Origin: Anaerolineae bacterium
GTDB taxonomy: Bacteria > Chloroflexota > Anaerolineae > Aggregatilineales > Phototrophicaceae
Reading direction: 5' to 3'
Assembly (NCBI GenBank): GCA_025454525.1
Contig: JALOOG010000006.1
Span: 1 to 64,000, forward strand
DNA: 64,000 bases
How positions within the stretch are numbered: the first letter of the stretch is position 1; every line of letters starts with the position of its first letter. Shown one piece after another: positions 1-64,000 of the stretch. The notes beneath the pieces are model-generated. The model saw only the letters and a list, made by a program, of their open reading frames with translations. It was not told where the DNA came from and made no database searches. A program made the translations under genes and the position numbers.

Positions 1-1345
1 GCCCAGTCCATATTTCCATCCGTGCGAATGTAGTTTTGGGTGTTATTGACCCGATTTAACGGGCGAAACCGTCCACCATCATGGCGGATCGTTGCTAAAC
101 CAATTTGATTGTTTAAGTAATTGCGCTCAAACAAGATTGAATTTCCGCTAGGTGACCATCTTGGATAAGCATCAATATAGTTGCCATTTGGATTCACAAC
201 GATGTGCCGATTAAAGGTCAATTGGGTATGAGTGGCCGTGTTGTTATCGTATTTCCAAAGACCATAGACATTGGAGTAAACAAATTCGTTACGTCCTTCA
301 CCGATATGCCAATCAAGGGAAGTGTAACCATTCGGAACAGCAGAGGCGATCTGAGCGATACTGTTGTTACTCAAATCATAACGCATTAACCGTCCATCCG
401 TGCTGACATAAGCCAAGCGTTGGTTTTGGCGATGCCATTGAGGAAAACTTGCTCCCGGTAAGGTCAATAATAAATTGCCAAAAGTCGCATCAATCACTTT
501 GACTTGCCAAAGAGAGGTGACACGACCATGCCAGTTGTTGTTCGGTTTCTGGCGTATAGGTTAACTGGGTTAAACTGTTGCCATTGACGTTCATCGTCCA
601 AATGTCTCTGGGATGGTAGCCCAACCCAGTCCCCTGTTGATAAGTCTTGCCACTTACAAATGCCAAAGTGGTCGTATTCGGTTTCCAAACGGGAGAGAGC
701 ATCGTATAAAATTGGTCAGCACCCCCCGCATTAATGGTTAAAATACGTTGGTCAAAACGGGGATCGGTGTTAGGAACGTTCGGGTCAAGCACATTCAATC
801 CCCAACTATCGGCATATACAATCCATGCTGGGGTAGTGCTTTGAGGTTCAGAAAATTCTTCAGGAGCTGTTGTAAAATCAGCAAGAGGATGACTCACGGT
901 AAAATCACTGGGTAAGCTCATGATAACACCGTTAGTGGTTTGAGCCTTCACAGACCAAGCGTAAGTATAACCGGCCTCAATTAACGGTAAATCCGATAAC
1001 GGGGGATACAACTCACAATAGACGGGTGAACAGCGGTGTTCAGCGAAAAAACTGGATTGTGCGAAGGGTATCCCATCACGGGTTAAGATTAGCGTATAGG
1101 CGGTTGCATGTGAGGCTGGCAACCATGTGAATTGAAAATCATCAGATGGGGTGAACACCGTGCCATTTTCTGGCTCAAGTAATGTTATTGTAATAAGGGG
1201 GGGGTAAGTGTAATACTATCCGGTGTTAGCGTGAGTAATGGATCGGCAGTGCTTTCCGAGGTGGGCATCGGGATCAAGTCATCTTGAGCGGTGGAGCGTA
1301 GCATTAACGCCATCATTACCATTAGCAACAATAGGACAGAAATGC
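1..1345 (-). pseudogene. Secreted beta-propeller (PD40/TolB-like) protein, frameshifted copy 1, cut by window start
   Basis: The decoded reading runs leftward from a hydrophobic signal-peptide-like stretch near 1300-1345 through an Ig/Fn3-like segment (about 880-1160) into beta-propeller repeats such as QRLAYVST and WSPSG. It leaves the window at base 1. It is a paralogue of the gene at 3128-5885. Two frameshifts break it. A run of eight G at 1197-1204 puts the signal-peptide segment out of frame with the Ig segment, and nine would restore it. Near 523-545 a 10-bp gap relative to the paralogue moves the reading from the Ig part to the propeller part. By analogy with the paralogue it probably encoded an exported wall-associated protein. 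The start codon cannot be fixed. Sequencing error cannot be excluded, but genes of more than 1000 codons elsewhere in the window are intact. Confidence 0.7.
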
Positions 1346-1428
1346 GGAGTCGTCCTTTCAGCAAATAAACCTTAAACTTATTTTCTCTCGATTTTCTCTG
1401 ATTTGCAACCTACGCTTGCCCTACGCTC

Positions 1429-1815
1429 TTAAAAATACAACTCGTTAAATGGTCTGCCAATTCCGTCAATCGTGGTATTGAGCGCAGCACAAGTCGCGCT
1501 TGCGCTTACGGGATAGAACGTAAAGCGTGGTGGCATTGACCATGTGGGTAATGAGCCAGCCTCGTAAGCGGTTTGGAACGGCCCACCGAATTGGTCGGTC
1601 ATATCGGGTAGGGTTTTGATCGCCAATAGTTGGGCCGCGTCGACCACTGGTAAAGCGTTATTGTCCGGGTCAAGATGAAAAACCCAACCGATGATCGGCG
1701 TATCTTCCCGATCCCACCGTTGGATCTGGATAAAATCGCCGTCGCCTAAGACCTCTGGATTTTTAGCAAAGGCGCGCACTCGTACATAACGGATGTTGTT
1801 CCCCTTAATTGACAA
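1429..1815 (-). CDS. Small hypothetical protein with possible SH3b-like segment
   Basis: Open frame of 128 codons with a TTG as the first possible start. No clear ribosome binding site lies at that TTG. A GGAGG sits further up, near 1881-1887, without a start at the right distance. The pattern VRVRAFAKNP, then a short acidic loop, then IIGWV resembles a bacterial SH3 (SH3b) fold, which is common in exported cell-wall proteins. The rest, including a Cys near the C-terminus, is not recognised. Between two decayed exported-protein genes it may be a surviving 3' fragment of a larger gene: an in-frame TAG lies just upstream, and a different frame is open before it. Function unknown. Confidence 0.4.
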   Translation of the reverse strand: MSIKGNNIRYVRVRAFAKNPEVLGDGDFIQIQRWDREDTPIIGWVFHLDPDNNALPVVDAAQLLAIKTLPDMTDQFGGPFQTAYEAGSLPTWSMPPRFTFYPVSASATCAALNTTIDGIGRPFNELYF

Positions 1816-1887
1816 GAGAATCTAGGGACGCGGAGAATAAGAGATCATCCGCATCCCTAAGCCTAAGTGCCTTAAATATTATTCCTC

Positions 1888-2010
1888 CTATGGTTCAAGC
1901 ATCGTCCGCACATCCAATAGATATGCTGTGGCTAATAGTAAAGCATTAAGTCGCGCTAACCACTCACCATTGGGTGAAAATTTGCCCTTTGCACAGTTGA
2001 TCGAATTGAT
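1888..2010 (-). pseudogene. Remnant of a beta-propeller repeat
   Basis: A short stretch reads FSPNGEWLA followed by LLLATAYLLDV, which is the core of a PD40/WD-type propeller blade (FSPDGxxLA, then a hydrophobic strand). It lacks a start or a full domain. It lies just downstream of the intact propeller gene at 2037-3086 and is probably a leftover of another paralogue in this decaying cluster. Confidence 0.35.
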
Positions 2011-2036
2011 TTTAGCGTTTAAGAATTTTATATAAT

Positions 2037-3086
2037 CTATGAGCTTGGAACATCGATTAAATACACGGCCTGTTCGCCGGTACTCCCATCCCATTCTCCC
2101 AAAATCGCAATACTGGTGCCATCGGGTGAGAAATAAGCCCGACTGATCCAACCGGAGTGAATCCTTGCATCCAAAATGGTGATTTGTCCCGTCTCTAGGT
2201 CAATTTGTTGAAGCCCAACACCGTCAATAAACAAAACCGCAAGGTTATCAGCGCTAAATGCCAGACCGCGAACAAATGAGTCTGTGGGATGTAAGAGACG
2301 ATTCTGAATTTGATTTCCACCCCTAACCTCGGCCAGTGCAATACTCATGATGTCACTGAAACCCCAAAAGAGAAGGGTATTTCCATCGGCTGATAAATCT
2401 GTCGGTTCATTGATGACATTAACCACTTCTCCATCGATTACAAAGCTTTGAATGTGTTCCACAGTGGCTTCTAGCACACCCCTACTGAAATTGGAGACGT
2501 AGTACAGATCATCCGCCGCAAAACCAGAAACGCGCCGTACTGTGAATGCCGAACTATCATCGCTCCAGTTAATATTATATCGTTCAGGGGTTTGTAATCC
2601 GTCTATTCGTATATCAGTCAAGAGTACAAATGCTTCTGTCAATGTGTCAACCAATGTAACGGTATAGTTATCCACTTCAAGATACGGCGTTGGATAAGCT
2701 ATGTAACGTCCATCTGGGGAAAAGAATACTAAACCAGAAGTGATTGTAGGTGTGGCTTGCTCAAGTCTAGGTATTTCACCATGAATATCTAAGGCTTGTA
2801 GTTGCATTTGTGTTACTTCACGATCCGATAGTGTAATGAGGATTTTTTCCTCTGCATTTACAAAATACCAATTTGGTTGTACCTCTGGATTATAAGGACT
2901 CCACCAATCAAAGAGTAAACTTTCACTATTTGCTGACCATTGTAAATCAGAAATTGTTCCTCTCACAATAACAATTGGTTCAAATGGAATTGCGTCGGCA
3001 TGATGTTGAGTTTGTGCGAAACCATTGATTAGAAGCAACAACAGCATGATCCAGGTCTGTCTCATCGTGCTATTTTTTGTAACCAT
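2037..3086 (-). CDS. Exported PD40/TolB-like beta-propeller protein
   Basis: Protein of 349 residues if started at the ATG at 3086, which has AGGGG about 10 bases upstream; an in-frame TTG at 3125 is less likely. The N-terminus has a hydrophobic core (MRQTWIMLLLLLINGF) fitting a signal peptide. The body has repeated blade motifs: FSPDGRYIAYP, INWSDDSSAFTVR, DLSADGNTLLFW, LAFSADNLAVLF and YFSPDGTSIAIL. These are typical of PD40/WD40-like propellers found in TolB-like proteins. It follows the M23-fusion pseudogene on the same strand with 41 bases between, so the two were probably one transcript. The role is likely extracytoplasmic protein or polysaccharide binding; no catalytic residues are seen. 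Confidence 0.7.
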   Translation of the reverse strand: MVTKNSTMRQTWIMLLLLLINGFAQTQHHADAIPFEPIVIVRGTISDLQWSANSESLLFDWWSPYNPEVQPNWYFVNAEEKILITLSDREVTQMQLQALDIHGEIPRLEQATPTITSGLVFFSPDGRYIAYPTPYLEVDNYTVTLVDTLTEAFVLLTDIRIDGLQTPERYNINWSDDSSAFTVRRVSGFAADDLYYVSNFSRGVLEATVEHIQSFVIDGEVVNVINEPTDLSADGNTLLFWGFSDIMSIALAEVRGGNQIQNRLLHPTDSFVRGLAFSADNLAVLFIDGVGLQQIDLETGQITILDARIHSGWISRAYFSPDGTSIAILGEWDGSTGEQAVYLIDVPSS

Positions 3087-3127
3087 TGTTAATTTACCCC
3101 TATACTCACATGCAAGTTTTTTCAAGT

Positions 3128-5885
3128 TTATGGACTGGGAGGTGTGGTTTGAATAAGCGGTGAGACCAGTTCAGAATGTTCACCATATCCTTTAAATCCA
3201 CGATAAACATAATTGTTCGCTGTTACGGTTTCCAACACACCTGATTGTGCCGGATCAAGTGTGCGATAAATTAAGGTACAACCACTTTGTAATGTCACCT
3301 CAACACGCCCTTCACCCTCTTGAATGGTCAAATTTTCTATCCGTTCACGGAATGATAAGTCTCCATTTTCGTCAAAATTATAGGCAGGTGGATCAGGCAG
3401 AAATTGTGTTAGATCATAGAAGTAAGGTGCAACAATGTTCTGCGCTGATTGGTTAACAGGTATAAAATACCGGTAACTCCTATCAAATCGGCAAATGTAG
3501 GAGGTAAAGAGCCATTAGGGCCAGCAATATTTGAGCCGTAACTATGGATTTCAATATGAAGGTGACGTTCATTGAACTTGCCTAATGTGCCTAAGTTTGT
3601 CCCAGAGCTTACCCCTTTCCCAACCCAAAGATCGTCGGATATGGTGTGTAAATGGCCGTATAACACGTAAAAATGCCCATGACGGATAATAACAGAATAC
3701 CCCGCTTGCTCTTGTGATGGATCACCGTAACGTTGACTCGATGCTCCCCAATTAGCATGTGTATTACTTATATCGGGAATATACCTTTGCTCCCTAGAAT
3801 CCCAAGTAGTGATACCAATGCCGACTACAATGCCGACATCAATGGATTGTACGACGACTGTCGGCAGATCGTTCGGGTTAGTCACATCTGTGACATAGAG
3901 ATCAATTCCATTATGCGTATTTCGAGGATAACTTGCTGCGTCACCAAAACCTAAGGCGTGGATTTCTCTTAGACCAGTACCGGAACAAATTTCGGTGATA
4001 TCTATTGGCCATTGAGCGAACAAAGGTGTTGCAATATTGAACGCTGCCCAGCTATGGTTGGGAATGGTATAAGTAGTATCAATGGGTAAACCGTTTCCAT
4101 TTTGACAACCTGATCCACCCGTTGGAGGAGCTATAGGTGCCTTGATCCAAACCCCTAAATCTTCATTCACTTGTGGTTGGCCGACCTGCTCTAACCATTC
4201 AATGTAATACCAAACTTGATCTTCGGTTCGAGTTGGATCGACCCGTTCGACAAAACGCTTGGTCGCCATGTAGTGGTAACTACTAGAGTAATTGAGACTA
4301 CCAAGCGGTGGGTTAAAAGTGATCGGCGCTCGATAATAAGTTGCATTAAACCCGACAAACACACAAACAGGGGAAGGAGTCGGGGTAAAAGTGGGAGTAG
4401 GCGTATTTGTGGGAGTGAGCGTATTTGTCGGTGTTGCTGTTAGCGCTTCACAGGCTGGAACACGCGGGCCTGTGGGTGGGCATAGGATAGGAGGCGGTGT
4501 AAGTGTCATCGTTCGACTAGGGGTGGGCGTTGGAGTGAGGATCGCGCTAAAATTATTGGCCCAATCAACATGCCCATTGGCTTGAATATAAGGCGTGGTT
4601 GAATTGGCCCGCGTCAAGGGACGAAACCGTGTGCCATCGGGTAAAATCACCCCTAAAGTGGTATAACTATTAAGATATCGTCGTTCTAATAGAATACGTT
4701 GCCCAGTGGGTGACCAGTCGGGAGATTGGTCAACATAAGTACCACTCGGATTCGCAAAGAGGTGCCAGTTAAAGGTCAGTTGGGTGTGGGTGGCTGTTAC
4801 CGCATCATATTTCCAAATTCCCCGAACGTTATGGTACAGAAATTCATTACGCCCACCCCCGACGTACCAATCCAAATAGGCGTAACCTTCGGCCATCGGA
4901 GCGGCAATTTGTACGGTACTGCCATCGGTGAAATCATAACGCATGATCCGGTTCGTGCTGACATAAGCTAAACGTTGGCTTTGGCGATGCCATTGAGGAA
5001 AACTTGCTCCCGGTAAGGTCAATAATAAATTGCCAAAAGTCGCATCAATCACTTTGACTTGCCAAAGAGAGGTGACACTCCATCCGGTGACCATGCCAGT
5101 TGTTGTTCGGTTTCTGAAGTAAAGGTCAATTGCTGAAGTTGCTGCCCACTGGCACGCATCGTCCAAATGTCTCGCGGATAAAAGACCAATTCCCCAATTC
5201 CATTGCGATAGGAAGTGGCACCGACAAACGCTAAAGTACGGGTGTCTGGTTTCCAAACCGGATGGGTAATCAAACCAAAATTTCCCGCGATATTGGACCC
5301 ATTGCTGACTAAAATACGTCGATCAAAGAACGGATCGGTATTGGGCAGATTCGGATCTAAAATACTGAGTCCGAAAGAGTCCGCATAAAGAATCCAAGTT
5401 GGATTGGCGGTGGCCGGGTCGCTCCATTCATCGGTCGCTACCTCAAAACCCGCCACAAAATAGGTGATGGTAAAGGTTGGTTTAAGACTTGCGATATTGC
5501 CTTGAGGGGTTTGGGCGGTGATAGACCAAGCGTAGGTATGTCCCGCTTCTAGAGGTGGTAAATTAAACAGTGGAGGATAAACTTCACAAATCGTTGGTGA
5601 GCAGATCGAACCGCTAGAAAAATCGATTTGCCCATAGAACACCCCATCACGTTCTAGCTTCAGTTGATAATGATGGGCTTCAGGAATGGGCAACCAGTCA
5701 AATTGAAAATCTTCATCTTCCGAAAAAACTGCCCCATCACTTGGGGTCAGTAATGGCACCAAAATTTCAGGCGTAAGGACGGGATCGGCGGTGCTTTCCG
5801 AGGTGGGCATCGGGATCAAGTCATCTTGAGCGGTGGAGCGTAGCATTAACGCCATCATTACCATTAGCAACAATAGGACAGAAAT
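3128..5885 (-). pseudogene. Secreted Ig/propeller/M23 metallopeptidase fusion, frameshifted copy 2
   Basis: Read leftward in three frames the gene encodes a signal peptide (LLLLMVMMALML...TAQ), an Ig/Fn3-like segment, a PD40 propeller (WSPDG, WSPTGQRILLER), a Thr/Pro-rich linker (about 4370-4550) and an M23 (LytM-type) endopeptidase domain. That domain has HNGIDLYV, HGHFYVLYGHL and HLHIEIH, matching the HxxxD and HxH zinc and catalytic motifs. A C-terminal tail ends at 3128. Frame changes fall near 5070-5095 (after LAWSPDG) and near 3450-3465 (before NQSAQNIVAPYFYD). M23 enzymes cut peptidoglycan cross-links outside the membrane. The long middle frame (615 codons) is still open, so decay is recent, or the indels are sequence errors. 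The exact start is unclear because of the tandem duplication at 5843-5936. Confidence 0.75.
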
Positions 5886-5936
5886 GCGGGCATTAACGCC
5901 ATCATTACCATTAGCAACAATAGGACAGAAATGCGG
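5843..5936. repeat. Perfect 47-bp tandem duplication in signal-peptide region
   Basis: The block at 5843-5889 is repeated exactly at 5890-5936. The related copy at 1301-1347 has the block once. Because 47 is not a multiple of three, the duplication changes the frame between any upstream start and the signal peptide. One GTG further upstream reads through both copies in frame. Confidence 0.9.
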
Positions 5937-6058
5937 GAATGTGTGTTCACAGTCGTCTCTTCAGCAAATAAACCTTAAACTTATTTTCTCTGATTTGCAA
6001 CCTACGATTGCCCTACGCTCTTAAAATGCACCTTATAAACGCTGATATTCCCTACCGC

Positions 6059-6087
6059 TTGACATGCGTCGCATCCAAAGTTACCCT
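6059..6087 (+). promoter_or_regulatory. Candidate sigma-70-type promoter for the GNAT gene
   Basis: TTGACA at 6059-6064, a 17-base spacer and TACCCT at 6082-6087. Transcription would start about 6 bases before the ATG at 6100, so the mRNA would be nearly leaderless, which agrees with the lack of a clear ribosome binding site. Confidence 0.45.
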
Positions 6088-6099
6088 TAACACATCAAG

Positions 6100-7131
6100 A
6101 TGAAGGATCACCGTGTGGATCTTAGCTTAAGTCAACAACCCGCCGAGACCGGTACAAATGGATTACGTCCGATCAATTTACGGACGGATCTCGCCCCATT
6201 AGCTGATCTGATTGAACTCGTGTTTGCCGATAACATGGATAACAGCGGTCGTGCTGCTTTGCGTGAAATGCGGATGATGAGTCGGATCGGTGTTGGACTG
6301 AATGTCATATCGCGGATGAACGATATGGCGCTTGGGATCAACATGGGATATGTGTGGATTGAGGACGGTCAATTGATCGGTAATGTCTCGATCTACCCTG
6401 CCAATTGGCCAAGAGATTTAGGTAGCGCATGGATTATCGCTAATGTGGGGGTACACCCTAATTATCAACGGCGCGGCATTGCCCGTAAGTTGATGATCGC
6501 GAGTCTTGAGATGATACGGGCGCGTGGGGGAGACACGGCAATCTTACAGGTGGATTATCTCAATGAACCTGCTAAAAACTTGTATCTCTCGCTTGGTTTT
6601 ATACACGAGGGTGTTTGGACGATGTTTCGTCGGAGTGCCGTTTCGCGGTTGCTTCCAGAAATCAACCTTGTTCCAGCTAAGATCGTGCATCGTCGTTCGG
6701 GGGAATGGCGTAGTGAATATGCCTTAGCGCAACGAGTCCGACCTGAGTCATTGGGTGGGATAGGTTGGCAACGTCCACTTCATTCAAGTTTATTTCGTCC
6801 GGGATGGTTTAAATGGTTGGATAACCTCTTGAATCTCCGCAATTTAGAGCGTTTGGTGATCCGTTCAGAGGATCGGCGGGAGATCGTCGCTTCTATGTGG
6901 ATTGAAACCGCGTTCGGCACCTCAACGCGGCTAACTTTGATGGTATTGCCAGAATTTAGCGGACGATTGAAATATGACGATGCGCTGATCAACACCACGG
7001 TAAGGCGTTTTGGCACAGATAACTTGGTGATCGAACATCCACAAGATCATACGGAAACGCTGGCCCTTTTAGAACATTATCGTTTTCAACCTCAACGGAC
7101 TGTGATTCATATGCGCTGGAAAGCGCATTAA
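6100..7131 (+). CDS. GNAT family N-acetyltransferase with C-terminal extension
   Basis: The 343-residue protein has a GNAT core at about residues 75-175: NVGVHPNYQRRGIARKLM is motif A with the acetyl-CoA pyrophosphate loop Q/RxxGxA, followed by LNEPAKNLYLSLGF (motif B). GNAT enzymes move an acyl group from acyl-CoA to an amine. The C-terminal half (about 185-343) looks like a second, divergent GNAT-like lobe lacking the loop, an arrangement seen in two-domain GNATs. The substrate cannot be told. The permease gene starts 13 bases after its stop, so the two are likely co-transcribed. Confidence 0.8.
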   Translation: MKDHRVDLSLSQQPAETGTNGLRPINLRTDLAPLADLIELVFADNMDNSGRAALREMRMMSRIGVGLNVISRMNDMALGINMGYVWIEDGQLIGNVSIYPANWPRDLGSAWIIANVGVHPNYQRRGIARKLMIASLEMIRARGGDTAILQVDYLNEPAKNLYLSLGFIHEGVWTMFRRSAVSRLLPEINLVPAKIVHRRSGEWRSEYALAQRVRPESLGGIGWQRPLHSSLFRPGWFKWLDNLLNLRNLERLVIRSEDRREIVASMWIETAFGTSTRLTLMVLPEFSGRLKYDDALINTTVRRFGTDNLVIEHPQDHTETLALLEHYRFQPQRTVIHMRWKAH

Positions 7132-7144
7132 CCATAATATTAAC

Positions 7145-9883
7145 ATGCAGCGACTCTTGTTTTATCTTCAATATGCGACACGGAATTTGTGGCGGAATGG
7201 GCGATGGTCGGCCTTTGCGATCTTTTCGATTGCGGCAGGCGTGGCAGCAGTGGTGGCCCTACGGAGCTTAGGTTTAGCGATCGGTGATTCACTCACAGGT
7301 AATTTGCGCGGGATCATCAAAGGCGATATTACGATCTCTGCAAATCGTAGTAGCCCCTTTTTGTTACCAGAAGAAGCTGAAAATAATGGTTTGGTGTTCT
7401 CTGTAGATGAATTAGCGGTAGCGCAACAATGGGCTGATGATAACAATGCCCGCATTAGTGCCTATTCGTATGCGACCTCACTTCAGATCACCTCATTTGA
7501 TGAGCAGACGGTGGGACAACCGCAATTTATCGGAGCGTATTTGATCGATCCCGATTCGTATCCATTAACGCAAGATATTTATGCCCTTGATCCACCAGGT
7601 GTGCCGTTAGGAGCGTTATTTCAAGGCGGGTATGAGGTGGTGATCAGCGAGGGACTCGCAGAAGAAAAAAGCATTCAAGTTGGCGACATGGTGCGAGTCA
7701 GTGGTACGGAAACCGAATTTATCGTGCGCGGAATTGTCCCCACCACCGCTCAAACGGGCCTCAGACAATTTTTATCACCAGAGATCTTTTCGGTGTTTTT
7801 TGGGTTTGCCTATTTTGATCAAGATGTCGCTGCATCAGTGTTACCTGTGACATCATTACCGAGTCGCCTCACAGTATTGTTATCGGATGATGTGCCGATT
7901 AACCAAGTGTTGCGTTATGAGCGAGATCTACGTGATACGTTGCCAAATGGGCGGCGTTGGAATCTGCAATATGACTCCACTGCGGAATTGTTGGAAGAAA
8001 ATCAGTTTATCGCCGATGTTTTGGGACGTTTAATCGTGGCGATGGGCTTAGGTGCGATGTTGATCGGTGGTATTGGGATCATGAACACGATGTTGGTGAT
8101 GGTGCGACGGCGTATCGAAGAGATCGCCGCCCTTAAAACCTTTGGGTTAAAGGGTCGTCAAGTTGCCGCGCTGTTTATAGCGGAAAGCTTTCTCTTAGGT
8201 CTGCTAGGGAGCTTATTCGGAAGCGTCATTGGCACCCTATTGAGTGCAATTACTAACAACTACGGCGCGCAATTGATCCAACAACCGCTGATATGGCGGA
8301 TCTATCCTGAAGCAATTCTGTTTGGTCTCGTTTTGGGGTTAGTGGTCAGTATGGTATTTGGGGTTTTACCTGTGATCACCGCCGCACAAGTCCGACCGGC
8401 GATCATCTTACGTCCCAATGAACCGCAATTTGTGGCTGCTGGGATTTTACGCTCATTGTTGGCTTTGTTGATCGTCGTCATTTCGCTTGGGGTGATCGCC
8501 GGCCAAATCATCGGTAACACGTTGTATGGGGTGATCGGCGTTGCTCTAACGTTAGCATTTTTGGGTTTATTGGTCTTGATACTCTGGATGATAGTTTGGG
8601 TGATTGGCAAACTTCCGGCTTTTGGTTGGGTGGATCTTCGATTGGCTTTGCGTAACCTCACTACCCGCCGCTTACGTACTGCCACTACTTTACTCGCCTT
8701 GAGTGGTGGGATGTTCGCTTTGAGTAGCATCACTTTTTTTAGTGCTGGAACACGCGATATTCTCAATTTTACGCTAACACAAACCCTAGGCGGTAACGTT
8801 TTGGTGTTTCCTTTACTGCCGCCGATGTTGGCTAATCCATTGGTTGATAATCAATTGTCTCGGTTGGAAGGTGTGGAATATCGTACTCGCTACACTTTTT
8901 TAACAGGACGGTTGGTTGGGTTAGATGGAGAGCGTTTTGATACCCCTGAACGGCGCGCCCAAGAGGCCGAATTGCAACGCGAGATCCGTCAAGCGGTGCG
9001 CGCCCGTGATTTTGATCGGGTAGCGGCCCTTTCAGCACAATTACCGCTACAATCTTATTTTTCGATCACGACGATTGACACCAATAACCCTAATCCAACG
9101 AATGATCTGATTGAAGGACGCGGCTTGTCGGAGTCGGATCGGGATCAAGCAGTAGTAGTGATCCGGCGCAACGATTTATTTAACAACTTTGGGGTGACTT
9201 TAGGGTCGCATTTGGTGATCGAAGTGGAAGATCGTTTTGTAGAGGTGGAAGTGGTTGGGATTTTACCTCAACTTGATACTGCAAACCTGCAATCACAGAC
9301 GCTTTCCGGTGATGTTCAGCTCCCTGCTGGAGTGATCCCGATCAATGACTCACGTTTTCATCTAACGCTTGTTCAAGTGACTCCCGAAGCGCTTAACGAG
9401 GTGTTGTTAGGGCTGTCGGCGATTCCCTTGGTTTATGTGTTGGATATTTCCTTTTTTGACAATGTGTTAACACGCTTGATTCAGCAGTTTAGCGCGCTCC
9501 CGATCTTAATCGGGTTATTGTCGTTAGGAGCGGCGGCGGTGATCATGGCGAATACCGTAGCCCTCACCACCTTAGAGCGACGGCGACAAATTGGTATTCT
9601 TAAGGCGATCGGCCTCAAAGGCCGGCGTGTTTTGCGTGTAATGTTGTTGGAAAATATCCTTGTGAGTTTGTTAGGGGCGGTCTTGGGATTAGGGCTAAGT
9701 GCGTTAGGAGTCTATTTGATGACGTTGTTCGGGCTTGAAGAAGCAATTTTGATCCCGAATGATGCCTTGCCAACCGCGATCCTGTTATTGTTAGCAGCCG
9801 TTGGCATCGGTGTGATCGCTACTTTACTGAGTGCGTCGGTTGCGATTCGCGAACGAGTGTTAAACGTTTTGCGTTATGAATGA
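7145..9883 (+). CDS. FtsX/MacB-type ABC transporter permease, two-module
   Basis: A 912-residue membrane protein made of two similar halves. Each half has an N-terminal transmembrane helix (LWRNGRWSAFAIFSIAAGVAA; LATRRLRTATTLLALSGGMFAL-like), a large extracytoplasmic domain, and an FtsX core of three helices with the cytoplasmic coupling signature (RRRIEEIAALKTFGLKGRQV near residue 320; ERRRQIGILKAIGLKGRRV near 820). The family works with an ATPase of the LolD/MacB type in mechanotransmission, lipoprotein or peptide export. No ATPase gene is next to it in this window, so the partner must be encoded elsewhere. The start ATG lacks a strong ribosome binding site; coupling with the GNAT gene is likely. 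Confidence 0.88.
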   Translation: MQRLLFYLQYATRNLWRNGRWSAFAIFSIAAGVAAVVALRSLGLAIGDSLTGNLRGIIKGDITISANRSSPFLLPEEAENNGLVFSVDELAVAQQWADDNNARISAYSYATSLQITSFDEQTVGQPQFIGAYLIDPDSYPLTQDIYALDPPGVPLGALFQGGYEVVISEGLAEEKSIQVGDMVRVSGTETEFIVRGIVPTTAQTGLRQFLSPEIFSVFFGFAYFDQDVAASVLPVTSLPSRLTVLLSDDVPINQVLRYERDLRDTLPNGRRWNLQYDSTAELLEENQFIADVLGRLIVAMGLGAMLIGGIGIMNTMLVMVRRRIEEIAALKTFGLKGRQVAALFIAESFLLGLLGSLFGSVIGTLLSAITNNYGAQLIQQPLIWRIYPEAILFGLVLGLVVSMVFGVLPVITAAQVRPAIILRPNEPQFVAAGILRSLLALLIVVISLGVIAGQIIGNTLYGVIGVALTLAFLGLLVLILWMIVWVIGKLPAFGWVDLRLALRNLTTRRLRTATTLLALSGGMFALSSITFFSAGTRDILNFTLTQTLGGNVLVFPLLPPMLANPLVDNQLSRLEGVEYRTRYTFLTGRLVGLDGERFDTPERRAQEAELQREIRQAVRARDFDRVAALSAQLPLQSYFSITTIDTNNPNPTNDLIEGRGLSESDRDQAVVVIRRNDLFNNFGVTLGSHLVIEVEDRFVEVEVVGILPQLDTANLQSQTLSGDVQLPAGVIPINDSRFHLTLVQVTPEALNEVLLGLSAIPLVYVLDISFFDNVLTRLIQQFSALPILIGLLSLGAAAVIMANTVALTTLERRRQIGILKAIGLKGRRVLRVMLLENILVSLLGAVLGLGLSALGVYLMTLFGLEEAILIPNDALPTAILLLLAAVGIGVIATLLSASVAIRERVLNVLRYE

Positions 9884-9922
9884 GCTTAGGGTGAAACGCC
9901 GCCGAATTTGATCGATCCACCA

Positions 9923-9951
9923 TTGACACTTGTGCGCTTCACCGATAGAAT
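9923..9951 (+). promoter_or_regulatory. Promoter of tRNA-Ala
   Basis: TTGACA at 9923-9928, a 17-base spacer and TAGAAT at 9946-9951. The tRNA begins 13 bases after the -10 box. This is the best sigma-70-like promoter in the window. Confidence 0.75.
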
Positions 9952-9964
9952 ACAACTATACTTC

Positions 9965-10037
9965 GGGCCTGTAGCTCAGTTGGAAGAGCGCTACAATCGC
10001 ACTGTAGAGGTCATGAGTTCGAGTCTCTTCAGGTCCA
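9965..10037 (+). tRNA. tRNA-Ala (anticodon CGC)
   Basis: All arms fold. The acceptor stem GGGCCTG/CAGGTCC has one G-T pair. The D-arm is GCTC/GAGC with a GG-containing loop. The anticodon stem is CTACA/TGTAG with loop ATCGCAC, giving anticodon CGC at 9998-10000 (reads GCG). The five-base variable loop is normal. The T-arm ATGAG/CTCTT with loop TTCGAGT has one T-T mismatch. Discriminator A is at 10037 and CCA is not encoded. Confidence 0.93.
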
Positions 10038-10041
10038 AAAT

Positions 10042-10075
10042 AACGGGAATGTGTTTTACCACATTCCCGTTTTGA
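10042..10075 (+). terminator. Rho-independent terminator of tRNA-Ala
   Basis: A perfect 12-bp stem (AACGGGAATGTG with CACATTCCCGTT) and a six-base loop, followed by a short T-rich stretch, directly after the tRNA. Confidence 0.8.
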
Positions 10076-10117
10076 TTCTGCCTTTACATCATAAAATGCT
10101 TGATTAGTAAATTTTCA

Positions 10118-10154
10118 CACGTAAGGTGTTGATAGAATAAACACACCTTACGTG
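10118..10154. repeat. 12-bp perfect inverted repeat
   Basis: CACGTAAGGTGT at 10118-10129 and its exact reverse complement at 10143-10154, with a 13-base spacer. It lies 24 bases beyond the stop of the helicase gene and may end that transcript, though no T-run follows on the minus strand. It also marks the left edge of the candidate island. Confidence 0.6.
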
Positions 10155-10178
10155 CTGCACGAACCTTAAATTTACCCT

Positions 10179-13100
10179 CTACTGTAACTCTTCAATCACT
10201 AGATATGTTGCTTGAACTGTCCCATCGGCACGGATAAAATCTAACCCACGCCCAATAAACAATCGTGCTTTTGTTTGGTCTGTACGAACAATTTCAATCC
10301 AGCGATCGTGTTCGCTACGATCCGTTTTACATTCTTCATGGAAGGTAATGTTTGAGATGCGTGCTTTTACCTTTAAGTCATTGAAAGCCTTTTGTTGACT
10401 GGAACGGTCATATCCCTCCAGTTTCGCGTCACGGGTGATCACCTTAACTTTCTCTAAAGCCCCTCCTGCATAAGCTAATTCAATGTATGCACCCAAGCGA
10501 TTAAAAATGCGTTCTTTATCCAATAGATAGGGATCGTTGACCGTCATTTGTTTAACTGGATACTCAAAAAATTCGACGATGGCTGGGATACCACTTTCCC
10601 AAGTAGGACGACTCGAAGCGGTAATACGATAAACACGGGTTGTTGAAGGCGGTTCAAGTTCACTTACCAAAATAGGTTTAGCACGTTGGAAGACCTGATT
10701 GTATCCCTCAACTGCCGCTTGGATACCGTTTGCTTGGGTGGTGGTAGATAAGCGTGGATTGGATAAAGTCTCGTCTAGTCGTGGTGATGTTTCATCAAAT
10801 TTGATCGCACGTCGATTTCGCTCACTTTCAGGATCAATGATGAGATGCCATTCTGGAAGTGTACTGCTCTTTTTTAGTTTTAACCCTTGGCCTTTGGTCA
10901 TCATTAAAGCGAGGTAATCAGCCTCAATCAAGCGATGTTGATGAGGGATATTATGCGGGTTAGGTGGATTCGTAAGAATCAGCTCGATCGCAACGCCATT
11001 CTGAAGCTGTTGATGGATCAGATCAAGCCACGAACGGTTTTGCCCAACTGGGATCACATCTTCAATCTGGTTTAAGGCCAAGCGAATAGATTGTTTTGCA
11101 TTTGCGATCATTTCCCACAGCACTGCGATACGATTATTCGCGAATAACTGCATCACACCTAGCGGATGGGTTTGATGGGTCAAGTAAGCCTGTAGATCTT
11201 CTAGAAACGAAATAACCTTGCCTCGTTTCAGGTATGGGTAAGATAGTTGATTGTTGTAATCACGTAGACAACGGGTGCAGCTGGTATCTTCTGTACAGTG
11301 TGGGCAACGCACTAGCATTAAGGCCGCCTCAACGACTTGAGGAAAATTTTGATCGATGTCGCGGACATAACCTGCACCACCCGGTACTTTATCAAAAAGT
11401 ACGATGGCACGTTCCCATTCGGGTCCGCTTATAATCGGAAACAGTGCCGCGTCAATATCACTTCGTTCGATTTGTAAAGCGCGATTCGCCCCTAAAACGA
11501 GTGCGGTTTGTAAAGTGATCCAAAAGTCCAAATTCAATTTATTGGGAATGGGTTTGTGAGGTAGGGAACTGAATCGGATCAACAAGGTGTCGGTGGGTAC
11601 GCTGTGACCGAGATGAACACTTATCAGCCCACCCCCGCAAAAAGAATCCGAACAGGAATCTTTGTTACTGTTTTTCTTATTAGAAACGGCACGTCCACAT
11701 TTACGACAAAGCTTATAGCCAATGCCTCTTTTACCGCTATTCAAATAAAATAACTTGCCGTCAGTTTGAATACTACGTTGAACGAATTCGGTTGAAGGTT
11801 CACTGTTGTTGGTAGAGGGAATCATTACAGCCGTTGCCGTTTGTGTAGCTTCATAATGGACATATTGACCCGCCATTTTTCCACTGTTTTTGGGATCAGT
11901 GGTAAACCCATCTGGCACAAGATATTGGGTGTTTGAATTTTTTCCAGAATAGCCTTTATGACATATGGGGCAAGTTTCATTCATTATGGGTGCGCCGGCT
12001 GTTTGAGCGACAAGGATATGTCCACAGTTTTCACAAATGCGGTACATGAAAATTTGTGACGCTTCACGTTTGAACAGAACACCATTGCTTTTCCACAAAC
12101 GTTTGTCTGCCACTACTTCAGCACCGGGCGCAAATTCCGTAATAGCACGGCTCAAATCTCGTTGTAAACGGAGTTTATGTGACCCTCGTTGGTTATAAGG
12201 TAGCTCCAACTCCACGGTGTAAAGTGGGAAAGAATAGCTTGGTAAGATCCCTTGCCCGCTTAAGGTATCGATGAGCGCATCCTCGTTCAAACGTGTGAGA
12301 CGCTTTCCGGCCTCATCACGTTGTTTGTGCCATTCCTTGGATTGTTTTTCATTTGCTATTGTATATTGTTCAATCGCTTTACTGATCTGATTACGGTAAA
12401 TTTCACTTGAGTGCCGATAGTTTTCTTCTGCTCTTTGTAAATCAAGCAAGAAGACTCTTAACGGATCATCTGTTAAAGGAGTCCCTTCAAGAAACGAGGC
12501 AAACTCGGTCAATTTGCGTTGAAGTTGATCACTTCTTTGATGTGTCCAAGATGAAAGTTGATCGTAGTGACGCGGATTAGGGGCCTGAAGGTCGAAGAAT
12601 GCCCCTACCTTATCAAGTTGATTCGCCCCATTTTGATGTAAATACTTCAAAAAAGCACCCAAGAGCAGCGCATTGAGATGTCGTCGCTGAATTTCGAGAT
12701 TTTGAAGTGTCAAGCGTGGAATACGGACTTGTCCTCGAATCATCTCCGGTGGTGCGTCAAAATAATGCTGGTCATGGGGACGATCAGTTGCCCAAGTGAC
12801 AATAAACGCCGTCCCACTCACACGTCGGCCAGCACGGCCAGCGCGTTGGCGATAATTGGAGACATTCGGTGGCACATTGTTCATCACCACCGCTTGTAAA
12901 TCACCTAAGTCGATCCCCATTTCAAATGTGGTTGAGCAGCTTAAGATATTGATGTCCCCTTGCTTAAATCTATTTTGATATTCTTGGGCTTTTTCTGGGG
13001 CAAGTTGCGCGGTATGTTCTTCCACACGCAAAGGTTTGAGTCCTTGTTGGAAAATGTAGTAATAGTAATTCTTGTCAAAATTATCTTGAAGATTGATCTC

Positions 13101-16064
13101 CTTATACTCTCCTCCACAATGTAGCGCAGGGCAACGCAACGCCGTGTTTCCGTGACGCAAACGCTGACATTTATTACATTGATACCACTGAGTGGTTGGG
13201 CTATCGAAAAACAGATGATCAAGGCATAAACGATACCCCTCGCTTGGACTACCGCACATCACTCCTAGTTCAGGATTGATTAACCACTCCCAAATTTGGT
13301 AAAGTGCCTGGCTAACATTCTGATAATTAATATTTTGTCCGTTCGCTTCTAAGGCGATTGCCATGATGCGACAACGATTATGACGTGGAGTCGCACCTAC
13401 CCAAGGTGCTTCACCCCCTCTGGGGTTTGCACGAACAATAGCAGAATTTCCTTGATGGCGGCCAAAAGCTGGATGATCTTCTGCAATGCCATCAGGCAAA
13501 GTGATCACTTTCTCGTTACGAAGCGTATCTAACAAATAATCAATTACGGTATGTGTTTGTTCGTCCGTTAATCCGAGTTGATCAGCTAGGGATGAAACAT
13601 CCGGTTCAGTTTCAAAATAACGGACACGTAGCAATCCCAGTGACTCAAGGGACTGTCTTCCGCGTCGCTTTGTAGTGATTTCTGCCAAGATTTGAACTTT
13701 GGTAAAACGCTGTAAACGTTGACGTTGTGAACTTGTAAGTTTATTCCAAGGTTTGTTACGTTGGTAAAATTGGTCTTCAAAGATTTCATCAATTTCATCG
13801 TCTAACAAAGTCTGAAAGATATTTAACCTTTCCCAACCGATCTCTGTGGCTTTCTCAGCGAGATCGATGAGATCAATAGAAGGATGATTCAGTTCAGCTA
13901 CAGTGAGTGGTAAGAGATAGCGTAACAAATCTTGGTTAAATACGTCTTGTAAAAACGCGGCGTAGCGCGCTGCACCTTGTCGACTATCGTAAAATGAGAG
14001 CAGTTTACGTCCTGCACCGGGTTTACTCTTGATCTCTTTATCGGAAGACTCTGGAAGCTGGCGATAGAGTTCCATAGTCAACACCGACAGAGGAGTCATA
14101 CCGCCCATGGTGATAGGAGTCGCAATTTCTTGCTCATCAAATCGTGATTCCGATCCGCAACGAGCGCAACGCTTTAGACTATCTACCCAATTCGTTCGTG
14201 TGGATGATTCATTCTTTTTATCGGCATGGGTGATTGTGATGGGATAAAGTTGGATATGCCGCGGGGTGAGTCCTTTGGTTTTGCAGTCACAACGCGACTC
14301 GCGACGACATTCTGCATTGATGCAAATGGTAATTGGCTGAGTATCAATGCGGGGGATATCCTGTGATGAGGTGTTTTCTACTTCGTCTGTGTCATCTAAT
14401 GCTTCATTTAATTCAGATTTTGACCACACAAAATAACGTGGGTCAAGTTTTTCATCGGGTTTAGTTTTAGGTAATTCTGTACAGTATTGTCCGTTTTTGT
14501 AGATGGTTTTAATGTATACCTGCCCACAGGTTCGACAAACAGACAATGGAAAAACCGCGCAATCACAAAAATCACACTTTACCCGCGGACTACCAAACAA
14601 ATACGACCATTTTTCGTCACTATTTTCAGGTCGCCCCTTACAAGTGGGATTTAAACATACCCACATGCCTTGCGGTGAACGTGCGAAGACATGATAACGT
14701 GCTGGTAGTAAGGCAGCGGCATCCGGGTGTGGGCGTGCCATAGTTGCTAATTCCACCAAGTGGTATAAGCCCCTAATGGAGTCACTTTTTGTCACTGGAT
14801 TAGTTTGACTTTCGGGGAAGAGGTGTGCAGCTGCTTCGGTAAGTTCAAGAGGAGTATCTGGTGTTTCTGCCATCAGTTTTCGTAAAGATTGGATGTGAAA
14901 ATTGTCTTTAAGGATGCTGTAAAGGAGTTGTGGTACGCCTTCAGTTGCAACATCTGTTGAGTCATCGAATAGCTTAAATTCCGAAAGAAACTCCCATACC
15001 TCTTCCACTGTGGCGCTGTTTACCCGCAATTTTTCAAGTAAGTCATCCCAAAGGTGATGAAGATAAGCTTCTAATGGCGGTGATTGATCGTAGTTTGAGG
15101 TAGACGTAAGATCCTCATACTCTGATTCTCCGAAAATGATGTTTTCAGAGGTAAATTCTTCCCCAAATAGCGTTTTGGCAAATTCAACGGCCTCAAGGGG
15201 TTCATTCGTAAGTGTAGCACTGGTGCCGATACAGACCATTTCACAGGGTTTTTTACCAAGATGATGTTTTAAGCGGCGGATAAGATAAGCGACTTCGATG
15301 CCTTTTGCGCCGCTATAAGAGTGGGCCTCATCTAAAACGATGTATTTCCAATCATTTGGGTAACGAAAAAGCGAGTCATCGCTCGGCCGCAAAAGCAGAT
15401 ATTCCAACATAGCGTAGTTGGTGATCAAGATATTGGGGATTTTTTCACCGTTGCGGATCTGTTCACGACTGATGACTTGTTGAGCTGGCACATCTGATTG
15501 ACCGGTTTGTTTTTTCCAGTCTTCGGTGGTATTGGATAATTCACTGGTATAACGGCCGTAGGTGATATTAGTCCCATCTAGCAATTTTCCCAGACGGTCA
15601 AGCTGATCGTTTACTAGTGCATTTAATGGGTAAATTAGAATAGCACGAACGCCTCCGGCCGGATGTTGCAATAAATCATTTAAGATTGGGATCAAGAATG
15701 ATTCTGTTTTACCGCTCCCAGTACCGGATGATACGATCACGCTACTACCCTTGACTATTTGTTCAATAGCGCGTTGTTGATGTTGATAAAGGGGAGCATC
15801 TAACGGAATGGGCGGGTTTCGGAGCTTAAACAGTTTTTCCGAAAGCCATCCTTCATCAATCAACTGTTCTGAAGATTTTCCGCGTTTATAAGGTTGGGCA
15901 AATTCTAAAAAAGGTCCAGTAATGAGTGCTTGTTCGCGTTCAAAAGCGTCACGTATTGCACCGTATAAAACTTCGTTTTTCCCATCACGATTAACATCAA
16001 AAGTGGTCAGTAGGTAGTGAATAAGAGCTTCTTTCAAGCGTCTAGTAACATCAATTGGATTCAT
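10179..16064 (-). CDS. DEAH-box helicase with DUF1998/MZB zinc module and PLD-like C-terminus (DpdJ/DrmA-like)
   Basis: A 1961-residue superfamily-2 helicase. Lobe 1 has Walker A SGTGSGKT (residues 113-120), DEAH (245-248) and SAT (282-284). Lobe 2 has TFEMGIDLG and QRAGRAGRR near 1040-1080. Cysteine clusters suggesting zinc ribbons lie near 470-515 and in the middle region. A DUF1998/MZB module with GGAGYVRD and CPHCxxxxxCxRCLRDY is near 1570-1610. The last 330 residues look like a phospholipase-D-type fold: RIAVLWEMIANAKQSIRLA near 1635 starts it, and EHDRWIEI with LFIGRGLDF near 1920 resembles the HDR...GRGLD signature of MIT_C-type PLD domains. DUF1998 helicases occur in DISARM and Dpd defence systems. 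It overlaps the upstream 1093-aa gene by ATGA. DNA translocation coupled to restriction is inferred, not shown. Confidence 0.85.
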   Translation of the reverse strand: MNPIDVTRRLKEALIHYLLTTFDVNRDGKNEVLYGAIRDAFEREQALITGPFLEFAQPYKRGKSSEQLIDEGWLSEKLFKLRNPPIPLDAPLYQHQQRAIEQIVKGSSVIVSSGTGSGKTESFLIPILNDLLQHPAGGVRAILIYPLNALVNDQLDRLGKLLDGTNITYGRYTSELSNTTEDWKKQTGQSDVPAQQVISREQIRNGEKIPNILITNYAMLEYLLLRPSDDSLFRYPNDWKYIVLDEAHSYSGAKGIEVAYLIRRLKHHLGKKPCEMVCIGTSATLTNEPLEAVEFAKTLFGEEFTSENIIFGESEYEDLTSTSNYDQSPPLEAYLHHLWDDLLEKLRVNSATVEEVWEFLSEFKLFDDSTDVATEGVPQLLYSILKDNFHIQSLRKLMAETPDTPLELTEAAAHLFPESQTNPVTKSDSIRGLYHLVELATMARPHPDAAALLPARYHVFARSPQGMWVCLNPTCKGRPENSDEKWSYLFGSPRVKCDFCDCAVFPLSVCRTCGQVYIKTIYKNGQYCTELPKTKPDEKLDPRYFVWSKSELNEALDDTDEVENTSSQDIPRIDTQPITICINAECRRESRCDCKTKGLTPRHIQLYPITITHADKKNESSTRTNWVDSLKRCARCGSESRFDEQEIATPITMGGMTPLSVLTMELYRQLPESSDKEIKSKPGAGRKLLSFYDSRQGAARYAAFLQDVFNQDLLRYLLPLTVAELNHPSIDLIDLAEKATEIGWERLNIFQTLLDDEIDEIFEDQFYQRNKPWNKLTSSQRQRLQRFTKVQILAEITTKRRGRQSLESLGLLRVRYFETEPDVSSLADQLGLTDEQTHTVIDYLLDTLRNEKVITLPDGIAEDHPAFGRHQGNSAIVRANPRGGEAPWVGATPRHNRCRIMAIALEANGQNINYQNVSQALYQIWEWLINPELGVMCGSPSEGYRLCLDHLFFDSPTTQWYQCNKCQRLRHGNTALRCPALHCGGEYKEINLQDNFDKNYYYYIFQQGLKPLRVEEHTAQLAPEKAQEYQNRFKQGDINILSCSTTFEMGIDLGDLQAVVMNNVPPNVSNYRQRAGRAGRRVSGTAFIVTWATDRPHDQHYFDAPPEMIRGQVRIPRLTLQNLEIQRRHLNALLLGAFLKYLHQNGANQLDKVGAFFDLQAPNPRHYDQLSSWTHQRSDQLQRKLTEFASFLEGTPLTDDPLRVFLLDLQRAEENYRHSSEIYRNQISKAIEQYTIANEKQSKEWHKQRDEAGKRLTRLNEDALIDTLSGQGILPSYSFPLYTVELELPYNQRGSHKLRLQRDLSRAITEFAPGAEVVADKRLWKSNGVLFKREASQIFMYRICENCGHILVAQTAGAPIMNETCPICHKGYSGKNSNTQYLVPDGFTTDPKNSGKMAGQYVHYEATQTATAVMIPSTNNSEPSTEFVQRSIQTDGKLFYLNSGKRGIGYKLCRKCGRAVSNKKNSNKDSCSDSFCGGGLISVHLGHSVPTDTLLIRFSSLPHKPIPNKLNLDFWITLQTALVLGANRALQIERSDIDAALFPIISGPEWERAIVLFDKVPGGAGYVRDIDQNFPQVVEAALMLVRCPHCTEDTSCTRCLRDYNNQLSYPYLKRGKVISFLEDLQAYLTHQTHPLGVMQLFANNRIAVLWEMIANAKQSIRLALNQIEDVIPVGQNRSWLDLIHQQLQNGVAIELILTNPPNPHNIPHQHRLIEADYLALMMTKGQGLKLKKSSTLPEWHLIIDPESERNRRAIKFDETSPRLDETLSNPRLSTTTQANGIQAAVEGYNQVFQRAKPILVSELEPPSTTRVYRITASSRPTWESGIPAIVEFFEYPVKQMTVNDPYLLDKERIFNRLGAYIELAYAGGALEKVKVITRDAKLEGYDRSSQQKAFNDLKVKARISNITFHEECKTDRSEHDRWIEIVRTDQTKARLFIGRGLDFIRADGTVQATYLVIEELQ

Positions 16065-19000
16065 GCGTGGTCCTTATCTGAAAAATAAAGAAAAATAAAC
16101 TCTGTCCAGATGAGCGCCCAATTGAGTAATTCTGGACAACAGGTGTTTGCACTTTGAAGATGATTTAGAAATTGCTGATGTTGTGTGCTGCTTAACAAAT
16201 CAGCGAAACCGTGTGCGTAAGCACGTGCGATCACCGCTAATGACATCACCATGGGATCTAGCATCTCCCAGTCGTTTGCTTTACGATTTTCCAATTCGCC
16301 CCCGATCCACCGACTCGCATAGATCAGCACGGCCACTTGCTGATTAGACAAATGCTTAAGCAAGGACTCAATAAATGATTGGCTTTTATACAGGGATGCG
16401 AATAGGTTAGCGTGATTACCAATTTTTAATACCCAAGCGGCGGTAGCCTGTTCATACATCTCTTTTGTAAGCAATGTGTTTGTGCGACCTGCAAGGTCGT
16501 GAGCTTTTCCACGTTCATAAATTCTAAGCTTACGTTGCAAACCTCGTTCAATAAAGGGTGTAAAGCTCCATGTAAATCCCCTTAACTCTTCCAGTTTCCA
16601 AGGCAAGGCTTCAATCTGTGCATGGAGTGGATGGGTTGCTAAATCCACGATTTCTAATTTAAATTGACCGTGAAAATGCTTAGATCGATCGTATTTGTCC
16701 CAGATCAATTCCCCACAATGCAAACACTGATGCAGGGAATTTGGTTTAATTTGGAGATATACCCGATCATCTCGAATTTCGAGAGGGATTTCTTTGATTT
16801 TTTCACCTCCAGAAAAGCTGTGTTTAATCGTAATTGTCATTTCTGGGCTTTTTTCGTTTATAGGATAATTGAGAGAACCAGATAGACGCAATTGCCGTTG
16901 ACGCGGCGGCATAATTTTCAAGACTTGTGGATGATCGATGAGTTTAAGCTCACGGTATATGCTTAGGAGACTCGGTAATAGTTGTGGAGCCAAGGACTCA
17001 AAATACTTGCGAGGCAGTAAGGCTATTAAATATGAGGGCGTTGGCTTAGGTTCGCGGCGAGTATACTGAAGCATAACTTTAAACGCACTAATAGCCTCTT
17101 TAATGACTTGGGGTTGTTTCTCAAATTCGCTGAATTGTGGTCGGATAAAAGTAAACAGATTAATAGCTTCCAATGAGTCTTTAAACCATAACTTTACCGC
17201 GACCTGTTGACCTTGATAAGCACGCAGCATATCGGTGAGTTGAAGTGTTTTAATTAAGAGGTCTTGTGCGCCACGCGCATTGAGTAGCTCCTCTCGTGGT
17301 TGGCCATCACCGACTGAGAGGTAAAAAGCAGACTTTGGTTTACCCCGAATCGAGATCACTGCTTGATCAAGCGCATCTTCAAATAAATAGTTTCCGTTAA
17401 GTGGTGTCACCCAAGCAAAAGACCATTTGATATCAAATGTGACAGGGAGAAGCACATTACCGAATTTCAGTCGAAATGCGGCATCTTGCCTTGGATCAAC
17501 CCAAGTAATCATGACTGAATTGGCTTCAATATCTACTTGTGCGTCGCTTGCTAGATCAATTTGATCCTTATTCACCCCTTCAATGCGTATTGTTGGTTTT
17601 TGATGTAAGGTGTAAAAAGTTTCGGTTGGGCTTGGAATTATATGAACACTAGGGGGAAGTAACCCTAATAGGCGTGTGTCACCGTGTGTGCGCGAAAGTC
17701 CACTAAACACCTCTACTTGTAAAAGACAGGCGGGCGGAATGTGGTCGTTTAAGCGGATGCGTAAGATATGTTGCTCATTCAGGATTTCGCGAGTGACCTG
17801 ATTTTTGTTTTCTAACAACTTATCAAGTCGATGCACCGAAACTTGATCATTTGCGATCAGTCTAACTGATAATCGCCCCAAGGGGATGGTCGCCGGTGGA
17901 GATAATACAAGCCAAATATCCCCTTGTTCATAAATAGGGAGCGCGCCACTGGTCAATCCTCTTACTGGGTACTGTCCTTCCAATATTGGATTAAGACGGT
18001 TGCGACGTTTATCAATGCGTTTGTCACCTAACAAAATTGGAAGTTTGAGTGTGTAACGGGCTGCGACGGTATGGCCTTGTTCTTTTAACATTTTGGGAAC
18101 TGGCAATGGATAATGTTGAGTCACCATACCCCCTTCAGCAGCGCTAATCGTTAAACCTTTGGGTAAGCTGATTGCATAATCACCATCCGTCAATCGATCT
18201 CCGCTACTCAAAAGCGCAAAATCATCTTCTGGTTGCACTTTAAAAAATGCTGGATGTTGATCTGGTGATGCTCCAGTAAATATCGGAGGGGTCAAGGCAT
18301 GATCATGTTTATCAACAGCGACTATCACACCTTCCCCTTCAATGTCGATGATCGTCGCTGTATCAATTACATAACCGGTGTTGGTACGATAGGCGTTTAC
18401 CTCACAATAATCTCTTCCGTAATTGGGTACTAGTTGTCCCACCTGAATTGATTTTTGCTTTTCAGCTTTTAACCAGACTAAGCGATCAGGGGGTGTTTCC
18501 CCTTCCATGGCCAAGTTTTTGATGTTTAATTCCAAAATATCATTTTGTTCAATTAACCATCCCCATCGAATACGCAGAGACGCGGAACGATGTTGCTGAA
18601 GTTGATCCGTTTCGGGGAGCGTCGGGTGAATTTTGTGCCAGATTTCTGCTTCAATCGGTGCGAGTACCGATGCAATGTCATCAATATGTAGTCCTTCAAC
18701 ATACCAAAGTACCGCCGTGGCCATCGTTTTGATTAAGCGTGCTGCGGTGACACAGGTATCTTTGCTTTGTAGAAAGCGTATTAAGCGTTTCCTGATCGGT
18801 GCTGTAAAGTGAGACGTTTCATTTTGTGTTGCGATTTGATCTGCAAACAATTTATCCAAGCTTTGCCAAGCTTGTTGATTAGGGTAATGTTTGAGGAAAA
18901 ATTCGACAAAATCTTCTTGTAAGTAAGCGGGTAAAATAGCCTGGAGATAAATACCACCTACTACTTCTTGGTTCATTTGCTCCCGTGCAGGAAATTCAAA

Positions 19001-19342
19001 ACCATACTTTGCTTGTAATTCCGCACGCGATTTTCTAAAAGCGTCTCGATACTCATTTTCGAGCATCTGAGTTTTGTCTTTCTTTAAAATATTTTGGAAA
19101 TATTTTTTCCAAAAATTGATGTTTTCATCTTCTTCAAAATCTGCATAACGCGCACAAAACACCATTGAGGTGATCAAGACATTTGCCGGGATATCTCTTA
19201 CTTTGGTGCATGAACGTAAGGAACCGGCCAGTATTTTTAGATCATGTTCGGTAAGTGGTAATTCACCGATCCAATCAATGTTTTGAAAGACTTGTGTTAA
19301 TTTTTCGTTGAGTGTATCTAGCGAGTCAGTATGATTAAACAT
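16061..19342 (-). CDS. Unknown 1093-aa protein, helicase partner, zinc-binding motif
   Basis: I do not recognise this family. The N-terminal 250 residues look helical. Residues about 270-700 read like a series of beta-rich domains (for example LRIRLNDHIPPACLLQVEVFSG). Near 870-895 a motif CLHCGELIWDK...HFHGQF, with two Cys and two His, suggests a zinc ribbon. The C-terminal 200 residues look helical. It starts the leftward operon and overlaps the helicase start by four bases (ATGA), so the products are probably made in fixed ratio and act together. It could be a substrate-recognition or scaffold subunit of the island. DpdI or a DrmB-like role are possibilities only by position; no DUF1998 signature is seen. 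Confidence 0.75.
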   Translation of the reverse strand: MFNHTDSLDTLNEKLTQVFQNIDWIGELPLTEHDLKILAGSLRSCTKVRDIPANVLITSMVFCARYADFEEDENINFWKKYFQNILKKDKTQMLENEYRDAFRKSRAELQAKYGFEFPAREQMNQEVVGGIYLQAILPAYLQEDFVEFFLKHYPNQQAWQSLDKLFADQIATQNETSHFTAPIRKRLIRFLQSKDTCVTAARLIKTMATAVLWYVEGLHIDDIASVLAPIEAEIWHKIHPTLPETDQLQQHRSASLRIRWGWLIEQNDILELNIKNLAMEGETPPDRLVWLKAEKQKSIQVGQLVPNYGRDYCEVNAYRTNTGYVIDTATIIDIEGEGVIVAVDKHDHALTPPIFTGASPDQHPAFFKVQPEDDFALLSSGDRLTDGDYAISLPKGLTISAAEGGMVTQHYPLPVPKMLKEQGHTVAARYTLKLPILLGDKRIDKRRNRLNPILEGQYPVRGLTSGALPIYEQGDIWLVLSPPATIPLGRLSVRLIANDQVSVHRLDKLLENKNQVTREILNEQHILRIRLNDHIPPACLLQVEVFSGLSRTHGDTRLLGLLPPSVHIIPSPTETFYTLHQKPTIRIEGVNKDQIDLASDAQVDIEANSVMITWVDPRQDAAFRLKFGNVLLPVTFDIKWSFAWVTPLNGNYLFEDALDQAVISIRGKPKSAFYLSVGDGQPREELLNARGAQDLLIKTLQLTDMLRAYQGQQVAVKLWFKDSLEAINLFTFIRPQFSEFEKQPQVIKEAISAFKVMLQYTRREPKPTPSYLIALLPRKYFESLAPQLLPSLLSIYRELKLIDHPQVLKIMPPRQRQLRLSGSLNYPINEKSPEMTITIKHSFSGGEKIKEIPLEIRDDRVYLQIKPNSLHQCLHCGELIWDKYDRSKHFHGQFKLEIVDLATHPLHAQIEALPWKLEELRGFTWSFTPFIERGLQRKLRIYERGKAHDLAGRTNTLLTKEMYEQATAAWVLKIGNHANLFASLYKSQSFIESLLKHLSNQQVAVLIYASRWIGGELENRKANDWEMLDPMVMSLAVIARAYAHGFADLLSSTQHQQFLNHLQSANTCCPELLNWALIWTEFIFLYFSDKDHA

Positions 19343-19470
19343 GGTAAATTTTCACTGATTTGAACCTTCAAGTGCAAAAACTTTTTGTTACTATCCTAAA
19401 CACATGGTATGCTACATAGCAATTATCAGTTTGCTGTCAACAGCGTATCACATAGTATATTTGAAAAATC
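19343..19470. promoter_or_regulatory. Divergent promoter region of the candidate modification/defence island
   Basis: This 128-base stretch separates two head-to-head operons. On the minus strand a perfect TTGACA lies at 19440-19435, with TATGTA 16 bases on. On the plus strand TTGCTG lies at 19431-19436, with TAGTAT 16 bases on. The two -35 boxes overlap inside the near-palindrome CTGTCAACAG. A second small palindrome, GCTACATAGC, is at 19411-19420. Shared, mutually exclusive or repressor-controlled transcription is plausible but inferred. Confidence 0.5.
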
Positions 19471-20646
19471 ATGAAGATTCCAAAAAGTGATCATCTTTTA
19501 TTCTTCATCATCCATAAATTAAGTATGGGGAGAATTACCGATGAAGAAACCACATTTATCTATCATTATTTAAAAAGTAGACACAATATCAACGGTTGGA
19601 CACAACTGGGTGATCTCTATGGACTTGATGAGCTTAAGTTACAAAATACGGAAAAAATTATTCTTCGGCGTTTATCATTAAATGGATTGATGGAGATCAA
19701 ATCGTGGTTAAACGGGTGGTGGGCAGGGGAAGATTACATTACTAAATTGTCTTCAAGTGAGCGCACTTGTTTAAAAAAATTGGTTGACAAAGGAATTTGG
19801 CTACATACTCAAGCCTCTAGTCATCATGAGACTCGACCTGCGCCCCCAACTTGGTTGGTTAAGAGTGAACAAGCGCCATCGGTGATCTCTAAGCCTAGTG
19901 CAAACCTTATACCCACATCTATCATCCCACCGCTTAGCGAACAACACACGAACCCTTTGCCCAAAGTAGATCGACAATTACCGCGTAAAGCGGATCACTT
20001 GAATTCGAAACAGGAAGATCATACGCTAACTCAATCTGAACCGATTCTCGCTAAATGCCCATCGGTGATTATTCGGGAGATGAAGCAGCCAGAACAATTT
20101 TTAGAAGCATTGCTTAAGCTTCATTTCTGGCTTCATGAGGCCCCTCGCATCGTGGCACATTTGGAGCAGTTTGTTGCCCAGCAATGGCATCTGATGAATC
20201 CGGTTGATTTTCAGAAGGCGCTAGATTTATTATATGGTGTTGGTTTGCTCAAACCCCTTAAGGCGACTCAACATTATCTACCTGTGGTATCTATGCTTAC
20301 TGCCGATTTGAATGTCGCTCAATTTCGCCGAACTTGTGCGGAAAAGTTTACTCACCGCATTCAGGGGAATCATGTGCTTCTTGGCGCGATGGATTATTTT
20401 GATCAAGTTTCCCTAGATCGGCTTCATGGTATCTTAGCGCAGCATCAAGCAATGCCCGATCTCTTAGTGCGGCTTACCCTGTGGGAATCATTTGGAATCA
20501 TCCAACAGCAGCGTAAAACTAGCTGGAAAATCACCCAAGCGGGACGCACTCTTGCCGCCACTTTGCCGCGCTTTGCTCCTCCTGAGATAACACAACCTGA
20601 GTTGATCGAACTTCCGTCTGAAGAAGATTGGTTGGATGTACTATGA
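19471..20646 (+). CDS. Winged-helix-like protein of unknown function, first gene of the TGT operon
   Basis: A 391-residue protein with three parts. An N-terminal helical domain (1-115) includes LILRRLSLNGLMEI-type helix-turn-helix spacing. A hydrophilic Pro/Ser-rich linker covers about 116-195. A C-terminal domain (about 200-391) ends with LWESFGIIQQQRKTSWKITQAGRTLAATL, which has the look of a winged-helix recognition helix and wing. No catalytic motif is visible. It could be the regulator of the divergent operons or a DNA-binding subunit. Its stop overlaps the next start (ATGA). I do not recognise a named family. Confidence 0.65.
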   Translation: MKIPKSDHLLFFIIHKLSMGRITDEETTFIYHYLKSRHNINGWTQLGDLYGLDELKLQNTEKIILRRLSLNGLMEIKSWLNGWWAGEDYITKLSSSERTCLKKLVDKGIWLHTQASSHHETRPAPPTWLVKSEQAPSVISKPSANLIPTSIIPPLSEQHTNPLPKVDRQLPRKADHLNSKQEDHTLTQSEPILAKCPSVIIREMKQPEQFLEALLKLHFWLHEAPRIVAHLEQFVAQQWHLMNPVDFQKALDLLYGVGLLKPLKATQHYLPVVSMLTADLNVAQFRRTCAEKFTHRIQGNHVLLGAMDYFDQVSLDRLHGILAQHQAMPDLLVRLTLWESFGIIQQQRKTSWKITQAGRTLAATLPRFAPPEITQPELIELPSEEDWLDVL

Positions 20647-21146
20647 GTGCGATTCCTGATGCGATTTCTGAGCGGATGCGATTGGTTTTAGAAAAGTTAG
20701 TTGAACAATTAGATAACCATGTAATAGTCTGTGATTTGGTAAAACTTCATGCTTGGTACGACGAAAATTACGTGGGTTTAGCAGATGATAAAGTTGCAAC
20801 ATGGCGTGGTTTTAGCGCAAATCTACGCTCTTTAGGAAATTATCGAACAATCTATATAAATTACGTCATAAACCACCATTCAATAGATGTAAATAATCGT
20901 TTATTTGGTGAAGATTTTGCAAAATCTGTAGAACACCTTGATGATTACGTGTGCCTCTACGTTACAGCTTGCCCCATTAAAAGTATTTCAAAAATTCACG
21001 ATTCTGGATTTACATACAAAAAATTTACCCGTAATATTCACCCTTGTAGGGTAGTTTCTACCGATGATTTTTTGTCAAAATCTATTTCTAATTTTGTTGA
21101 CGATGGATTAAAGCTAATTTTGCTACAACGCGATTATTGTTTCTAA
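20643..21146 (+). CDS. Small unknown protein upstream of the TGT-like gene
   Basis: A 167-residue protein started at the ATG overlapping the previous stop. It is rich in Asp, Val, Ile and Asn, with no signal peptide or membrane segment. Several aromatic and Cys residues lie in the C-terminal half (VCLYVTACPIKSISKIHDSGF). I recognise no family. It is clearly more AT-rich than the flanking operons, as is the next gene, suggesting the two arrived together. Its place directly before the transglycosylase suggests a partner or an accessory role; a DpdB (ATPase) or DpdC role is not supported by any motif seen here. Confidence 0.6.
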   Translation: MSAIPDAISERMRLVLEKLVEQLDNHVIVCDLVKLHAWYDENYVGLADDKVATWRGFSANLRSLGNYRTIYINYVINHHSIDVNNRLFGEDFAKSVEHLDDYVCLYVTACPIKSISKIHDSGFTYKKFTRNIHPCRVVSTDDFLSKSISNFVDDGLKLILLQRDYCF

Positions 21147-21170
21147 ACTTTTATTAAGATTGGGGAAAAC

Positions 21171-22172
21171 ATGAATTTTATCGCATCGCTTACAAGAGAC
21201 TCTGGTGAACTAAATACTATGTTTCGATTGTGGCAGGAACATGGTGATGAAAGAGATCCTTTTGCAAACGTTATGATCACACCATTGTTTATGCCCCCAA
21301 ACGGTAAAAAAGTGATTCAAAATTGGCGTGAAAAAGGGATAATTAAAAATTTGTACTTTGATAGTGCAGGATTTTATGTGCAGATGGGGAAAATTGAATA
21401 TACACGATTATTCTCTGAGTTGTTAATGGTATATCGAAATGAACAATGGGCTGATTGGTATATTTTACCTGATCATGTTCCAACTTCAGGTGACGCAGAG
21501 GAAACCATTTGGAAAAAAGTTCGAGACACAGCAGAATACAGTCAAATGTTTTATGAAGAACTTCCTAGCGAATTACAAATGAAATCAATTCCAGTAGTTC
21601 ATGGTTTTACAGCTGCTCAAGCTAATTACTCTTTGCAAGCAGCTATAAAATTAAAGACAGGGTATATAGGATTTGGAAGTTTTAGTACAAGTGGAAAAAG
21701 TTCTTCAATCAATAAACTCACCCCCGCCGCTTACACACTCCTATCACAGATTACAAATAAAATAGCTCAAGCATCAATTAAATTACATGCTTTTGGAGTA
21801 AGCACACCTCCGGTAGTTCATTTACTTCGGCAATTAAAAGTTTTTAGTTTTGATTCGATAGGTTGGATGAAAACTGCTGGATTTGGCAAGGTGTATATGC
21901 CATATGTTAGAGCTTATAACATAACATACAAAGATAAATCAGCACAAACCATTACGAGATATGAATTTGAGGAAATGCAAGCAATTACAGGACATACCTG
22001 TTTTTTTTGCAGTTCTTTTCAACAATTACATGAGAAACGTTACTACCGTATCATGCACAATTTAAGCGTAATGATGGATATGATGCACAAAGTCTATACA
22101 CCTGACCATATACACCTGATTTTAGATCGATATTCTGCTAAATACAATTTTATTAACGGAGAAATTAAGTGA
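21171..22172 (+). CDS. tRNA-guanine transglycosylase-like enzyme, DpdA-like (predicted DNA base exchange)
   Basis: 333 residues with the TGT barrel signatures in order: YFDSAGFYVQ (general-acid Asp about D64, matching the DSGGFQ loop of TGT), PVVHG (about 141-145), GFGSF (167-171), HAFGVSTP (206-213) and FSFDSIGW (nucleophile Asp about D228). A zinc site follows with CFFC (C277, C280) and HNL (H296, as in TGT). It is short, and FDSIGW replaces the tRNA-type FDCV motif, as in DpdA-type enzymes that swap guanine for a 7-deazaguanine in DNA. Phage-type TGT paralogues and a tRNA role remain possible. The spacing from the previous gene is 24 bases, with GGGGAA before the ATG. No preQ0 synthesis genes (folE, queD, queE, queC) are in this window, so the base must come from elsewhere. 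Confidence 0.8.
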   Translation: MNFIASLTRDSGELNTMFRLWQEHGDERDPFANVMITPLFMPPNGKKVIQNWREKGIIKNLYFDSAGFYVQMGKIEYTRLFSELLMVYRNEQWADWYILPDHVPTSGDAEETIWKKVRDTAEYSQMFYEELPSELQMKSIPVVHGFTAAQANYSLQAAIKLKTGYIGFGSFSTSGKSSSINKLTPAAYTLLSQITNKIAQASIKLHAFGVSTPPVVHLLRQLKVFSFDSIGWMKTAGFGKVYMPYVRAYNITYKDKSAQTITRYEFEEMQAITGHTCFFCSSFQQLHEKRYYRIMHNLSVMMDMMHKVYTPDHIHLILDRYSAKYNFINGEIK

Positions 22173-22969
22173 CCACTCAGGAGTTAAGTTTCCATGTTCG
22201 CCATGAAGTTTTTCCTGATCGTATATTGGAAATTATACGTAGTATTTCAGACAATGAACCTATTGATACCGTTGTTCAGTGGGATCGTCAGCTAAAACGA
22301 ATGCGTGATTTCGGATTATTAACCGATGATAGGACATTAACATCCATCGGAGAAATTTTACTTAGGGTTACTCTGAAAAAAAAGATAATCTGGGGAGAAT
22401 TGATGCATTTCCTTCATTATACCACATGGAACGAAGCATCTCCCTATCTAAATGGCTTTAGCTGGTTTTACCGTACCTTTTGTGACTACCTTTTCGAGCA
22501 AGAAGGTTTCAAATTTGGTAACACTGAGATCTCTAACCGAGTTTGTGTTCAATTTAACGATCAAATTGAGGCAACTGAGATTTTCCAACCTTATCTAAAC
22601 GGAAATCCATCACTTAGTGCAAATTCGATCACAGGGATTCAACATTGGTTAGATGCACTAAATCCTCCCGTGATTGTGAAGAACATATTCAATCGTCGTA
22701 ATTTTTGTTCACCGGAATTGCTGTTGTTGGGGATCGGTTGGATTTTTCGTGATGAGCCAGATCCGATTGGAGTACCATTGTTACTCTCGCGTCCACAGCG
22801 CGAAATCCTGTGTCGGTTATGTCTACTTGATCCGAAATTTTTTGATCGAACCTTAGATTGGCTGATCCCGCGCTATCCGAAAGTGATCCTTTCGGAGGAA
22901 AAAGCTGGTTTCTATGGTCGCAGTATTCGTCTGCGTAAATTACCTAGTTTGGAGGATCTGTACTCATGA
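22169..22969 (+). CDS. Winged-helix-like protein between TGT-like enzyme and ATPase (DUF4007-like layout)
   Basis: 266 residues. The start is GTG, overlapping the TGT stop (GTGA). The N-terminus reads FHVRHEVFPDR, then LKRMRDFGLLTDDRTLTSIGEILLRV, then ELMHFLHYTTW and FSWFYRTFCDYLF. This order (HE-F-R, LT-x-x-G, LH...W, FxWFY) recalls the DUF4007 family found beside DNA-modification genes, but the match is by eye and weak. A DpdG-like assignment is equally possible. The middle (YLNGNPSLSANSITGIQHWLDAL) could be a second helix-turn-helix. It probably links the ATPase to DNA or to the modification enzyme. No enzyme motif is seen. Confidence 0.6.
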   Translation: MTTQELSFHVRHEVFPDRILEIIRSISDNEPIDTVVQWDRQLKRMRDFGLLTDDRTLTSIGEILLRVTLKKKIIWGELMHFLHYTTWNEASPYLNGFSWFYRTFCDYLFEQEGFKFGNTEISNRVCVQFNDQIEATEIFQPYLNGNPSLSANSITGIQHWLDALNPPVIVKNIFNRRNFCSPELLLLGIGWIFRDEPDPIGVPLLLSRPQREILCRLCLLDPKFFDRTLDWLIPRYPKVILSEEKAGFYGRSIRLRKLPSLEDLYS

Positions 22970-25900
22970 GTTTAGAAGGTCTGAATAATCTGCTCGAAAA
23001 AAATGAGGTGGTATCTACCGCCTCTGCCTTGGATCTACGTGAACGTCCAGAAGCGATCGAAGCAGGCTACTTACGGCATGTGCGGACATTCATCCCGATG
23101 AGTCGCTATGCGGAAGGGGGAACGTTTAGTATTGAAGACTTTCAAAAGCGTTTGATCAAACGCACGCGTGAAGGGAAAGCACCCCGTGGTTACATCGCAG
23201 CGGGTTATGGTTATGGGAAAACGTCAACAGCGCTGTATATCTGGCAACAAGCAGAAGCGGCAAATCTGTTGACCGTCCCCCCATTCCAATTGGAAAAACT
23301 CTCCTATTTGATCGAAGCTTTGTATGGTTGGGCGCGCTATTGCTTAAGTAAAAAGCGCCCGGCATTAATTGAAGACTTGGATGCGGCGTATGAGAAGGTG
23401 GTCAACCGCTCTTTAGACGGTATGGCTAAAAGATATAATGTTTCACTAGAAGATGCCCAAAAGATGTTGGATAATGGGGTACTCAATCTAGAAGCGCAAC
23501 CGAATGAGTATGTTGGCTTTTTTAGCGCCGTGACGGAGATCGCGTTACGGGCAGGTTATAGTGGCGTAATTCTGATTGCAGACGAGATCCAACAATTTAT
23601 CCGTCCCCGCAATGAAGGACGTGTTGATACCATTTCCCCACTTTTTAATGTGATCCAATTGTTGGGAACCCATGAACCGGATGCCTCGTTAAATTTTGGA
23701 TTTTTATTGAGCATCACCCTAGAGGAAATCGCGATGATCCGCGATTCCCATAAACGCGGTGATCTCTTAGCACGGCTCAAAGAACTAAGCATTGATCTAA
23801 CCGATCTCTACGATATGAGCTTTGCGCGTAATCTGTGGGAACGGCTGGCCAAAGAATTTGATTTTGCTACAGAGGCCGAGGAGGTGATCGATGATTGGAC
23901 ATTAATTGCATTGGGTAACATCAGCGCTAATAAAATGATTTCGGATGGACCCCGTACAGTCGTGAATGTCTTGAAGCGAGCAGTCGCGGTTTACTTAGAA
24001 CGACTGCAAAATGGTGATGCAAGACCCTATACCCCGATCAACATGATCGATGATTTTCTGGATGAACGGATCTACTTTAAAGGCAATGATAAACTTCCCA
24101 GCATTACTCGCCAAAGGCTTTTACACCCGTTTGTCTCGCGTGATCTTCCTCGTTATGGCCCGGCCATTAAATTGATCGCGGCTTTTAGCGTGGAAGGCGC
24201 ACCGTGGAACGCACAAGTGTATTATCAACAGGTGGATGCACTTCAAGAACTTATGAACAAAGGGATCGGTGAAATTGTCCGTGTTGGCACCAATTTTGCA
24301 GATCGTTCGATTGCCCTAGTGGGTTTGGATGTTGAAGCTGATCCGAATTGGATGAAAGAGACCATTCGCAATTTCCGATTGGGATGGAATCCTCATTCCC
24401 GTGAAACGATGGATCGAACTTTTGAGGCCTTCAAGACCGTTTTAACGGAACGGGTCTTTCCCAAAGCGAAGATTATAGAAATTCGTCCGGCGAACATGGT
24501 AGCAAATTACGCCATTATCTTGGAAGTAGATATTGTGGCTGATCAAGGCAGGCGTTATCCTAAGCGAAGACTGCACATCCGGTTTTATTGGGAGGATGAA
24601 CCACTGAAAGACGCAGGGATTTTAGGGGATGTGTGCTTGGAGTATCGTTTAAGCACTTATCGGACAATTCCCGCTGGTGAGCGTCGTCAATATGCTGAAC
24701 CCGCACACCGATCTGATGAAGCACACACCATAACCATTCCGCTTAATTTGGACTATGCACCCCCTGATGCGGTGGAACGTGCGCTCTATAGTGAGCTTAA
24801 AGATGTCTGGTCTCCTTATGATTTGTCACCGATTATCTTGTTGAATCTGTATCAATTGATGGTTGAGCTTAAAGCGTCTGGGGATATGCCGTCAAAAGAT
24901 GTCAGTATGATCGAATCTGCTTATCTACCAGAATTTGTAGATTATGCCACTGTGGATCTATTTAATGAACAGGTTGGGGCCAATGTTGAAAGTGCTGGTG
25001 CCGAGATTAATACCCTTGCTTTGACCTATTTGTTTAAAGAGCGTTACCCTGACTATGTGACCTTGATGGGGACACAAAATTGGGCCTCTAGCCTTGCCAA
25101 ATACCTTAATGCCCTCCGCCAATTAGATTCCCCGCTCCATCGTCGTGGCGATGAAGTCGTGAGTGGTAGTAAAGACGAGATTGCTGACAAATTTACACTC
25201 TCTAATACCGGTTTTGACTCGTTTGCCACTACTTTCAATTCATTGATAAAAATTGAACGAGATTTTAGTAATCGACAACCGGGGCATGTGCGTTTTACCT
25301 TACATCCTTTGGAACGTTTGGTGGTTGAATGGCTTCGTGATTCGGATCATACCGTTCAATCAGGAAAGCATACGGTCAAACGCATAAGTCGTTCTCAAGT
25401 GTTGCGTTGGGCCATAGAGGGTGGATATCAAACTGAAGAGATCGAAAAGACGTTAGAGATTCTTGAAGCGCGAGAACTGATCACCTGTAACACTGATTGG
25501 ATTACCGAAACAGTAAGTGAGTTTTTAGATCTAGAGGCTTTAAAAACCGATCTTCACGCTCATCGGGAAGACGTAAGAGCGTTGGTTGCAGCTTTTCCGG
25601 ATGAAATCATTCGTAACTATTACCAGAAGGTCAGTCAAATCACTCAAGCACTTGACGCACAACTACAAGCGAAAACTCCAGACTTAAGTCAACTTAACAA
25701 GATCGCCAACTCACTTAAGAATAATCGTAAAGATGTCAACGCTTTTGCTAAAGATAAACGCCAAGAGCTAGGCAGTCGTTTAGGAAGAGTTAGTATCACC
25801 GCGCTTCGCGAAAATGAGTTGATTTTGTTGCACGAACCGATGGTTGATGAGGTTGATTATGTAGATCAAGTCAACGCGCTCCGTGTATGGTTGTCTGGTG

Positions 25901-26988
25901 AGATCGATAAAACCAAGCGCAAAGTTGATGATCATGAATCCGAAATTAAACGTGTGCGTGAACTTTTACGTCCCGACATCGCTATTAACGAATTACCACA
26001 AATTTCTGCCAAGCTCAAAGAACTGGAAATTGTCCAAAGCACCTTGCAAGGGAGTGTCCTTGAAGCGCGAGATAAGTTTAAACATTATGAAAACTGGCGC
26101 GCCTTGGTCAAAGAAGGCGCAAAGGTTATCCAAGAACTTGATGAGTTACGTTTAGAAGGGGTGAAGATCATCCGTGAACAGATGAAGCATTTAAGCACTG
26201 ATTTACGAGCTGAAATTAGTTCACGCAAACTAGGTGCTTTAACGGATCATCAGAGGTTTACTATTCAATTGGAGGATATTCGACGCTCTTTAGAGGATTT
26301 ACAACGCAATGCGCGTGCAGGCTTCGAGTCGGAACGTGATCAATTTGTTCGACAGTTACGTGAAATGGAAGCAAAAATTGATCCAAAGTTATCCACTTTA
26401 GCCTTTAATCCCAGCGATCCTAAAAACGTTTATACCCTGCTTTATGATATAGCGGCGAATCAATTTAGGGCCGTGTTTCAGGAATTACGAAATTACATCG
26501 ATGCTCGCAAACAAACCACACAGGTATTACATCGACAGGCTTCTCAACTTTCTTCACGAGAAAGCAGCGCACTTCAAAACCAAGCGGAACAGATCGAAGT
26601 GCTTTTGAATCAGGCGCAAACTCACGCTGCCAATTTATATGCTCAATTGGAGACACTACTTACCTCAAATCAGCTATTGAAACATATTTCGGCACTTACC
26701 AACGATTATAAATCGATCCGTAGAGATGTGATGGAGTTACAACGTCAATTAGAAACCTTGCGGAGTAGTGTTAGTCAACTTGAACCCAATGTTCAAGAAA
26801 AACGTTTACGTGACTGCCTTACTCCACTTATCTCAACATCTGAAACTCGTGTGGATATTTTTACCCTGCAACGCGCTTATGCTGATGATGCAACCTTCTG
26901 GGCTGCCTTACGAGGTTTACTGGAAAAAGATTGTATTACGCTTGCTGCTGGGTTTCCAACAGCCAATTTTGCCACATCAGCATCATGA
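22966..26988 (+). CDS. Large P-loop ATPase with coiled coils (BrxC/PglY- or DpdH-like layout)
   Basis: 1340 residues. Walker A is GYGYGKTS at 80-87 and Walker B is VILIADEIQQF at 201-211, a pattern of AAA-like STAND/BrxC-type ATPases in which an Asp-Glu is followed by xQQF. The region up to about 650 is mixed alpha/beta, with sensor-like PRTVVNVLKR. Residues about 770-860 look like winged helices (RLVVEWLRDS, RSQVLRWAIEGG). From about 870 to 1290 the protein is mostly charged heptad-rich coiled coil. The start overlaps the previous stop (ATGA). Large ATPases of this layout are core parts of BREX (BrxC/PglY) and Dpd (DpdH) systems, so it probably powers or gates restriction or modification. 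The exact family cannot be assigned without a profile search. Confidence 0.75.
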   Translation: MSLEGLNNLLEKNEVVSTASALDLRERPEAIEAGYLRHVRTFIPMSRYAEGGTFSIEDFQKRLIKRTREGKAPRGYIAAGYGYGKTSTALYIWQQAEAANLLTVPPFQLEKLSYLIEALYGWARYCLSKKRPALIEDLDAAYEKVVNRSLDGMAKRYNVSLEDAQKMLDNGVLNLEAQPNEYVGFFSAVTEIALRAGYSGVILIADEIQQFIRPRNEGRVDTISPLFNVIQLLGTHEPDASLNFGFLLSITLEEIAMIRDSHKRGDLLARLKELSIDLTDLYDMSFARNLWERLAKEFDFATEAEEVIDDWTLIALGNISANKMISDGPRTVVNVLKRAVAVYLERLQNGDARPYTPINMIDDFLDERIYFKGNDKLPSITRQRLLHPFVSRDLPRYGPAIKLIAAFSVEGAPWNAQVYYQQVDALQELMNKGIGEIVRVGTNFADRSIALVGLDVEADPNWMKETIRNFRLGWNPHSRETMDRTFEAFKTVLTERVFPKAKIIEIRPANMVANYAIILEVDIVADQGRRYPKRRLHIRFYWEDEPLKDAGILGDVCLEYRLSTYRTIPAGERRQYAEPAHRSDEAHTITIPLNLDYAPPDAVERALYSELKDVWSPYDLSPIILLNLYQLMVELKASGDMPSKDVSMIESAYLPEFVDYATVDLFNEQVGANVESAGAEINTLALTYLFKERYPDYVTLMGTQNWASSLAKYLNALRQLDSPLHRRGDEVVSGSKDEIADKFTLSNTGFDSFATTFNSLIKIERDFSNRQPGHVRFTLHPLERLVVEWLRDSDHTVQSGKHTVKRISRSQVLRWAIEGGYQTEEIEKTLEILEARELITCNTDWITETVSEFLDLEALKTDLHAHREDVRALVAAFPDEIIRNYYQKVSQITQALDAQLQAKTPDLSQLNKIANSLKNNRKDVNAFAKDKRQELGSRLGRVSITALRENELILLHEPMVDEVDYVDQVNALRVWLSGEIDKTKRKVDDHESEIKRVRELLRPDIAINELPQISAKLKELEIVQSTLQGSVLEARDKFKHYENWRALVKEGAKVIQELDELRLEGVKIIREQMKHLSTDLRAEISSRKLGALTDHQRFTIQLEDIRRSLEDLQRNARAGFESERDQFVRQLREMEAKIDPKLSTLAFNPSDPKNVYTLLYDIAANQFRAVFQELRNYIDARKQTTQVLHRQASQLSSRESSALQNQAEQIEVLLNQAQTHAANLYAQLETLLTSNQLLKHISALTNDYKSIRRDVMELQRQLETLRSSVSQLEPNVQEKRLRDCLTPLISTSETRVDIFTLQRAYADDATFWAALRGLLEKDCITLAAGFPTANFATSAS

Positions 26989-27428
26989 AGTTTTTGATTG
27001 AACATGCTTGTGTTGATGACTTAGCCGCAATTAAGCAGATATGTGATCAGCATCGAACTGAATTGGGCTTTGTGATGCGTCCGTCCTTAGAAGCCGCGAT
27101 CAAAGCAAAAGAAGTTATTGTTGCCCGAAACAGGAATGACACGATGCGCTCATGTATTGGGTTAGTACATTATCATCACCGACGTGATCAACAAACTACG
27201 CTTTACCACCTAGCTGTGAGTAAAGAAACACGGTTGGTCGGAGTTGGACGAGAACTCGTTTTCGCGCTTCGTGATGAAGCGCGAAAACACCAAAAAACGT
27301 TAATTCGACTTAAATGCCCAGAAACATTACCGGCGAATTTGTTTTATGCAAAAATCGGTTTTGTCAAAGTTTCTGTAGAACCGGGTAAATCACGCCCATT
27401 ATGGATATGGGAACTAGCCGTTAATTGA
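26985..27428 (+). CDS. GNAT acetyltransferase, last gene of the TGT/ATPase operon
   Basis: 147 residues with the start overlapping the ATPase stop (ATGA), so it belongs to the operon. GNAT motifs are LYHLAVS (strand 4), RLVGVGRELV (R83-x-x-G-x-G88, the acetyl-CoA loop) and LPANLFYAKIGF (motif B). The family acylates amines with acyl-CoA. Phage Mu Mom, which modifies adenine in DNA, is a GNAT-fold enzyme, so an acyltransferase tied to a DNA base-exchange enzyme could decorate the inserted deazaguanine. It could also be an unrelated protein acetyltransferase or a regulator. Activity on DNA is inference only. Confidence 0.8.
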   Translation: MKFLIEHACVDDLAAIKQICDQHRTELGFVMRPSLEAAIKAKEVIVARNRNDTMRSCIGLVHYHHRRDQQTTLYHLAVSKETRLVGVGRELVFALRDEARKHQKTLIRLKCPETLPANLFYAKIGFVKVSVEPGKSRPLWIWELAVN

Positions 27429-27553
27429 AAAAGTAAGATTTTAGTCAATGTGACGGATAGTAAGCGAGATACTGAAGATCATACTTTCAAATGTGAATGA
27501 CTTCAAAGTCTAGAAATAAAAAATTTATCCTTGTGAAAAGCTAATATTTTTGG

Positions 27554-27640
27554 TTGTCGGAATAGGGTGGTGTTTTCACTACTCTCGTTATGGCCTTACA
27601 TTCTCGTAAAGTAGCTTAATCAATTCTTCTATTCCGGCAA
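27554..27640. repeat. Spaced inverted repeat beyond the island's right edge
   Basis: TTGTCGGAATAG at 27554-27565 pairs with CTATTCCGGCAA at 27629-27640 except for one base, with 63 bases between. It lies in the 242-base gap between the GNAT gene and the DUF1801 gene. It may be a bidirectional transcription end or an element terminus. No target duplication or transposase is seen. Confidence 0.45.
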
Positions 27641-27670
27641 TCCTATATGAACAATGTATCAGGCTTGAAA

Positions 27671-28135
27671 TTAGTTGGCACCTACCGCTTTTTTCACCAA
27701 ATCAATGATCCGTTGCTCAACGGCGGGTGTCAATTCGATCAACGCAAAGCCCGTGGGCCACATCGCCCCTTCATCTAAAGTTGCGGCATCATTAAAACCA
27801 AAGGTACAGTATCTTACCTCAAATTTTTGCGCGCTTTGGAAGAAACAAATTACTTTACCGTCTTTTGCATAGGCTGGCATTCCGTACCAAGTTTTGGGAA
27901 AAAGATCCGGGGCAGTCGCCTTGATGATCTCATGAATCCGGGTGGCTATGCTGCGATCGGGTTCGGGCATCTCCGCAATTTTTGCCAGTAGATTGCTTTC
28001 CCCTTGTGCCTTATTTTTGTTTGAACGTGCTTCAGCCTTTAATTCTTTAGCGCGTTCTTTCATCGCAGCGCGTTCGCTTTCGGTAAATTCCTGATCCTTT
28101 GGAGTTTGTGTCTTTTTCTTTGCAGGTTGGTTCAT
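27671..28135 (-). CDS. DUF1801 (YdhG-like) family protein
   Basis: 154 residues from the ATG at 28135 ([10 protein letters not shown]); longer starts run into the VOC gene. The N-terminus is Lys/Glu-rich and helical (to about 55). Then comes the DUF1801 core: [34 protein letters not shown], with the conserved WYGMPAY and a C-terminal [14 protein letters not shown]. The biochemical role is not established for the family; the fold is of the YdhG/MmcQ-like type. Genes of this family often sit beside VOC and AraC-type genes, as here. Confidence 0.8.
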
Positions 28136-28154
28136 ATTTTCCTTAAATCCTGTC

Positions 28155-28571
28155 TTAGCGCGGTTTATCTTGCGAAAGCACCATGATATTTCCGCTGTTA
28201 TCCTTGAAAATGGCTTCAATGATCCCATACGGTCGATCGGTGGGCGGTTGAATAAATTCCACCCCTTTCGCTTTGAGGGTTTCGTAAGTTTTCTGACAAT
28301 CATCGGTTTTCCATGGACCGATACCCAATTGACCCGCCTCTACTAAGTGAGTCAGATGATTGACATCTTCTTGATTCAACGCATGGCTAAGCTTGATTCC
28401 AGCCAGTTGGAACTCAAGATCAGGTTGCTCTTTTAGGCCGATGGTTAACCAACGAAAATCGCCATTGGTGAAATCAGCGCGAATCTCAAAACCCATTTTT
28501 TCTGTATAAAAACGTAACGCCTCGTTTTGATCCTTGACCCAAATGGTCGCAACCGAAAGTCTGTTGATCAT
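28155..28571 (-). CDS. VOC (glyoxalase/bleomycin-resistance fold) family protein
   Basis: 138 residues built of two beta-alpha-beta-beta-beta units. The first ([29 protein letters not shown]) is the classic VOC opening and the second starts at [24 protein letters not shown] and ends with [13 protein letters not shown]. Metal-ligand candidates are the Glu in DLEFQL and residues in the C-terminal half. Members include glyoxalases, dioxygenases and antibiotic-binding proteins; the substrate here is unknown. It precedes the DUF1801 gene by 19 bases on the same strand, so the pair is probably one transcript. Confidence 0.85.
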
Positions 28572-28656
28572 GTTCTGACTCCTTTAACTAGACGGTTATT
28601 CTAAGGTCAAGCATAAAACAAGTGTGCTATTTTGGCTTCTTGAAAATTGCTCTCTT

Positions 28657-29061
28657 TTAGCGATCTAGGTGATCTTCGATGCCGTGTGATACACAGACGC
28701 ACAAGGGAATATAAGCAGGTTTAGGATCTGGGTGGGTTTGGACGCATGATCGGTAGGCACTGGGGGAGATTCCTGCTAATTTGCGGAATAACGCGCTAAA
28801 TGATCCCAAACTTTCAAAACCGACCGCTAGACAAATCTCCGTAATCGGTAGGTCGGTAGTACGTAGAAGCTCTTTGGCCTTCGCGATGCGCCGTTGTACC
28901 AGATATTGATGCGGAGTTTGTTTGTAAGTGCGTTTAAACACCCGAATGAGGTAATAAGGTGAGAGGGCAACCTCACGGCTTAAATCTTCAATCGTAAGGG
29001 GGGTGTGGTACTGTTGATCTAACACCCTTCGGGCCTGCTGAATTGGCTTATAAAAAGTCAC
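28657..29061 (-). CDS. AraC-family transcriptional regulator
   Basis: 134 residues, essentially only the AraC DNA-binding domain. The first helix-turn-helix is LTIEDLSREVALSPYYLIRVFKR and the second is LPITEICLAVGFESLGSFSALFRKLAGISPSAYR, the family signature. The usual N-terminal ligand domain is missing. A 35-residue tail follows, with Pro and Cys (PLCVCVSHG) that might bind a metal or sense redox. It probably controls the DUF1801/VOC genes downstream. Confidence 0.9.
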   Translation of the reverse strand: MTFYKPIQQARRVLDQQYHTPLTIEDLSREVALSPYYLIRVFKRTYKQTPHQYLVQRRIAKAKELLRTTDLPITEICLAVGFESLGSFSALFRKLAGISPSAYRSCVQTHPDPKPAYIPLCVCVSHGIEDHLDR

Positions 29062-29146
29062 CGATTACTCCTAACGAGTTGCCAATTTGATAAGGCTAAT
29101 GCTAACTTAAAACGAACAAAATAGCGATAAAAACCACATCAAAACA

Positions 29147-29174
29147 ACGGGAAAGCAATTGAACGCCTTCCCGT
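29147..29174 (-). terminator. Terminator after the GH2 gene
   Basis: A 10-bp stem with one mismatch (ACGGGAAAGC paired with GCCTTCCCGT) and an 8-base loop. On the minus strand it is followed by TTGTTTTGATG, 12 bases beyond the GH2 stop codon. Confidence 0.7.
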
Positions 29175-29185
29175 CTTGATTTAGC

Positions 29186-31021
29186 TTAATCCGTGTTTTG
29201 GGTGAGTGCTTCGGCGGCCTGATGAATGTAATTTAAAATTTCGTTAGGCAAGGCACGCGACGGACGCGCTGTGATGCGATAAATCTGTTCAATCGATAAT
29301 TTGGGTTTGCGATCGGCGGTCAAGAGACCATTGGTTTCTTGTTGCACATCGGTCAATTGCGTGTAACAAAAACCAACAATGCTAGGGCTATCCAACACGG
29401 CCGAAACCAATTCTTCATATTTGTGTAAAAATTGATCAAGGTCGTTTACTGTGCCGTAACCGAACCACGGTTCCCCCGGATTCGGTGCGAAAGCGATCCC
29501 CCCAAATTCGGTGAGCATGACCGGTTCTTCTGTGCGTGAATAACCGGGTAAACTTAACAAACGGAATTGCGGTTGCCGGAGTTGAATCGTTTGTTCCACC
29601 GCTTCAATTGTTCCATAGCGCTCCCGTAACGCATCGCCATCGATCGCATAATCGTGAATCCCCCAAACGTCACTGGCGATATGTTCCCATCCATCGTTAC
29701 CGATTACAGGGCGGGTGTCATCAAGCGCATGAGTGAGGTGATATAAGGCCTGTACATAACTTTGTTGAGCGCGATTGCGCGCTAAATGCGGCACGCCCCA
29801 ACTTTCATTTAAAGGCACCCAACAGATAATCGACGGGTGATTGTAATCGCGTTCGATCACTTCCATCCATTCGCGAGTGAGTCGTTGCACGGCCTCGGTA
29901 CTAAAATGATGTGCGTTGGCCATTTCACCCCAAACCAAGACACCCAGTTTATCGCACCAGTATAAAAAGCGTGGATCTTCGATCTTCTGGTGAATTCGCA
30001 CCCCATTGAATCCCAACGCCTTGATCAATTCTACTTCTTCGCGGAGTGCGTCTAATGTTGGCGGGGTGAGGTTCGTATCGGGCCAATACCCTTGTGCAAG
30101 GACTAAACGTAAATAGATCGGCGATCCATTGAGCAGAAAGAAGCCATTTCCAATGCCCACACTTCGTAATCCGGCGTAACTATGTGCTTCATCAATTACT
30201 CGATCACCTTCATACAACGTCAGCATAATCTCTGCTAGATTCGGATAATCCGGTGACCAAATCACTTTACGCCAATTGAGATTACGGGTATCCAACCAGA
30301 GATCGCGCCGAAATTCCTGATCGTAAACCTGATAGCGGTCATCGGCCACAAGTTGATCATGCAAGGTGATTCGCACCTGTAGGGTGATCGGCTTGGTAGG
30401 GCGCTGATTTAGCTTAATGTGCATCCCCAAGCGTTGTTGATCGAGATCAGGTGTCCATCGCACCGACGCGATATAGGTGTGGCCGACAGTTTCTAGCCAA
30501 ACTTGTTGCCAGATGCCTGTTGTGCGGGTGTACCAGATGTCACGCGGTTTTTCTTCCCAAAATTGTTTGCCACGGGGTTGGGCTAAATCCATCGGTTGAT
30601 CTTCAGCACGCACCACGATCACCTGTTCTTCACGATCTGACAACAGCGCGGGCCGAATATCGGCAAAAAAGGGCGTGTGTCCCCCTTGATGTGTCACCAC
30701 CAATTGGCCATTGACCCATACTTGGGCGATGTAATCCACTGCGCCAAAATGCAGCAAAACATGGCCGTGACGCGCCTCTAATGGCACTTGGATCACCCGA
30801 CGATACCATACTACCGGATGAAATCCTGTATCACCGATCCCGCTTGCTTGAGATTCGGGTGGGAACGGCACATGAATTTCTGTATCAAACACTTCTGGAC
30901 GCATTACCCAACCTTGTTCGATCCCAACGTTGGCATCATCAAAGGCGAAGTGCCATACACCGTTAAGATCGCTCCAAGCCTTACGAGTGAGTTGGGGACG
31001 GGGGTGAATTACCTCGTGCAT
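29186..31021 (-). CDS. Glycoside hydrolase family 2 protein
   Basis: 611 residues from the ATG at 31021, preceded by GAGGAA at good spacing. The order is that of GH2: a jelly-roll sugar-binding domain (about 1-180, with WYRRVIQVP and DYIAQVWVNGQ), an Ig-like domain (about 185-290) and a TIM barrel (about 300-600). The predicted acid/base is E406 (WVPLNESWG) and the nucleophile is E505 (MLTEFGG). Members hydrolyse beta-galactosides, glucuronides or mannosides by a retaining mechanism. There is no signal peptide, so it acts inside the cell on imported oligosaccharides, perhaps fed by the ABC transporter to the right. It is transcribed away from the ArsR-like regulator, leaving a 169-base divergent region. 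Confidence 0.9.
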   Translation of the reverse strand: MHEVIHPRPQLTRKAWSDLNGVWHFAFDDANVGIEQGWVMRPEVFDTEIHVPFPPESQASGIGDTGFHPVVWYRRVIQVPLEARHGHVLLHFGAVDYIAQVWVNGQLVVTHQGGHTPFFADIRPALLSDREEQVIVVRAEDQPMDLAQPRGKQFWEEKPRDIWYTRTTGIWQQVWLETVGHTYIASVRWTPDLDQQRLGMHIKLNQRPTKPITLQVRITLHDQLVADDRYQVYDQEFRRDLWLDTRNLNWRKVIWSPDYPNLAEIMLTLYEGDRVIDEAHSYAGLRSVGIGNGFFLLNGSPIYLRLVLAQGYWPDTNLTPPTLDALREEVELIKALGFNGVRIHQKIEDPRFLYWCDKLGVLVWGEMANAHHFSTEAVQRLTREWMEVIERDYNHPSIICWVPLNESWGVPHLARNRAQQSYVQALYHLTHALDDTRPVIGNDGWEHIASDVWGIHDYAIDGDALRERYGTIEAVEQTIQLRQPQFRLLSLPGYSRTEEPVMLTEFGGIAFAPNPGEPWFGYGTVNDLDQFLHKYEELVSAVLDSPSIVGFCYTQLTDVQQETNGLLTADRKPKLSIEQIYRITARPSRALPNEILNYIHQAAEALTQNTD

Positions 31022-31190
31022 AGGGATTCCTCGATTCAAAATTTGACAAGCCAGCACGTTTATTATATCCTTTTTTGTGAATTAAAACAGCTTTTGCTGC
31101 GTCATCTAACAAATAAACTTACGGTTTGTTAAAGCGAGTGCTGCTGTCTAAAATACGAAATTTATTTTTTTAAACTGTAGGATGTTCCCT

Positions 31191-32162
31191 ATGGCACTCT
31201 TAGACAGTGACAATAAATTTACCCAACCTCGGATCTTACGACTCGATACGCTTGATTCGTATGAGAAGATTGAGCAGGTCTTAAAGGCGTTGGCTTCGGA
31301 TCGGCGGATCACGATCTTGTCGCATCTTAGTAAGAAAATGGCCAGTGTCAATGAGATTGCTGAAATGTTGGATATTCCCGCTTCAACCGCCACCATGCAC
31401 ATCAACATCCTAGAGGATGCTGGGTTGATTCATACCGAACTGAAGCCCGCTAGCCGCGGTTTGCAAAAGGTGATCGCACGGGTCTATGACCAAGTGGTGA
31501 TCCAATTGCCAAAAGCACCCGAAGATCACAGCGATAACGTGATCGATGTCACCATGCCGATCGGCGCATTTGTCGATTGTCAGGTTGCGCCCACCTGTGG
31601 CTTAGTGGGTGAGATCGGGATCATCGGGGAGTTGGATGATGTCGCTAGTTTTTATCACCCAAATCGGATCTACACCCAATTGTTGTGGTTTCGCCATGGT
31701 TATGTGGAATACCGCTTCCCGAATCGCCTCCCAAAGAACATGAGTCTAGAGAGCTTACAATTTAGCCTAGAGTTGTGTTCCGAAGCCCCGCTTCATAATC
31801 CCGATTGGCCGTCCGATATTACCGTATGGGTGAACCAAGTGGAGATCGGTACATGGACAAGTCCGGGTGATTTTGGCGGTGAGCGTGGGGTGTTGACCCC
31901 GTTATGGTGGGACGAATGGAATACCCAATATGGGATGCTCAAAGTGTGGCGTGTGAATCGTGAGGGGAGTTATGTCGATGGCGTGTTGATCTCTGATGTG
32001 GGGATTAACCGCCTCAATATCCCGCAACAGCCGTACATTTCCTTGAAGATCGGGGTCAAAAATGACGGCACACCCGGGGGAATCAATTTGTTTGGGAGCA
32101 AATTCGGCAATTATCCCCAAGATATTGTGATGCGAATGCGCTTTCAACCCCTTGCCGGGTAA
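31191..32162 (+). CDS. ArsR-like winged-helix regulator of the sugar uptake operon
   Basis: 323 residues from the ATG at 31191, chosen because AGGA lies 9 bases upstream; another ATG is at 31182. Residues about 25-100 form an ArsR-type winged helix (VLKALASDRRITILSHL, then VNEIAEMLDIPASTATMHINILEDAGLI). The C-terminal 210 residues are a beta-rich domain (SLELCSEAPLHNPDWPSDITVWVNQVEIGTW) seen in regulators next to sugar ABC transporters. It probably senses a sugar and controls the GH2 gene on one side and the transporter on the other. Confidence 0.85.
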   Translation: MALLDSDNKFTQPRILRLDTLDSYEKIEQVLKALASDRRITILSHLSKKMASVNEIAEMLDIPASTATMHINILEDAGLIHTELKPASRGLQKVIARVYDQVVIQLPKAPEDHSDNVIDVTMPIGAFVDCQVAPTCGLVGEIGIIGELDDVASFYHPNRIYTQLLWFRHGYVEYRFPNRLPKNMSLESLQFSLELCSEAPLHNPDWPSDITVWVNQVEIGTWTSPGDFGGERGVLTPLWWDEWNTQYGMLKVWRVNREGSYVDGVLISDVGINRLNIPQQPYISLKIGVKNDGTPGGINLFGSKFGNYPQDIVMRMRFQPLAG

Positions 32163-32178
32163 ATTCCTTTGGTTAATG

Positions 32179-32205
32179 GAGAGGGTGACAACACTCGCTC
32201 TTTTT
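32179..32205 (+). terminator. Terminator after the ArsR-like gene
   Basis: A 9-bp stem with one mismatch and one wobble (GAGAGGGTG with CACTCGCTC), a 4-base loop and TTTTT at 32201-32205. It separates the regulator from the transporter genes. Confidence 0.65.
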
Positions 32206-32240
32206 AACAACAAATAGAGTTTTAGTCAGGAGAGGAAAAA

Positions 32241-33635
32241 ATGGTTCACCGTGTTTTGCGTTTTGTGATCTTATTGGTGCTGTTGGTTGCTGTGTTCGGC
32301 ACACAGGCCCAAGAAACCGCCCCAGTACAATTGACGTTTGTCGGTTGGGGCGGCCCGGAAGAAATTGAAGTGTTTACCCAACTCACTGAGGCTTTCAACG
32401 CCAACAATAGCGACGTTCAGATCATTTATGAACACATCCCCGGCGACTATGTGGCCGCGTTAAATACTCGCGTGGCTGCTCAAACCCCGCCCGACATCGC
32501 CTACATTCCTGATGGGGATTTTTACAGCTTTGCCTCGCGTGAACAGTTGGTCAACATTCAAGATTTAGTGGATGCCAGCGAGATGATCAACGAGGATGAA
32601 ATTTGGGCCTCGGCCTTAGGGCGTTATCGTTTCGACCCTGAAACGAATACCTCTGGTGAAGGCGATCTCTATGCGCTTCCCAAAGACATTGGCCCGACCT
32701 TAGTTTTTGTCAACACCGAGTTGTTTGAAGCGGCCGGGGTAGAACTCCCCGATCCTAATACCCCCTTAACGTGGGATCAAGTGGTGGAGATCGGGACACA
32801 ATTAACCTTTGATAGCCAAGGCCTCAATCCGGATGATGAAGGCTTTAACCCGAATGACATTGTGCAGTGGGGGATTGGTGATCTGTTCTTTGAGAACATC
32901 ATCTACGGCAACGGTGGACGGATCGTTAGCGAGGATGGCCGTGAATTTGTGATGGCCGATGATGCGAACGCGATCGAGGCTTTGCAATGGATCTCGGATC
33001 TGGATCATGTTTATAACATCCGTCCGCCGGCCGAAACTGCATCTTCCATTGGTTGGGGCGCGCTGTTTGAACAAGGTCGCGTGGCTATGACCACCGCGGG
33101 CCGTTGGGCGACCACCAACTTCCGTAACGTGTTGACTTTCAATTGGGATGTAATCCCGAACTTTGTCGGGCCTAGCGGTGAACTCACCGTTTATCCGGGC
33201 GCAGAAGATTGTACTTTCTCCGGTTGGTCTGGCTCTGTGGGACTCGCGATCATGCGAAACAGCGCAGGTGAGGAACATCGCGAACTCGCATTCCGATTCA
33301 TTGAATTTTTAGTGGGCACCGAAGGTCAAACCGAACAGGCCGCTTTAGGCTTCCAGATCCCCAATCAGATCGAACTGGCGGATAGTGATGTCTTCCTCCA
33401 ACCGGATCAAGCACCTGCCAACGCCCAAGTATTCCTTGAAGCAGCCCGTTGCCAACGTCCTGGTCCGTGGACAGAAACGCCGCTTTACGGCCAATGGTTT
33501 AACGACTCTTGGTGGAATGGCGTATGGCCGGCCGTGGTCAACGATAATACCGAATTAGCCGAAGATGCTTTAGCCGATCGCGCTGAATCGTTCCAAGAAG
33601 CCCTTGATGAAGCGTGGGCAAGCGTCGAAAACTGA
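32241..33635 (+). CDS. ABC sugar-binding protein (family 1 extracellular solute-binding)
   Basis: 464 residues with a signal peptide ending in TQAQE and no lipobox Cys. AGGAGAGG is the ribosome binding site. The solute-binding fold is shown by LTFVGWGGPEEIEVFTQLTEAFNANN, then TPPDIAYIPDGDFYSFA, then LYALPKDIGPTLVFVNTELFEAAG. It captures an oligosaccharide outside the membrane and hands it to the two permeases downstream. The lack of a lipid anchor is unusual for a monoderm; the protein may be held in the wall or surface layer in another way. No ATPase (MsmK/UgpC-like) is nearby; these are often encoded elsewhere and shared. Confidence 0.92.
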   Translation: MVHRVLRFVILLVLLVAVFGTQAQETAPVQLTFVGWGGPEEIEVFTQLTEAFNANNSDVQIIYEHIPGDYVAALNTRVAAQTPPDIAYIPDGDFYSFASREQLVNIQDLVDASEMINEDEIWASALGRYRFDPETNTSGEGDLYALPKDIGPTLVFVNTELFEAAGVELPDPNTPLTWDQVVEIGTQLTFDSQGLNPDDEGFNPNDIVQWGIGDLFFENIIYGNGGRIVSEDGREFVMADDANAIEALQWISDLDHVYNIRPPAETASSIGWGALFEQGRVAMTTAGRWATTNFRNVLTFNWDVIPNFVGPSGELTVYPGAEDCTFSGWSGSVGLAIMRNSAGEEHRELAFRFIEFLVGTEGQTEQAALGFQIPNQIELADSDVFLQPDQAPANAQVFLEAARCQRPGPWTETPLYGQWFNDSWWNGVWPAVVNDNTELAEDALADRAESFQEALDEAWASVEN

Positions 33636-33650
33636 TCAACCCGTCGTTAC

Positions 33651-33675
33651 TGGGGACTCTGATCCAGAGTCCCCA
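33651..33675 (+). terminator. Intra-operon hairpin between binding protein and permease genes
   Basis: A perfect 10-bp stem TGGGGACTCT/AGAGTCCCCA with loop GATCC, followed by CTTTG rather than a long T-run. Such hairpins stabilise the binding-protein mRNA or stop part of the transcription, giving more binding protein than permease. Confidence 0.6.
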
Positions 33676-33710
33676 CTTTGAACGTAGGTCAATATCAGAA
33701 AGGAAATAGC

Positions 33711-34850
33711 ATGGCCGCGCCCTCCCGTGGACGCTTAAACCGTAGTGAAACCCTTTGGGGCTATTTATTTGTCGCGGCCCCGTTTCTCGGCTTTATGTTA
33801 TTCGGTGCGATCCCGCTGATGGGATCGCTCATCCTTGGCTTTACCGAATGGGATCTGGCTTCTGAGCCGGAATTTGTCGGGATGCAAAATTGGTCACAGG
33901 CGCTTAGCCTCCATATCGCCGCTTTACCGGTCGAAATTGATGAGGCCACAGGTGAACCGATGTATCGGTGTGGTCGTGAGCGTGTGCCACAGTCGCAAGT
34001 GGGCGATTTTACCGGACGCATTGATGAGCGCACCAATGCCCCTTATGTCTGTGAGGCGCGCTATGCCCGACCCGGCTCGGTATTACCGCGTGGGTTTGAT
34101 GAATGGCATCAATTTAACCTGTTCGGTCAACAATACATCGTCGGCGCAATTGATCCGATCTTTTGGAAGGCGATGTTTAACACCTTCTATCTCTTGTTGG
34201 CGATCCCGATCTCATTGGTCATTGCGCTAGGGTTTGCGATTGCCATGAATCAAAATATTGTGGGAGCGCGTCTCTTTCGCACGATCTATTACACACCCGT
34301 GATCCTACCGATCGCCGCCTTAGCGCTCATTTGGTTGTGGATTTTTAACCCCACTTATGGCTTATTAAATTACTTTTTAGGGCAATTTGGGATCGAGTCG
34401 AGTGTCAATTGGTTAGGCAACGCCGAAACTGTGAAACCCGCTTTGATCATCATGTTGATCTGGCGCGGTTTAGGCTATCAAGTGCTGATCTATCTGGCGG
34501 GCTTACAGGGTGTTCCACGTCAACTTTATGAGGCCGCTCAAATTGATGGTGCCAATGCGTGGCAACGTTTCCGCGCTGTGACATGGCCTTCTTTGACTCC
34601 GACGACCTTCTTTTTAGTGATCACATCGATGATCGGGACTTTTCAAATTTTCCAAGAACCGTTCATTATGACCGAAGGTGGCCCGTATTTTGAATCAACT
34701 ACAATGGTTATGGTGATTCAGCAAAACGCTTTCCGGGATGTCCAGATGGGTTATGCTTCCGCGCAAGCGTGGATCTTGGGTTTTATCATCATCATTTTTA
34801 CGCTGATCAATTTTTATGTCAGTCGCCGTTGGGTGAGTTACGAAAGTTAA
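33711..34850 (+). CDS. ABC sugar permease (MalF/UgpA type)
   Basis: 379 residues from the ATG at 33711, with AAAGGAAA upstream. Six membrane segments are visible. The EAA loop is EAAQIDGANAWQRFRAVTWPSLTP (about 280-305), the docking site for the ATPase. An insertion of about 75 residues between the first and second helices (about 65-140), with Cys87 and Cys114 and many charged residues, faces outside; it is longer than usual and may contact the substrate-binding protein. It works with the next permease. Confidence 0.92.
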   Translation: MAAPSRGRLNRSETLWGYLFVAAPFLGFMLFGAIPLMGSLILGFTEWDLASEPEFVGMQNWSQALSLHIAALPVEIDEATGEPMYRCGRERVPQSQVGDFTGRIDERTNAPYVCEARYARPGSVLPRGFDEWHQFNLFGQQYIVGAIDPIFWKAMFNTFYLLLAIPISLVIALGFAIAMNQNIVGARLFRTIYYTPVILPIAALALIWLWIFNPTYGLLNYFLGQFGIESSVNWLGNAETVKPALIIMLIWRGLGYQVLIYLAGLQGVPRQLYEAAQIDGANAWQRFRAVTWPSLTPTTFFLVITSMIGTFQIFQEPFIMTEGGPYFESTTMVMVIQQNAFRDVQMGYASAQAWILGFIIIIFTLINFYVSRRWVSYES

Positions 34851-34854
34851 ACTG

Positions 34855-35754
34855 ATGACCGATTTAGCCACCCCCCCTAAGACTTATACCCCAACTCCGG
34901 TGCGTTCACGGTTTGCGCTTGGCAATCGGGAGCGTAACTTGATCACCAAAGTGATCGCCTATCTTGTGTTGATCCTTGGCGCGATTGTGATGATCGTCCC
35001 GTTTTTTTGGATGGTCTCTACATCGCTAAAAGATTCGACCAGTATTTTTATCCTACCGCCCGAATGGATTCCGCTTCAACCGACACTTAAAAATTATGAG
35101 GAAGCGTGGGATGTGGCGATGTTACCGCGTGGGTTTGTCAATTCCACCTTTATCGCGGTGACTTCAACGATCGGGGAGGTATTCGCAAGTATGTTAGCGG
35201 GCTTTGCATTTGCACGGATGCGTTTTCCGGGGCGAAATGCGTTGTTCGGAATTTTGCTGGTGACGATGATGATCCCCGGTGTGGTGATGCTTGTCCCGTC
35301 GTTTATCTTGTTTACACAATTGGGATGGGTCAATACTTGGAGTCCGTTGATTATTCCGGTGTTATTCGGCACGCCGTTTGCGGTGTTTTTGAGTCGGCAA
35401 TATTTCGCCACTTTACCCGCGGATCTAGAGGATGCGGCCAAAGTGGACGGCGCGAATTACTTTCAAACTTTCCTGTTTGTGTTTTTGCCGTTAGCGCGCC
35501 CGATCATGGCCACGCTGTTTGTGTTGGGCTTTATCGCCCGTTGGAACGATTTTATCGGCCCGTTGATCTACTTGCGCTCCACAGAACTTTATCCAATTCC
35601 ACTGTTGTTAGCACGGTTAAACTCATTGTATGAACAAAATTGGACGCTGTTGATGGCCGGTGCAACTTTGGCTTTATTGCCTATTTTGTTCCTGTTCTTC
35701 TTGTTACAACGCTATTTTGTGGAAAGTGTCGCCCTCACGGGCATCAAAGGATAA
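34855..35754 (+). CDS. ABC sugar permease (MalG/UgpE type)
   Basis: 299 residues, starting 4 bases after the previous stop. Six helices are seen and the EAA-type loop is EDAAKVDGANYFQTFLFVFLPLARP (about 197-222). It forms the heterodimeric channel with the MalF-type protein. The typical MalG opening (LILGAIVMIVPFFWMVSTSLK) and ending (LQRYFVESVALTGIKG) are present, so the gene is complete. Confidence 0.93.
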   Translation: MTDLATPPKTYTPTPVRSRFALGNRERNLITKVIAYLVLILGAIVMIVPFFWMVSTSLKDSTSIFILPPEWIPLQPTLKNYEEAWDVAMLPRGFVNSTFIAVTSTIGEVFASMLAGFAFARMRFPGRNALFGILLVTMMIPGVVMLVPSFILFTQLGWVNTWSPLIIPVLFGTPFAVFLSRQYFATLPADLEDAAKVDGANYFQTFLFVFLPLARPIMATLFVLGFIARWNDFIGPLIYLRSTELYPIPLLLARLNSLYEQNWTLLMAGATLALLPILFLFFLLQRYFVESVALTGIKG

Positions 35755-35759
35755 GGCCC

Positions 35760-37211
35760 ATGTTGCGGATTGTGTTGCTATTGGTGTGTTTATTGGCGCT
35801 TCCGATCAGCGCACAAGATGAAGCGCCTCCGTTGGCATTGCCCACCTATCAGGGCTATATTTCGGTGTCCCCCAACGGGCGTTATTTTGTAGATGAGACG
35901 GGTCAAGGCTTTTTGGTGATCGGTCAAAATGACGCAATCTCATGGCCCGGACTGAATACTCTGCTAGACGGCTCATCACCCGAACAAACCGAGGATTACA
36001 TCCGTGATTTACGGGCACATGGGATCACCGTAAGCCGGATCATGATCGAATACGCGCAACAACCGTCCAGTTATCTGGAAAATCCGGTTGGGGAATTTTC
36101 ACCTAGCGTAGTCGCTTTTTGGGATGCGTTGATCCCGATGGCTGAAGCGCATGGTCTCTACTTACTGCTCACCCCTTACGATACCTTCTGGCAATCGCAT
36201 CACTGGGACACCTATCCCTATAATGCCACAGTAGGGGGGCCATGCGAGACGCGCAACGATTGGATTACGGGTGAGGCATGTATTGAGGCCCAGAAAAACC
36301 GTTGGCGCTTTATGATCGATCGGTGGGGTGATTCGCCCAATATTTTCGCGTGGGATGTCTTAAATGAGGTCGAATTATGGTGGAATGCAACCGATGCGGA
36401 AATTGAAGCGTATGTCACCGAGATGACCACATTTGTCCGAGAGTATCAGATCGAACGGTGGGGGCGCTCACCGATGATCTCGGTTTCGTCTGCGGCCGCT
36501 GTGCCGGAAGGCCGCTTAGGACGGGTGATCTATCAACATCCCGCCTTAGACTTTGCCAATACGCATCTCTATATGGGTGATATTCGTGATCCCGCTGATC
36601 CGATCATGTCTGGGGTGTTGATGAGTGGTGGGGTGTTGTTATCCTTGGATCAAATTGACGATGATCGCCCTTATTTTGATAGTGAGAGCGGGCCGATCGA
36701 TGATTGGATCATCGATCCGCAATTTGATCAAGAATATCATCGTCACATGAGTTGGGGTCATTTGGCTGCATGTGGTGCGGGATCGGGGATGCGTTGGCCG
36801 TATACCAACCCGCATTTTATCTTACCGGAATTGCGGGACAATTTGTTGGCTCTGGCACGCTTTGCCTCAACGGTAGATTGGGCTAATTTTGCCAGTGACA
36901 ACATCAGCGCTAAGATGCGAATGAGCGATCGTAGCGTGTTTCGCGTCGGTTGTTCCGACGGACAAACCGCGATCGTATGGTTGTTAGCCGATCGCCGTCG
37001 TGATGAGACTGTGACGATCTCCGGTAAAACGTTGACGATCAATGAGGTGTTTACTGACGGGGATTATCAGGTGGAATATTGGGAAACAGCACAAGGCATT
37101 ATGCTTCAACGCGATTCGCTCACAGTGAGCGATGAGATGTTGACATTGACGATCCCTGAATTTGAGGCGGATTTACCCGCGTTGGCCCTGATTGTCCGTT
37201 CACAAAACTAA
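35760..37211 (+). CDS. Secreted GH5-like (clan A) glycoside hydrolase
   Basis: 483 residues from the ATG at 35760, five bases after the permease stop. The signal peptide is MLRIVLLLVCLLALPISAQ. The TIM-barrel part has the clan-A acid/base in FAWDVLNEVEL (E203) and a nucleophile candidate in YFDSESGP (E309). A beta-rich C-terminal domain begins near 390. It matches mannanase/cellulase-like GH5 or the related GH-A families; the substrate is not evident. As the last gene of the transporter operon it probably trims an external polysaccharide into the oligosaccharide that the transporter imports. Confidence 0.82.
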   Translation: MLRIVLLLVCLLALPISAQDEAPPLALPTYQGYISVSPNGRYFVDETGQGFLVIGQNDAISWPGLNTLLDGSSPEQTEDYIRDLRAHGITVSRIMIEYAQQPSSYLENPVGEFSPSVVAFWDALIPMAEAHGLYLLLTPYDTFWQSHHWDTYPYNATVGGPCETRNDWITGEACIEAQKNRWRFMIDRWGDSPNIFAWDVLNEVELWWNATDAEIEAYVTEMTTFVREYQIERWGRSPMISVSSAAAVPEGRLGRVIYQHPALDFANTHLYMGDIRDPADPIMSGVLMSGGVLLSLDQIDDDRPYFDSESGPIDDWIIDPQFDQEYHRHMSWGHLAACGAGSGMRWPYTNPHFILPELRDNLLALARFASTVDWANFASDNISAKMRMSDRSVFRVGCSDGQTAIVWLLADRRRDETVTISGKTLTINEVFTDGDYQVEYWETAQGIMLQRDSLTVSDEMLTLTIPEFEADLPALALIVRSQN

Positions 37212-37291
37212 CCGATAGCATCGCGGAGATCTCGATTTTATTCAATGATTCGCTAAGATTGATCCCATTGATCGATCTAAAGGCGATAAAC

Positions 37292-38200
37292 ATGCGTGAA
37301 TTGAGTTCTGCGGTGCTGATCTTACGTCCTAATCAGCCAAAAATCATTGAAGGGCGTTTCTTAGGGCGAGTCGCACATAAACTGTTTTTAACCATGTTGA
37401 ATCAAGTCGGTTATGACGATCTCGCTCAACAACTCCATGATCTTAACGGGCCCTTACCCTTTACGGTGAGCGATCTCTTGCCGCACAGCCCTACCCATTA
37501 TTGGTTACGAATCACCGGCCTGAATGAGCAGTTAGGCGAGATTCTGACCCTGTTACCGACGCAATTAACGGGACAAACGCTCCTGATCCCGCCGCGTGTT
37601 GAGGGTATAGATACCCCTTGGGCGCTAACGGTGGAGATGATCTTACTCTCGCATCATGAATGGGCCCGACAAACGACTTATGCCGATCTTGTCCGCCGAC
37701 ATTGGCAAACACCACGCAAGATCGCCTTAGAGTTTTTTAGTCCCACCACGCTTAAAAGCCTTGGGGTACAACGTGTATTCCCAGATGCGTCATTGATCTT
37801 CCGACTATTGTATGATCGTTGGTTGAAGTTGACCGCGCAACAGATCCCTTTACCGTTTTCCCCGTCTAGCCAAGACCTAGAGCAGTTTGTGAGCTATTTT
37901 GTGCAGATAGACGATTATGAATTGCGTTGTATGACGATCCCCCTGAAAAATAGTGCGATCAAAAGCTTTCATGGTTGGGCGGCTTATCGTTTGTTGCCAG
38001 ATAATGATGATTTTCGCAAGCGTGCAGAGCGTCGTCAATCAAAACATGGCGATGTAACCTTGCTTACACAATATCACGCCTATCGCCGACACCGTGATCA
38101 GTACGCCGCTGTGCTAACGTTGCTCTCGGAATTTGCCTTTTACAGCGGTCTAGGCAACCATACCGGACAAGGTATGGGTATGGTGCGACGCAAAAATTGA
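37292..38200 (+). CDS. cas6: Cas6-like CRISPR RNA endonuclease, orphan
   Basis: 302 residues from the ATG at 37292; a TTG at 37259 is also in frame. The protein has two ferredoxin-like halves, and the C-terminus ends in FAFYSGLGNHTGQGMGMVRR. That is the glycine-rich loop of Cas6 (GxGxxTxxGxGxV) with the Cas6 C-terminal domain before it. LTVEMILLSHHEWAR and FLGRVAHKLFL lie in the N-terminal half; a His-based active site is plausible but not pinned. Cas6 cuts CRISPR precursor RNA. No other cas gene and no repeat array is in this window, so it must serve an array elsewhere or be a leftover. Confidence 0.8.
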   Translation: MRELSSAVLILRPNQPKIIEGRFLGRVAHKLFLTMLNQVGYDDLAQQLHDLNGPLPFTVSDLLPHSPTHYWLRITGLNEQLGEILTLLPTQLTGQTLLIPPRVEGIDTPWALTVEMILLSHHEWARQTTYADLVRRHWQTPRKIALEFFSPTTLKSLGVQRVFPDASLIFRLLYDRWLKLTAQQIPLPFSPSSQDLEQFVSYFVQIDDYELRCMTIPLKNSAIKSFHGWAAYRLLPDNDDFRKRAERRQSKHGDVTLLTQYHAYRRHRDQYAAVLTLLSEFAFYSGLGNHTGQGMGMVRRKN

Positions 38201-38567
38201 AATATCACTTTATCTCGTAGCGATTGATCGCACCTCAAAATGAAAAACCGTTTTACCCCGAATGGCGGCAGTGACGGCGGCTAGACGAAAAAAAAGATTC
38301 GGCGACAGCGGCAACGTGGTTAGGAGGATCGTAAGATTGCGCCTCAACGTCAGACAGCAAAAATAAAGTAGAATCGCATATTCATCCGATCTTCCTCCTG
38401 ATAATCATGGTCGTATTGGGTAGATCATAGCACAAGTGAGCGAAAAAGTCGTAACATTTGTCCCGATTTTTTCCCCTAATTCTAAGATGGATTGCTCTTG
38501 ACAAACGGCTTCTAAACACGCATATTGATAGGGTAAGTGAGACTCAGTATCAAAACGGAGGTTAAAC
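38201..38567. other. Intergenic region between cas6 and the metal transporter
   Basis: 367 bases without a convincing gene. It has no CRISPR-like repeats. TGATAATCA at 38399-38407 is a short palindrome resembling the core of Fur/Zur boxes; the metal-transporter promoter lies at 38498-38526. An AAAAAAAA run is near 38290. Confidence 0.5.
38498..38526 (+). promoter_or_regulatory. Promoter of the metal transporter operon
   Basis: TTGACA at 38498-38503, a 17-base spacer and CATATT at 38521-38526. ACGGAGGTT gives the ribosome binding site before the start at 38568. The Zur-like palindrome about 90 bases upstream could be a metal-dependent operator, but that is weak. Confidence 0.6.
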
Positions 38568-39743
38568 GTGAAAATTGGTGTGGTGTTAGGGATGTTGCTG
38601 CTGTTAATTTCAGGGGTGACACAAGCACAAGAGCGTTTACAAGTGACTGCAAGCTTTAGCATTTTAGCGGATGTGGCCCGTAATGTCGCGGGGGATGTGG
38701 CTGATGTGGAGTCGATTATCCCGTTGGGGGCTGATCCGCATACCTATTCCCCGACTCCGGCAGACATTGCGAAGGTCGCCGATGCGGATGTTGTTTTGGT
38801 TAATGGGGTTGGTTTTGAGGAAGGTTTGTTAGAAGCGATCGAAAATGCTGCATCAGAGGTTAATCTGATCGTAGCATCCTCTTGTATTGAGATCCTTCCG
38901 ATTGGCGCGACTCGTCACGATCATGAAGAAGGCGAAGCCCATAGCGAAGAAGAATCGCATAGCGAAGAAGAAGTTGAGTTAGATCCGCTAATGGTGGCGC
39001 GTTGTGAGGCGCATCTTTTGGAACTTGACCTGTTACATGACCTTGATCACGAGGCAAGCGCTACCGAAGAAGCGGATGATCACGATCATGAGCATGGTAA
39101 GATCGAATCGTTAGGCCGTCTCTATGAGATCGAATGTGGTGAACATGGCCATGAGGAAGAAGAAGCGGATCACGCAGAAGATGAACATAGCCATGAAGAA
39201 GGCGCTTGTGATGAGCATGTGTGGAGCGATCCGCATAATGTGATCTATTGGGTTTTGATGATCCGCGACTCGTTGATCGCGGCGGATAGTGCGAATGCAG
39301 CGACCTACACGGCAAATGCGGCTGCTTATATCACCGAGTTGGAAGAATTGAGCCACGATTTTGTTGAGCCGATGTTAGAATCGGTTCCTGTGGAAAACCG
39401 CGTGTTAGTCACCAATCATGAGACGATCGGCTATCTTGCGGCCGCCTATGGTTATGAGATTGTGGGCGCAATTATGCCGGGTGGAAGCACCTTAGCTGAA
39501 CCTAGCGCTAGTGACCTTGCCGCTTTGATCGATCTGGTCAAAGAGGAAGGGGTCATCGCGATCTTTGCAGAAAATACGGTTAACGCCGAAACCGCGCAAC
39601 AAGTGGCCGCTGAAAGTGGTGCAAGTTTCTATACCTTGTACACCGATTCGTTAGGTGAACCCGGTGGCGAAGCGGGAACATACTTGGATTATATCCGATA
39701 CAATGTGACCACGATCACCCAAGCGCTTGGCGGGGGTATGTAA
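38568..39743 (+). CDS. znuA: Zinc/manganese ABC transporter binding protein (ZnuA/TroA-like)
   Basis: 391 residues starting at GTG, with GGAGG upstream. Signal peptide MKIGVVLGMLLLLISGVTQAQ, no lipobox. The cluster A-I fold is shown by LGADPHTYSPTP (metal ligand H58), ACDEHVWSDPHN (second His), VLVTNHETIGYL (third His) and the C-terminal TLYTDSLGEPG (Asp). Between the first two ligands lies an insertion of about 110 residues rich in His, Asp and Glu (HDHEEGEAHSEEESHSEEE, DHDHEHGK, HGHEEEE), much longer than the usual zinc-specific loop. It also has a few Cys. Zinc is the likely substrate. Confidence 0.92.
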   Translation: MKIGVVLGMLLLLISGVTQAQERLQVTASFSILADVARNVAGDVADVESIIPLGADPHTYSPTPADIAKVADADVVLVNGVGFEEGLLEAIENAASEVNLIVASSCIEILPIGATRHDHEEGEAHSEEESHSEEEVELDPLMVARCEAHLLELDLLHDLDHEASATEEADDHDHEHGKIESLGRLYEIECGEHGHEEEEADHAEDEHSHEEGACDEHVWSDPHNVIYWVLMIRDSLIAADSANAATYTANAAAYITELEELSHDFVEPMLESVPVENRVLVTNHETIGYLAAAYGYEIVGAIMPGGSTLAEPSASDLAALIDLVKEEGVIAIFAENTVNAETAQQVAAESGASFYTLYTDSLGEPGGEAGTYLDYIRYNVTTITQALGGGM

Positions 39744-39752
39744 AAGCAGTTT

Positions 39753-39781
39753 CCTGTGAGGGGAGTCGATCCCCTCACAGG
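39753..39781 (+). terminator. Intra-operon hairpin after znuA
   Basis: A perfect 12-bp stem (CCTGTGAGGGGA with TCCCCTCACAGG) and loop GTCGA, only 9 bases after the znuA stop. A weak TTTG follows. It probably reduces read-through so the binding protein outnumbers the membrane parts. Confidence 0.6.
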
Positions 39782-39809
39782 TTTGTCCAGTCATCAGAGA
39801 AAGTCAGTT

Positions 39810-40610
39810 ATGTTAGTACAGCCAGAGTCAAATAGCACGATCCCCGCCTTAAAAGTGGTGGATCTGGCAGCGGGGTATCCGGGAGATCGGCGCGCAATTA
39901 GTCAGGTTCATTTTGAGGTCAACCGGGGTGAACGTATTGCTGTGATCGGCCCTAATGGTGCAGGGAAAAGCACCTTGTTTAAATCGATCGTGGGTTTGAT
40001 ACCGTTTACCCAAGGTCATGTTTCGATCCATGGTGAAGATTGTCGTACTAGTCATAACATGGTCGGTTACGTGCCACAACATAACGAGATCGATTGGAAT
40101 TTTCCCGCCACGGTGAGCGATGTGGTGATGATGGGGCGTGCGCGTCAAATTGGTTGGTTACGAATGCCTAAACGTGCCGATTGGGAAAAAGTTGAAGCCC
40201 TGTTAACCCAAGTGGGTATGGCACATCTGGCGGATCGTCAAATTGGCCAATTAAGTGGCGGTCAAAAACGACGGGTGTTTATCGCACGGGCCTTAGCGCA
40301 AAATGCGGATGTGCTGTTGTTAGATGAACCCTTTAACGGGGTGGATGTCGCCGCGCAAGATGAGATCATGCAGACATTGGATATGTTGCAAGCGAGACAA
40401 GTCACTGTGTTACTGGCAACGCATGATATGGAGTTAGCCTTATCGAAATTTGACCGCTTGATGTTGATCAAAGGGCAAATGATCGCGTATGGGACTCCGG
40501 ATGAAGTGTTCACCCCCACACATCTTAAAACTGCTTACGGCGGCCGTGTACGTGTGTTTGAGGATGCCGGACAAATGATGGTGTTGGCCGACGAACACGG
40601 ATGCTGTTAG
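39810..40610 (+). CDS. znuC: Metal ABC transporter ATPase (ZnuC-like)
   Basis: 266 residues from the ATG at 39810; a longer frame would run through the hairpin and is unlikely. All ABC motifs are intact: Walker A GPNGAGKST, Q-loop VPQHNEIDW, signature LSGGQKRRV, Walker B VLLLDEPF and switch His LATHDMEL. It powers metal import with the permease that overlaps it by 10 bases. Confidence 0.95.
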   Translation: MLVQPESNSTIPALKVVDLAAGYPGDRRAISQVHFEVNRGERIAVIGPNGAGKSTLFKSIVGLIPFTQGHVSIHGEDCRTSHNMVGYVPQHNEIDWNFPATVSDVVMMGRARQIGWLRMPKRADWEKVEALLTQVGMAHLADRQIGQLSGGQKRRVFIARALAQNADVLLLDEPFNGVDVAAQDEIMQTLDMLQARQVTVLLATHDMELALSKFDRLMLIKGQMIAYGTPDEVFTPTHLKTAYGGRVRVFEDAGQMMVLADEHGCC

Positions 40611-41464
40611 ACATGGAAGCGCTACAGCCTATCCTTGATTTTCTCTTAACCCCCATGAGTTATCAATTCATGCAACGCGCCCTATTAGGCGGGATCATCG
40701 TAGGTCTAATTTGTGGGGTGATCGGTTGTTTTGTGGTGATCCGCAGTATGTCGTTTTTTGGTGATGCGCTGGCTCATGCGGTCTTACCCGGGGTGGCGAT
40801 CGCTTATATCCTCACAGGGGGGGCGGGGATCGGGTTATTCATCGGTGGGCTGATCGCCGGAGTTGGATCGGCATTAGGGATCGGTTGGTTGACCCGTGAG
40901 AATCGCCTCAAAGAAGATACCGCGATCGGGATCGTATTTGTCACCATGTTCGCGCTTGGAATCGCGATCATCAGTCAAGATGAGCGGGCTTATGGGCGTG
41001 ATCTGGTGCATATTTTGTTTGGCAACATCTTAGGCATTGTCGATACCGACTTGGTGATCATGGTGTTGTGTGGTGTGATCGTGGTGGGTAGTATCGTGCT
41101 GTTTTACAAAGAACTGATGATCATCAGTTTTGATCAAAGCCTTGCACGCACGCTTAAACTTCCGTCGGAAGGCTTGCGCTTGTTTTTACTGATCTTGATC
41201 GCCTTGACGATCATCGCGAGTCTCCAGGTGGTTGGTACGACCCTGATGTTAGCGATGTTGGTGGTGCCGGCGGCGGCCGCTCACCTAATCACACATCGGT
41301 TACATCACATGATCCTAGTCGCTAGTTTGATCGGGATCATAAGCTGTGTGATCGGGATCTACGTTTCATACTACTTAGATATAGCGGCGGGTCCATCAAT
41401 TGTGTTAACGGTGAGCAGTTTGTTTGTTATGGTGTTTATAGGGGCGCGTTTGCGTGCGGTTTAA
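40601..41464 (+). CDS. znuB: Metal ABC transporter permease (ZnuB-like)
   Basis: 287 residues. The start is the ATG at 40601, or the one at 40613. About eight membrane helices are seen, and the ABC-3 family signature is present: FGDALAHAVLPGVAIAY near residue 53, then RENRLKEDTAIGIVFVTMFALGI, then GTTLMLAMLVVPAAAAHLI. It forms the membrane channel for the zinc importer. Its 3' end overlaps the convergent phosphatase gene by 29 bases. Confidence 0.95.
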   Translation: MLLDMEALQPILDFLLTPMSYQFMQRALLGGIIVGLICGVIGCFVVIRSMSFFGDALAHAVLPGVAIAYILTGGAGIGLFIGGLIAGVGSALGIGWLTRENRLKEDTAIGIVFVTMFALGIAIISQDERAYGRDLVHILFGNILGIVDTDLVIMVLCGVIVVGSIVLFYKELMIISFDQSLARTLKLPSEGLRLFLLILIALTIIASLQVVGTTLMLAMLVVPAAAAHLITHRLHHMILVASLIGIISCVIGIYVSYYLDIAAGPSIVLTVSSLFVMVFIGARLRAV

Positions 41465-42365
41465 AGAGCAATTGCGCCATACGTGGCACAAGACCGATCA
41501 GATCTGTTAGATCGGAAAAAAGCGCTTTTTTTTGTCCGATTACCACCGTTGGCACGCGGTTTTCAGTGTGATGTCGATCATCCATTGCTTCCAGATTGCC
41601 ATGGTCGCTTGTGATGATGATCAATCCCTCGGAGTCGTGCCAAGTCTCTAGCGCCCCTTGCATCACTTGATCGAACAATTCGATTAAAGCGACCCCTTCC
41701 TCCACTGTGCCACGATGTCCGACGGTATCGGTCATCCAATGCGAAAAAAACGCAAAATCATAACGGCGTGAGAGTTCAATCATCTGTTTGCCGGCTGCTT
41801 GTGGGCTATAAAGCGGCGTATCGGTGTATTGCAAATAATCGCGCCACGCTTGTCCTGTCCAATCTTCGCTCATCGCGTCTTCACGATAGAGGGCATGGTG
41901 ATCAAATAGTGGAAGTCCGGCCGCATAAACCGCGTGTTGGATGCTGGAACGGAGGGTTTTTCCGCGTGCGATGTTGTGGAGTAGGGTCGGTGGGTAGGCG
42001 TTGATCAAGGCCGCTTGTTGGCCTTGTTGGATGACCTGTTTAAAAAAGTTGTCGTTTTCAAGGAGCGCACGGGTTTCCGCATCCGGTTTCGGGCCATAAT
42101 GTCGCCCGATTAGTTGAGGGATGTTGCGGCCGGTGAGGATTGCGGCCTGACTTGTACCGCTTTGGGGTTTACCCGCTAACCCTAATTGTGCGTCAGTCGG
42201 GATAAAAAGCGCCTGATCGCTCTCTTGATACCCGGTGATGGATAGCCAACGGTGATCATTGGCTAAACGCCATAAAGTTGGGGTATGGGCCGCTGCAAAC
42301 GGATTGATCGTGGGATCGTCTATGCCTAGCCCGATCCCGTCCAAAAAAATCAGCAAGATGTGCAT
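41436..42365 (-). CDS. Phosphoglycerate-mutase-like metalloenzyme of the alkaline phosphatase superfamily
   Basis: 309 residues from the ATG at 42365 (MHILLIFLDGIGLGIDD). Metal-site motifs are FLDGIGLG at the N-terminus, PQSGTSQAAILTGRN (catalytic Ser/Thr with SGTSQ), the FSHWMTDTVGHRG block, and TSDHGNLEAMDDRHHTENRVP at the C-terminus. These fit PF01676 enzymes (cofactor-independent phosphoglycerate mutase, phosphopentomutase and relatives). It is shorter than true iPGM (about 510 residues) because the inserted domain is missing, so the substrate is uncertain. The start overlaps the thioredoxin-like gene by 16 bases. Confidence 0.82.
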   Translation of the reverse strand: MHILLIFLDGIGLGIDDPTINPFAAAHTPTLWRLANDHRWLSITGYQESDQALFIPTDAQLGLAGKPQSGTSQAAILTGRNIPQLIGRHYGPKPDAETRALLENDNFFKQVIQQGQQAALINAYPPTLLHNIARGKTLRSSIQHAVYAAGLPLFDHHALYREDAMSEDWTGQAWRDYLQYTDTPLYSPQAAGKQMIELSRRYDFAFFSHWMTDTVGHRGTVEEGVALIELFDQVMQGALETWHDSEGLIIITSDHGNLEAMDDRHHTENRVPTVVIGQKKALFSDLTDLIGLVPRMAQLLFKPHANAPL

Positions 42366-42856
42366 GACGTGGTATGCTTTCGTGCGAGATCCAGTTGCGC
42401 TTGGGTCGGGAGAGCATGATCGCGCCATACCTCATTCCCGTCTGCATCAAACAAGATGAACTCTGGTGTAAACGAGAAGTTATATTGCTGCCGAAGTTGC
42501 CTTCCGTTAAGCGAATGGATGTTGATCCGCAAGATGTTAAATTCAGGTTGTAGATCTCGCGCCAATTGATCGAACGTTGGGCGTAGCAAAAGACAACTGG
42601 TGCAATAGTTGCTAAAAAACTCAGCCAAAGTTGGGCGATCGTTGTCGAAGACAGGCGCGAGATCCGTTATCCCCCCTTCATCACCAGTACCGGGGCGCAA
42701 GACGAAAAAAACAATCAAAAACACCAAGACGACCGCCCCTTCAAGCAAGGCCGTATAGCGCCATTGAGTTTTCAAAATAAATCGCGTCACGATAAAAATA
42801 GCGAGTATGACCGTTGACGCGATTAGAGGATATGAAATTTGGTTAAGCTCATTCAT
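42350..42856 (-). CDS. Membrane-anchored thioredoxin-like protein
   Basis: 168 residues. Two hydrophobic helices (about 9-28 and 38-54) precede a thioredoxin fold whose active site is FSNYCTSCLLLRPTFDQLA (CxxC, C85 and C88). SFTPEFILFDADG supplies the cis-Pro loop. It would face outside and reduce, oxidise or deliver electrons to exported proteins. The very C-terminus has a second Cys pair (TTSCTSC), which is unusual. It begins 2 bases after the MBL gene stop on the same strand. Confidence 0.8.
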   Translation of the reverse strand: MNELNQISYPLIASTVILAIFIVTRFILKTQWRYTALLEGAVVLVFLIVFFVLRPGTGDEGGITDLAPVFDNDRPTLAEFFSNYCTSCLLLRPTFDQLARDLQPEFNILRINIHSLNGRQLRQQYNFSFTPEFILFDADGNEVWRDHALPTQAQLDLARKHTTSCTSC

Positions 42857-42858
42857 CT

Positions 42859-43497
42859 TTATCGTAAAAATATGTTGGTTTCCCGTTCTATTCCGAGAGT
42901 GGTCTCACGGCCATGTCCCGCTAGAACGCGCACATCATCACCCAAAGGAAACAACTTCTCAAAAATCGATTTGATTAAGGTGTCGCGATCCGACTCGGGA
43001 AGATCGGTGCGTCCGATCGTACCGTCAAACAACACATCACCACTAAACAATAGATCAAATTCGCGGAAATAGAAACTGATGTGGCCCGGAGTATGGCCGG
43101 GGGTGAAAATCGTCTCTAATTTGATCGCGCCAACTTCGATAATTTCCGGTTCATCGGTTAAAAAGCGATCGGGTTTAGCCGGTTCCGGAAAACGTGTGCC
43201 GATATACCGTACCCCTTGTTCTGGGATATTCTCCAATAAGGGGAGTTCGCGTTCGTTGATGCAGAAAGGTGCATCGGTCAAGCGCTTCAATTCTTTACTG
43301 GCGAGAACATGATCAAAATGACCATGTGTAGCCAAGATCAATTTGATCGTCCACCCCGCCTGTACGGCCGTCTGGTAAATCAATTGTGCTTTATCCACCG
43401 GATCAATCACAATTGCCTGTTTCGATTCGGTATCTCCGATGATATAACAATTGGTGTAGGCCACACCAAGTGCAAGCACTTGTACTTCGATACTCAT
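42859..43497 (-). CDS. MBL-fold hydrolase, glyoxalase II-like
   Basis: 212 residues with the metallo-beta-lactamase signature THGHFDHVLASKEL (HxHxDH). Further metal ligands are in PGHTPGHISFYF (His) and FSGDVLFDGTIGRTDLP (bridging Asp); the final His is in VLAGHGRETTLG. It is a hydroxyacylglutathione-hydrolase-type thioesterase, though the thiol carrier in this organism is unknown. The start overlaps the MurJ stop (ATGA), so the pair is translationally coupled. Confidence 0.9.
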   Translation of the reverse strand: MSIEVQVLALGVAYTNCYIIGDTESKQAIVIDPVDKAQLIYQTAVQAGWTIKLILATHGHFDHVLASKELKRLTDAPFCINERELPLLENIPEQGVRYIGTRFPEPAKPDRFLTDEPEIIEVGAIKLETIFTPGHTPGHISFYFREFDLLFSGDVLFDGTIGRTDLPESDRDTLIKSIFEKLFPLGDDVRVLAGHGRETTLGIERETNIFLR

Positions 43498-45158
43498 GCC
43501 GTTGCTAATCCCTTCGGTTTTTGACGACGTAACACTATATCGATTAAAACACCGAGTTCCTCCATTTTCAATAGGGCCGCCATTAAGATAAAGATCATTA
43601 ACCCTACGGAGGTTTCGACGATCACTTGTAAGATTGTAAACAATGTGCCACGTTGATCAAAACCCAACATCTGCCAACCCGCATTGACGATCACAATCGC
43701 TAAGGCCATCACCAGACTAGCGGCGGTGGTTTTGAGGACGGTGCGCGCTAAGGTGTTCTCTTCAATGCCATGCCAACGTTGACGTAAAATCAGCAATAAC
43801 ACGCTGACCTCAAATGCCACACCGACGGTATTGGCGATCGCGAGTCCCGCTACGTTCCCATAAACCGGAAGTGCATCCATCGCGGAGAAAACCGGATTAG
43901 CGAATCGTTGTGCGCTGATCGCGCTTTCGGCAAAAGCGACATTGCTTAACGCAAAGGCCAAAGATAAATTGATCGCTGACCCGCCTAAGGCTGTCCAAAG
44001 CGGAGTCAGGGTATCTTTATCGGCATAGAAACTGCGAGCGACCACTTCTAAAGCGGAATGCACGATGATCCCTAACGCAAAAAATTGTAAGGTGGTATAG
44101 ACCAAAAGTGACGCATCGGCCTGAAACGCGCCGCCTTCTAACAAACGCAAGATCGGCCGCCCAACAAAGATCAAACCGACCGCGGCCGGAATGCTCCCGA
44201 TCAAGATAAAGCGTAACGCCCCGGACATGGCGGCCCGTTTGCCATTTTCATCACCGACTTCGCTTAAGGCCGCAAGGGTAGGGAAGATCACTGTCCCCAT
44301 TGCTGTTCCGATCAACGTCTGGGGGATTTGCATCAAACGCCAACCCCAATCTAACGCAGCAACCGATCCGGTTCCTAAGCGAGAGGCGATGTTATTCATC
44401 ACCAAAAAGTTAAGGCTGATCACCCCTAACCCGGCTACCCGCGGTAACATCAGACGGAAGATCCGTCGTACCATTGGATCATTAAAACCAAGCGATAAAT
44501 GCCATTGAGCGCGCACACGGATCAATCCAGGGATCTGGATCAATAAGTGAAGTGCCGCGCCGAATACCGCGCCTAAGGCGATTCCGTTGACCCCTAAAAT
44601 CGGCATGAGTATCAGAACACCCATTAGAATCCCGACATCAAACATGATCGGCGCAAGCGCGGGCAGTAAAAAGTGATTGTGACTCTGCAAAATGCCCATC
44701 ACGATCCCGCTCACCGAAAAAATGAGGGTGCTGATCAACAAGATCCGCATGAGTTCGGCGGTTTGCGCTTGCGTGTCCGGGTTGAATCCCGGTGAGGTGA
44801 CATTCGCAACCAACCATGGCGCAAATAGAAAGACGATCGCACTCACCACAAATGTTAGCGAAAACACGGTGTTGATCACACGACTCGCGGTGCGCCATGC
44901 GCCTTCACGATCCTCTTGCGCTAAAAAGCCCGCAAAAATCGGGATAAAAGCATGAGCCAACGCGCCACCCGCGATCAAGGTGAAGATCGTTTCTGGAATG
45001 CGATTCGCACTCACATACGCATCCCATTCTTCTTCGATCCCGAACTGACGTGCGATGATCACCACTTGCGCGAGACTCACCAGCTTAGCAGTTGCAAACG
45101 CGATCATCACAATCAAAGTGGAGCGGGCAAGCTGGCGGGTGCGGTTTTCAGCGGTCAT
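43494..45158 (-). CDS. murJ: Lipid II flippase MurJ
   Basis: 554 residues with about 14 helices of the MOP superfamily. Diagnostic parts include FGIEEEWDAYVSANRIPETIFTLIAGGALAHAFIPIFA near the N-terminus, then FNPDTQAQTAELMRILL, then PTLAALSEVGDENGKRAAMSGALR. MurJ moves lipid II across the membrane for peptidoglycan synthesis. Its start has GGAG upstream. It lies with other envelope genes of the region. Confidence 0.92.
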   Translation of the reverse strand: MTAENRTRQLARSTLIVMIAFATAKLVSLAQVVIIARQFGIEEEWDAYVSANRIPETIFTLIAGGALAHAFIPIFAGFLAQEDREGAWRTASRVINTVFSLTFVVSAIVFLFAPWLVANVTSPGFNPDTQAQTAELMRILLISTLIFSVSGIVMGILQSHNHFLLPALAPIMFDVGILMGVLILMPILGVNGIALGAVFGAALHLLIQIPGLIRVRAQWHLSLGFNDPMVRRIFRLMLPRVAGLGVISLNFLVMNNIASRLGTGSVAALDWGWRLMQIPQTLIGTAMGTVIFPTLAALSEVGDENGKRAAMSGALRFILIGSIPAAVGLIFVGRPILRLLEGGAFQADASLLVYTTLQFFALGIIVHSALEVVARSFYADKDTLTPLWTALGGSAINLSLAFALSNVAFAESAISAQRFANPVFSAMDALPVYGNVAGLAIANTVGVAFEVSVLLLILRQRWHGIEENTLARTVLKTTAASLVMALAIVIVNAGWQMLGFDQRGTLFTILQVIVETSVGLMIFILMAALLKMEELGVLIDIVLRRQKPKGLATA

Positions 45159-45204
45159 AACGACTCCAGTGGGAATAGGATAGAAGGGCGGAGCAAGTCC
45201 ACCC

Positions 45205-46641
45205 TTAGTTTAATTCATCTAAAGCAACGCTGGCATTGGTGAAATCGGGATTGCGTGCTAAGGCTTGACGGAAGGCCGAAGCGGCCTCGGTGGTGCGTCC
45301 CATGGCGGCCAAAGCACGGCCCTTCCAATAAAACGCTTCTTCAAGGTATTGGCGGCTGTTGGTGATATTGATTTCGGCTAGGCTAAGGACTTCTTCATAG
45401 CGCCCAACGTTGTAGTAAGCGGTATAAGCCTCAAACTGATACCACATGATGCGCCAAGGCAAATTTTCCAATTGACGGGCGCGATCAAAGGCCACTGAAG
45501 CCCGTTCATAATCACCCAAAGCGGTCAAAGAGGTGCCAAGATTAAACCAAGTGATCGCATTTTGGGGGTTAGTCACCGCCGAGTCTTGCGCGGTTTGCGC
45601 GGCGATTTGCGCGGCTTGTTGCTCATCAGCGTGATCACCTAACAATGACATCACCAGATCTTCGCGTTGGGGTTCATAGACCACAATAAAGCGACGGTTA
45701 AAATATTGCCAATTTTCATCAAGGTAGATGTAACCTTCAACAAAATTTTGGCCAAAGTTGCTATCGTAGATGTAAAAATTGCCGATATTGTCATCATAAC
45801 CGACGATCGTCTGATAATGACCCAACCAATCGCTGCCTTCGATCCAATACCCCGTTTCGATAATCACCGGAATATTGTTGCTGATCAAGCTTTTGATCAG
45901 ATCAAGAGTGCCTCCCATGCGCGTTAGGGCGCGCAATTGAGAATAGTTGTTCACAAAATCGACCATTTCATGCGGACTTACGTTTTTGTCTTCCCGTCCG
46001 CCGGGTTTAAGGTATTGCGCGGCGTAATGCTGATCGCGTTGCCAACCGAAAAAGCTAAGCGCCATGGTGATGTTCGCCGGCCCACAATTGTTCCACGTCT
46101 GTTTTTGATAATTGATCCCTGTGAGCAAAGCGTTAGCCGGATAGGTGTTCTGTGGACGGGCGGCTTGTGGAGTCGCTTCAACGGTCGCTTGAAGGGTGGG
46201 CGGGGGCAAGGTCAAAGTAGGTGCGATCGTCGGTGTGAATGGGAGCGGAGTCGCGGTTGCTATGACTTCGGTTACGATCGCCGTTGGTGTGGCGGATGCT
46301 GCCTCTGGGATCGTCAGTGGGATCGTTAAAAGATCTTCCGGTGAGATGTTACCGGTCGCAATCGGCGTAGGTAAGGTTGCATCGGTGGGGGGACGCGGAG
46401 GCAAAAAGGCTTCCATAAACGGGAAGATCGACATCACCCGCTCTTGTTGCGCGGGTTCTAATACGCTCCGAAATACCAGTACCCCACCCATGATCCCCAA
46501 GACTCCCAACACAAAGATCGCGATCACCGCCCAAAACAGAAAGCGGGGCGGCGCGGGGATCTCGTTTGCGTGGTAATCACGCGGTGGGGGCGGTGGTTGG
46601 TAGACAGGTCTCGGACGAGTATCGTCTAGATTATCAGTCAT
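45205..46641 (-). CDS. Membrane-anchored C39-like cysteine peptidase with TPR repeats
   Basis: 478 residues. A cytoplasmic Pro-rich tail (1-33) is followed by one membrane helix (about 35-58), a Thr/Pro-rich extracellular linker (about 85-165), and a papain-like C39_2 domain with C186 (WNNCGPANITMAL), H275 (WLGHYQTIVGYDD) and D293 (IYDSNFG). Then come TPR repeats (about 345-475; ITWFNLGTSLTALGDYERASVAFDRA, AFYWKGRALAAMGRTTEAASAFRQAL). C39 enzymes cut leader peptides or act as surface proteases; TPRs bind partners. The substrate is unknown. It lies 46 bases upstream of murJ. Confidence 0.85.
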   Translation of the reverse strand: MTDNLDDTRPRPVYQPPPPPRDYHANEIPAPPRFLFWAVIAIFVLGVLGIMGGVLVFRSVLEPAQQERVMSIFPFMEAFLPPRPPTDATLPTPIATGNISPEDLLTIPLTIPEAASATPTAIVTEVIATATPLPFTPTIAPTLTLPPPTLQATVEATPQAARPQNTYPANALLTGINYQKQTWNNCGPANITMALSFFGWQRDQHYAAQYLKPGGREDKNVSPHEMVDFVNNYSQLRALTRMGGTLDLIKSLISNNIPVIIETGYWIEGSDWLGHYQTIVGYDDNIGNFYIYDSNFGQNFVEGYIYLDENWQYFNRRFIVVYEPQREDLVMSLLGDHADEQQAAQIAAQTAQDSAVTNPQNAITWFNLGTSLTALGDYERASVAFDRARQLENLPWRIMWYQFEAYTAYYNVGRYEEVLSLAEINITNSRQYLEEAFYWKGRALAAMGRTTEAASAFRQALARNPDFTNASVALDELN

Positions 46642-46841
46642 GGTTTTAAATTCTCGTTTAGACTACAACGTAACCAGTATAGCGATAAACGGGTATAGTT
46701 TTAAGGCGAATTTTTCTGATTATGCCATGTTGAGCGGAAAATCACTTGACGATTAGCCTACGATTACCAGTTGAGTCTCCGTTGAAGGCGCTGATGCTGA
46801 TAAAATATGCGCTTCATTAAGCGGTGTTTGTGGGACAAAAC

Positions 46842-47927
46842 ATGAGAAAGTATCGGAATCAGATCATCCTCGGTATCGTAGCGGTGATCGCGATCTATGT
46901 GGTGTTGTTGTTACTGTTAGATAATCAGGGCCAGTTTACAGAAGAAGTCTTGATGGCCTTAAGTCAATTCCCGTTATGGCTCTTGTTACCGCTTGTCGGG
47001 ATTCAATTGATCGTGGCGGCCTGTCGTTTTTGGGTATGGCAATATTATCTCGGTGTGATCGGGGCGCGGGATAAAATCAGTTTGCTGGATAGCGCGGTGA
47101 TCTTTGTGTCTTGTTTTGTGATGGTGGTGAGTCCGGGCAAAGCGGCAGAACTGCTCAAAGCTGTATTTTTAAAGTTGAAAACTGGAGTCCCGTTTACCCG
47201 TAGCGCGCCGATCGTGATCGCGGAGCGGGTAGTCGATGGGATCGCGGTGATCGTGATCTTATGTGTCACTTTGTTGTTTTTGACCGATGATCTCAATTTA
47301 GGCGCGTATCTCTCGATCAGCCAATTGATTGTGTTTTCGACCGGGGCATTATTGGCTTTTGGCTTGATCGCGGTGCAGATCGAACCGCTTGCACGGCTCA
47401 TTTTAAGCTGGATCGCCCGACTCCCCTTGCTACGGCGTTTACATCCCGCCTTGCGCGATCTCTATGAGAGCAGCCGGGAGATCTTCCAACTCAAGTACGT
47501 GTTAAATGCCATTTCACGCGGCATCGGGGTATATATCTTCAGTTCAATTGGGTTTGTGATCATCTTATATGGATTCGGAGTCGCCTTGACTCCGACGATC
47601 GCACTTCAAGCAACGTTTATCAACGGGGTGAACGCGGCGATCGGCGGCTTAAGCCTCGTGCCGAATGGTGCGGGAGTGACAGAGCTTTCCGGCGCAATTA
47701 TGCTAGAGACGATCATGGCCCCAGCCAATTCGGTACTCACGCCGGGGGTGATCGCGGCGGTTGCGTTGATGCAAGGGTTTTTTCATAAGTGGTTTCGGGT
47801 GTTACTGGGTTTGATCGTGATGGTGATCTTTCGGGATCGATTGTTTCCTAAGGGTGAAATGGCGCGGTTAGAGGCCGAGATCGAAGCATATGAACAGCAA
47901 AAGCACCCGGTAAAGGGGGTCAATTAG
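46842..47927 (+). CDS. UPF0104/LPG-synthase-TM family membrane protein
   Basis: 361 residues from the ATG at 46842. About eight helices are seen. The family marks are VSPGKAAELLKAVFLK near 110, APIVIAERVVDGIAVI, and GGLSLVPNGAGVTELSGAIML near 278. These resemble the membrane domain of MprF/AglD-type proteins that move or build lipid-linked products. The soluble MprF transferase domain is absent. The exact substrate cannot be told. The C-terminal tail is part of a 43-44-bp tandem duplication. Confidence 0.85.
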   Translation: MRKYRNQIILGIVAVIAIYVVLLLLLDNQGQFTEEVLMALSQFPLWLLLPLVGIQLIVAACRFWVWQYYLGVIGARDKISLLDSAVIFVSCFVMVVSPGKAAELLKAVFLKLKTGVPFTRSAPIVIAERVVDGIAVIVILCVTLLFLTDDLNLGAYLSISQLIVFSTGALLAFGLIAVQIEPLARLILSWIARLPLLRRLHPALRDLYESSREIFQLKYVLNAISRGIGVYIFSSIGFVIILYGFGVALTPTIALQATFINGVNAAIGGLSLVPNGAGVTELSGAIMLETIMAPANSVLTPGVIAAVALMQGFFHKWFRVLLGLIVMVIFRDRLFPKGEMARLEAEIEAYEQQKHPVKGVN

Positions 47928-47976
47928 CGGATTATGAACAGCAAAAACACACGGTAAAGGGGACAATTAACGGATG
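47889..47976. repeat. Imperfect 43-44-bp tandem duplication across a gene junction
   Basis: 47889-47932 and 47933-47976 match with a handful of differences and a one-base indel. The first copy encodes the C-terminus and stop of the UPF0104 protein; the second repeats it as noncoding leader and supplies AAAGGGG and the ATG region of the PHP gene. Confidence 0.85.
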
Positions 47977-48651
47977 TGGAAAGTTGATTTACACAGTCAT
48001 ACCCGTTGGTCATTGGATTGTGTCACCAAATTTGAGCGGGTGATCCAATTGTGCGAACGGCGGGGTATTCAACGGATCGCGATCACCGATCATAATACGG
48101 CCGATGGCGCGTTAGCGATGCAGAAACTCGCGCCGGACTTGGTGATCGTCGGTGAGGAGATCATGACCACGCAAGGGGAACTATTGGCCTATTTTGTCAA
48201 AGAATCTGTGCCAGAAGGTTTAACCCCCCAAGAGACGATCCAACGCTTGCGCGATCAAGGGGCGGTGATCAGCGTCGCACACCCCTTCGATCGTTTACGT
48301 AAAGGGGCATGGGAAGAAGCCGATCTGTTACGGATTGTCGAATTGGTAGACGCGATCGAAATTTTTAATGCACGGTGCGCTTTCCCAGAGGACAATACCC
48401 GCGCTAAAGCTTTCGCCCAAGCGCATCAACGTTTGGGGACGGCCGGTAGTGACGGACATACCCCCCCTGAATATGGAAATGGCTATCTGCTGATGCGCCC
48501 CTTTGAAAACGACCCGGAAGACTTCCTTGAGGCGTTGCGTGATGCTCAACAAGGTGGTCAGTTGAGTTCTTGGTGGGTGCATTTGGCCAGTAAGGCCGCT
48601 AAATGGTCGAAAAAACTAGGCATTGAGCGCCGTGAATGGGTGGGTGGTTAA
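47974..48651 (+). CDS. PHP-domain phosphoesterase
   Basis: 225 residues with the PHP motifs: DLHSHTRWSLD, AITDHNTADGALAMQ, VGEEIMTTQGELLAYF, SVAHPFDRLR and GSDGHTPPEYG. These carry the His/Asp/Glu residues of the trinuclear metal site. It is close to PHP enzymes such as YciV/RNase AM or histidinol-phosphatase-like proteins; the substrate is unknown. The C-terminal 40 residues are basic. The stop overlaps the convergent PBP gene by four bases. Confidence 0.88.
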   Translation: MWKVDLHSHTRWSLDCVTKFERVIQLCERRGIQRIAITDHNTADGALAMQKLAPDLVIVGEEIMTTQGELLAYFVKESVPEGLTPQETIQRLRDQGAVISVAHPFDRLRKGAWEEADLLRIVELVDAIEIFNARCAFPEDNTRAKAFAQAHQRLGTAGSDGHTPPEYGNGYLLMRPFENDPEDFLEALRDAQQGGQLSSWWVHLASKAAKWSKKLGIERREWVGG

Positions 48652-50066
48652 CGATTGACCAACCCTACCGCACGCTTATAGGCGATCTCCAAAATTTGTC
48701 CCCCGATCGCCGCGGCATCTGGGGGATTTTGGTGATCTTCTAGGACAATCACGATTGCGATCCCTTGTCGCGCTCCAGTGATCACAAAACCCGTAAACCA
48801 TGAATAACTCCGATCACCGGAATAGGCTAAGGCCGCATGTCCGCCGATATTCATGCCACTACGGGCGGCGCGGGTGGCCGCACCATTCACGGTAGAAGCA
48901 CGCATCAACTCTTGTAAACGGCGTGCTGTTTCGCCCGTCATGATCGGTAGGGTCGGTGAGACAGGGCGCATTGAAGTCCATAAAGAGGTTTCTGGTAGAC
49001 GGGTGTCTAATAGGGTGTATGGGATTGGGGCATTGCCGTCATTTACGATCGAAGCTGCAATCACCGCCATGTGCAGCGGGGTGATCTGATAATCGCCTTG
49101 GCCCAAAGCATCATCCAATGAAAAGTCAATCGGAGCCGGGCGGATTTCTAACGGGACAAACCCCGGTAGGATGAACGCTTGTTGATCGCCTAACTTGAAT
49201 AACTCAAAAATTTCAAGGATCGCATCATGCCCAACCTGATTAAATAAGTTCACAAACGGAGCGGGGCAAGCAAACGCATAAGCTTCGCCTAATGTCAAAC
49301 GATCCGCCGGGGGGCGACGCGCACAAGTCATGGTCAACTGATCGATGACCACCGGTTGGGATGCACCTTCAGTCAGCACATCGATCGGATACCCCGAATT
49401 GATCGCCGCGACCAAGAGTGGCGTTTGCAATAATGCGCCGGGTTGATATTGCCCTTGTAGGGCGCGATTAAAAAAGGGTTGTTCAGGGGCTTGGATCAAC
49501 TGTTCCCATTGCTGATCCAACGTGTTGGGATCAAAGGTGGGCAAACTGGCCAAGGCCAACACTTCACCCGTCGGCACGTCTAGGACAATGGCCGCTCCGC
49601 GATACCCCTGCATTGCTTGGATCACAGTGGTTTGAATGGTGAGATCAAACGTTAGACGGATGTCATAACCACGTTGGGGGCGATGAAGGATGTCGGTCTG
49701 GAAATACGCCTCTGGTGATCGTTGGAGATCATCTCCGCGTAACAAGGCATTAAAAGCCGCTTCTGCGCCACTTTCACCATAACGTAAGCTATAGTAACCC
49801 AAGGCGCTGTTCATGGACGGATGTAAAAATTGACGTGATACCCAACCATTGGCCGCTTGAACCGATTGCACCAACAACTCACTGTGACGATCGTAAATAT
49901 CACCGCGCACAATTGAAGCACGATCATCTACTAAGCGCGGGTTATCCTCGCGTTGCAGAATGGTATCAGCACCCACAATCGCCCAATAGGTAGAGGCAAA
50001 GATCACCGCCAGAAACGCCATAATCAGCCCGATCAAAAGCCGTTGAACCTCACGCGCAAAGGGCAT
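48648..50066 (-). CDS. Penicillin-binding-protein-like protein with all three catalytic motifs lost (pseudo-PBP)
   Basis: 472 residues. One N-terminal helix (about 8-32), a dimerisation-like region (RASIVRGDIYDRHSELL), and a transpeptidase-fold domain that aligns well with PbpA/FtsI over its length (GAAIVLDVPTGEVLALASLPTFDPN, NRALQGQYQPG, DDALGQGDYQITPLHMA). The three active-site motifs are replaced. SxxK is ALLQ (211-214), SxN is ACP (266-268) and KTG is HAA (410-412). It cannot be an ordinary transpeptidase. The frame is intact, so it may be kept as a structural partner or activator of the FtsW/RodA-like glycosyltransferase whose gene overlaps its start (TAATG). Confidence 0.85.
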   Translation of the reverse strand: MPFAREVQRLLIGLIMAFLAVIFASTYWAIVGADTILQREDNPRLVDDRASIVRGDIYDRHSELLVQSVQAANGWVSRQFLHPSMNSALGYYSLRYGESGAEAAFNALLRGDDLQRSPEAYFQTDILHRPQRGYDIRLTFDLTIQTTVIQAMQGYRGAAIVLDVPTGEVLALASLPTFDPNTLDQQWEQLIQAPEQPFFNRALQGQYQPGALLQTPLLVAAINSGYPIDVLTEGASQPVVIDQLTMTCARRPPADRLTLGEAYAFACPAPFVNLFNQVGHDAILEIFELFKLGDQQAFILPGFVPLEIRPAPIDFSLDDALGQGDYQITPLHMAVIAASIVNDGNAPIPYTLLDTRLPETSLWTSMRPVSPTLPIMTGETARRLQELMRASTVNGAATRAARSGMNIGGHAALAYSGDRSYSWFTGFVITGARQGIAIVIVLEDHQNPPDAAAIGGQILEIAYKRAVGLVNR

Positions 50067-51385
50067 TAGCTACGCTCTCCACAAGATAAACGCAACAATA
50101 GCCCGGCGATGATAAAACTGATCAAGAGTGAACTCCCACCATAACTAATGTAAGGGAGGGTGACTCCGGTTAACGGGACAAGTTTGAGAACCCCACCCAT
50201 GATCAACAGACTTTGGATCGCTAACAGAGCGCTTAAACCAATGGCGAATAACGCATAAAAGGGGCGATCTTGATGTAAAGCGCTCACACGAAAACCGCGC
50301 ACGATCAACAGCATAAAACAGAAGATCATCGCAATGATCCCGAACAAACCCCATTCTTCGGCCAAGGCGGCAAACACAAAATCCGAATGTACCACCGGAA
50401 TAAAGGTCGGATTCCCTTGTCCGACTCCTTGCCCAAAGATTCCACCGGCCGCAAAGGCCATGAGACTCTGCACAATTTGATAAGCGCGGCCTTCTGCTTC
50501 AATCCAAGGGTTGATCCAAATATCAATGCGTAGACGTACCACACTAAACAAATAATAGGCCGCAAATGCCGCCAATACTGTGAGGAAGCCCCCGCTCACC
50601 AGAATCCACAGATACCCACTCGCAACATATAACAGGATGATGAACACCATAAAAAAGACCACCGCTGTCCCTAGATCGCGTTGCCACACAGCGATAATCA
50701 CCGCTAGTAGCCACATTAAAATCATTGGGCCAATGATGCGAGGCGAAAGCGGTAAATGCCGATGATCGCGTAAGTGTTCAGCGCGTAAAAGCGGGTATTG
50801 TTCAGCGAGATAACTCGCTAAAAAAGCCACCAAGATCACTTTTAACGCTTCTGACGGCTGAAAAAATAATCCCCCAAAGCCAAGCCATAATTGGGGAGCG
50901 GTCTCTTGTCCGGTGGGATTGGTGCCGAATAAAATGGTGCTGATCAACAAGATCAGACCGCCGATCAATAAGGTGTAACGATAGCGTTTTAGCCAACGCA
51001 TCAGATAGGGAAATTCGGCGGTCAAAAACATCATGATCACCGAGACGATCAACCAAATGGCTTGACGATCCGCGAAACGCGGTGCGAGTCGATCGATAAT
51101 CACCAATCCCCAACCACTTAGGAACATCACCAACGGAAAAATCAGCGGATCACGATTGGCAAGATAACGATGTAACAGCAAATGCCCACCGATCGCGCAA
51201 CCAATCCAGATCAAGAGCGGCAACCACTCGATCAAGTTGTTTGAAGATCGTAGTAACATCAAGGCCGAAAAGTTGATCGCGATGAAGCCACCGCCGATCA
51301 ATAACAATAAGCGCTCGGTCTGACTTTCGCGTGAAAGCTCTAATTCGTCGGTCTTTAGCGCAAGGTCGGTGGCACTTTCGTCCAT
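50066..51385 (-). CDS. ftsW: FtsW/RodA/SpoVE (SEDS) peptidoglycan glycosyltransferase
   Basis: 439 residues with about 10-12 helices. SEDS marks include FLSGWGLVIIDRLAPRFADRQAIWL, LWLGFGGLFFQPSEALKVILVAFLA, WQRDLGTAVVFFMVFIILLYVASG, and the C-terminal GVTLPYISYGGSSLL. The Asp of RDLGTA and the Ser/Glu of PSE match conserved sites. It polymerises lipid II together with a PBP partner; the partner gene beside it is catalytically dead. RodA versus FtsW cannot be told apart by eye. The operon matches the actinobacterial fhaA-fhaB-rodA-pbpA order. Confidence 0.9.
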   Translation of the reverse strand: MDESATDLALKTDELELSRESQTERLLLLIGGGFIAINFSALMLLRSSNNLIEWLPLLIWIGCAIGGHLLLHRYLANRDPLIFPLVMFLSGWGLVIIDRLAPRFADRQAIWLIVSVIMMFLTAEFPYLMRWLKRYRYTLLIGGLILLISTILFGTNPTGQETAPQLWLGFGGLFFQPSEALKVILVAFLASYLAEQYPLLRAEHLRDHRHLPLSPRIIGPMILMWLLAVIIAVWQRDLGTAVVFFMVFIILLYVASGYLWILVSGGFLTVLAAFAAYYLFSVVRLRIDIWINPWIEAEGRAYQIVQSLMAFAAGGIFGQGVGQGNPTFIPVVHSDFVFAALAEEWGLFGIIAMIFCFMLLIVRGFRVSALHQDRPFYALFAIGLSALLAIQSLLIMGGVLKLVPLTGVTLPYISYGGSSLLISFIIAGLLLRLSCGERS

Positions 51386-51387
51386 AG

Positions 51388-52260
51388 TTATCCGTTGGCG
51401 AATCGCCGCGCTAAGATCGGGGCGAGTTTTTCACGGAGTGCGGGATCAATGGCGTTCGGGTGGGTTTGCAATGCGTCATCTAAAGCGGTATGGGCGGCAT
51501 AATGTGCCGATAGGTCAATTTGCTCGATCGCATGGACTAGCACTTGTTGGACATTGGCGATGTTATGGCGCATGGTTTCGATCACCATTTCCACGGTGAC
51601 CGGTGTCTCATGCCAGACATCGTAATCGGTGATATGAGCGAGTGTGGCATAAGCGATCTCCGCTTCACGCGCTAAAAATGCTTCGGGGGAAGTGGTCATG
51701 CCGATAATGCTACATCCCCATTGGCGGAAAATTTGACTTTCGCCACGGGTGCTAAAACGCGGGCCTTCGATGATGATAAAGTTCCCGCCATAGTGCGCTT
51801 GAGTCGTTGTCACTTTCTGCGCGGATCGATAGATGATCTGGCTTAACTCTACGGAAAACGGATCTGCAACCGAGACATGCCCGACTAAACCACGTTGAAA
51901 AAACGAACGGCCTCCGCGTGGCAACTTGGTATGATCAAAAATTTGATCCGGAATCACCAGATGACCCGGCGCGTAATCCTCTCGGAGTGAGCCACAAGCG
52001 TTGACCGCGATGCAAAAGCGCACACCTAAGGTTTTTAAGGCGTAGATATTGGCTTGATACGGGACATCGCTAGGGGTATAGGTATGTCCTACACCATGAC
52101 GCGGTAAAAACGCGACTCGTTTTCCTTGTAGTGTTCCGATCACCAGATCGGCGCTCGGTTTTCCGAAAGGGGTATCGATTGAAACAGTTGTTTTATCAGA
52201 GATCTGCGGCATGTTATATAAACCAGAACCACCGATCACACCAATGCTCACATTTTCCAT
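51388..52260 (-). CDS. mtnP: S-methyl-5'-thioadenosine phosphorylase
   Basis: 290 residues with PNP/MTAP signatures: IGVIGGSGLYNMPQ, FLPRHGVGHTYTPSDVPYQANIYALKTLGV, and IIIEGPRFSTRGESQIFRQWGCSIIGMTTSPEAFLAREAEIAYATLAHITDYD. It cleaves methylthioadenosine to adenine and methylthioribose-1-phosphate in methionine salvage. Two bases separate its stop from the ftsW start, in a run of minus-strand genes. The last 50 residues are a family-typical helical tail. Confidence 0.93.
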   Translation of the reverse strand: MENVSIGVIGGSGLYNMPQISDKTTVSIDTPFGKPSADLVIGTLQGKRVAFLPRHGVGHTYTPSDVPYQANIYALKTLGVRFCIAVNACGSLREDYAPGHLVIPDQIFDHTKLPRGGRSFFQRGLVGHVSVADPFSVELSQIIYRSAQKVTTTQAHYGGNFIIIEGPRFSTRGESQIFRQWGCSIIGMTTSPEAFLAREAEIAYATLAHITDYDVWHETPVTVEMVIETMRHNIANVQQVLVHAIEQIDLSAHYAAHTALDDALQTHPNAIDPALREKLAPILARRFANG

Positions 52261-52280
52261 CGTTTGAAAGTCTCCTACTC

Positions 52281-53072
52281 CTACATCGTAGCGCGAGTCG
52301 CGCCGCCATCAACTGCTAAGGCCACGCCGTTAATAAATCCGCCTGCGGGTGAACAGATAAATACGGCGGTGTTGGCAAATTCTTCAGGGGTGCCAATCCG
52401 CCCTAAGGGGATCTCACCCGCTGATTTAGCGCGTTCTTCTTCGGGGGTGGAATGATTGCGATCGGCCCGGGATTGCATCAGATGTGTGACGCGCTCTGTA
52501 TCGGTAATCCCGGGTAAAATGCTGTTGACACGGATCTGATCTTTGCCTAATTCAAGTGAGAGTGTTTTGGTCAAGCCGATCACGGCCGGACGTATGGCAT
52601 TCGATAAGGTCAAATTTGCTACGGGTTGTTTGGCTGCGATCGATGTCACGGTTAAGATCGCTGCGCGAGAAGATTGACGCAAATAGGGCAGGGATGCTTG
52701 GATCAGATACACGGCGCTCAGAAAAGTTAATTGGATTGCTTGATCCCAGGTGGTCGCATCAAAATCATCAAAACCGCCGGCTGGTGGGCCACCCGCGTTT
52801 ACGATCAGGATGTCAAGTCCGTTCAGGGTTTCGGCGGCATTTTTAACCAGACGTTGCGCCGCGCTCACCTCTGATACATCCCCGGCAAAGGTATAGACCG
52901 GATGACCGCTTTTTTCCACGATGTGAGCGGCGGTTTGTTGCAATTTCTCTAGGTTACGGCTGTTGATCACCACTTGCGCGCCTTCTAAGCTAAATCGCTC
53001 CGCAGTAGCTGCGCCTAACCCCTGACTCGCGGCAGTCACTAAAACTTTTGCACCTTTTAACCCTAGATCCAT
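52281..53072 (-). CDS. Short-chain dehydrogenase/reductase lacking the YxxxK motif
   Basis: 263 residues. The Rossmann entry VTAASQGLGAATAERF and NAGGPPAGG are clear. The catalytic Ser region is VTSIAAKQP, but the expected YxxxK is LSNAIRPAV, without Tyr and Lys. This variant is known in a group of SDRs labelled 3-oxoacyl-ACP reductase-like. Function is unclear; it may use another mechanism or bind only. It lies between mtnP (20 bases) and the FHA gene (4 bases), in the envelope-growth operon. Confidence 0.85.
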   Translation of the reverse strand: MDLGLKGAKVLVTAASQGLGAATAERFSLEGAQVVINSRNLEKLQQTAAHIVEKSGHPVYTFAGDVSEVSAAQRLVKNAAETLNGLDILIVNAGGPPAGGFDDFDATTWDQAIQLTFLSAVYLIQASLPYLRQSSRAAILTVTSIAAKQPVANLTLSNAIRPAVIGLTKTLSLELGKDQIRVNSILPGITDTERVTHLMQSRADRNHSTPEEERAKSAGEIPLGRIGTPEEFANTAVFICSPAGGFINGVALAVDGGATRATM

Positions 53073-53076
53073 TGTG

Positions 53077-53544
53077 TTAGGTCTCCAAGTTCACACGATA
53101 ACGAATGTGACCGATCCCGATCATGTCGCCATTGGTGATTACAACGGGCTTGGTGATCGCGATGCCGTTTAGAGTCGTGCCGTTGCGACTCCGCCGATCT
53201 TCTAACCACCATTGACCATTGCGGCGCGTGATCAACGCATGTTCACTACTGGCAAAGGTATCCTCAATACGGATCGTGTTGGTGGGCGATCGTCCGATAC
53301 TGGTCAATGGCAGTAAGGGATAGATGTCCCCTGTCAACACATAGGCACCCTCGATCTCTTGCATCACGATCAAGCTGCCATGTGCGCGTCGACTGGCGGT
53401 GATTTGACTCATGGTCGCACGATAATCGCGCCAAATGACCCAAATCAGTACCAAAACCAGCAATAGCAGTATGAGCGCCGAAAGAACGCGCAACCCAAAT
53501 AAAATGATGGCTAAGTCCACAAGCGCCTCAAACCACCGGATCAA
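53077..53544 (-). CDS. FHA-domain protein with N-terminal membrane anchor (FhaB-like)
   Basis: 155 residues. A hydrophobic segment (about 12-40) is followed by a cytoplasmic FHA domain (about 70-150) with TSIGRSPTNTIRIEDTFASSEHALIT and LEDRRSRNGTTLNGI, the phosphothreonine-binding loops. FhaB binds phosphorylated cell-division partners of Ser/Thr kinases. Its start overlaps the FhaA-like gene by 17 bases. A Ser/Thr kinase is not in this window. Confidence 0.88.
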   Translation of the reverse strand: MIRWFEALVDLAIILFGLRVLSALILLLLVLVLIWVIWRDYRATMSQITASRRAHGSLIVMQEIEGAYVLTGDIYPLLPLTSIGRSPTNTIRIEDTFASSEHALITRRNGQWWLEDRRSRNGTTLNGIAITKPVVITNGDMIGIGHIRYRVNLET

Positions 53545-54319
53545 GCAGATCGGTTTGTGTCAGATGCGAGTCATCTAAGGGATGGTCGATCATGTAGAGC
53601 AGTTGGGTTTTGCCGATCAGGATCACATCTCCGGTTTGTAATTGATGCTCTTTGATCTGAACATTGTTGACCCATGTCCCCCCTTGACTGTGGACATCAA
53701 ACAGGATATACGCCCCAAAACGCCGTCTAAGTTGCAGATGATGACGTGAGACATAGGGATCATCCAAGATGATGTCATTATCCCGATAACGCCCGATGTT
53801 GATGATGTCCTGCTCTAAACGCAAGGAACGCTCCCCATTGATCAATAGAAAAGCGTTTAAGGGTGCGTTGGAGGGCGGATCTTGTAATGGGATCAAGACT
53901 CGTTGCATCCCGGTGGTGCTGTTTTCGGGGCGATCGGTGTGATCGGCATTGACCGTAAGATGCTTTTTATCAACTTGATCATCTGGGAAAAATTCGATGA
54001 TCGGCGCGTTGTTGAGCTTGTAACCGGTTTGCATCGCCAACATGATCAAGTGTTGACCTAAAGCGGCTTGGAGATTGGGTTGCTGATTTAAGAGGTGTTG
54101 ATGGATGTGTGGATGAAAGCGAATCCGATAATGGTCAGGTGCGAGTAAGCGATCGCCTGTGCCATCTGGTTTAGCGTTGTCCTCCATAGCACGCGCTAGT
54201 TGTAAGGCGATGTCTTGGGCGCGTAATTTTTGTCCAAAAAAATTGGCAAAAGCGCTCTCGACCAGGCGCTCTATGTTGGCCTCGAATCGTGAGATCTGTT
54301 CTTCATTCATGTTTGCCAT
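53528..54319 (-). CDS. FhaA-like protein: DUF3662 plus FHA domain
   Basis: 263 residues. The N-terminal part (1-120) matches DUF3662 (ISRFEANIERLVESAFANFFGQKLRAQDIALQLARAMEDN), as in actinobacterial FhaA. The C-terminal FHA domain is about 165-245 with INIGRYRDNDIILDDPYVSRHHLQLR and GGTWVNNVQI. FhaA binds the MurJ-type flippase homologue MviN in mycobacteria, so regulation of wall synthesis is likely. It is first in the operon that runs to the PBP-like gene. The start may also be the ATG 9 bases further in. Confidence 0.9.
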   Translation of the reverse strand: MANMNEEQISRFEANIERLVESAFANFFGQKLRAQDIALQLARAMEDNAKPDGTGDRLLAPDHYRIRFHPHIHQHLLNQQPNLQAALGQHLIMLAMQTGYKLNNAPIIEFFPDDQVDKKHLTVNADHTDRPENSTTGMQRVLIPLQDPPSNAPLNAFLLINGERSLRLEQDIINIGRYRDNDIILDDPYVSRHHLQLRRRFGAYILFDVHSQGGTWVNNVQIKEHQLQTGDVILIGKTQLLYMIDHPLDDSHLTQTDLLDPVV

Positions 54320-54498
54320 TATAGCGAACGGATTAAAAGGCTACAATGCGAAATCGAACCTATGAGGATGGTCTAATATTTTAATGCCGATGAATGACAA
54401 CGACAACGAAACACCCATGGTTAGATCTACTTAGACTTAAGAGGGATGCACTTGTTGAAAAACGGTGCTTCAGCCTTCGTATAGGTGAGAGATCACCG

Positions 54499-54540
54499 GA
54501 AAAAAACGAAACAAATGAGGGCGCAAGATTACGCCCTCAT
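54499..54540 (-). terminator. Terminator of the rpsF-ssb-rpsR-parvulin operon
   Basis: A 9-bp perfect stem (ATGAGGGCG with CGCCCTCAT) and an 8-base loop, followed on the minus strand by TTGTTTCGTTTTTT. It lies 12 bases after the parvulin gene stop. Confidence 0.85.
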
Positions 54541-54552
54541 CCATTCAACGTT

Positions 54553-56007
54553 TTATTGAAGACCTGTTTGAACGGTGGGTAAGTTTTCGGCCCAAGTATC
54601 AAAGATCTCAAAGGTGGTGCCTTCTGCCTCACGTTGTTCGGTGAGCCAAGCACTAAAGGCCTCGGCCTGACGTTGTTCGATCTGATCTTCTTCTAAATCG
54701 CGTTCTTCACGTCCGCGCACTTGGAAGATGTGGAAGTTGCCGTCAATTTCGACAGGGCCGATCAAGGCCGCGATTTCAGTGGTCTCTAATTGCGTCCTCA
54801 CCACTTCAGGGTAGGTAAAGAGCGGTTGCCAACCCAGTTCGCCGCCAAGGTCTTTGGTCGCTGCATCTAATGAGAGCGATTGAGCCAGAGTCGCGAAATT
54901 TTCACCGCTTTGTAAGGCGGTCAATACATCTAACGCTTCTTCTTGTGTGGCCACTTGAATCCGACGCGCATCCACAAACAGGGCGGTCGTGCCGGCCGTC
55001 GCAACCGTTTCGGCGACTTTATCGCGTAAAGTTAACGCACGGAAATAATCGTAAATGTCGCTACGGCTCACACCTGTGAGATTTTGAATGTTATTGAAGA
55101 ACTCATCCCGATTGGTGAGATAGTTACCTTCAACTTCGGTCGCGCTTAAGGTCGGAGTCGGTTCAGTGGGCGCGGCGGTGATGTTGAGGGTGGCCGTTGG
55201 CAACGTGCCGTCGGGCGGGAGAGTCTCGGTAGCGGTGGCCGTTGGAATCGGGGTTTCAGTTGGGATCGGTGAAGGGGTGGGTGAGACAAACGGCGTAGGG
55301 GTAATGGTTTCGGTGGGGGTAGCGGTGGGTTCAACACCGATTAACGCGGTTTCAGCCGGATCATAGTTAAAATATTCGTTGATTTTGGCTTCAACTTCTT
55401 CATCGGTGACGGTGATCCCCAAGTTTTCGGCGGCGCGGGCCACAATGCGATCATCGATCATATCGTTGAGAACACGCAAGCCCAAGGTATCGACAAATTG
55501 CACCTCATTGTAACGGGTATTAAACGACTCTTGTTGGGATAAAAATTGGAAGGCTTCGTTGATCCCTCCAAACAAACCCGCCATTTGATTTAGTTCATTG
55601 CTGATTTGGGAACTTAAGAGTGCGTGTTCGATGCGAACCCGTTTTTGAAATTCAGCGACGTTAATCGTTTGATTGTTGACGGTTGCGACACCGGTGTTCG
55701 GACGGATCAGCGCCTCATACCCTAACGCGATCACGAGTAGGAGCACGATCACCACCGCAGCGACTGAGACCCCTAACAAGATGATCCGTTGTTGTTCGGC
55801 TTCTTGTTCGGCTCTAGAACGATAGGCCTTAAGTGGTTCACCGCGTTTAAGTTTCGAGGCGGGGTTAGGGTTCGGTGTTGAGGGTGAAGGTGATGCTGAT
55901 GTAGGTGTAGGTGTAGGTGTGGGTGTCCCAGTGGTGGGTGTCGTCGGTTTGGGGGGTTTAGGCCCGCCAACCTTGGGCATCCCGGTCGTTTGGCGTTTTC
56001 GTGCCAT
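54553..56007 (-). CDS. Membrane-anchored parvulin-type peptidyl-prolyl isomerase (SurA/PrsA-like)
   Basis: 484 residues. The N-terminus is cytoplasmic and Pro/Thr-rich (about 10-60), with a hexanucleotide-type repeat in the DNA. One membrane helix (about 75-98) is followed by a SurA_N-like helical part (VNNQTINVAEFQKRVRIEH) interrupted by a Thr/Pro/Glu insert (about 225-285). The parvulin domain is at about 345-455 (QVATQEEALDVLTALQSGENFATLAQSLS, GGELGWQPLFTYPEVV, FHIFQVRGRE). It helps exported proteins fold outside the membrane. It follows rpsR by 67 bases. Confidence 0.87.
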   Translation of the reverse strand: MARKRQTTGMPKVGGPKPPKPTTPTTGTPTPTPTPTSASPSPSTPNPNPASKLKRGEPLKAYRSRAEQEAEQQRIILLGVSVAAVVIVLLLVIALGYEALIRPNTGVATVNNQTINVAEFQKRVRIEHALLSSQISNELNQMAGLFGGINEAFQFLSQQESFNTRYNEVQFVDTLGLRVLNDMIDDRIVARAAENLGITVTDEEVEAKINEYFNYDPAETALIGVEPTATPTETITPTPFVSPTPSPIPTETPIPTATATETLPPDGTLPTATLNITAAPTEPTPTLSATEVEGNYLTNRDEFFNNIQNLTGVSRSDIYDYFRALTLRDKVAETVATAGTTALFVDARRIQVATQEEALDVLTALQSGENFATLAQSLSLDAATKDLGGELGWQPLFTYPEVVRTQLETTEIAALIGPVEIDGNFHIFQVRGREERDLEEDQIEQRQAEAFSAWLTEQREAEGTTFEIFDTWAENLPTVQTGLQ

Positions 56008-56074
56008 AAAGACAAGACTCCTTATTTGATCATCAGGAAGGGCATAGTCAGATCAGCTGCTATGCCCCTGAGCG

Positions 56075-56362
56075 TTAGTCGTTGGTATTGATAAATGGCA
56101 ACAAAGCGAGATGCCGGGCGCGTTTGATCTCGCGGGCAAGTTCACGTTGGCAACGGGAACAGTTCCCAGTTTGACGACGGGGTTTAATTTTGCCCGATTC
56201 GGTGATGTAACGCTTTAAAGTATCGACATCTTTGTAATCAAAGCATTTGCCTTCTGGGCAATAAGTGCCTTGACTACGAGGGCGGCGGCCGCCGCGGCGT
56301 TTACCGTCCTCTTGACCGTCGTCATCGTGACGGTCATCACGGTGGTCTCTGTCTCGATCCAT
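56075..56362 (-). CDS. rpsR: 30S ribosomal protein S18, zinc-binding type
   Basis: 95 residues. The N-terminal 30 residues are an Asp/Arg-rich extension, then S18 proper: [50 protein letters not shown]. The two Cys pairs YCPEGKC and CSRC mark the zinc-binding (C+) form. It binds 16S rRNA with S6 in the platform of the 30S subunit. Order rpsF-ssb-rpsR is the common one. Confidence 0.95.
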
Positions 56363-56397
56363 CTTAGTTTCTCCTAAATGAAGTTGAATGAATAGTG

Positions 56398-56793
56398 CTA
56401 GAAGGTGTAATCACCGTCGTCTTCGGTTTCGTCTAGGTCAAGTTCGTGATGTTGGGAACGACGATCACCCAACAGGATCATTTCATTGGCAACGAGTTCA
56501 GTGCGAAAATGTTTTTTACCGCTTTCATCTTCCCAACCGCGAGTTTGTAAACGCCCTTCAATATAGACTTGTTGGCTTTTGGTCAAATGAGCTTTGCAAA
56601 TTTCGGCCAAGTTGCCCCAAGCGACCACGTTAAACCATTCGGTTTCTTCACGGCGTTCACCTTCAGCCGAAACCCAACTGCGACTGGTAGCTACACTAAA
56701 ACTGGTCACGGCGCGTCCACTTGGCGTATAACGCATTTCCGGTTCGCGCCCGACGTACCCAATAATCATGACTTTGTTTAACCCGCGTCCCAT
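56398..56793 (-). CDS. ssb: Single-stranded DNA-binding protein
   Basis: 131 residues with the OB fold: [67 protein letters not shown]. The acidic C-terminal tail ends in DDGDYTF instead of the usual DDDIPF, an altered protein-docking tip. It coats single-stranded DNA in replication and repair. It is cotranscribed between rpsF and rpsR. Confidence 0.95.
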
Positions 56794-56823
56794 GGCTTTA
56801 CCCTAGACTGGCTCGGACGGATC

Positions 56824-57117
56824 TTATTCGTCGGCGCGTACCAATAAGTGGCGGATCACGCTGGTTGATAACCGGAGGTTGCGTTCCAGTTCCGCGATAT
56901 TTTCGGGATCGATGTCAGCCTCAACATAGATGTAGTTGCCTTCGCGTTGCTTGTCGATCTCATAAGCTAAGCGCCGCCGTCCCCAACGATCCACTTTGGT
57001 GATCGTTCCCGAACCGTCTGTTTCGATCCAACCACGCACTTCGTCAATCACTTCGTTCGTGTTTTGTTCGTTAGAATCGATCTTTAAGATAAACGTTAAT
57101 TCGTACTTGCGTTTCAC
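56824..57117 (-). CDS. rpsF: 30S ribosomal protein S6
   Basis: 97 residues from the GTG at 57117, with AAAGGA about 10 bases upstream; the longer frame would begin inside the leader. S6 signatures are YELTFILKIDS, VDRWGRRRLAYEIDKQREGNYIYVEADID and RHLLVRADE. It pairs with S18 in the 30S subunit. It has a leader of about 100 bases that may carry autoregulation. Confidence 0.95.
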   Translation of the reverse strand: MKRKYELTFILKIDSNEQNTNEVIDEVRGWIETDGSGTITKVDRWGRRRLAYEIDKQREGNYIYVEADIDPENIAELERNLRLSTSVIRHLLVRADE

Positions 57118-57152
57118 GGAAAAATTATCCTTTCCATGGAATTGCCTCGCAT

Positions 57153-57169
57153 CAACGCGGTGCGCGTTG
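57153..57169 (-). ncRNA. Hairpin in the rpsF leader, possible S6:S18-binding element
   Basis: On the minus strand CAACGCG-CAC-CGCGTTG forms a perfect 7-bp hairpin about 35 bases before the rpsF start. A second hairpin (AGCGCG/CGCGCT) is at about 57193-57210. Many bacteria have an rpsF leader that binds S6:S18 through a CCG motif; CCG occurs here, but a match to that motif is only suggestive. Confidence 0.35.
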
Positions 57170-57220
57170 TGTGAAGCGGAAAGCGAAAGAGAAGCGCGAA
57201 AATCCGCGCTAAGTGGCAAT

Positions 57221-57249
57221 ATCCTACACGGGTTAAGGGGTTTAATCAA
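57221..57249 (-). promoter_or_regulatory. Candidate promoter of the rpsF operon
   Basis: On the minus strand TTGATT at 57249-57244, a 17-base spacer and TAGGAT at 57226-57221. It lies about 100 bases before rpsF. Confidence 0.5.
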
Positions 57250-57273
57250 GCGTAGATTATCGTGATAGGGGGA

Positions 57274-58749
57274 TCAATGATCTAAAACAGGCGTTTTAAG
57301 CTGATTCGCCGCTTGTGCCATGATCAACCGTGAACTGGTGAGCGCTAAAGCGGCAGTGATCCAAAACAGCGTGATCGAAGCGTGAAAATCGAATCGGAAA
57401 TAATACAGATCCGCGATCCCATTGATTAAAGCTGTGACCAATGCGACATGATAGCCTAAATGGATCGCATCTAATTCTGGGTCATGTTTAGCGTAGCGCC
57501 ATGCCCGAAACCCGTAGATCAAAATGGCGAGCATGGTGGTGACATAGATCGCGACTCCGACGAGTCCGATCTGATTGGCCATAATCAGGTACATACTTGC
57601 GACACTGGTATATAAGCCGATGCGTGGCGTGCCAGTGAAGCCCACACCGAACACGGGAAACTCACTGATCAATCGTAGCGAGTCGGTGTATTCCCCGATC
57701 CGCATTTGAGTCGCAAGATCACCGCCCGTAAACGCATCCAAAAAGCGTTCCACATAACCTTGTGTTTGTGGCAATAGGAAAATTAACCCAACCGCTAAGA
57801 CCAGAATCGGGATAAAACGGCGATAACGCGCAAGGGCGATCAACAACAACCCGAAACCAAAGGCCGCCATTGAAGTGCGCGAATAGGTCAAAAATAGCGC
57901 GATGCCCACGAAGGCTAAGACCAAAAAGGTCAAAAATCGGTAACGCAAAACCGGACGTTGCGCGAATACTTGTGGCGCGATCATGGATGCAGCGATCGCT
58001 AACGCGCCGCCTAAGGTGTTGGGATCTACCCATGTCCCGATCGCACGTTCGGCCAAAGCAGGATTCGATTCAATGTAACGAATAATGCCTGCGTTGGGAT
58101 AACCAATGCGTGATAAAGCACCTAAAATCTGTTCGGCAAGCGTATTGGGAAGCGCATATAAGACCAACGTGATCACCGCTTGTAATCCCACAAGGATGAT
58201 CACCACCAACACAAGGCGGCGCAAGGTTTGACGATCGCGCAAGAGATCGACAAAGATAAAGGTGAGGCTAATACTCAACAAGGTTTCGGCAAATTGGCGG
58301 ATGACGTTGGCGGTTGGCGCGCCCCATTGTAAGCCTAAGGCAAACGCTAGGAGCAGCCATAAGATGTACAACGCGATCAACGGGTGAATCGGGGTGAGTT
58401 GAATCCGTTGACGTTTACCCGTCATCCATTGGGCTAAATACACCACGATGAAACCACCGATCGCCACATCTAAGAAGGTTGGGCGAAAGCCGATGCTAAA
58501 GGGCAAGGTTGCAAAGGGCAATAACATCAACACAAAAATCAGCAAATACAACGCAGCGGACACACTGGTGATCACATATAACCCGGCCAATATGCCGATG
58601 ATCGCACTAGCCACGATCAACGGGTTGATTACGGCCACCGCAACCCCAAGAATCGCTCCCAAAGCGCCGATCAGTAACCCGATCAACACGGCATAAACGC
58701 GCCGATCAAGCGACATAAACCAAGTTTGCAGTGATTCGTTAGTCAACAT
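57274..58749 (-). CDS. O-antigen ligase-like (Wzy_C) membrane protein
   Basis: 491 residues with about 12 helices. The Wzy_C region is at about 260-420, with RAIGTWVDPNTLGGALAIAASMI, ALFLTYSRTSMAAFGFGLLLIA and PVFGVGFTG, which bears the typical large outer loop. Such proteins join or polymerise lipid-linked sugars on the outer face of the membrane. Its start overlaps the YfhO-like gene end by 11 bases. Upstream neighbours are also glycosyltransferases. Confidence 0.85.
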   Translation of the reverse strand: MLTNESLQTWFMSLDRRVYAVLIGLLIGALGAILGVAVAVINPLIVASAIIGILAGLYVITSVSAALYLLIFVLMLLPFATLPFSIGFRPTFLDVAIGGFIVVYLAQWMTGKRQRIQLTPIHPLIALYILWLLLAFALGLQWGAPTANVIRQFAETLLSISLTFIFVDLLRDRQTLRRLVLVVIILVGLQAVITLVLYALPNTLAEQILGALSRIGYPNAGIIRYIESNPALAERAIGTWVDPNTLGGALAIAASMIAPQVFAQRPVLRYRFLTFLVLAFVGIALFLTYSRTSMAAFGFGLLLIALARYRRFIPILVLAVGLIFLLPQTQGYVERFLDAFTGGDLATQMRIGEYTDSLRLISEFPVFGVGFTGTPRIGLYTSVASMYLIMANQIGLVGVAIYVTTMLAILIYGFRAWRYAKHDPELDAIHLGYHVALVTALINGIADLYYFRFDFHASITLFWITAALALTSSRLIMAQAANQLKTPVLDH

Positions 58750-60955
58750 GCGAGTTACGTTTCGTTAAACGACGAACGACAAGGATTCCTGTCAGTATAA
58801 TGAGCGCAAGCCATGTTACCAGACTCAGAATCGCACCGATCTGATAACTGAGCGGGTTAAACACAAGATTCACCTCATGGATACCCGCCGGAACGGTGAG
58901 TGCCATTAGCCCTCCGTAGGCACGTAAGATCGGGGTCGGTTGACCGTTGATCGTCGCCTGCCAACCGGGGTAATCGACATGCGCGAGGGATAAGATCGCC
59001 GGAGTCGGTGAATCTACCACAATCGTGAGTTGCTCCGGTTGATAACGGGTGATCGTCGCGCCGGCATTGGTGGGGCGCGCCTCTGGCAGATCAAGCGCGA
59101 TCTCTTGATGTAGGATCGCGATCTCACGCGGATTAAAAGCGGGATCGGCTAAGCGTTGACGGGCCACCGTGTCATTTTCGACGATCACATACTGGTAGAG
59201 CAGATGTGCATAGGGGCGCGGCGCGGTCAATTGATGTAAGCGCACCGGCCCCAGTGAATCCGTGCCTTCAGCCAATACGACTCCCGGCACAGGAAGCGCT
59301 TGCCAATCAGAATAAACATAGCGCACGGAAAACAACTCCCACGCGATCTCATCAGGGAGTCCGTATTCGACAATTGCTTGGACTCCGGTCAAAAAGAGTG
59401 GGCTGATGCCATGAATATCAGCGATCCCATAAAGGCTACCGTAGTTTGCACCTAACACGCGCAACCCGTCCACCCGAAACGGAAGATCACGATCGGCTAA
59501 GGGCGGATCAAGCAATGGAGAGCGCTGTAATTGCGCGGAGGCGGGGATCGGATCGTAACTGCTCTGATGATCTAAGTTGACTGAAAACAATTCAAATACC
59601 AGTAAGATCGCGATCAAGATCCACCGAGTCGGCGCGGGCATTGAGACGGACAATAACCCGATCAACGCAAATGTGATCAAGGCGGTGAAGATGACGATCG
59701 CGATCCATGTGCTGTAGAGATCGCGATCGCCGATCCATGCGATGAATAGCAAGAGGGCGATCGCGCTACAGATCGCCTGTAAAACAGCTAAGATCAGGCG
59801 AGTCCGTTTAAGTAAATCCTGTGAAACATGATCGATCAAATAGGCGATCCCTAATCCAGCGAGGATTGCCAAGCTATGCGCGATCAAGTAAGCGGCGCGT
59901 TCTTGCCCACGGAAAAAGCGTAAACCGGGGATCAAGTTGTAGATCGCGTCGAATAACGCTGTGTTCCCCCCGAAACTTAGGATCAAAGCAAACAGCGCAA
60001 CCGCTCCCCAAAAGAGCGCATTAGGGGCTTTACGCCAAAGTGCGATCAAGGCAAGCGTAAGCCCGACAATGCCCACATACAGCGGTGAAAATAAACTCAC
60101 CACGCCGGGGAATACCAGTTGAATCAAATCTTGTAGGGGAAACCCGCCGCTTTTTGCCTCAAAGCCAAGATCGCTACGTGAGGTCAATAAGAGGTACTCC
60201 AGCCCCGGTAACAAGGTGACAGCGACCACTCCCACCGCGATCACCCCGAATAAAGCGATCCCGATCGCCCAGACGCGCCAAGAAAATCGATAGGTTCGGT
60301 AAATAAAATAGGCGATCAACAAATAGGTGAGGAAGAAACTGGTTTGTGGATGTCCGGCTAACCATGAGAGACCTAAGGCCCATCCAGTGAGGATCAACCA
60401 AGTCCACCGGATCGGCGTGACGCGAGTCGACTCGTAGATCCCTAATAAGGCCAAAGGCAACCATACACCAGCCTCTAAGAGGGCAAGTTGCAACGGGGGA
60501 TAACCGCTCATATACCCCCCATAGCCCCCGATGATCGCTGCCACGACTCCAGCTAAGGGTCGTCCGGTCATGCGGCGGACAAAAAGATACATTGCTAATG
60601 TGTAAAACAAAACGTGAAAGGTCATCTCTAATTGGAGCGCATGATATGTCCAACCTGTTCCGGTGATCGATGCTAAGGCAATGGTCACCAGACGTGGCGG
60701 GTAAAAGACGGCCGCTTGGGTGTCCGCGATAAAGGGAAGTCCACCATTGTTATACGGATTCCAGAGCGGCACTTCACCCTGACTCCAACGCGCATATTGA
60801 TACCCCCCAAAAGCGACAAATTGACCGGAAAAATCTCCCTGTTTGAGCGAGGCCTGATCGGCGGCGATCGGGGTGAATAAGCGCCAAAAAAACAGCAACC
60901 ATAAGGCGATCAACGCGATGATCGCACGGGTATCGGGTGAGATGCGAATGCTCAT
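58739..60955 (-). CDS. YfhO-like membrane glycosyltransferase family protein
   Basis: 738 residues with about 12 membrane helices and a large C-terminal outer domain (about 500-700). The opening QGDFSGQFVAFGGYQYARWSQGEVPLWNPYNNGGLPFIADTQAAVFYPPR is typical of the YfhO family (WNPYxxxGxPxxAxxQxxxFYP). Members decorate teichoic acids or other wall glycans with sugars from lipid carriers. Its start overlaps the following PMT-like gene's stop by four bases (ATGA). Confidence 0.85.
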   Translation of the reverse strand: MSIRISPDTRAIIALIALWLLFFWRLFTPIAADQASLKQGDFSGQFVAFGGYQYARWSQGEVPLWNPYNNGGLPFIADTQAAVFYPPRLVTIALASITGTGWTYHALQLEMTFHVLFYTLAMYLFVRRMTGRPLAGVVAAIIGGYGGYMSGYPPLQLALLEAGVWLPLALLGIYESTRVTPIRWTWLILTGWALGLSWLAGHPQTSFFLTYLLIAYFIYRTYRFSWRVWAIGIALFGVIAVGVVAVTLLPGLEYLLLTSRSDLGFEAKSGGFPLQDLIQLVFPGVVSLFSPLYVGIVGLTLALIALWRKAPNALFWGAVALFALILSFGGNTALFDAIYNLIPGLRFFRGQERAAYLIAHSLAILAGLGIAYLIDHVSQDLLKRTRLILAVLQAICSAIALLLFIAWIGDRDLYSTWIAIVIFTALITFALIGLLSVSMPAPTRWILIAILLVFELFSVNLDHQSSYDPIPASAQLQRSPLLDPPLADRDLPFRVDGLRVLGANYGSLYGIADIHGISPLFLTGVQAIVEYGLPDEIAWELFSVRYVYSDWQALPVPGVVLAEGTDSLGPVRLHQLTAPRPYAHLLYQYVIVENDTVARQRLADPAFNPREIAILHQEIALDLPEARPTNAGATITRYQPEQLTIVVDSPTPAILSLAHVDYPGWQATINGQPTPILRAYGGLMALTVPAGIHEVNLVFNPLSYQIGAILSLVTWLALIILTGILVVRRLTKRNSHVD

Positions 60956-63162
60956 GGGGTGGATCTCGGCGGTAAGATGCGGATGCGGCTCAAATAGATC
61001 AAGTTATCGGCCGTCTGCCCCACCTCCGGCACAATTTGCAGACGCGGAAAATCGGGATCAGGTAGGTAAAGGCCGATCTCTAATTCGTAAATGCCGGGTA
61101 ACGCATCTGGGTAAACGGTTAAGGTGTGGGAGTCGATGATCAATTCATCGGGAGTCCATGTGGTGGTTGGGCGTGTCCATGCCACGGGCATCGCATTCGA
61201 GTCGGCGTATTTGGTGAGTGTTTGCGGCTCAATGATGTTGGCGAATACCACATAATCGCGGGTGATCGGGCGCAGTCCACGCCAATAGAGCGTCAAAGTG
61301 AGCGCTTCACCGGGTGCGGCACTCAATCGATCGAGATCATAACCAACTAACGCGATCTGATGATCAAAGTTAATATTCAGCGGATTCGGCATTGTCGAGT
61401 CGGGATCGTAAGGATCTAAGGTGATCGTACCGATCGTATACATCTCATCCCCGTTTGGTAAGGTGAGTCGTTCGCCTGTGGTGAGATCGTACCAACCGAC
61501 ATTCACGCTTAAGGTGTTGGGCGTGAAGGCCGTGCGCGGAGTCAAGATCGCTAACGGGTTGATCCATGCGAAACCCGGGGTTAGATCGGCGGTCGCCAGT
61601 TTACCCCCGCCCGGATAAACATCCCGTTGACCGATGATTACGCCGTCAGGGGTCAATAAATGCACAAACAGACTCCAATTGCGATCGGTGGGGCGGAGCA
61701 TCTGCCAATCGATCTCGATCAGCGCGTGATCGCCGGGGCGGATATTCGGGGTGATGATCCGGACGGCCTGTAAACCGAATGTATCGGAGAAGATCGCTTC
61801 TGGGGATGTAACGGGGATCTGGGCCGGCTTGGCATAAGCGGGAGCGATGATCAAAAAAGGCGCGGAAAGCATGATCGCGGCGAAATAAAAACTCACGTAA
61901 CCGAGTAAGATCGGACGGAAACGTAACCACCATGACAAGCCCACGGCCATCCATAACGAGAGCGATGATAAGGCGATAAACACAAGGCGGCCTTGTGAGC
62001 CGGGGGTTTCGGTCGTCCAACGGATCAATGAGATCATCGTTAACACAGGTAGGATCAGGGTGATCGCCACGGCTAACCAACGAGTCAGCGTCCAAGTCTG
62101 TTTGATTGCCCTGTTTATCAGAAACACCAACGCGCTTAGCAGTGAAAATAAGCCGATCGCGTCAAAAAACATATAGAGCATATCCGGTAACAGGATGTTG
62201 ATGCTGCCATACGCGCCCCAATAAGACCGCAAAAAGCTAAAGCGCTCTGTCCAAAGTTGATCCCAAGTGGCCGGCGGGTTGCGACGACCGACAATATCCA
62301 AAAACACATTGAGTCCGGTCGGATCACCGTAAAGTTGAAGATTGCGAAGATACCACCACCCGGCGATCAAGATCGTAAGGCCGCCCGAAATCGCGCCGCC
62401 GATGATCAAGGGGCGGTAATCACGCAACCGTAAACTTAGGATCAACAGGACAAGCGCGATCACCGGAATAAAAAAGCCGATGCTCAATTTTGAGAGCAAT
62501 CCCGCCCCTGTCACCACCCCTAATAGCGCATAATGGTGCCAAGGGGGAGCGGTCTCACGCTTAACGAAACGCACAAGGATCAAGGCCAGCCCGTTTCCTA
62601 ACAAATTCGAGAGGTTGTCGTTGCTCACCGATGCGCTGATCAATACAAACATCGGCAAAAACGCATTCAACGCGGCCGCACCAATCGCGATCCATGGATG
62701 TTCAGGGAAAACCTCACGCGCAAGCTGATAGGTGATCCAGATCGTGCCGAGTCCTAATAAGAGTGAGAACACCCGCAAAAGGTAAACCGCTAAGGCCGTG
62801 CCTTGAAGCGGTGTGTCGGGGCGATGCACGATTAAATTGGCATTGCCATCTGGTTGGGCATAACCGACCGCGGCATGAGGATTCATCCGGCGTAATGCAG
62901 TCATATCGGAAGTGTCGATTCCGGCGGTGAGCGCGGCGCTGATCAGATAATACAAGGGCGGTTGATTGCCTTGCTGTCGCCATGGGGTATCGATCGCTCG
63001 ATCTTGTACAGGTAAGGCGAATTGATGCGTCGCTATGTACTGTACGACGGGATAATGCCAAGGCTCATCCCACACTTCCATGATCGGCGAAGCGACTAGA
63101 TGTAAAATCCCGCCGATGAGATAAATCCCTATGATCGCAAATAAAAATAGCCGTTGATTCAC
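60952..63162 (-). CDS. PMT/ArnT-like membrane glycosyltransferase
   Basis: 736 residues from the GTG at 63162, which overlaps the previous stop (GTGA). GT-C style features: MEVWDEPWHYPVVQYIATH, a first outer-loop acidic motif (WDEPWH), and QGNQPPLYYLISAAL. About 10 helices follow (to about 450) and the C-terminal 280 residues form beta-rich outer domains (LTLTLYWRGL, YELEIGLYLPDPDFPRLQI). It transfers a sugar from a lipid phosphate to an outer acceptor. The longer open frame upstream would overlap the GT4 gene and is not used. Confidence 0.82.
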   Translation of the reverse strand: MNQRLFLFAIIGIYLIGGILHLVASPIMEVWDEPWHYPVVQYIATHQFALPVQDRAIDTPWRQQGNQPPLYYLISAALTAGIDTSDMTALRRMNPHAAVGYAQPDGNANLIVHRPDTPLQGTALAVYLLRVFSLLLGLGTIWITYQLAREVFPEHPWIAIGAAALNAFLPMFVLISASVSNDNLSNLLGNGLALILVRFVKRETAPPWHHYALLGVVTGAGLLSKLSIGFFIPVIALVLLILSLRLRDYRPLIIGGAISGGLTILIAGWWYLRNLQLYGDPTGLNVFLDIVGRRNPPATWDQLWTERFSFLRSYWGAYGSINILLPDMLYMFFDAIGLFSLLSALVFLINRAIKQTWTLTRWLAVAITLILPVLTMISLIRWTTETPGSQGRLVFIALSSLSLWMAVGLSWWLRFRPILLGYVSFYFAAIMLSAPFLIIAPAYAKPAQIPVTSPEAIFSDTFGLQAVRIITPNIRPGDHALIEIDWQMLRPTDRNWSLFVHLLTPDGVIIGQRDVYPGGGKLATADLTPGFAWINPLAILTPRTAFTPNTLSVNVGWYDLTTGERLTLPNGDEMYTIGTITLDPYDPDSTMPNPLNINFDHQIALVGYDLDRLSAAPGEALTLTLYWRGLRPITRDYVVFANIIEPQTLTKYADSNAMPVAWTRPTTTWTPDELIIDSHTLTVYPDALPGIYELEIGLYLPDPDFPRLQIVPEVGQTADNLIYLSRIRILPPRSTP

Positions 63163-64000
63163 CGTTGCGCCTCGATTACTTGTCGGAAAAAGTCCGCGTT
63201 GGCCCTCGCGATCGGCCCCCACGCAAAAGTTTCTTTAAGTTGCGCTGCCCCATGCCGAAGTTGTGCGCGCAAGTCCCGATCCCGATACAACACCTGTAAG
63301 ACCGCGGCCAAGGCGGGTATGTTGTTCGGTGCGATCAACATCAGGTTATCCGCGTTGCGAAAGGGCGGGATCGAAACGCGGGGTTTGGTGCTAACGATCG
63401 CTGTTTCATGGGCGATCGCTGCCATTAAACTACTGCGCCGATACGATGCCCCGTCCAAAAAAGGTAACGCGATCACATCCGCTGCTGCAAAATAAGCACT
63501 CGCGATCGTGTCCTCTACATACCCTGTCCAATGGACGCGATCCGTCAAATTTGAACTTGCAATCCACTGATCAAGCTGATCGGCATAAGCGCTGTTGGTC
63601 GGATCACTTGCACCCGTGCGACCACCGATCATCAAGAGTTGAAAAGGATAACCCGCCGCTACTAATTGGCTCAAAGCGGATAATAAGATGTTCACTCCCT
63701 TGCTGTGATTGATGAAACCAAAATGGGCGATCACAAAATCATCGGGGGATGCTCCGAAACGCCCACGCCATTGTTCGCGATCATACGCCTCTGGTAACGC
63801 GGTGTGAACACTGCTGCCGATCGGGATCAAGGTCTGTTGACGGTGATCGCGCAAGCGGGTGAGATCCTCATGATTGGTGGCGATCACCCCGGCGGAGGCC
63901 CGAGCGAGACGCATCACGATCCAATCCCGTAAGCGGCCGGCCTTGGGAAAAAGATAGGGAAACCGCAGATCGTGAAAGGTGGTGATCACCGGTGCGGCCC
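63159..64000 (-). CDS. GT4-type glycosyltransferase, partial at window end
   Basis: At least 280 residues are seen; the N-terminal part is outside the window, as the frame remains open (APVITTFHDLRF) to base 64000. GT4 motifs: VIATNHEDLTRL, FGFINHSKGVNILLSAL (the usual kGhd/dKGxxxLl), LLMIGG, VHWTGYVED, ADVIALPFLDGASYRRSSLMAAIAHETAIVSTK (the donor-site E/D and R/K). It builds lipid-linked sugars on the inner face of the membrane for the cluster downstream. Confidence 0.9.
   Translation of the reverse strand, partial: AAPVITTFHDLRFPYLFPKAGRLRDWIVMRLARASAGVIATNHEDLTRLRDHRQQTLIPIGSSVHTALPEAYDREQWRGRFGASPDDFVIAHFGFINHSKGVNILLSALSQLVAAGYPFQLLMIGGRTGASDPTNSAYADQLDQWIASSNLTDRVHWTGYVEDTIASAYFAAADVIALPFLDGASYRRSSLMAAIAHETAIVSTKPRVSIPPFRNADNLMLIAPNNIPALAAVLQVLYRDRDLRAQLRHGAAQLKETFAWGPIARANADFFRQVIEAQR

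Follow-up and report, generated by a model that had tools for sequence, protein, structure and literature searches.

Defence by transglycosylase-mediated base modification is known from Dpd, and DruM of Druantia is a cytosine methylase. Phage DpdA enzymes put 7-deazaguanines in DNA, and dPreQ1-containing phage genomes are known (PMC6884629). In BREX-Related Capture (BRC) systems HerA is stated to be universal and a TGT/GNAT pair has already been noted as an optional part; DpdB can be dispensable (PMC12839542). Druantia III has DruH as its likely sensor and DruE as its helicase-nuclease effector (PMC13192584), and Druantia II consists of DruMFGE (PMC13316683). BRIGADE, in which Dpd-like and ARMADA/Druantia-like parts are combined around YprA helicases, has been reported from halophilic archaea alone; it usually has two such helicases, along with a preQ0 gene cluster (PMC12458937).

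We analysed an island within a 64,000-nucleotide stretch of DNA (the window) from an Anaerolineae bacterium, a host of the same phylum as Chloroflexus. The reading that we favour, with a confidence slightly better than even, is that of a modification-restriction anti-phage island in which a TGT-like enzyme and a GNAT mark self DNA and a DruE helicase restricts DNA that lacks the mark.

Gene content of the island

The island comprises eight genes in two divergent operons, at 10179-19342 on the minus strand and 19471-27428 on the plus strand, and every ORF was found where a preliminary description of this DNA had placed it. The minus-strand operon reads from a 1093-aa gene into a 1961-aa gene; the plus-strand ORFs encode 391, 172, 333, 266, 1340 and 165 aa. 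Four-nucleotide overlaps, which had been claimed for nearly all junctions, are present at five of the six within operons (1093/1961, 391/172, 333/266, 266/1340 and 1340/GNAT), the 172/333 junction being the sole exception with a 24-nt gap. In-frame ATGs that overlap the upstream stop are better starts for the 172-aa gene and the GNAT gene. The features are as follows, where G719 is another genome of the same family as the window genome.

10179-16064, minus strand: DruE/YprA-family helicase, 1961 aa, likely restriction effector (PADLOC DruE3 E 1.5e-227, DruE1 E 3.2e-217)
16061-19342, minus strand: 1093-aa protein in the DruH position, overlapping DruE by 4 nt; likely a sensor or partner
19343-19470, no strand: divergent intergenic region, 128 bp by ORF coordinates, presumed control region of both operons (same divergent layout in G719)
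19471-20646, plus strand: 391-aa protein (G719 homologue in the same place, E 1.9e-11, 23% identity)
20643-21146, plus strand: small protein, about 167 aa from the ATG at 20643 (172-aa ORF; G719 homologue in place, 30% identity, E 1.5e-26)
21171-22172, plus strand: TGT-fold, DNA-guanine-transglycosylase-like enzyme, 333 aa (AlphaFold2 model, arcTGT superposition, DpdA profile match)
22169-22969, plus strand: 266-aa winged-helix-like protein, possible target-recognition subunit
22966-26988, plus strand: P-loop ATPase, 1340 aa, with a long coiled coil and a BrxC/BrxD-like N-terminal region
26985-27428, plus strand: GNAT acetyltransferase, 147 aa from the ATG at 26985 (165-aa ORF; Pfam Acetyltransf_10 E 1.6e-9)

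GC content dips to 0.39-0.44 across the island (10000-28000), against 0.48-0.53 over most of the right flank and 0.48-0.49 just to the left, which fits horizontal acquisition; the flanking proteins that were scanned include no integrase.

An AlphaFold2 model of the 333-aa protein, built with 25 family members, is a TGT barrel (pLDDT 91.9) onto which arcTGT (1iq8) superposes with the best Z score in VIA-align (Z 27.1 over 289 residues, 2.8 Å rmsd), and Foldseek placed DpdA (7ui4) at rank 7. By sequence profile the enzyme lies nearer the DNA enzyme DpdA than the tRNA enzymes, as had been proposed: 7ui4 was the sole match of the family profile among PDB sequences (E 5.6e-4), and the protein matched the PADLOC DpdA model (E 1.6e-4), the DpdA NCBIfam NF041059 (E 5e-5, 22.3 bits against a curated cut-off of 200) and, weakly and below cut-off, Pfam TGT (PF01702, E 1.1e-4). 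Asp64 (DSGG), Asp101 (LPD) and Asp228 (FDS), which from motif position and general knowledge of TGTs we take to be the catalytic and substrate-recognition aspartates, are invariant in the family, and the zinc motif H-x-C-x2-C...H (H275/C277/C280/H296) is nearly so. The motifs FDSAGF, FSFDSIGW, HTCFFC and HNL singled out earlier are in the sequence and kept across the family. The model has no C-terminal tRNA-binding domain. A separate canonical tRNA TGT is encoded in the host genome (E 2e-157), so the island enzyme would be redundant in that role, and with the sub-threshold PF01702 score this led us to reject its identity as a tRNA TGT. A Brig1-like glycosylase was likewise rejected, Brig1 having a uracil-DNA-glycosylase fold (PMC11078745). 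A more distant TGT-like protein (L011:9068-9982 in G323, 30% identical over part of its length) lies outside the module, among UvrD-like and other defence-like genes.

The window genome (G000) has no true QueC match and no QueF, in line with the earlier remark that genes for preQ0 synthesis are not visible, and it has salvage genes: QueA and a Vut_1/YhhQ-type deazaguanine transporter, alongside the canonical tRNA TGT. The host therefore probably salvages a precursor, most simply preQ1, and the missing preQ0 genes are no argument against 7-deazaguanine chemistry. A link to that chemistry is supported by gene context in relatives: a Haloplanus plasmid has queC, queE and queD immediately next to the TGT, and in Chloroflexaceae SM2_1_1 (G214) 12 nt separate the ATPase from a downstream Vut_1/YhhQ-type transporter gene.

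Two calls made at the outset for the plus-strand operon hold, the ATPase having Walker A (GYGYGKT) and Walker B (DE) residues invariant in 16 members and the GNAT an intact acetyl-CoA loop (RLVGVG) besides its Pfam match. Six of the 16 ATPases match Pfam BrxC_BrxD (best E 2.3e-6); the Pfam label DUF6079 was not reproduced for this family. The GNAT had been seen as an addition to a Dpd-like set, a view that does not survive comparison: most loci, and the phages as well, have it next to the TGT or in one polypeptide with it. The fused form, with the GNAT joined to the N-terminus of the TGT, is that of cyanobacteria, Poribacteria and an acidobacterium; elsewhere the two are neighbouring genes. 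The archaeal module GNATs (L007 24707-25204; L031 13631-14107) have diverged strongly from their bacterial counterparts, perhaps because they act on another base. In the 266-aa family, weak HTH matches were confined to single members and the Pfam label DUF4007 was found in none of 22. L020 encodes a 342-aa protein whose N-terminal part is homologous to the 172-aa protein. No named family was matched by the 1093-, 391-, 172- or 266-aa proteins, and a Wadjet/MukBEF reading of the small proteins and large ATPase was rejected for want of Pfam or PADLOC support.

The 1961-aa protein has DEAD, Helicase_C, MZB (zinc-binding MrfA) and PLD-like C-terminal MIT_C domains in Pfam, with Walker A at residue 114 and DEAH at 245. 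A helicase with a PLD-like end had been described, and so far this stands; the canonical HxK motif of such an end is however absent, the only candidate being HDR at 1919, and H-x-R is common to the DruE proteins compared. Its assignment as a Dpd-type helicase has to be replaced by Druantia DruE, given the PADLOC DruE3 match. The 1093-aa partner had no Pfam or PADLOC match. It agrees with DruH in size and position, yet hhalign against DruH was not significant; homology to DruF, DruL or the cyanobacterial 967-aa partner of DruE was rejected on the same grounds. A single-sequence AlphaFold model gave no usable fold (pLDDT 33). The P0001 plasmid search gave no match and, in a sample of 400 genomes of the phylum, only the window itself matched. 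Relatives, reached only through the neighbours of DruE homologues, adjoin the closest DruE proteins in G708, G697, G521, G698 and G719. In the first four of these no TGT of the window family was found with the pair, which therefore does not need a TGT mark everywhere.

Conservation of the core and exchange of its partners

TGT relatives were detected at 23 loci in genomes, on two plasmids and on two viral contigs. The 266-aa gene lies beside the TGT in all 26 cellular loci and the ATPase is present in 23 of the 26 within the stretch read, at least one of the other three (L012) being cut by a contig end. The core of GNAT, TGT, 266-aa protein and ATPase occurs in Chloroflexota, cyanobacteria, Poribacteria, an acidobacterium and haloarchaea, and culturable carriers include Chloroflexus islandicus isl-2, Oscillatoria nigro-viridis PCC 7112, Nostoc calcicola FACHB-3891 and Halorientalis regularis. 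Its company varies. In group I the core is joined by a small AAA protein, a weakly PglZ-like protein and HerA, and these loci fit the published BRC system (PMC12839542). Group II loci have genes for DruE2/4, DruF (DruF2/4) and DruL (DruL4), in many cases divergent from a GNAT-TGT operon. Group III is the window type, with the 391- and 172-aa proteins, TGT, 266-aa protein, ATPase and GNAT divergent from the 1093-aa protein and DruE. The effectors joined to the core are interchangeable.

The preliminary description had named co-conservation elsewhere as a check. The gene set is more than a chance grouping: all eight genes recur in G719 in the same order and orientation, and the core recurs across several phyla. 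One end of G719 contig C25 carries ATPase, 266-aa, TGT, 172-aa and 391-aa genes followed by the divergent 1093-aa homologue, with the GNAT overlapping the end of the ATPase; that end is identical over 141 bp to the start of contig C7, on which DruE lies. Protein identities to the window are only 23-47%, so the arrangement has been kept over a long divergence.

The TGT tree, by contrast, splits the two loci: the window TGT pairs with a phage enzyme (support 0.99) and that of G719 with the BRC-type locus L015 (support 1.0); TGT and effector have therefore not moved together as an indivisible unit. In G719 the TGT and 266-aa proteins are 57% and 50% identical to those of L015, versus 37% and 36% to those of the window, and the G719 ATPase is equidistant from both. 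This looks like exchange of a TGT/266-aa cassette, by analogy with the target-specificity parts of restriction systems.

The same data bear on whether the island is one system. A BRC-like GNAT/TGT/ATPase operon and a Druantia III-like pair might be independent neighbours that share an island and a divergent promoter region, which would account for the pair standing alone in four other genomes, for the quite different effectors that accompany TGT relatives and for the split in the TGT tree. We consider this improbable, since G719 retains the eight-gene layout at such low identity and since a GNAT-TGT operon divergent from Druantia-type genes is seen again in group II. A single island in which marking and restriction are coupled remains our preferred reading.

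Several loci hold further genes. Second 266-aa/ATPase pairs lie beside the GNAT-TGT operon at L009:3771-8651, L017:15330-20118 and L028:11341-14078, and in their 266-aa genes these second copies resemble the window more closely than do the first. Upstream proteins of 693-868 aa (L012:2792-5398, L013:584, L014:7315-9558) fuse RNA polymerase alpha-CTD-like, sigma region 4-like and HARE-HTH domains, and are possible readers of modified DNA. In cyanobacteria a trio of helical protein, AAA ATPase and PRTase-CE phosphoribosyltransferase follows the ATPase (L018:16121-19382, L025:15915-19350, L034:15930-19213).

L035 (G400), a phage-like record with structural-looking genes among its translations and 113-bp terminal direct repeats, encodes the TGT that is closest to the window enzyme among known relatives (56% identity). 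The TGT gene spans the ends of this record, and next to it comes a GNAT with 45% identity to that of the window. In a second phage (L036:3953-5300), on a contig with a primase-polymerase gene, GNAT and TGT are adjacent; the TGT appears frameshifted before the zinc motif, and the rest of it is found a short way downstream in a different frame. No match to the ATPase profile (a search run without a positive control) or to QueC was obtained in either record. A protective DNA mark would be of use to a phage; in the simplest reading, the GNAT/TGT pairs would counterfeit the mark of the host.

Proposed self-marking and alternative roles

Under the marking model the TGT-like enzyme would swap guanine in host DNA for a 7-deazaguanine base, here from a salvaged precursor and probably preQ1, and the GNAT would acylate the inserted base or otherwise complete the mark. 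Acylation of preQ1 is chemically reasonable because it has a primary amine. The 266-aa winged-helix-like protein and the BrxC-like ATPase may choose and present the DNA target, leaving the 1093-aa protein as putative sensor and DruE, with its PLD-like end, to recognise and destroy unmarked DNA.

We infer marking of DNA from a conserved TGT fold with its catalytic and zinc residues and DpdA as the sole PDB sequence match, from a core conserved over several phyla within a layout kept in G719, from queC/E/D or Vut_1 genes that adjoin the module in two relatives, and from the side-by-side TGT and GNAT of phages L035 and L036. Counting against the model are the 1093-aa/DruE pairs that occur without this TGT and the non-canonical nuclease motif of DruE, the TGT trees that split window and G719, and the archaeal loci, which have no obvious preQ1 and divergent GNATs. 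The strongest comparative hint that the GNAT-TGT operon is the modification side comes from group II, where by gene position it appears to stand in the place of the methylase, as if modification modules had been exchanged.

A bolder version, which we put forward tentatively and hold to be probably wrong in at least some part, is that TGT and GNAT make up a two-step machine for DNA hypermodification: preQ1, or some other 7-deazaguanine, would be put in by the TGT and then acylated by the GNAT to yield a base not known from cellular DNA. This mark would be the self-signal for interchangeable effectors (HerA/PglZ, Druantia II/IV and Druantia III-like), and phages would copy the two enzymes in order to counterfeit it.

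The same enzymes could instead be used offensively, TGT and GNAT swapping bases in phage DNA to leave damaged or flagged sites at which DruE unwinds and cuts. Removal of DNA bases is a known defence principle (Brig1, PMC11078745), and the non-canonical C-terminal motif of DruE means that other chemistry might supply the damage. Phages that carry the same pair are however expected of a protective mark and not of a weapon, and the precursor synthesis and transport genes co-located in two relatives fit stable incorporation, so that we regard offensive use as quite unlikely. Modification of tRNA or other RNA, as part of an RNA-based stress or defence system, is least credible of all: the fold is closest overall to arcTGT and the family to which the phage members belong bears the name queuine tRNA-ribosyltransferase, but a canonical tRNA TGT is already in the genome, the linkage is to DNA helicase-nucleases, a BREX-like ATPase and HerA, the only PDB profile match is a DNA-guanine transglycosylase and the tRNA-binding domain is missing.

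If host DNA is marked, GNAT and TGT with the winged-helix-like protein and the ATPase emerge as a portable marking module for unrelated DNA-destroying effectors, among them Druantia types for which no deazaguanine mark is described in the open-access literature searched. Phages with a TGT/GNAT pair, one of them holding the nearest relative of the window enzyme, suggest that such self-marks are counterfeited.

Comparison with described systems

The preliminary description had set the island down as related to but distinct from Dpd. Distinct it is: the TGT scores some 22 bits against the DpdA cut-off of 200, no QueC is encoded in the genome, and DpdB, whose absence had been noted, has no NF041060 match in this 97% complete genome; no match to DpdC, D, E, G, H, I or K is listed for the eight proteins, and a GNAT is present. 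The likeness consists in a TGT with detectable relation to DpdA, a large YprA-family helicase and a PLD-like domain. The closest kin of the core is not Dpd but the BRC module, which likewise combines TGT, GNAT, a BrxC-like ATPase and a small putative DNA-binding protein (PMC12839542). BRC-matching loci (L007, L013-L015, L031) are homologous to the window in their TGT, 266-aa and ATPase genes, and the window GNAT has homologues in BRC-matching loci as well. HerA is present in the BRC-matching L014, whereas the eight proteins of the window include neither a HerA/FtsK translocase nor a PglZ match; a helicase pair of Druantia III-like type and two additional proteins take their place; the window ATPase and small protein also lack the Pfam labels DUF6079 and DUF4007.

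The minus-strand operon resembles Druantia III, in which DruE has a C-terminal PLD-like region and overlaps an upstream gene for a protein of about 1100 aa (PMC13192584, PMC13316683), but it differs in a 1093-aa partner without detectable DruH homology and in the attached TGT/GNAT/ATPase operon. With Druantia II/IV (PADLOC models) the connection runs through the group II relatives, whose TGT operon is divergent from DruE2/4, DruF2/4 and DruL4; Druantia II has the methylase DruM by definition, whereas group II loci have the GNAT-TGT operon next to these genes, an arrangement that is not the window's own.

The island is thus not BRC proper, because HerA and PglZ are absent, nor demonstrably Druantia III proper, because DruH is not recognisable, and it is not Dpd. 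The best reading of its gene content is a modification-restriction hybrid in which BRC-type marking appears to be joined to a Druantia effector. In the main text of the open-access papers searched, a combination of a TGT/GNAT module with Druantia genes is nowhere described. Within that literature the nearest described hybrid is BRIGADE (PMC12458937), from which the window differs in its bacterial host, in the single YprA helicase of the island (DruE3-type) and in having no preQ0 synthesis.
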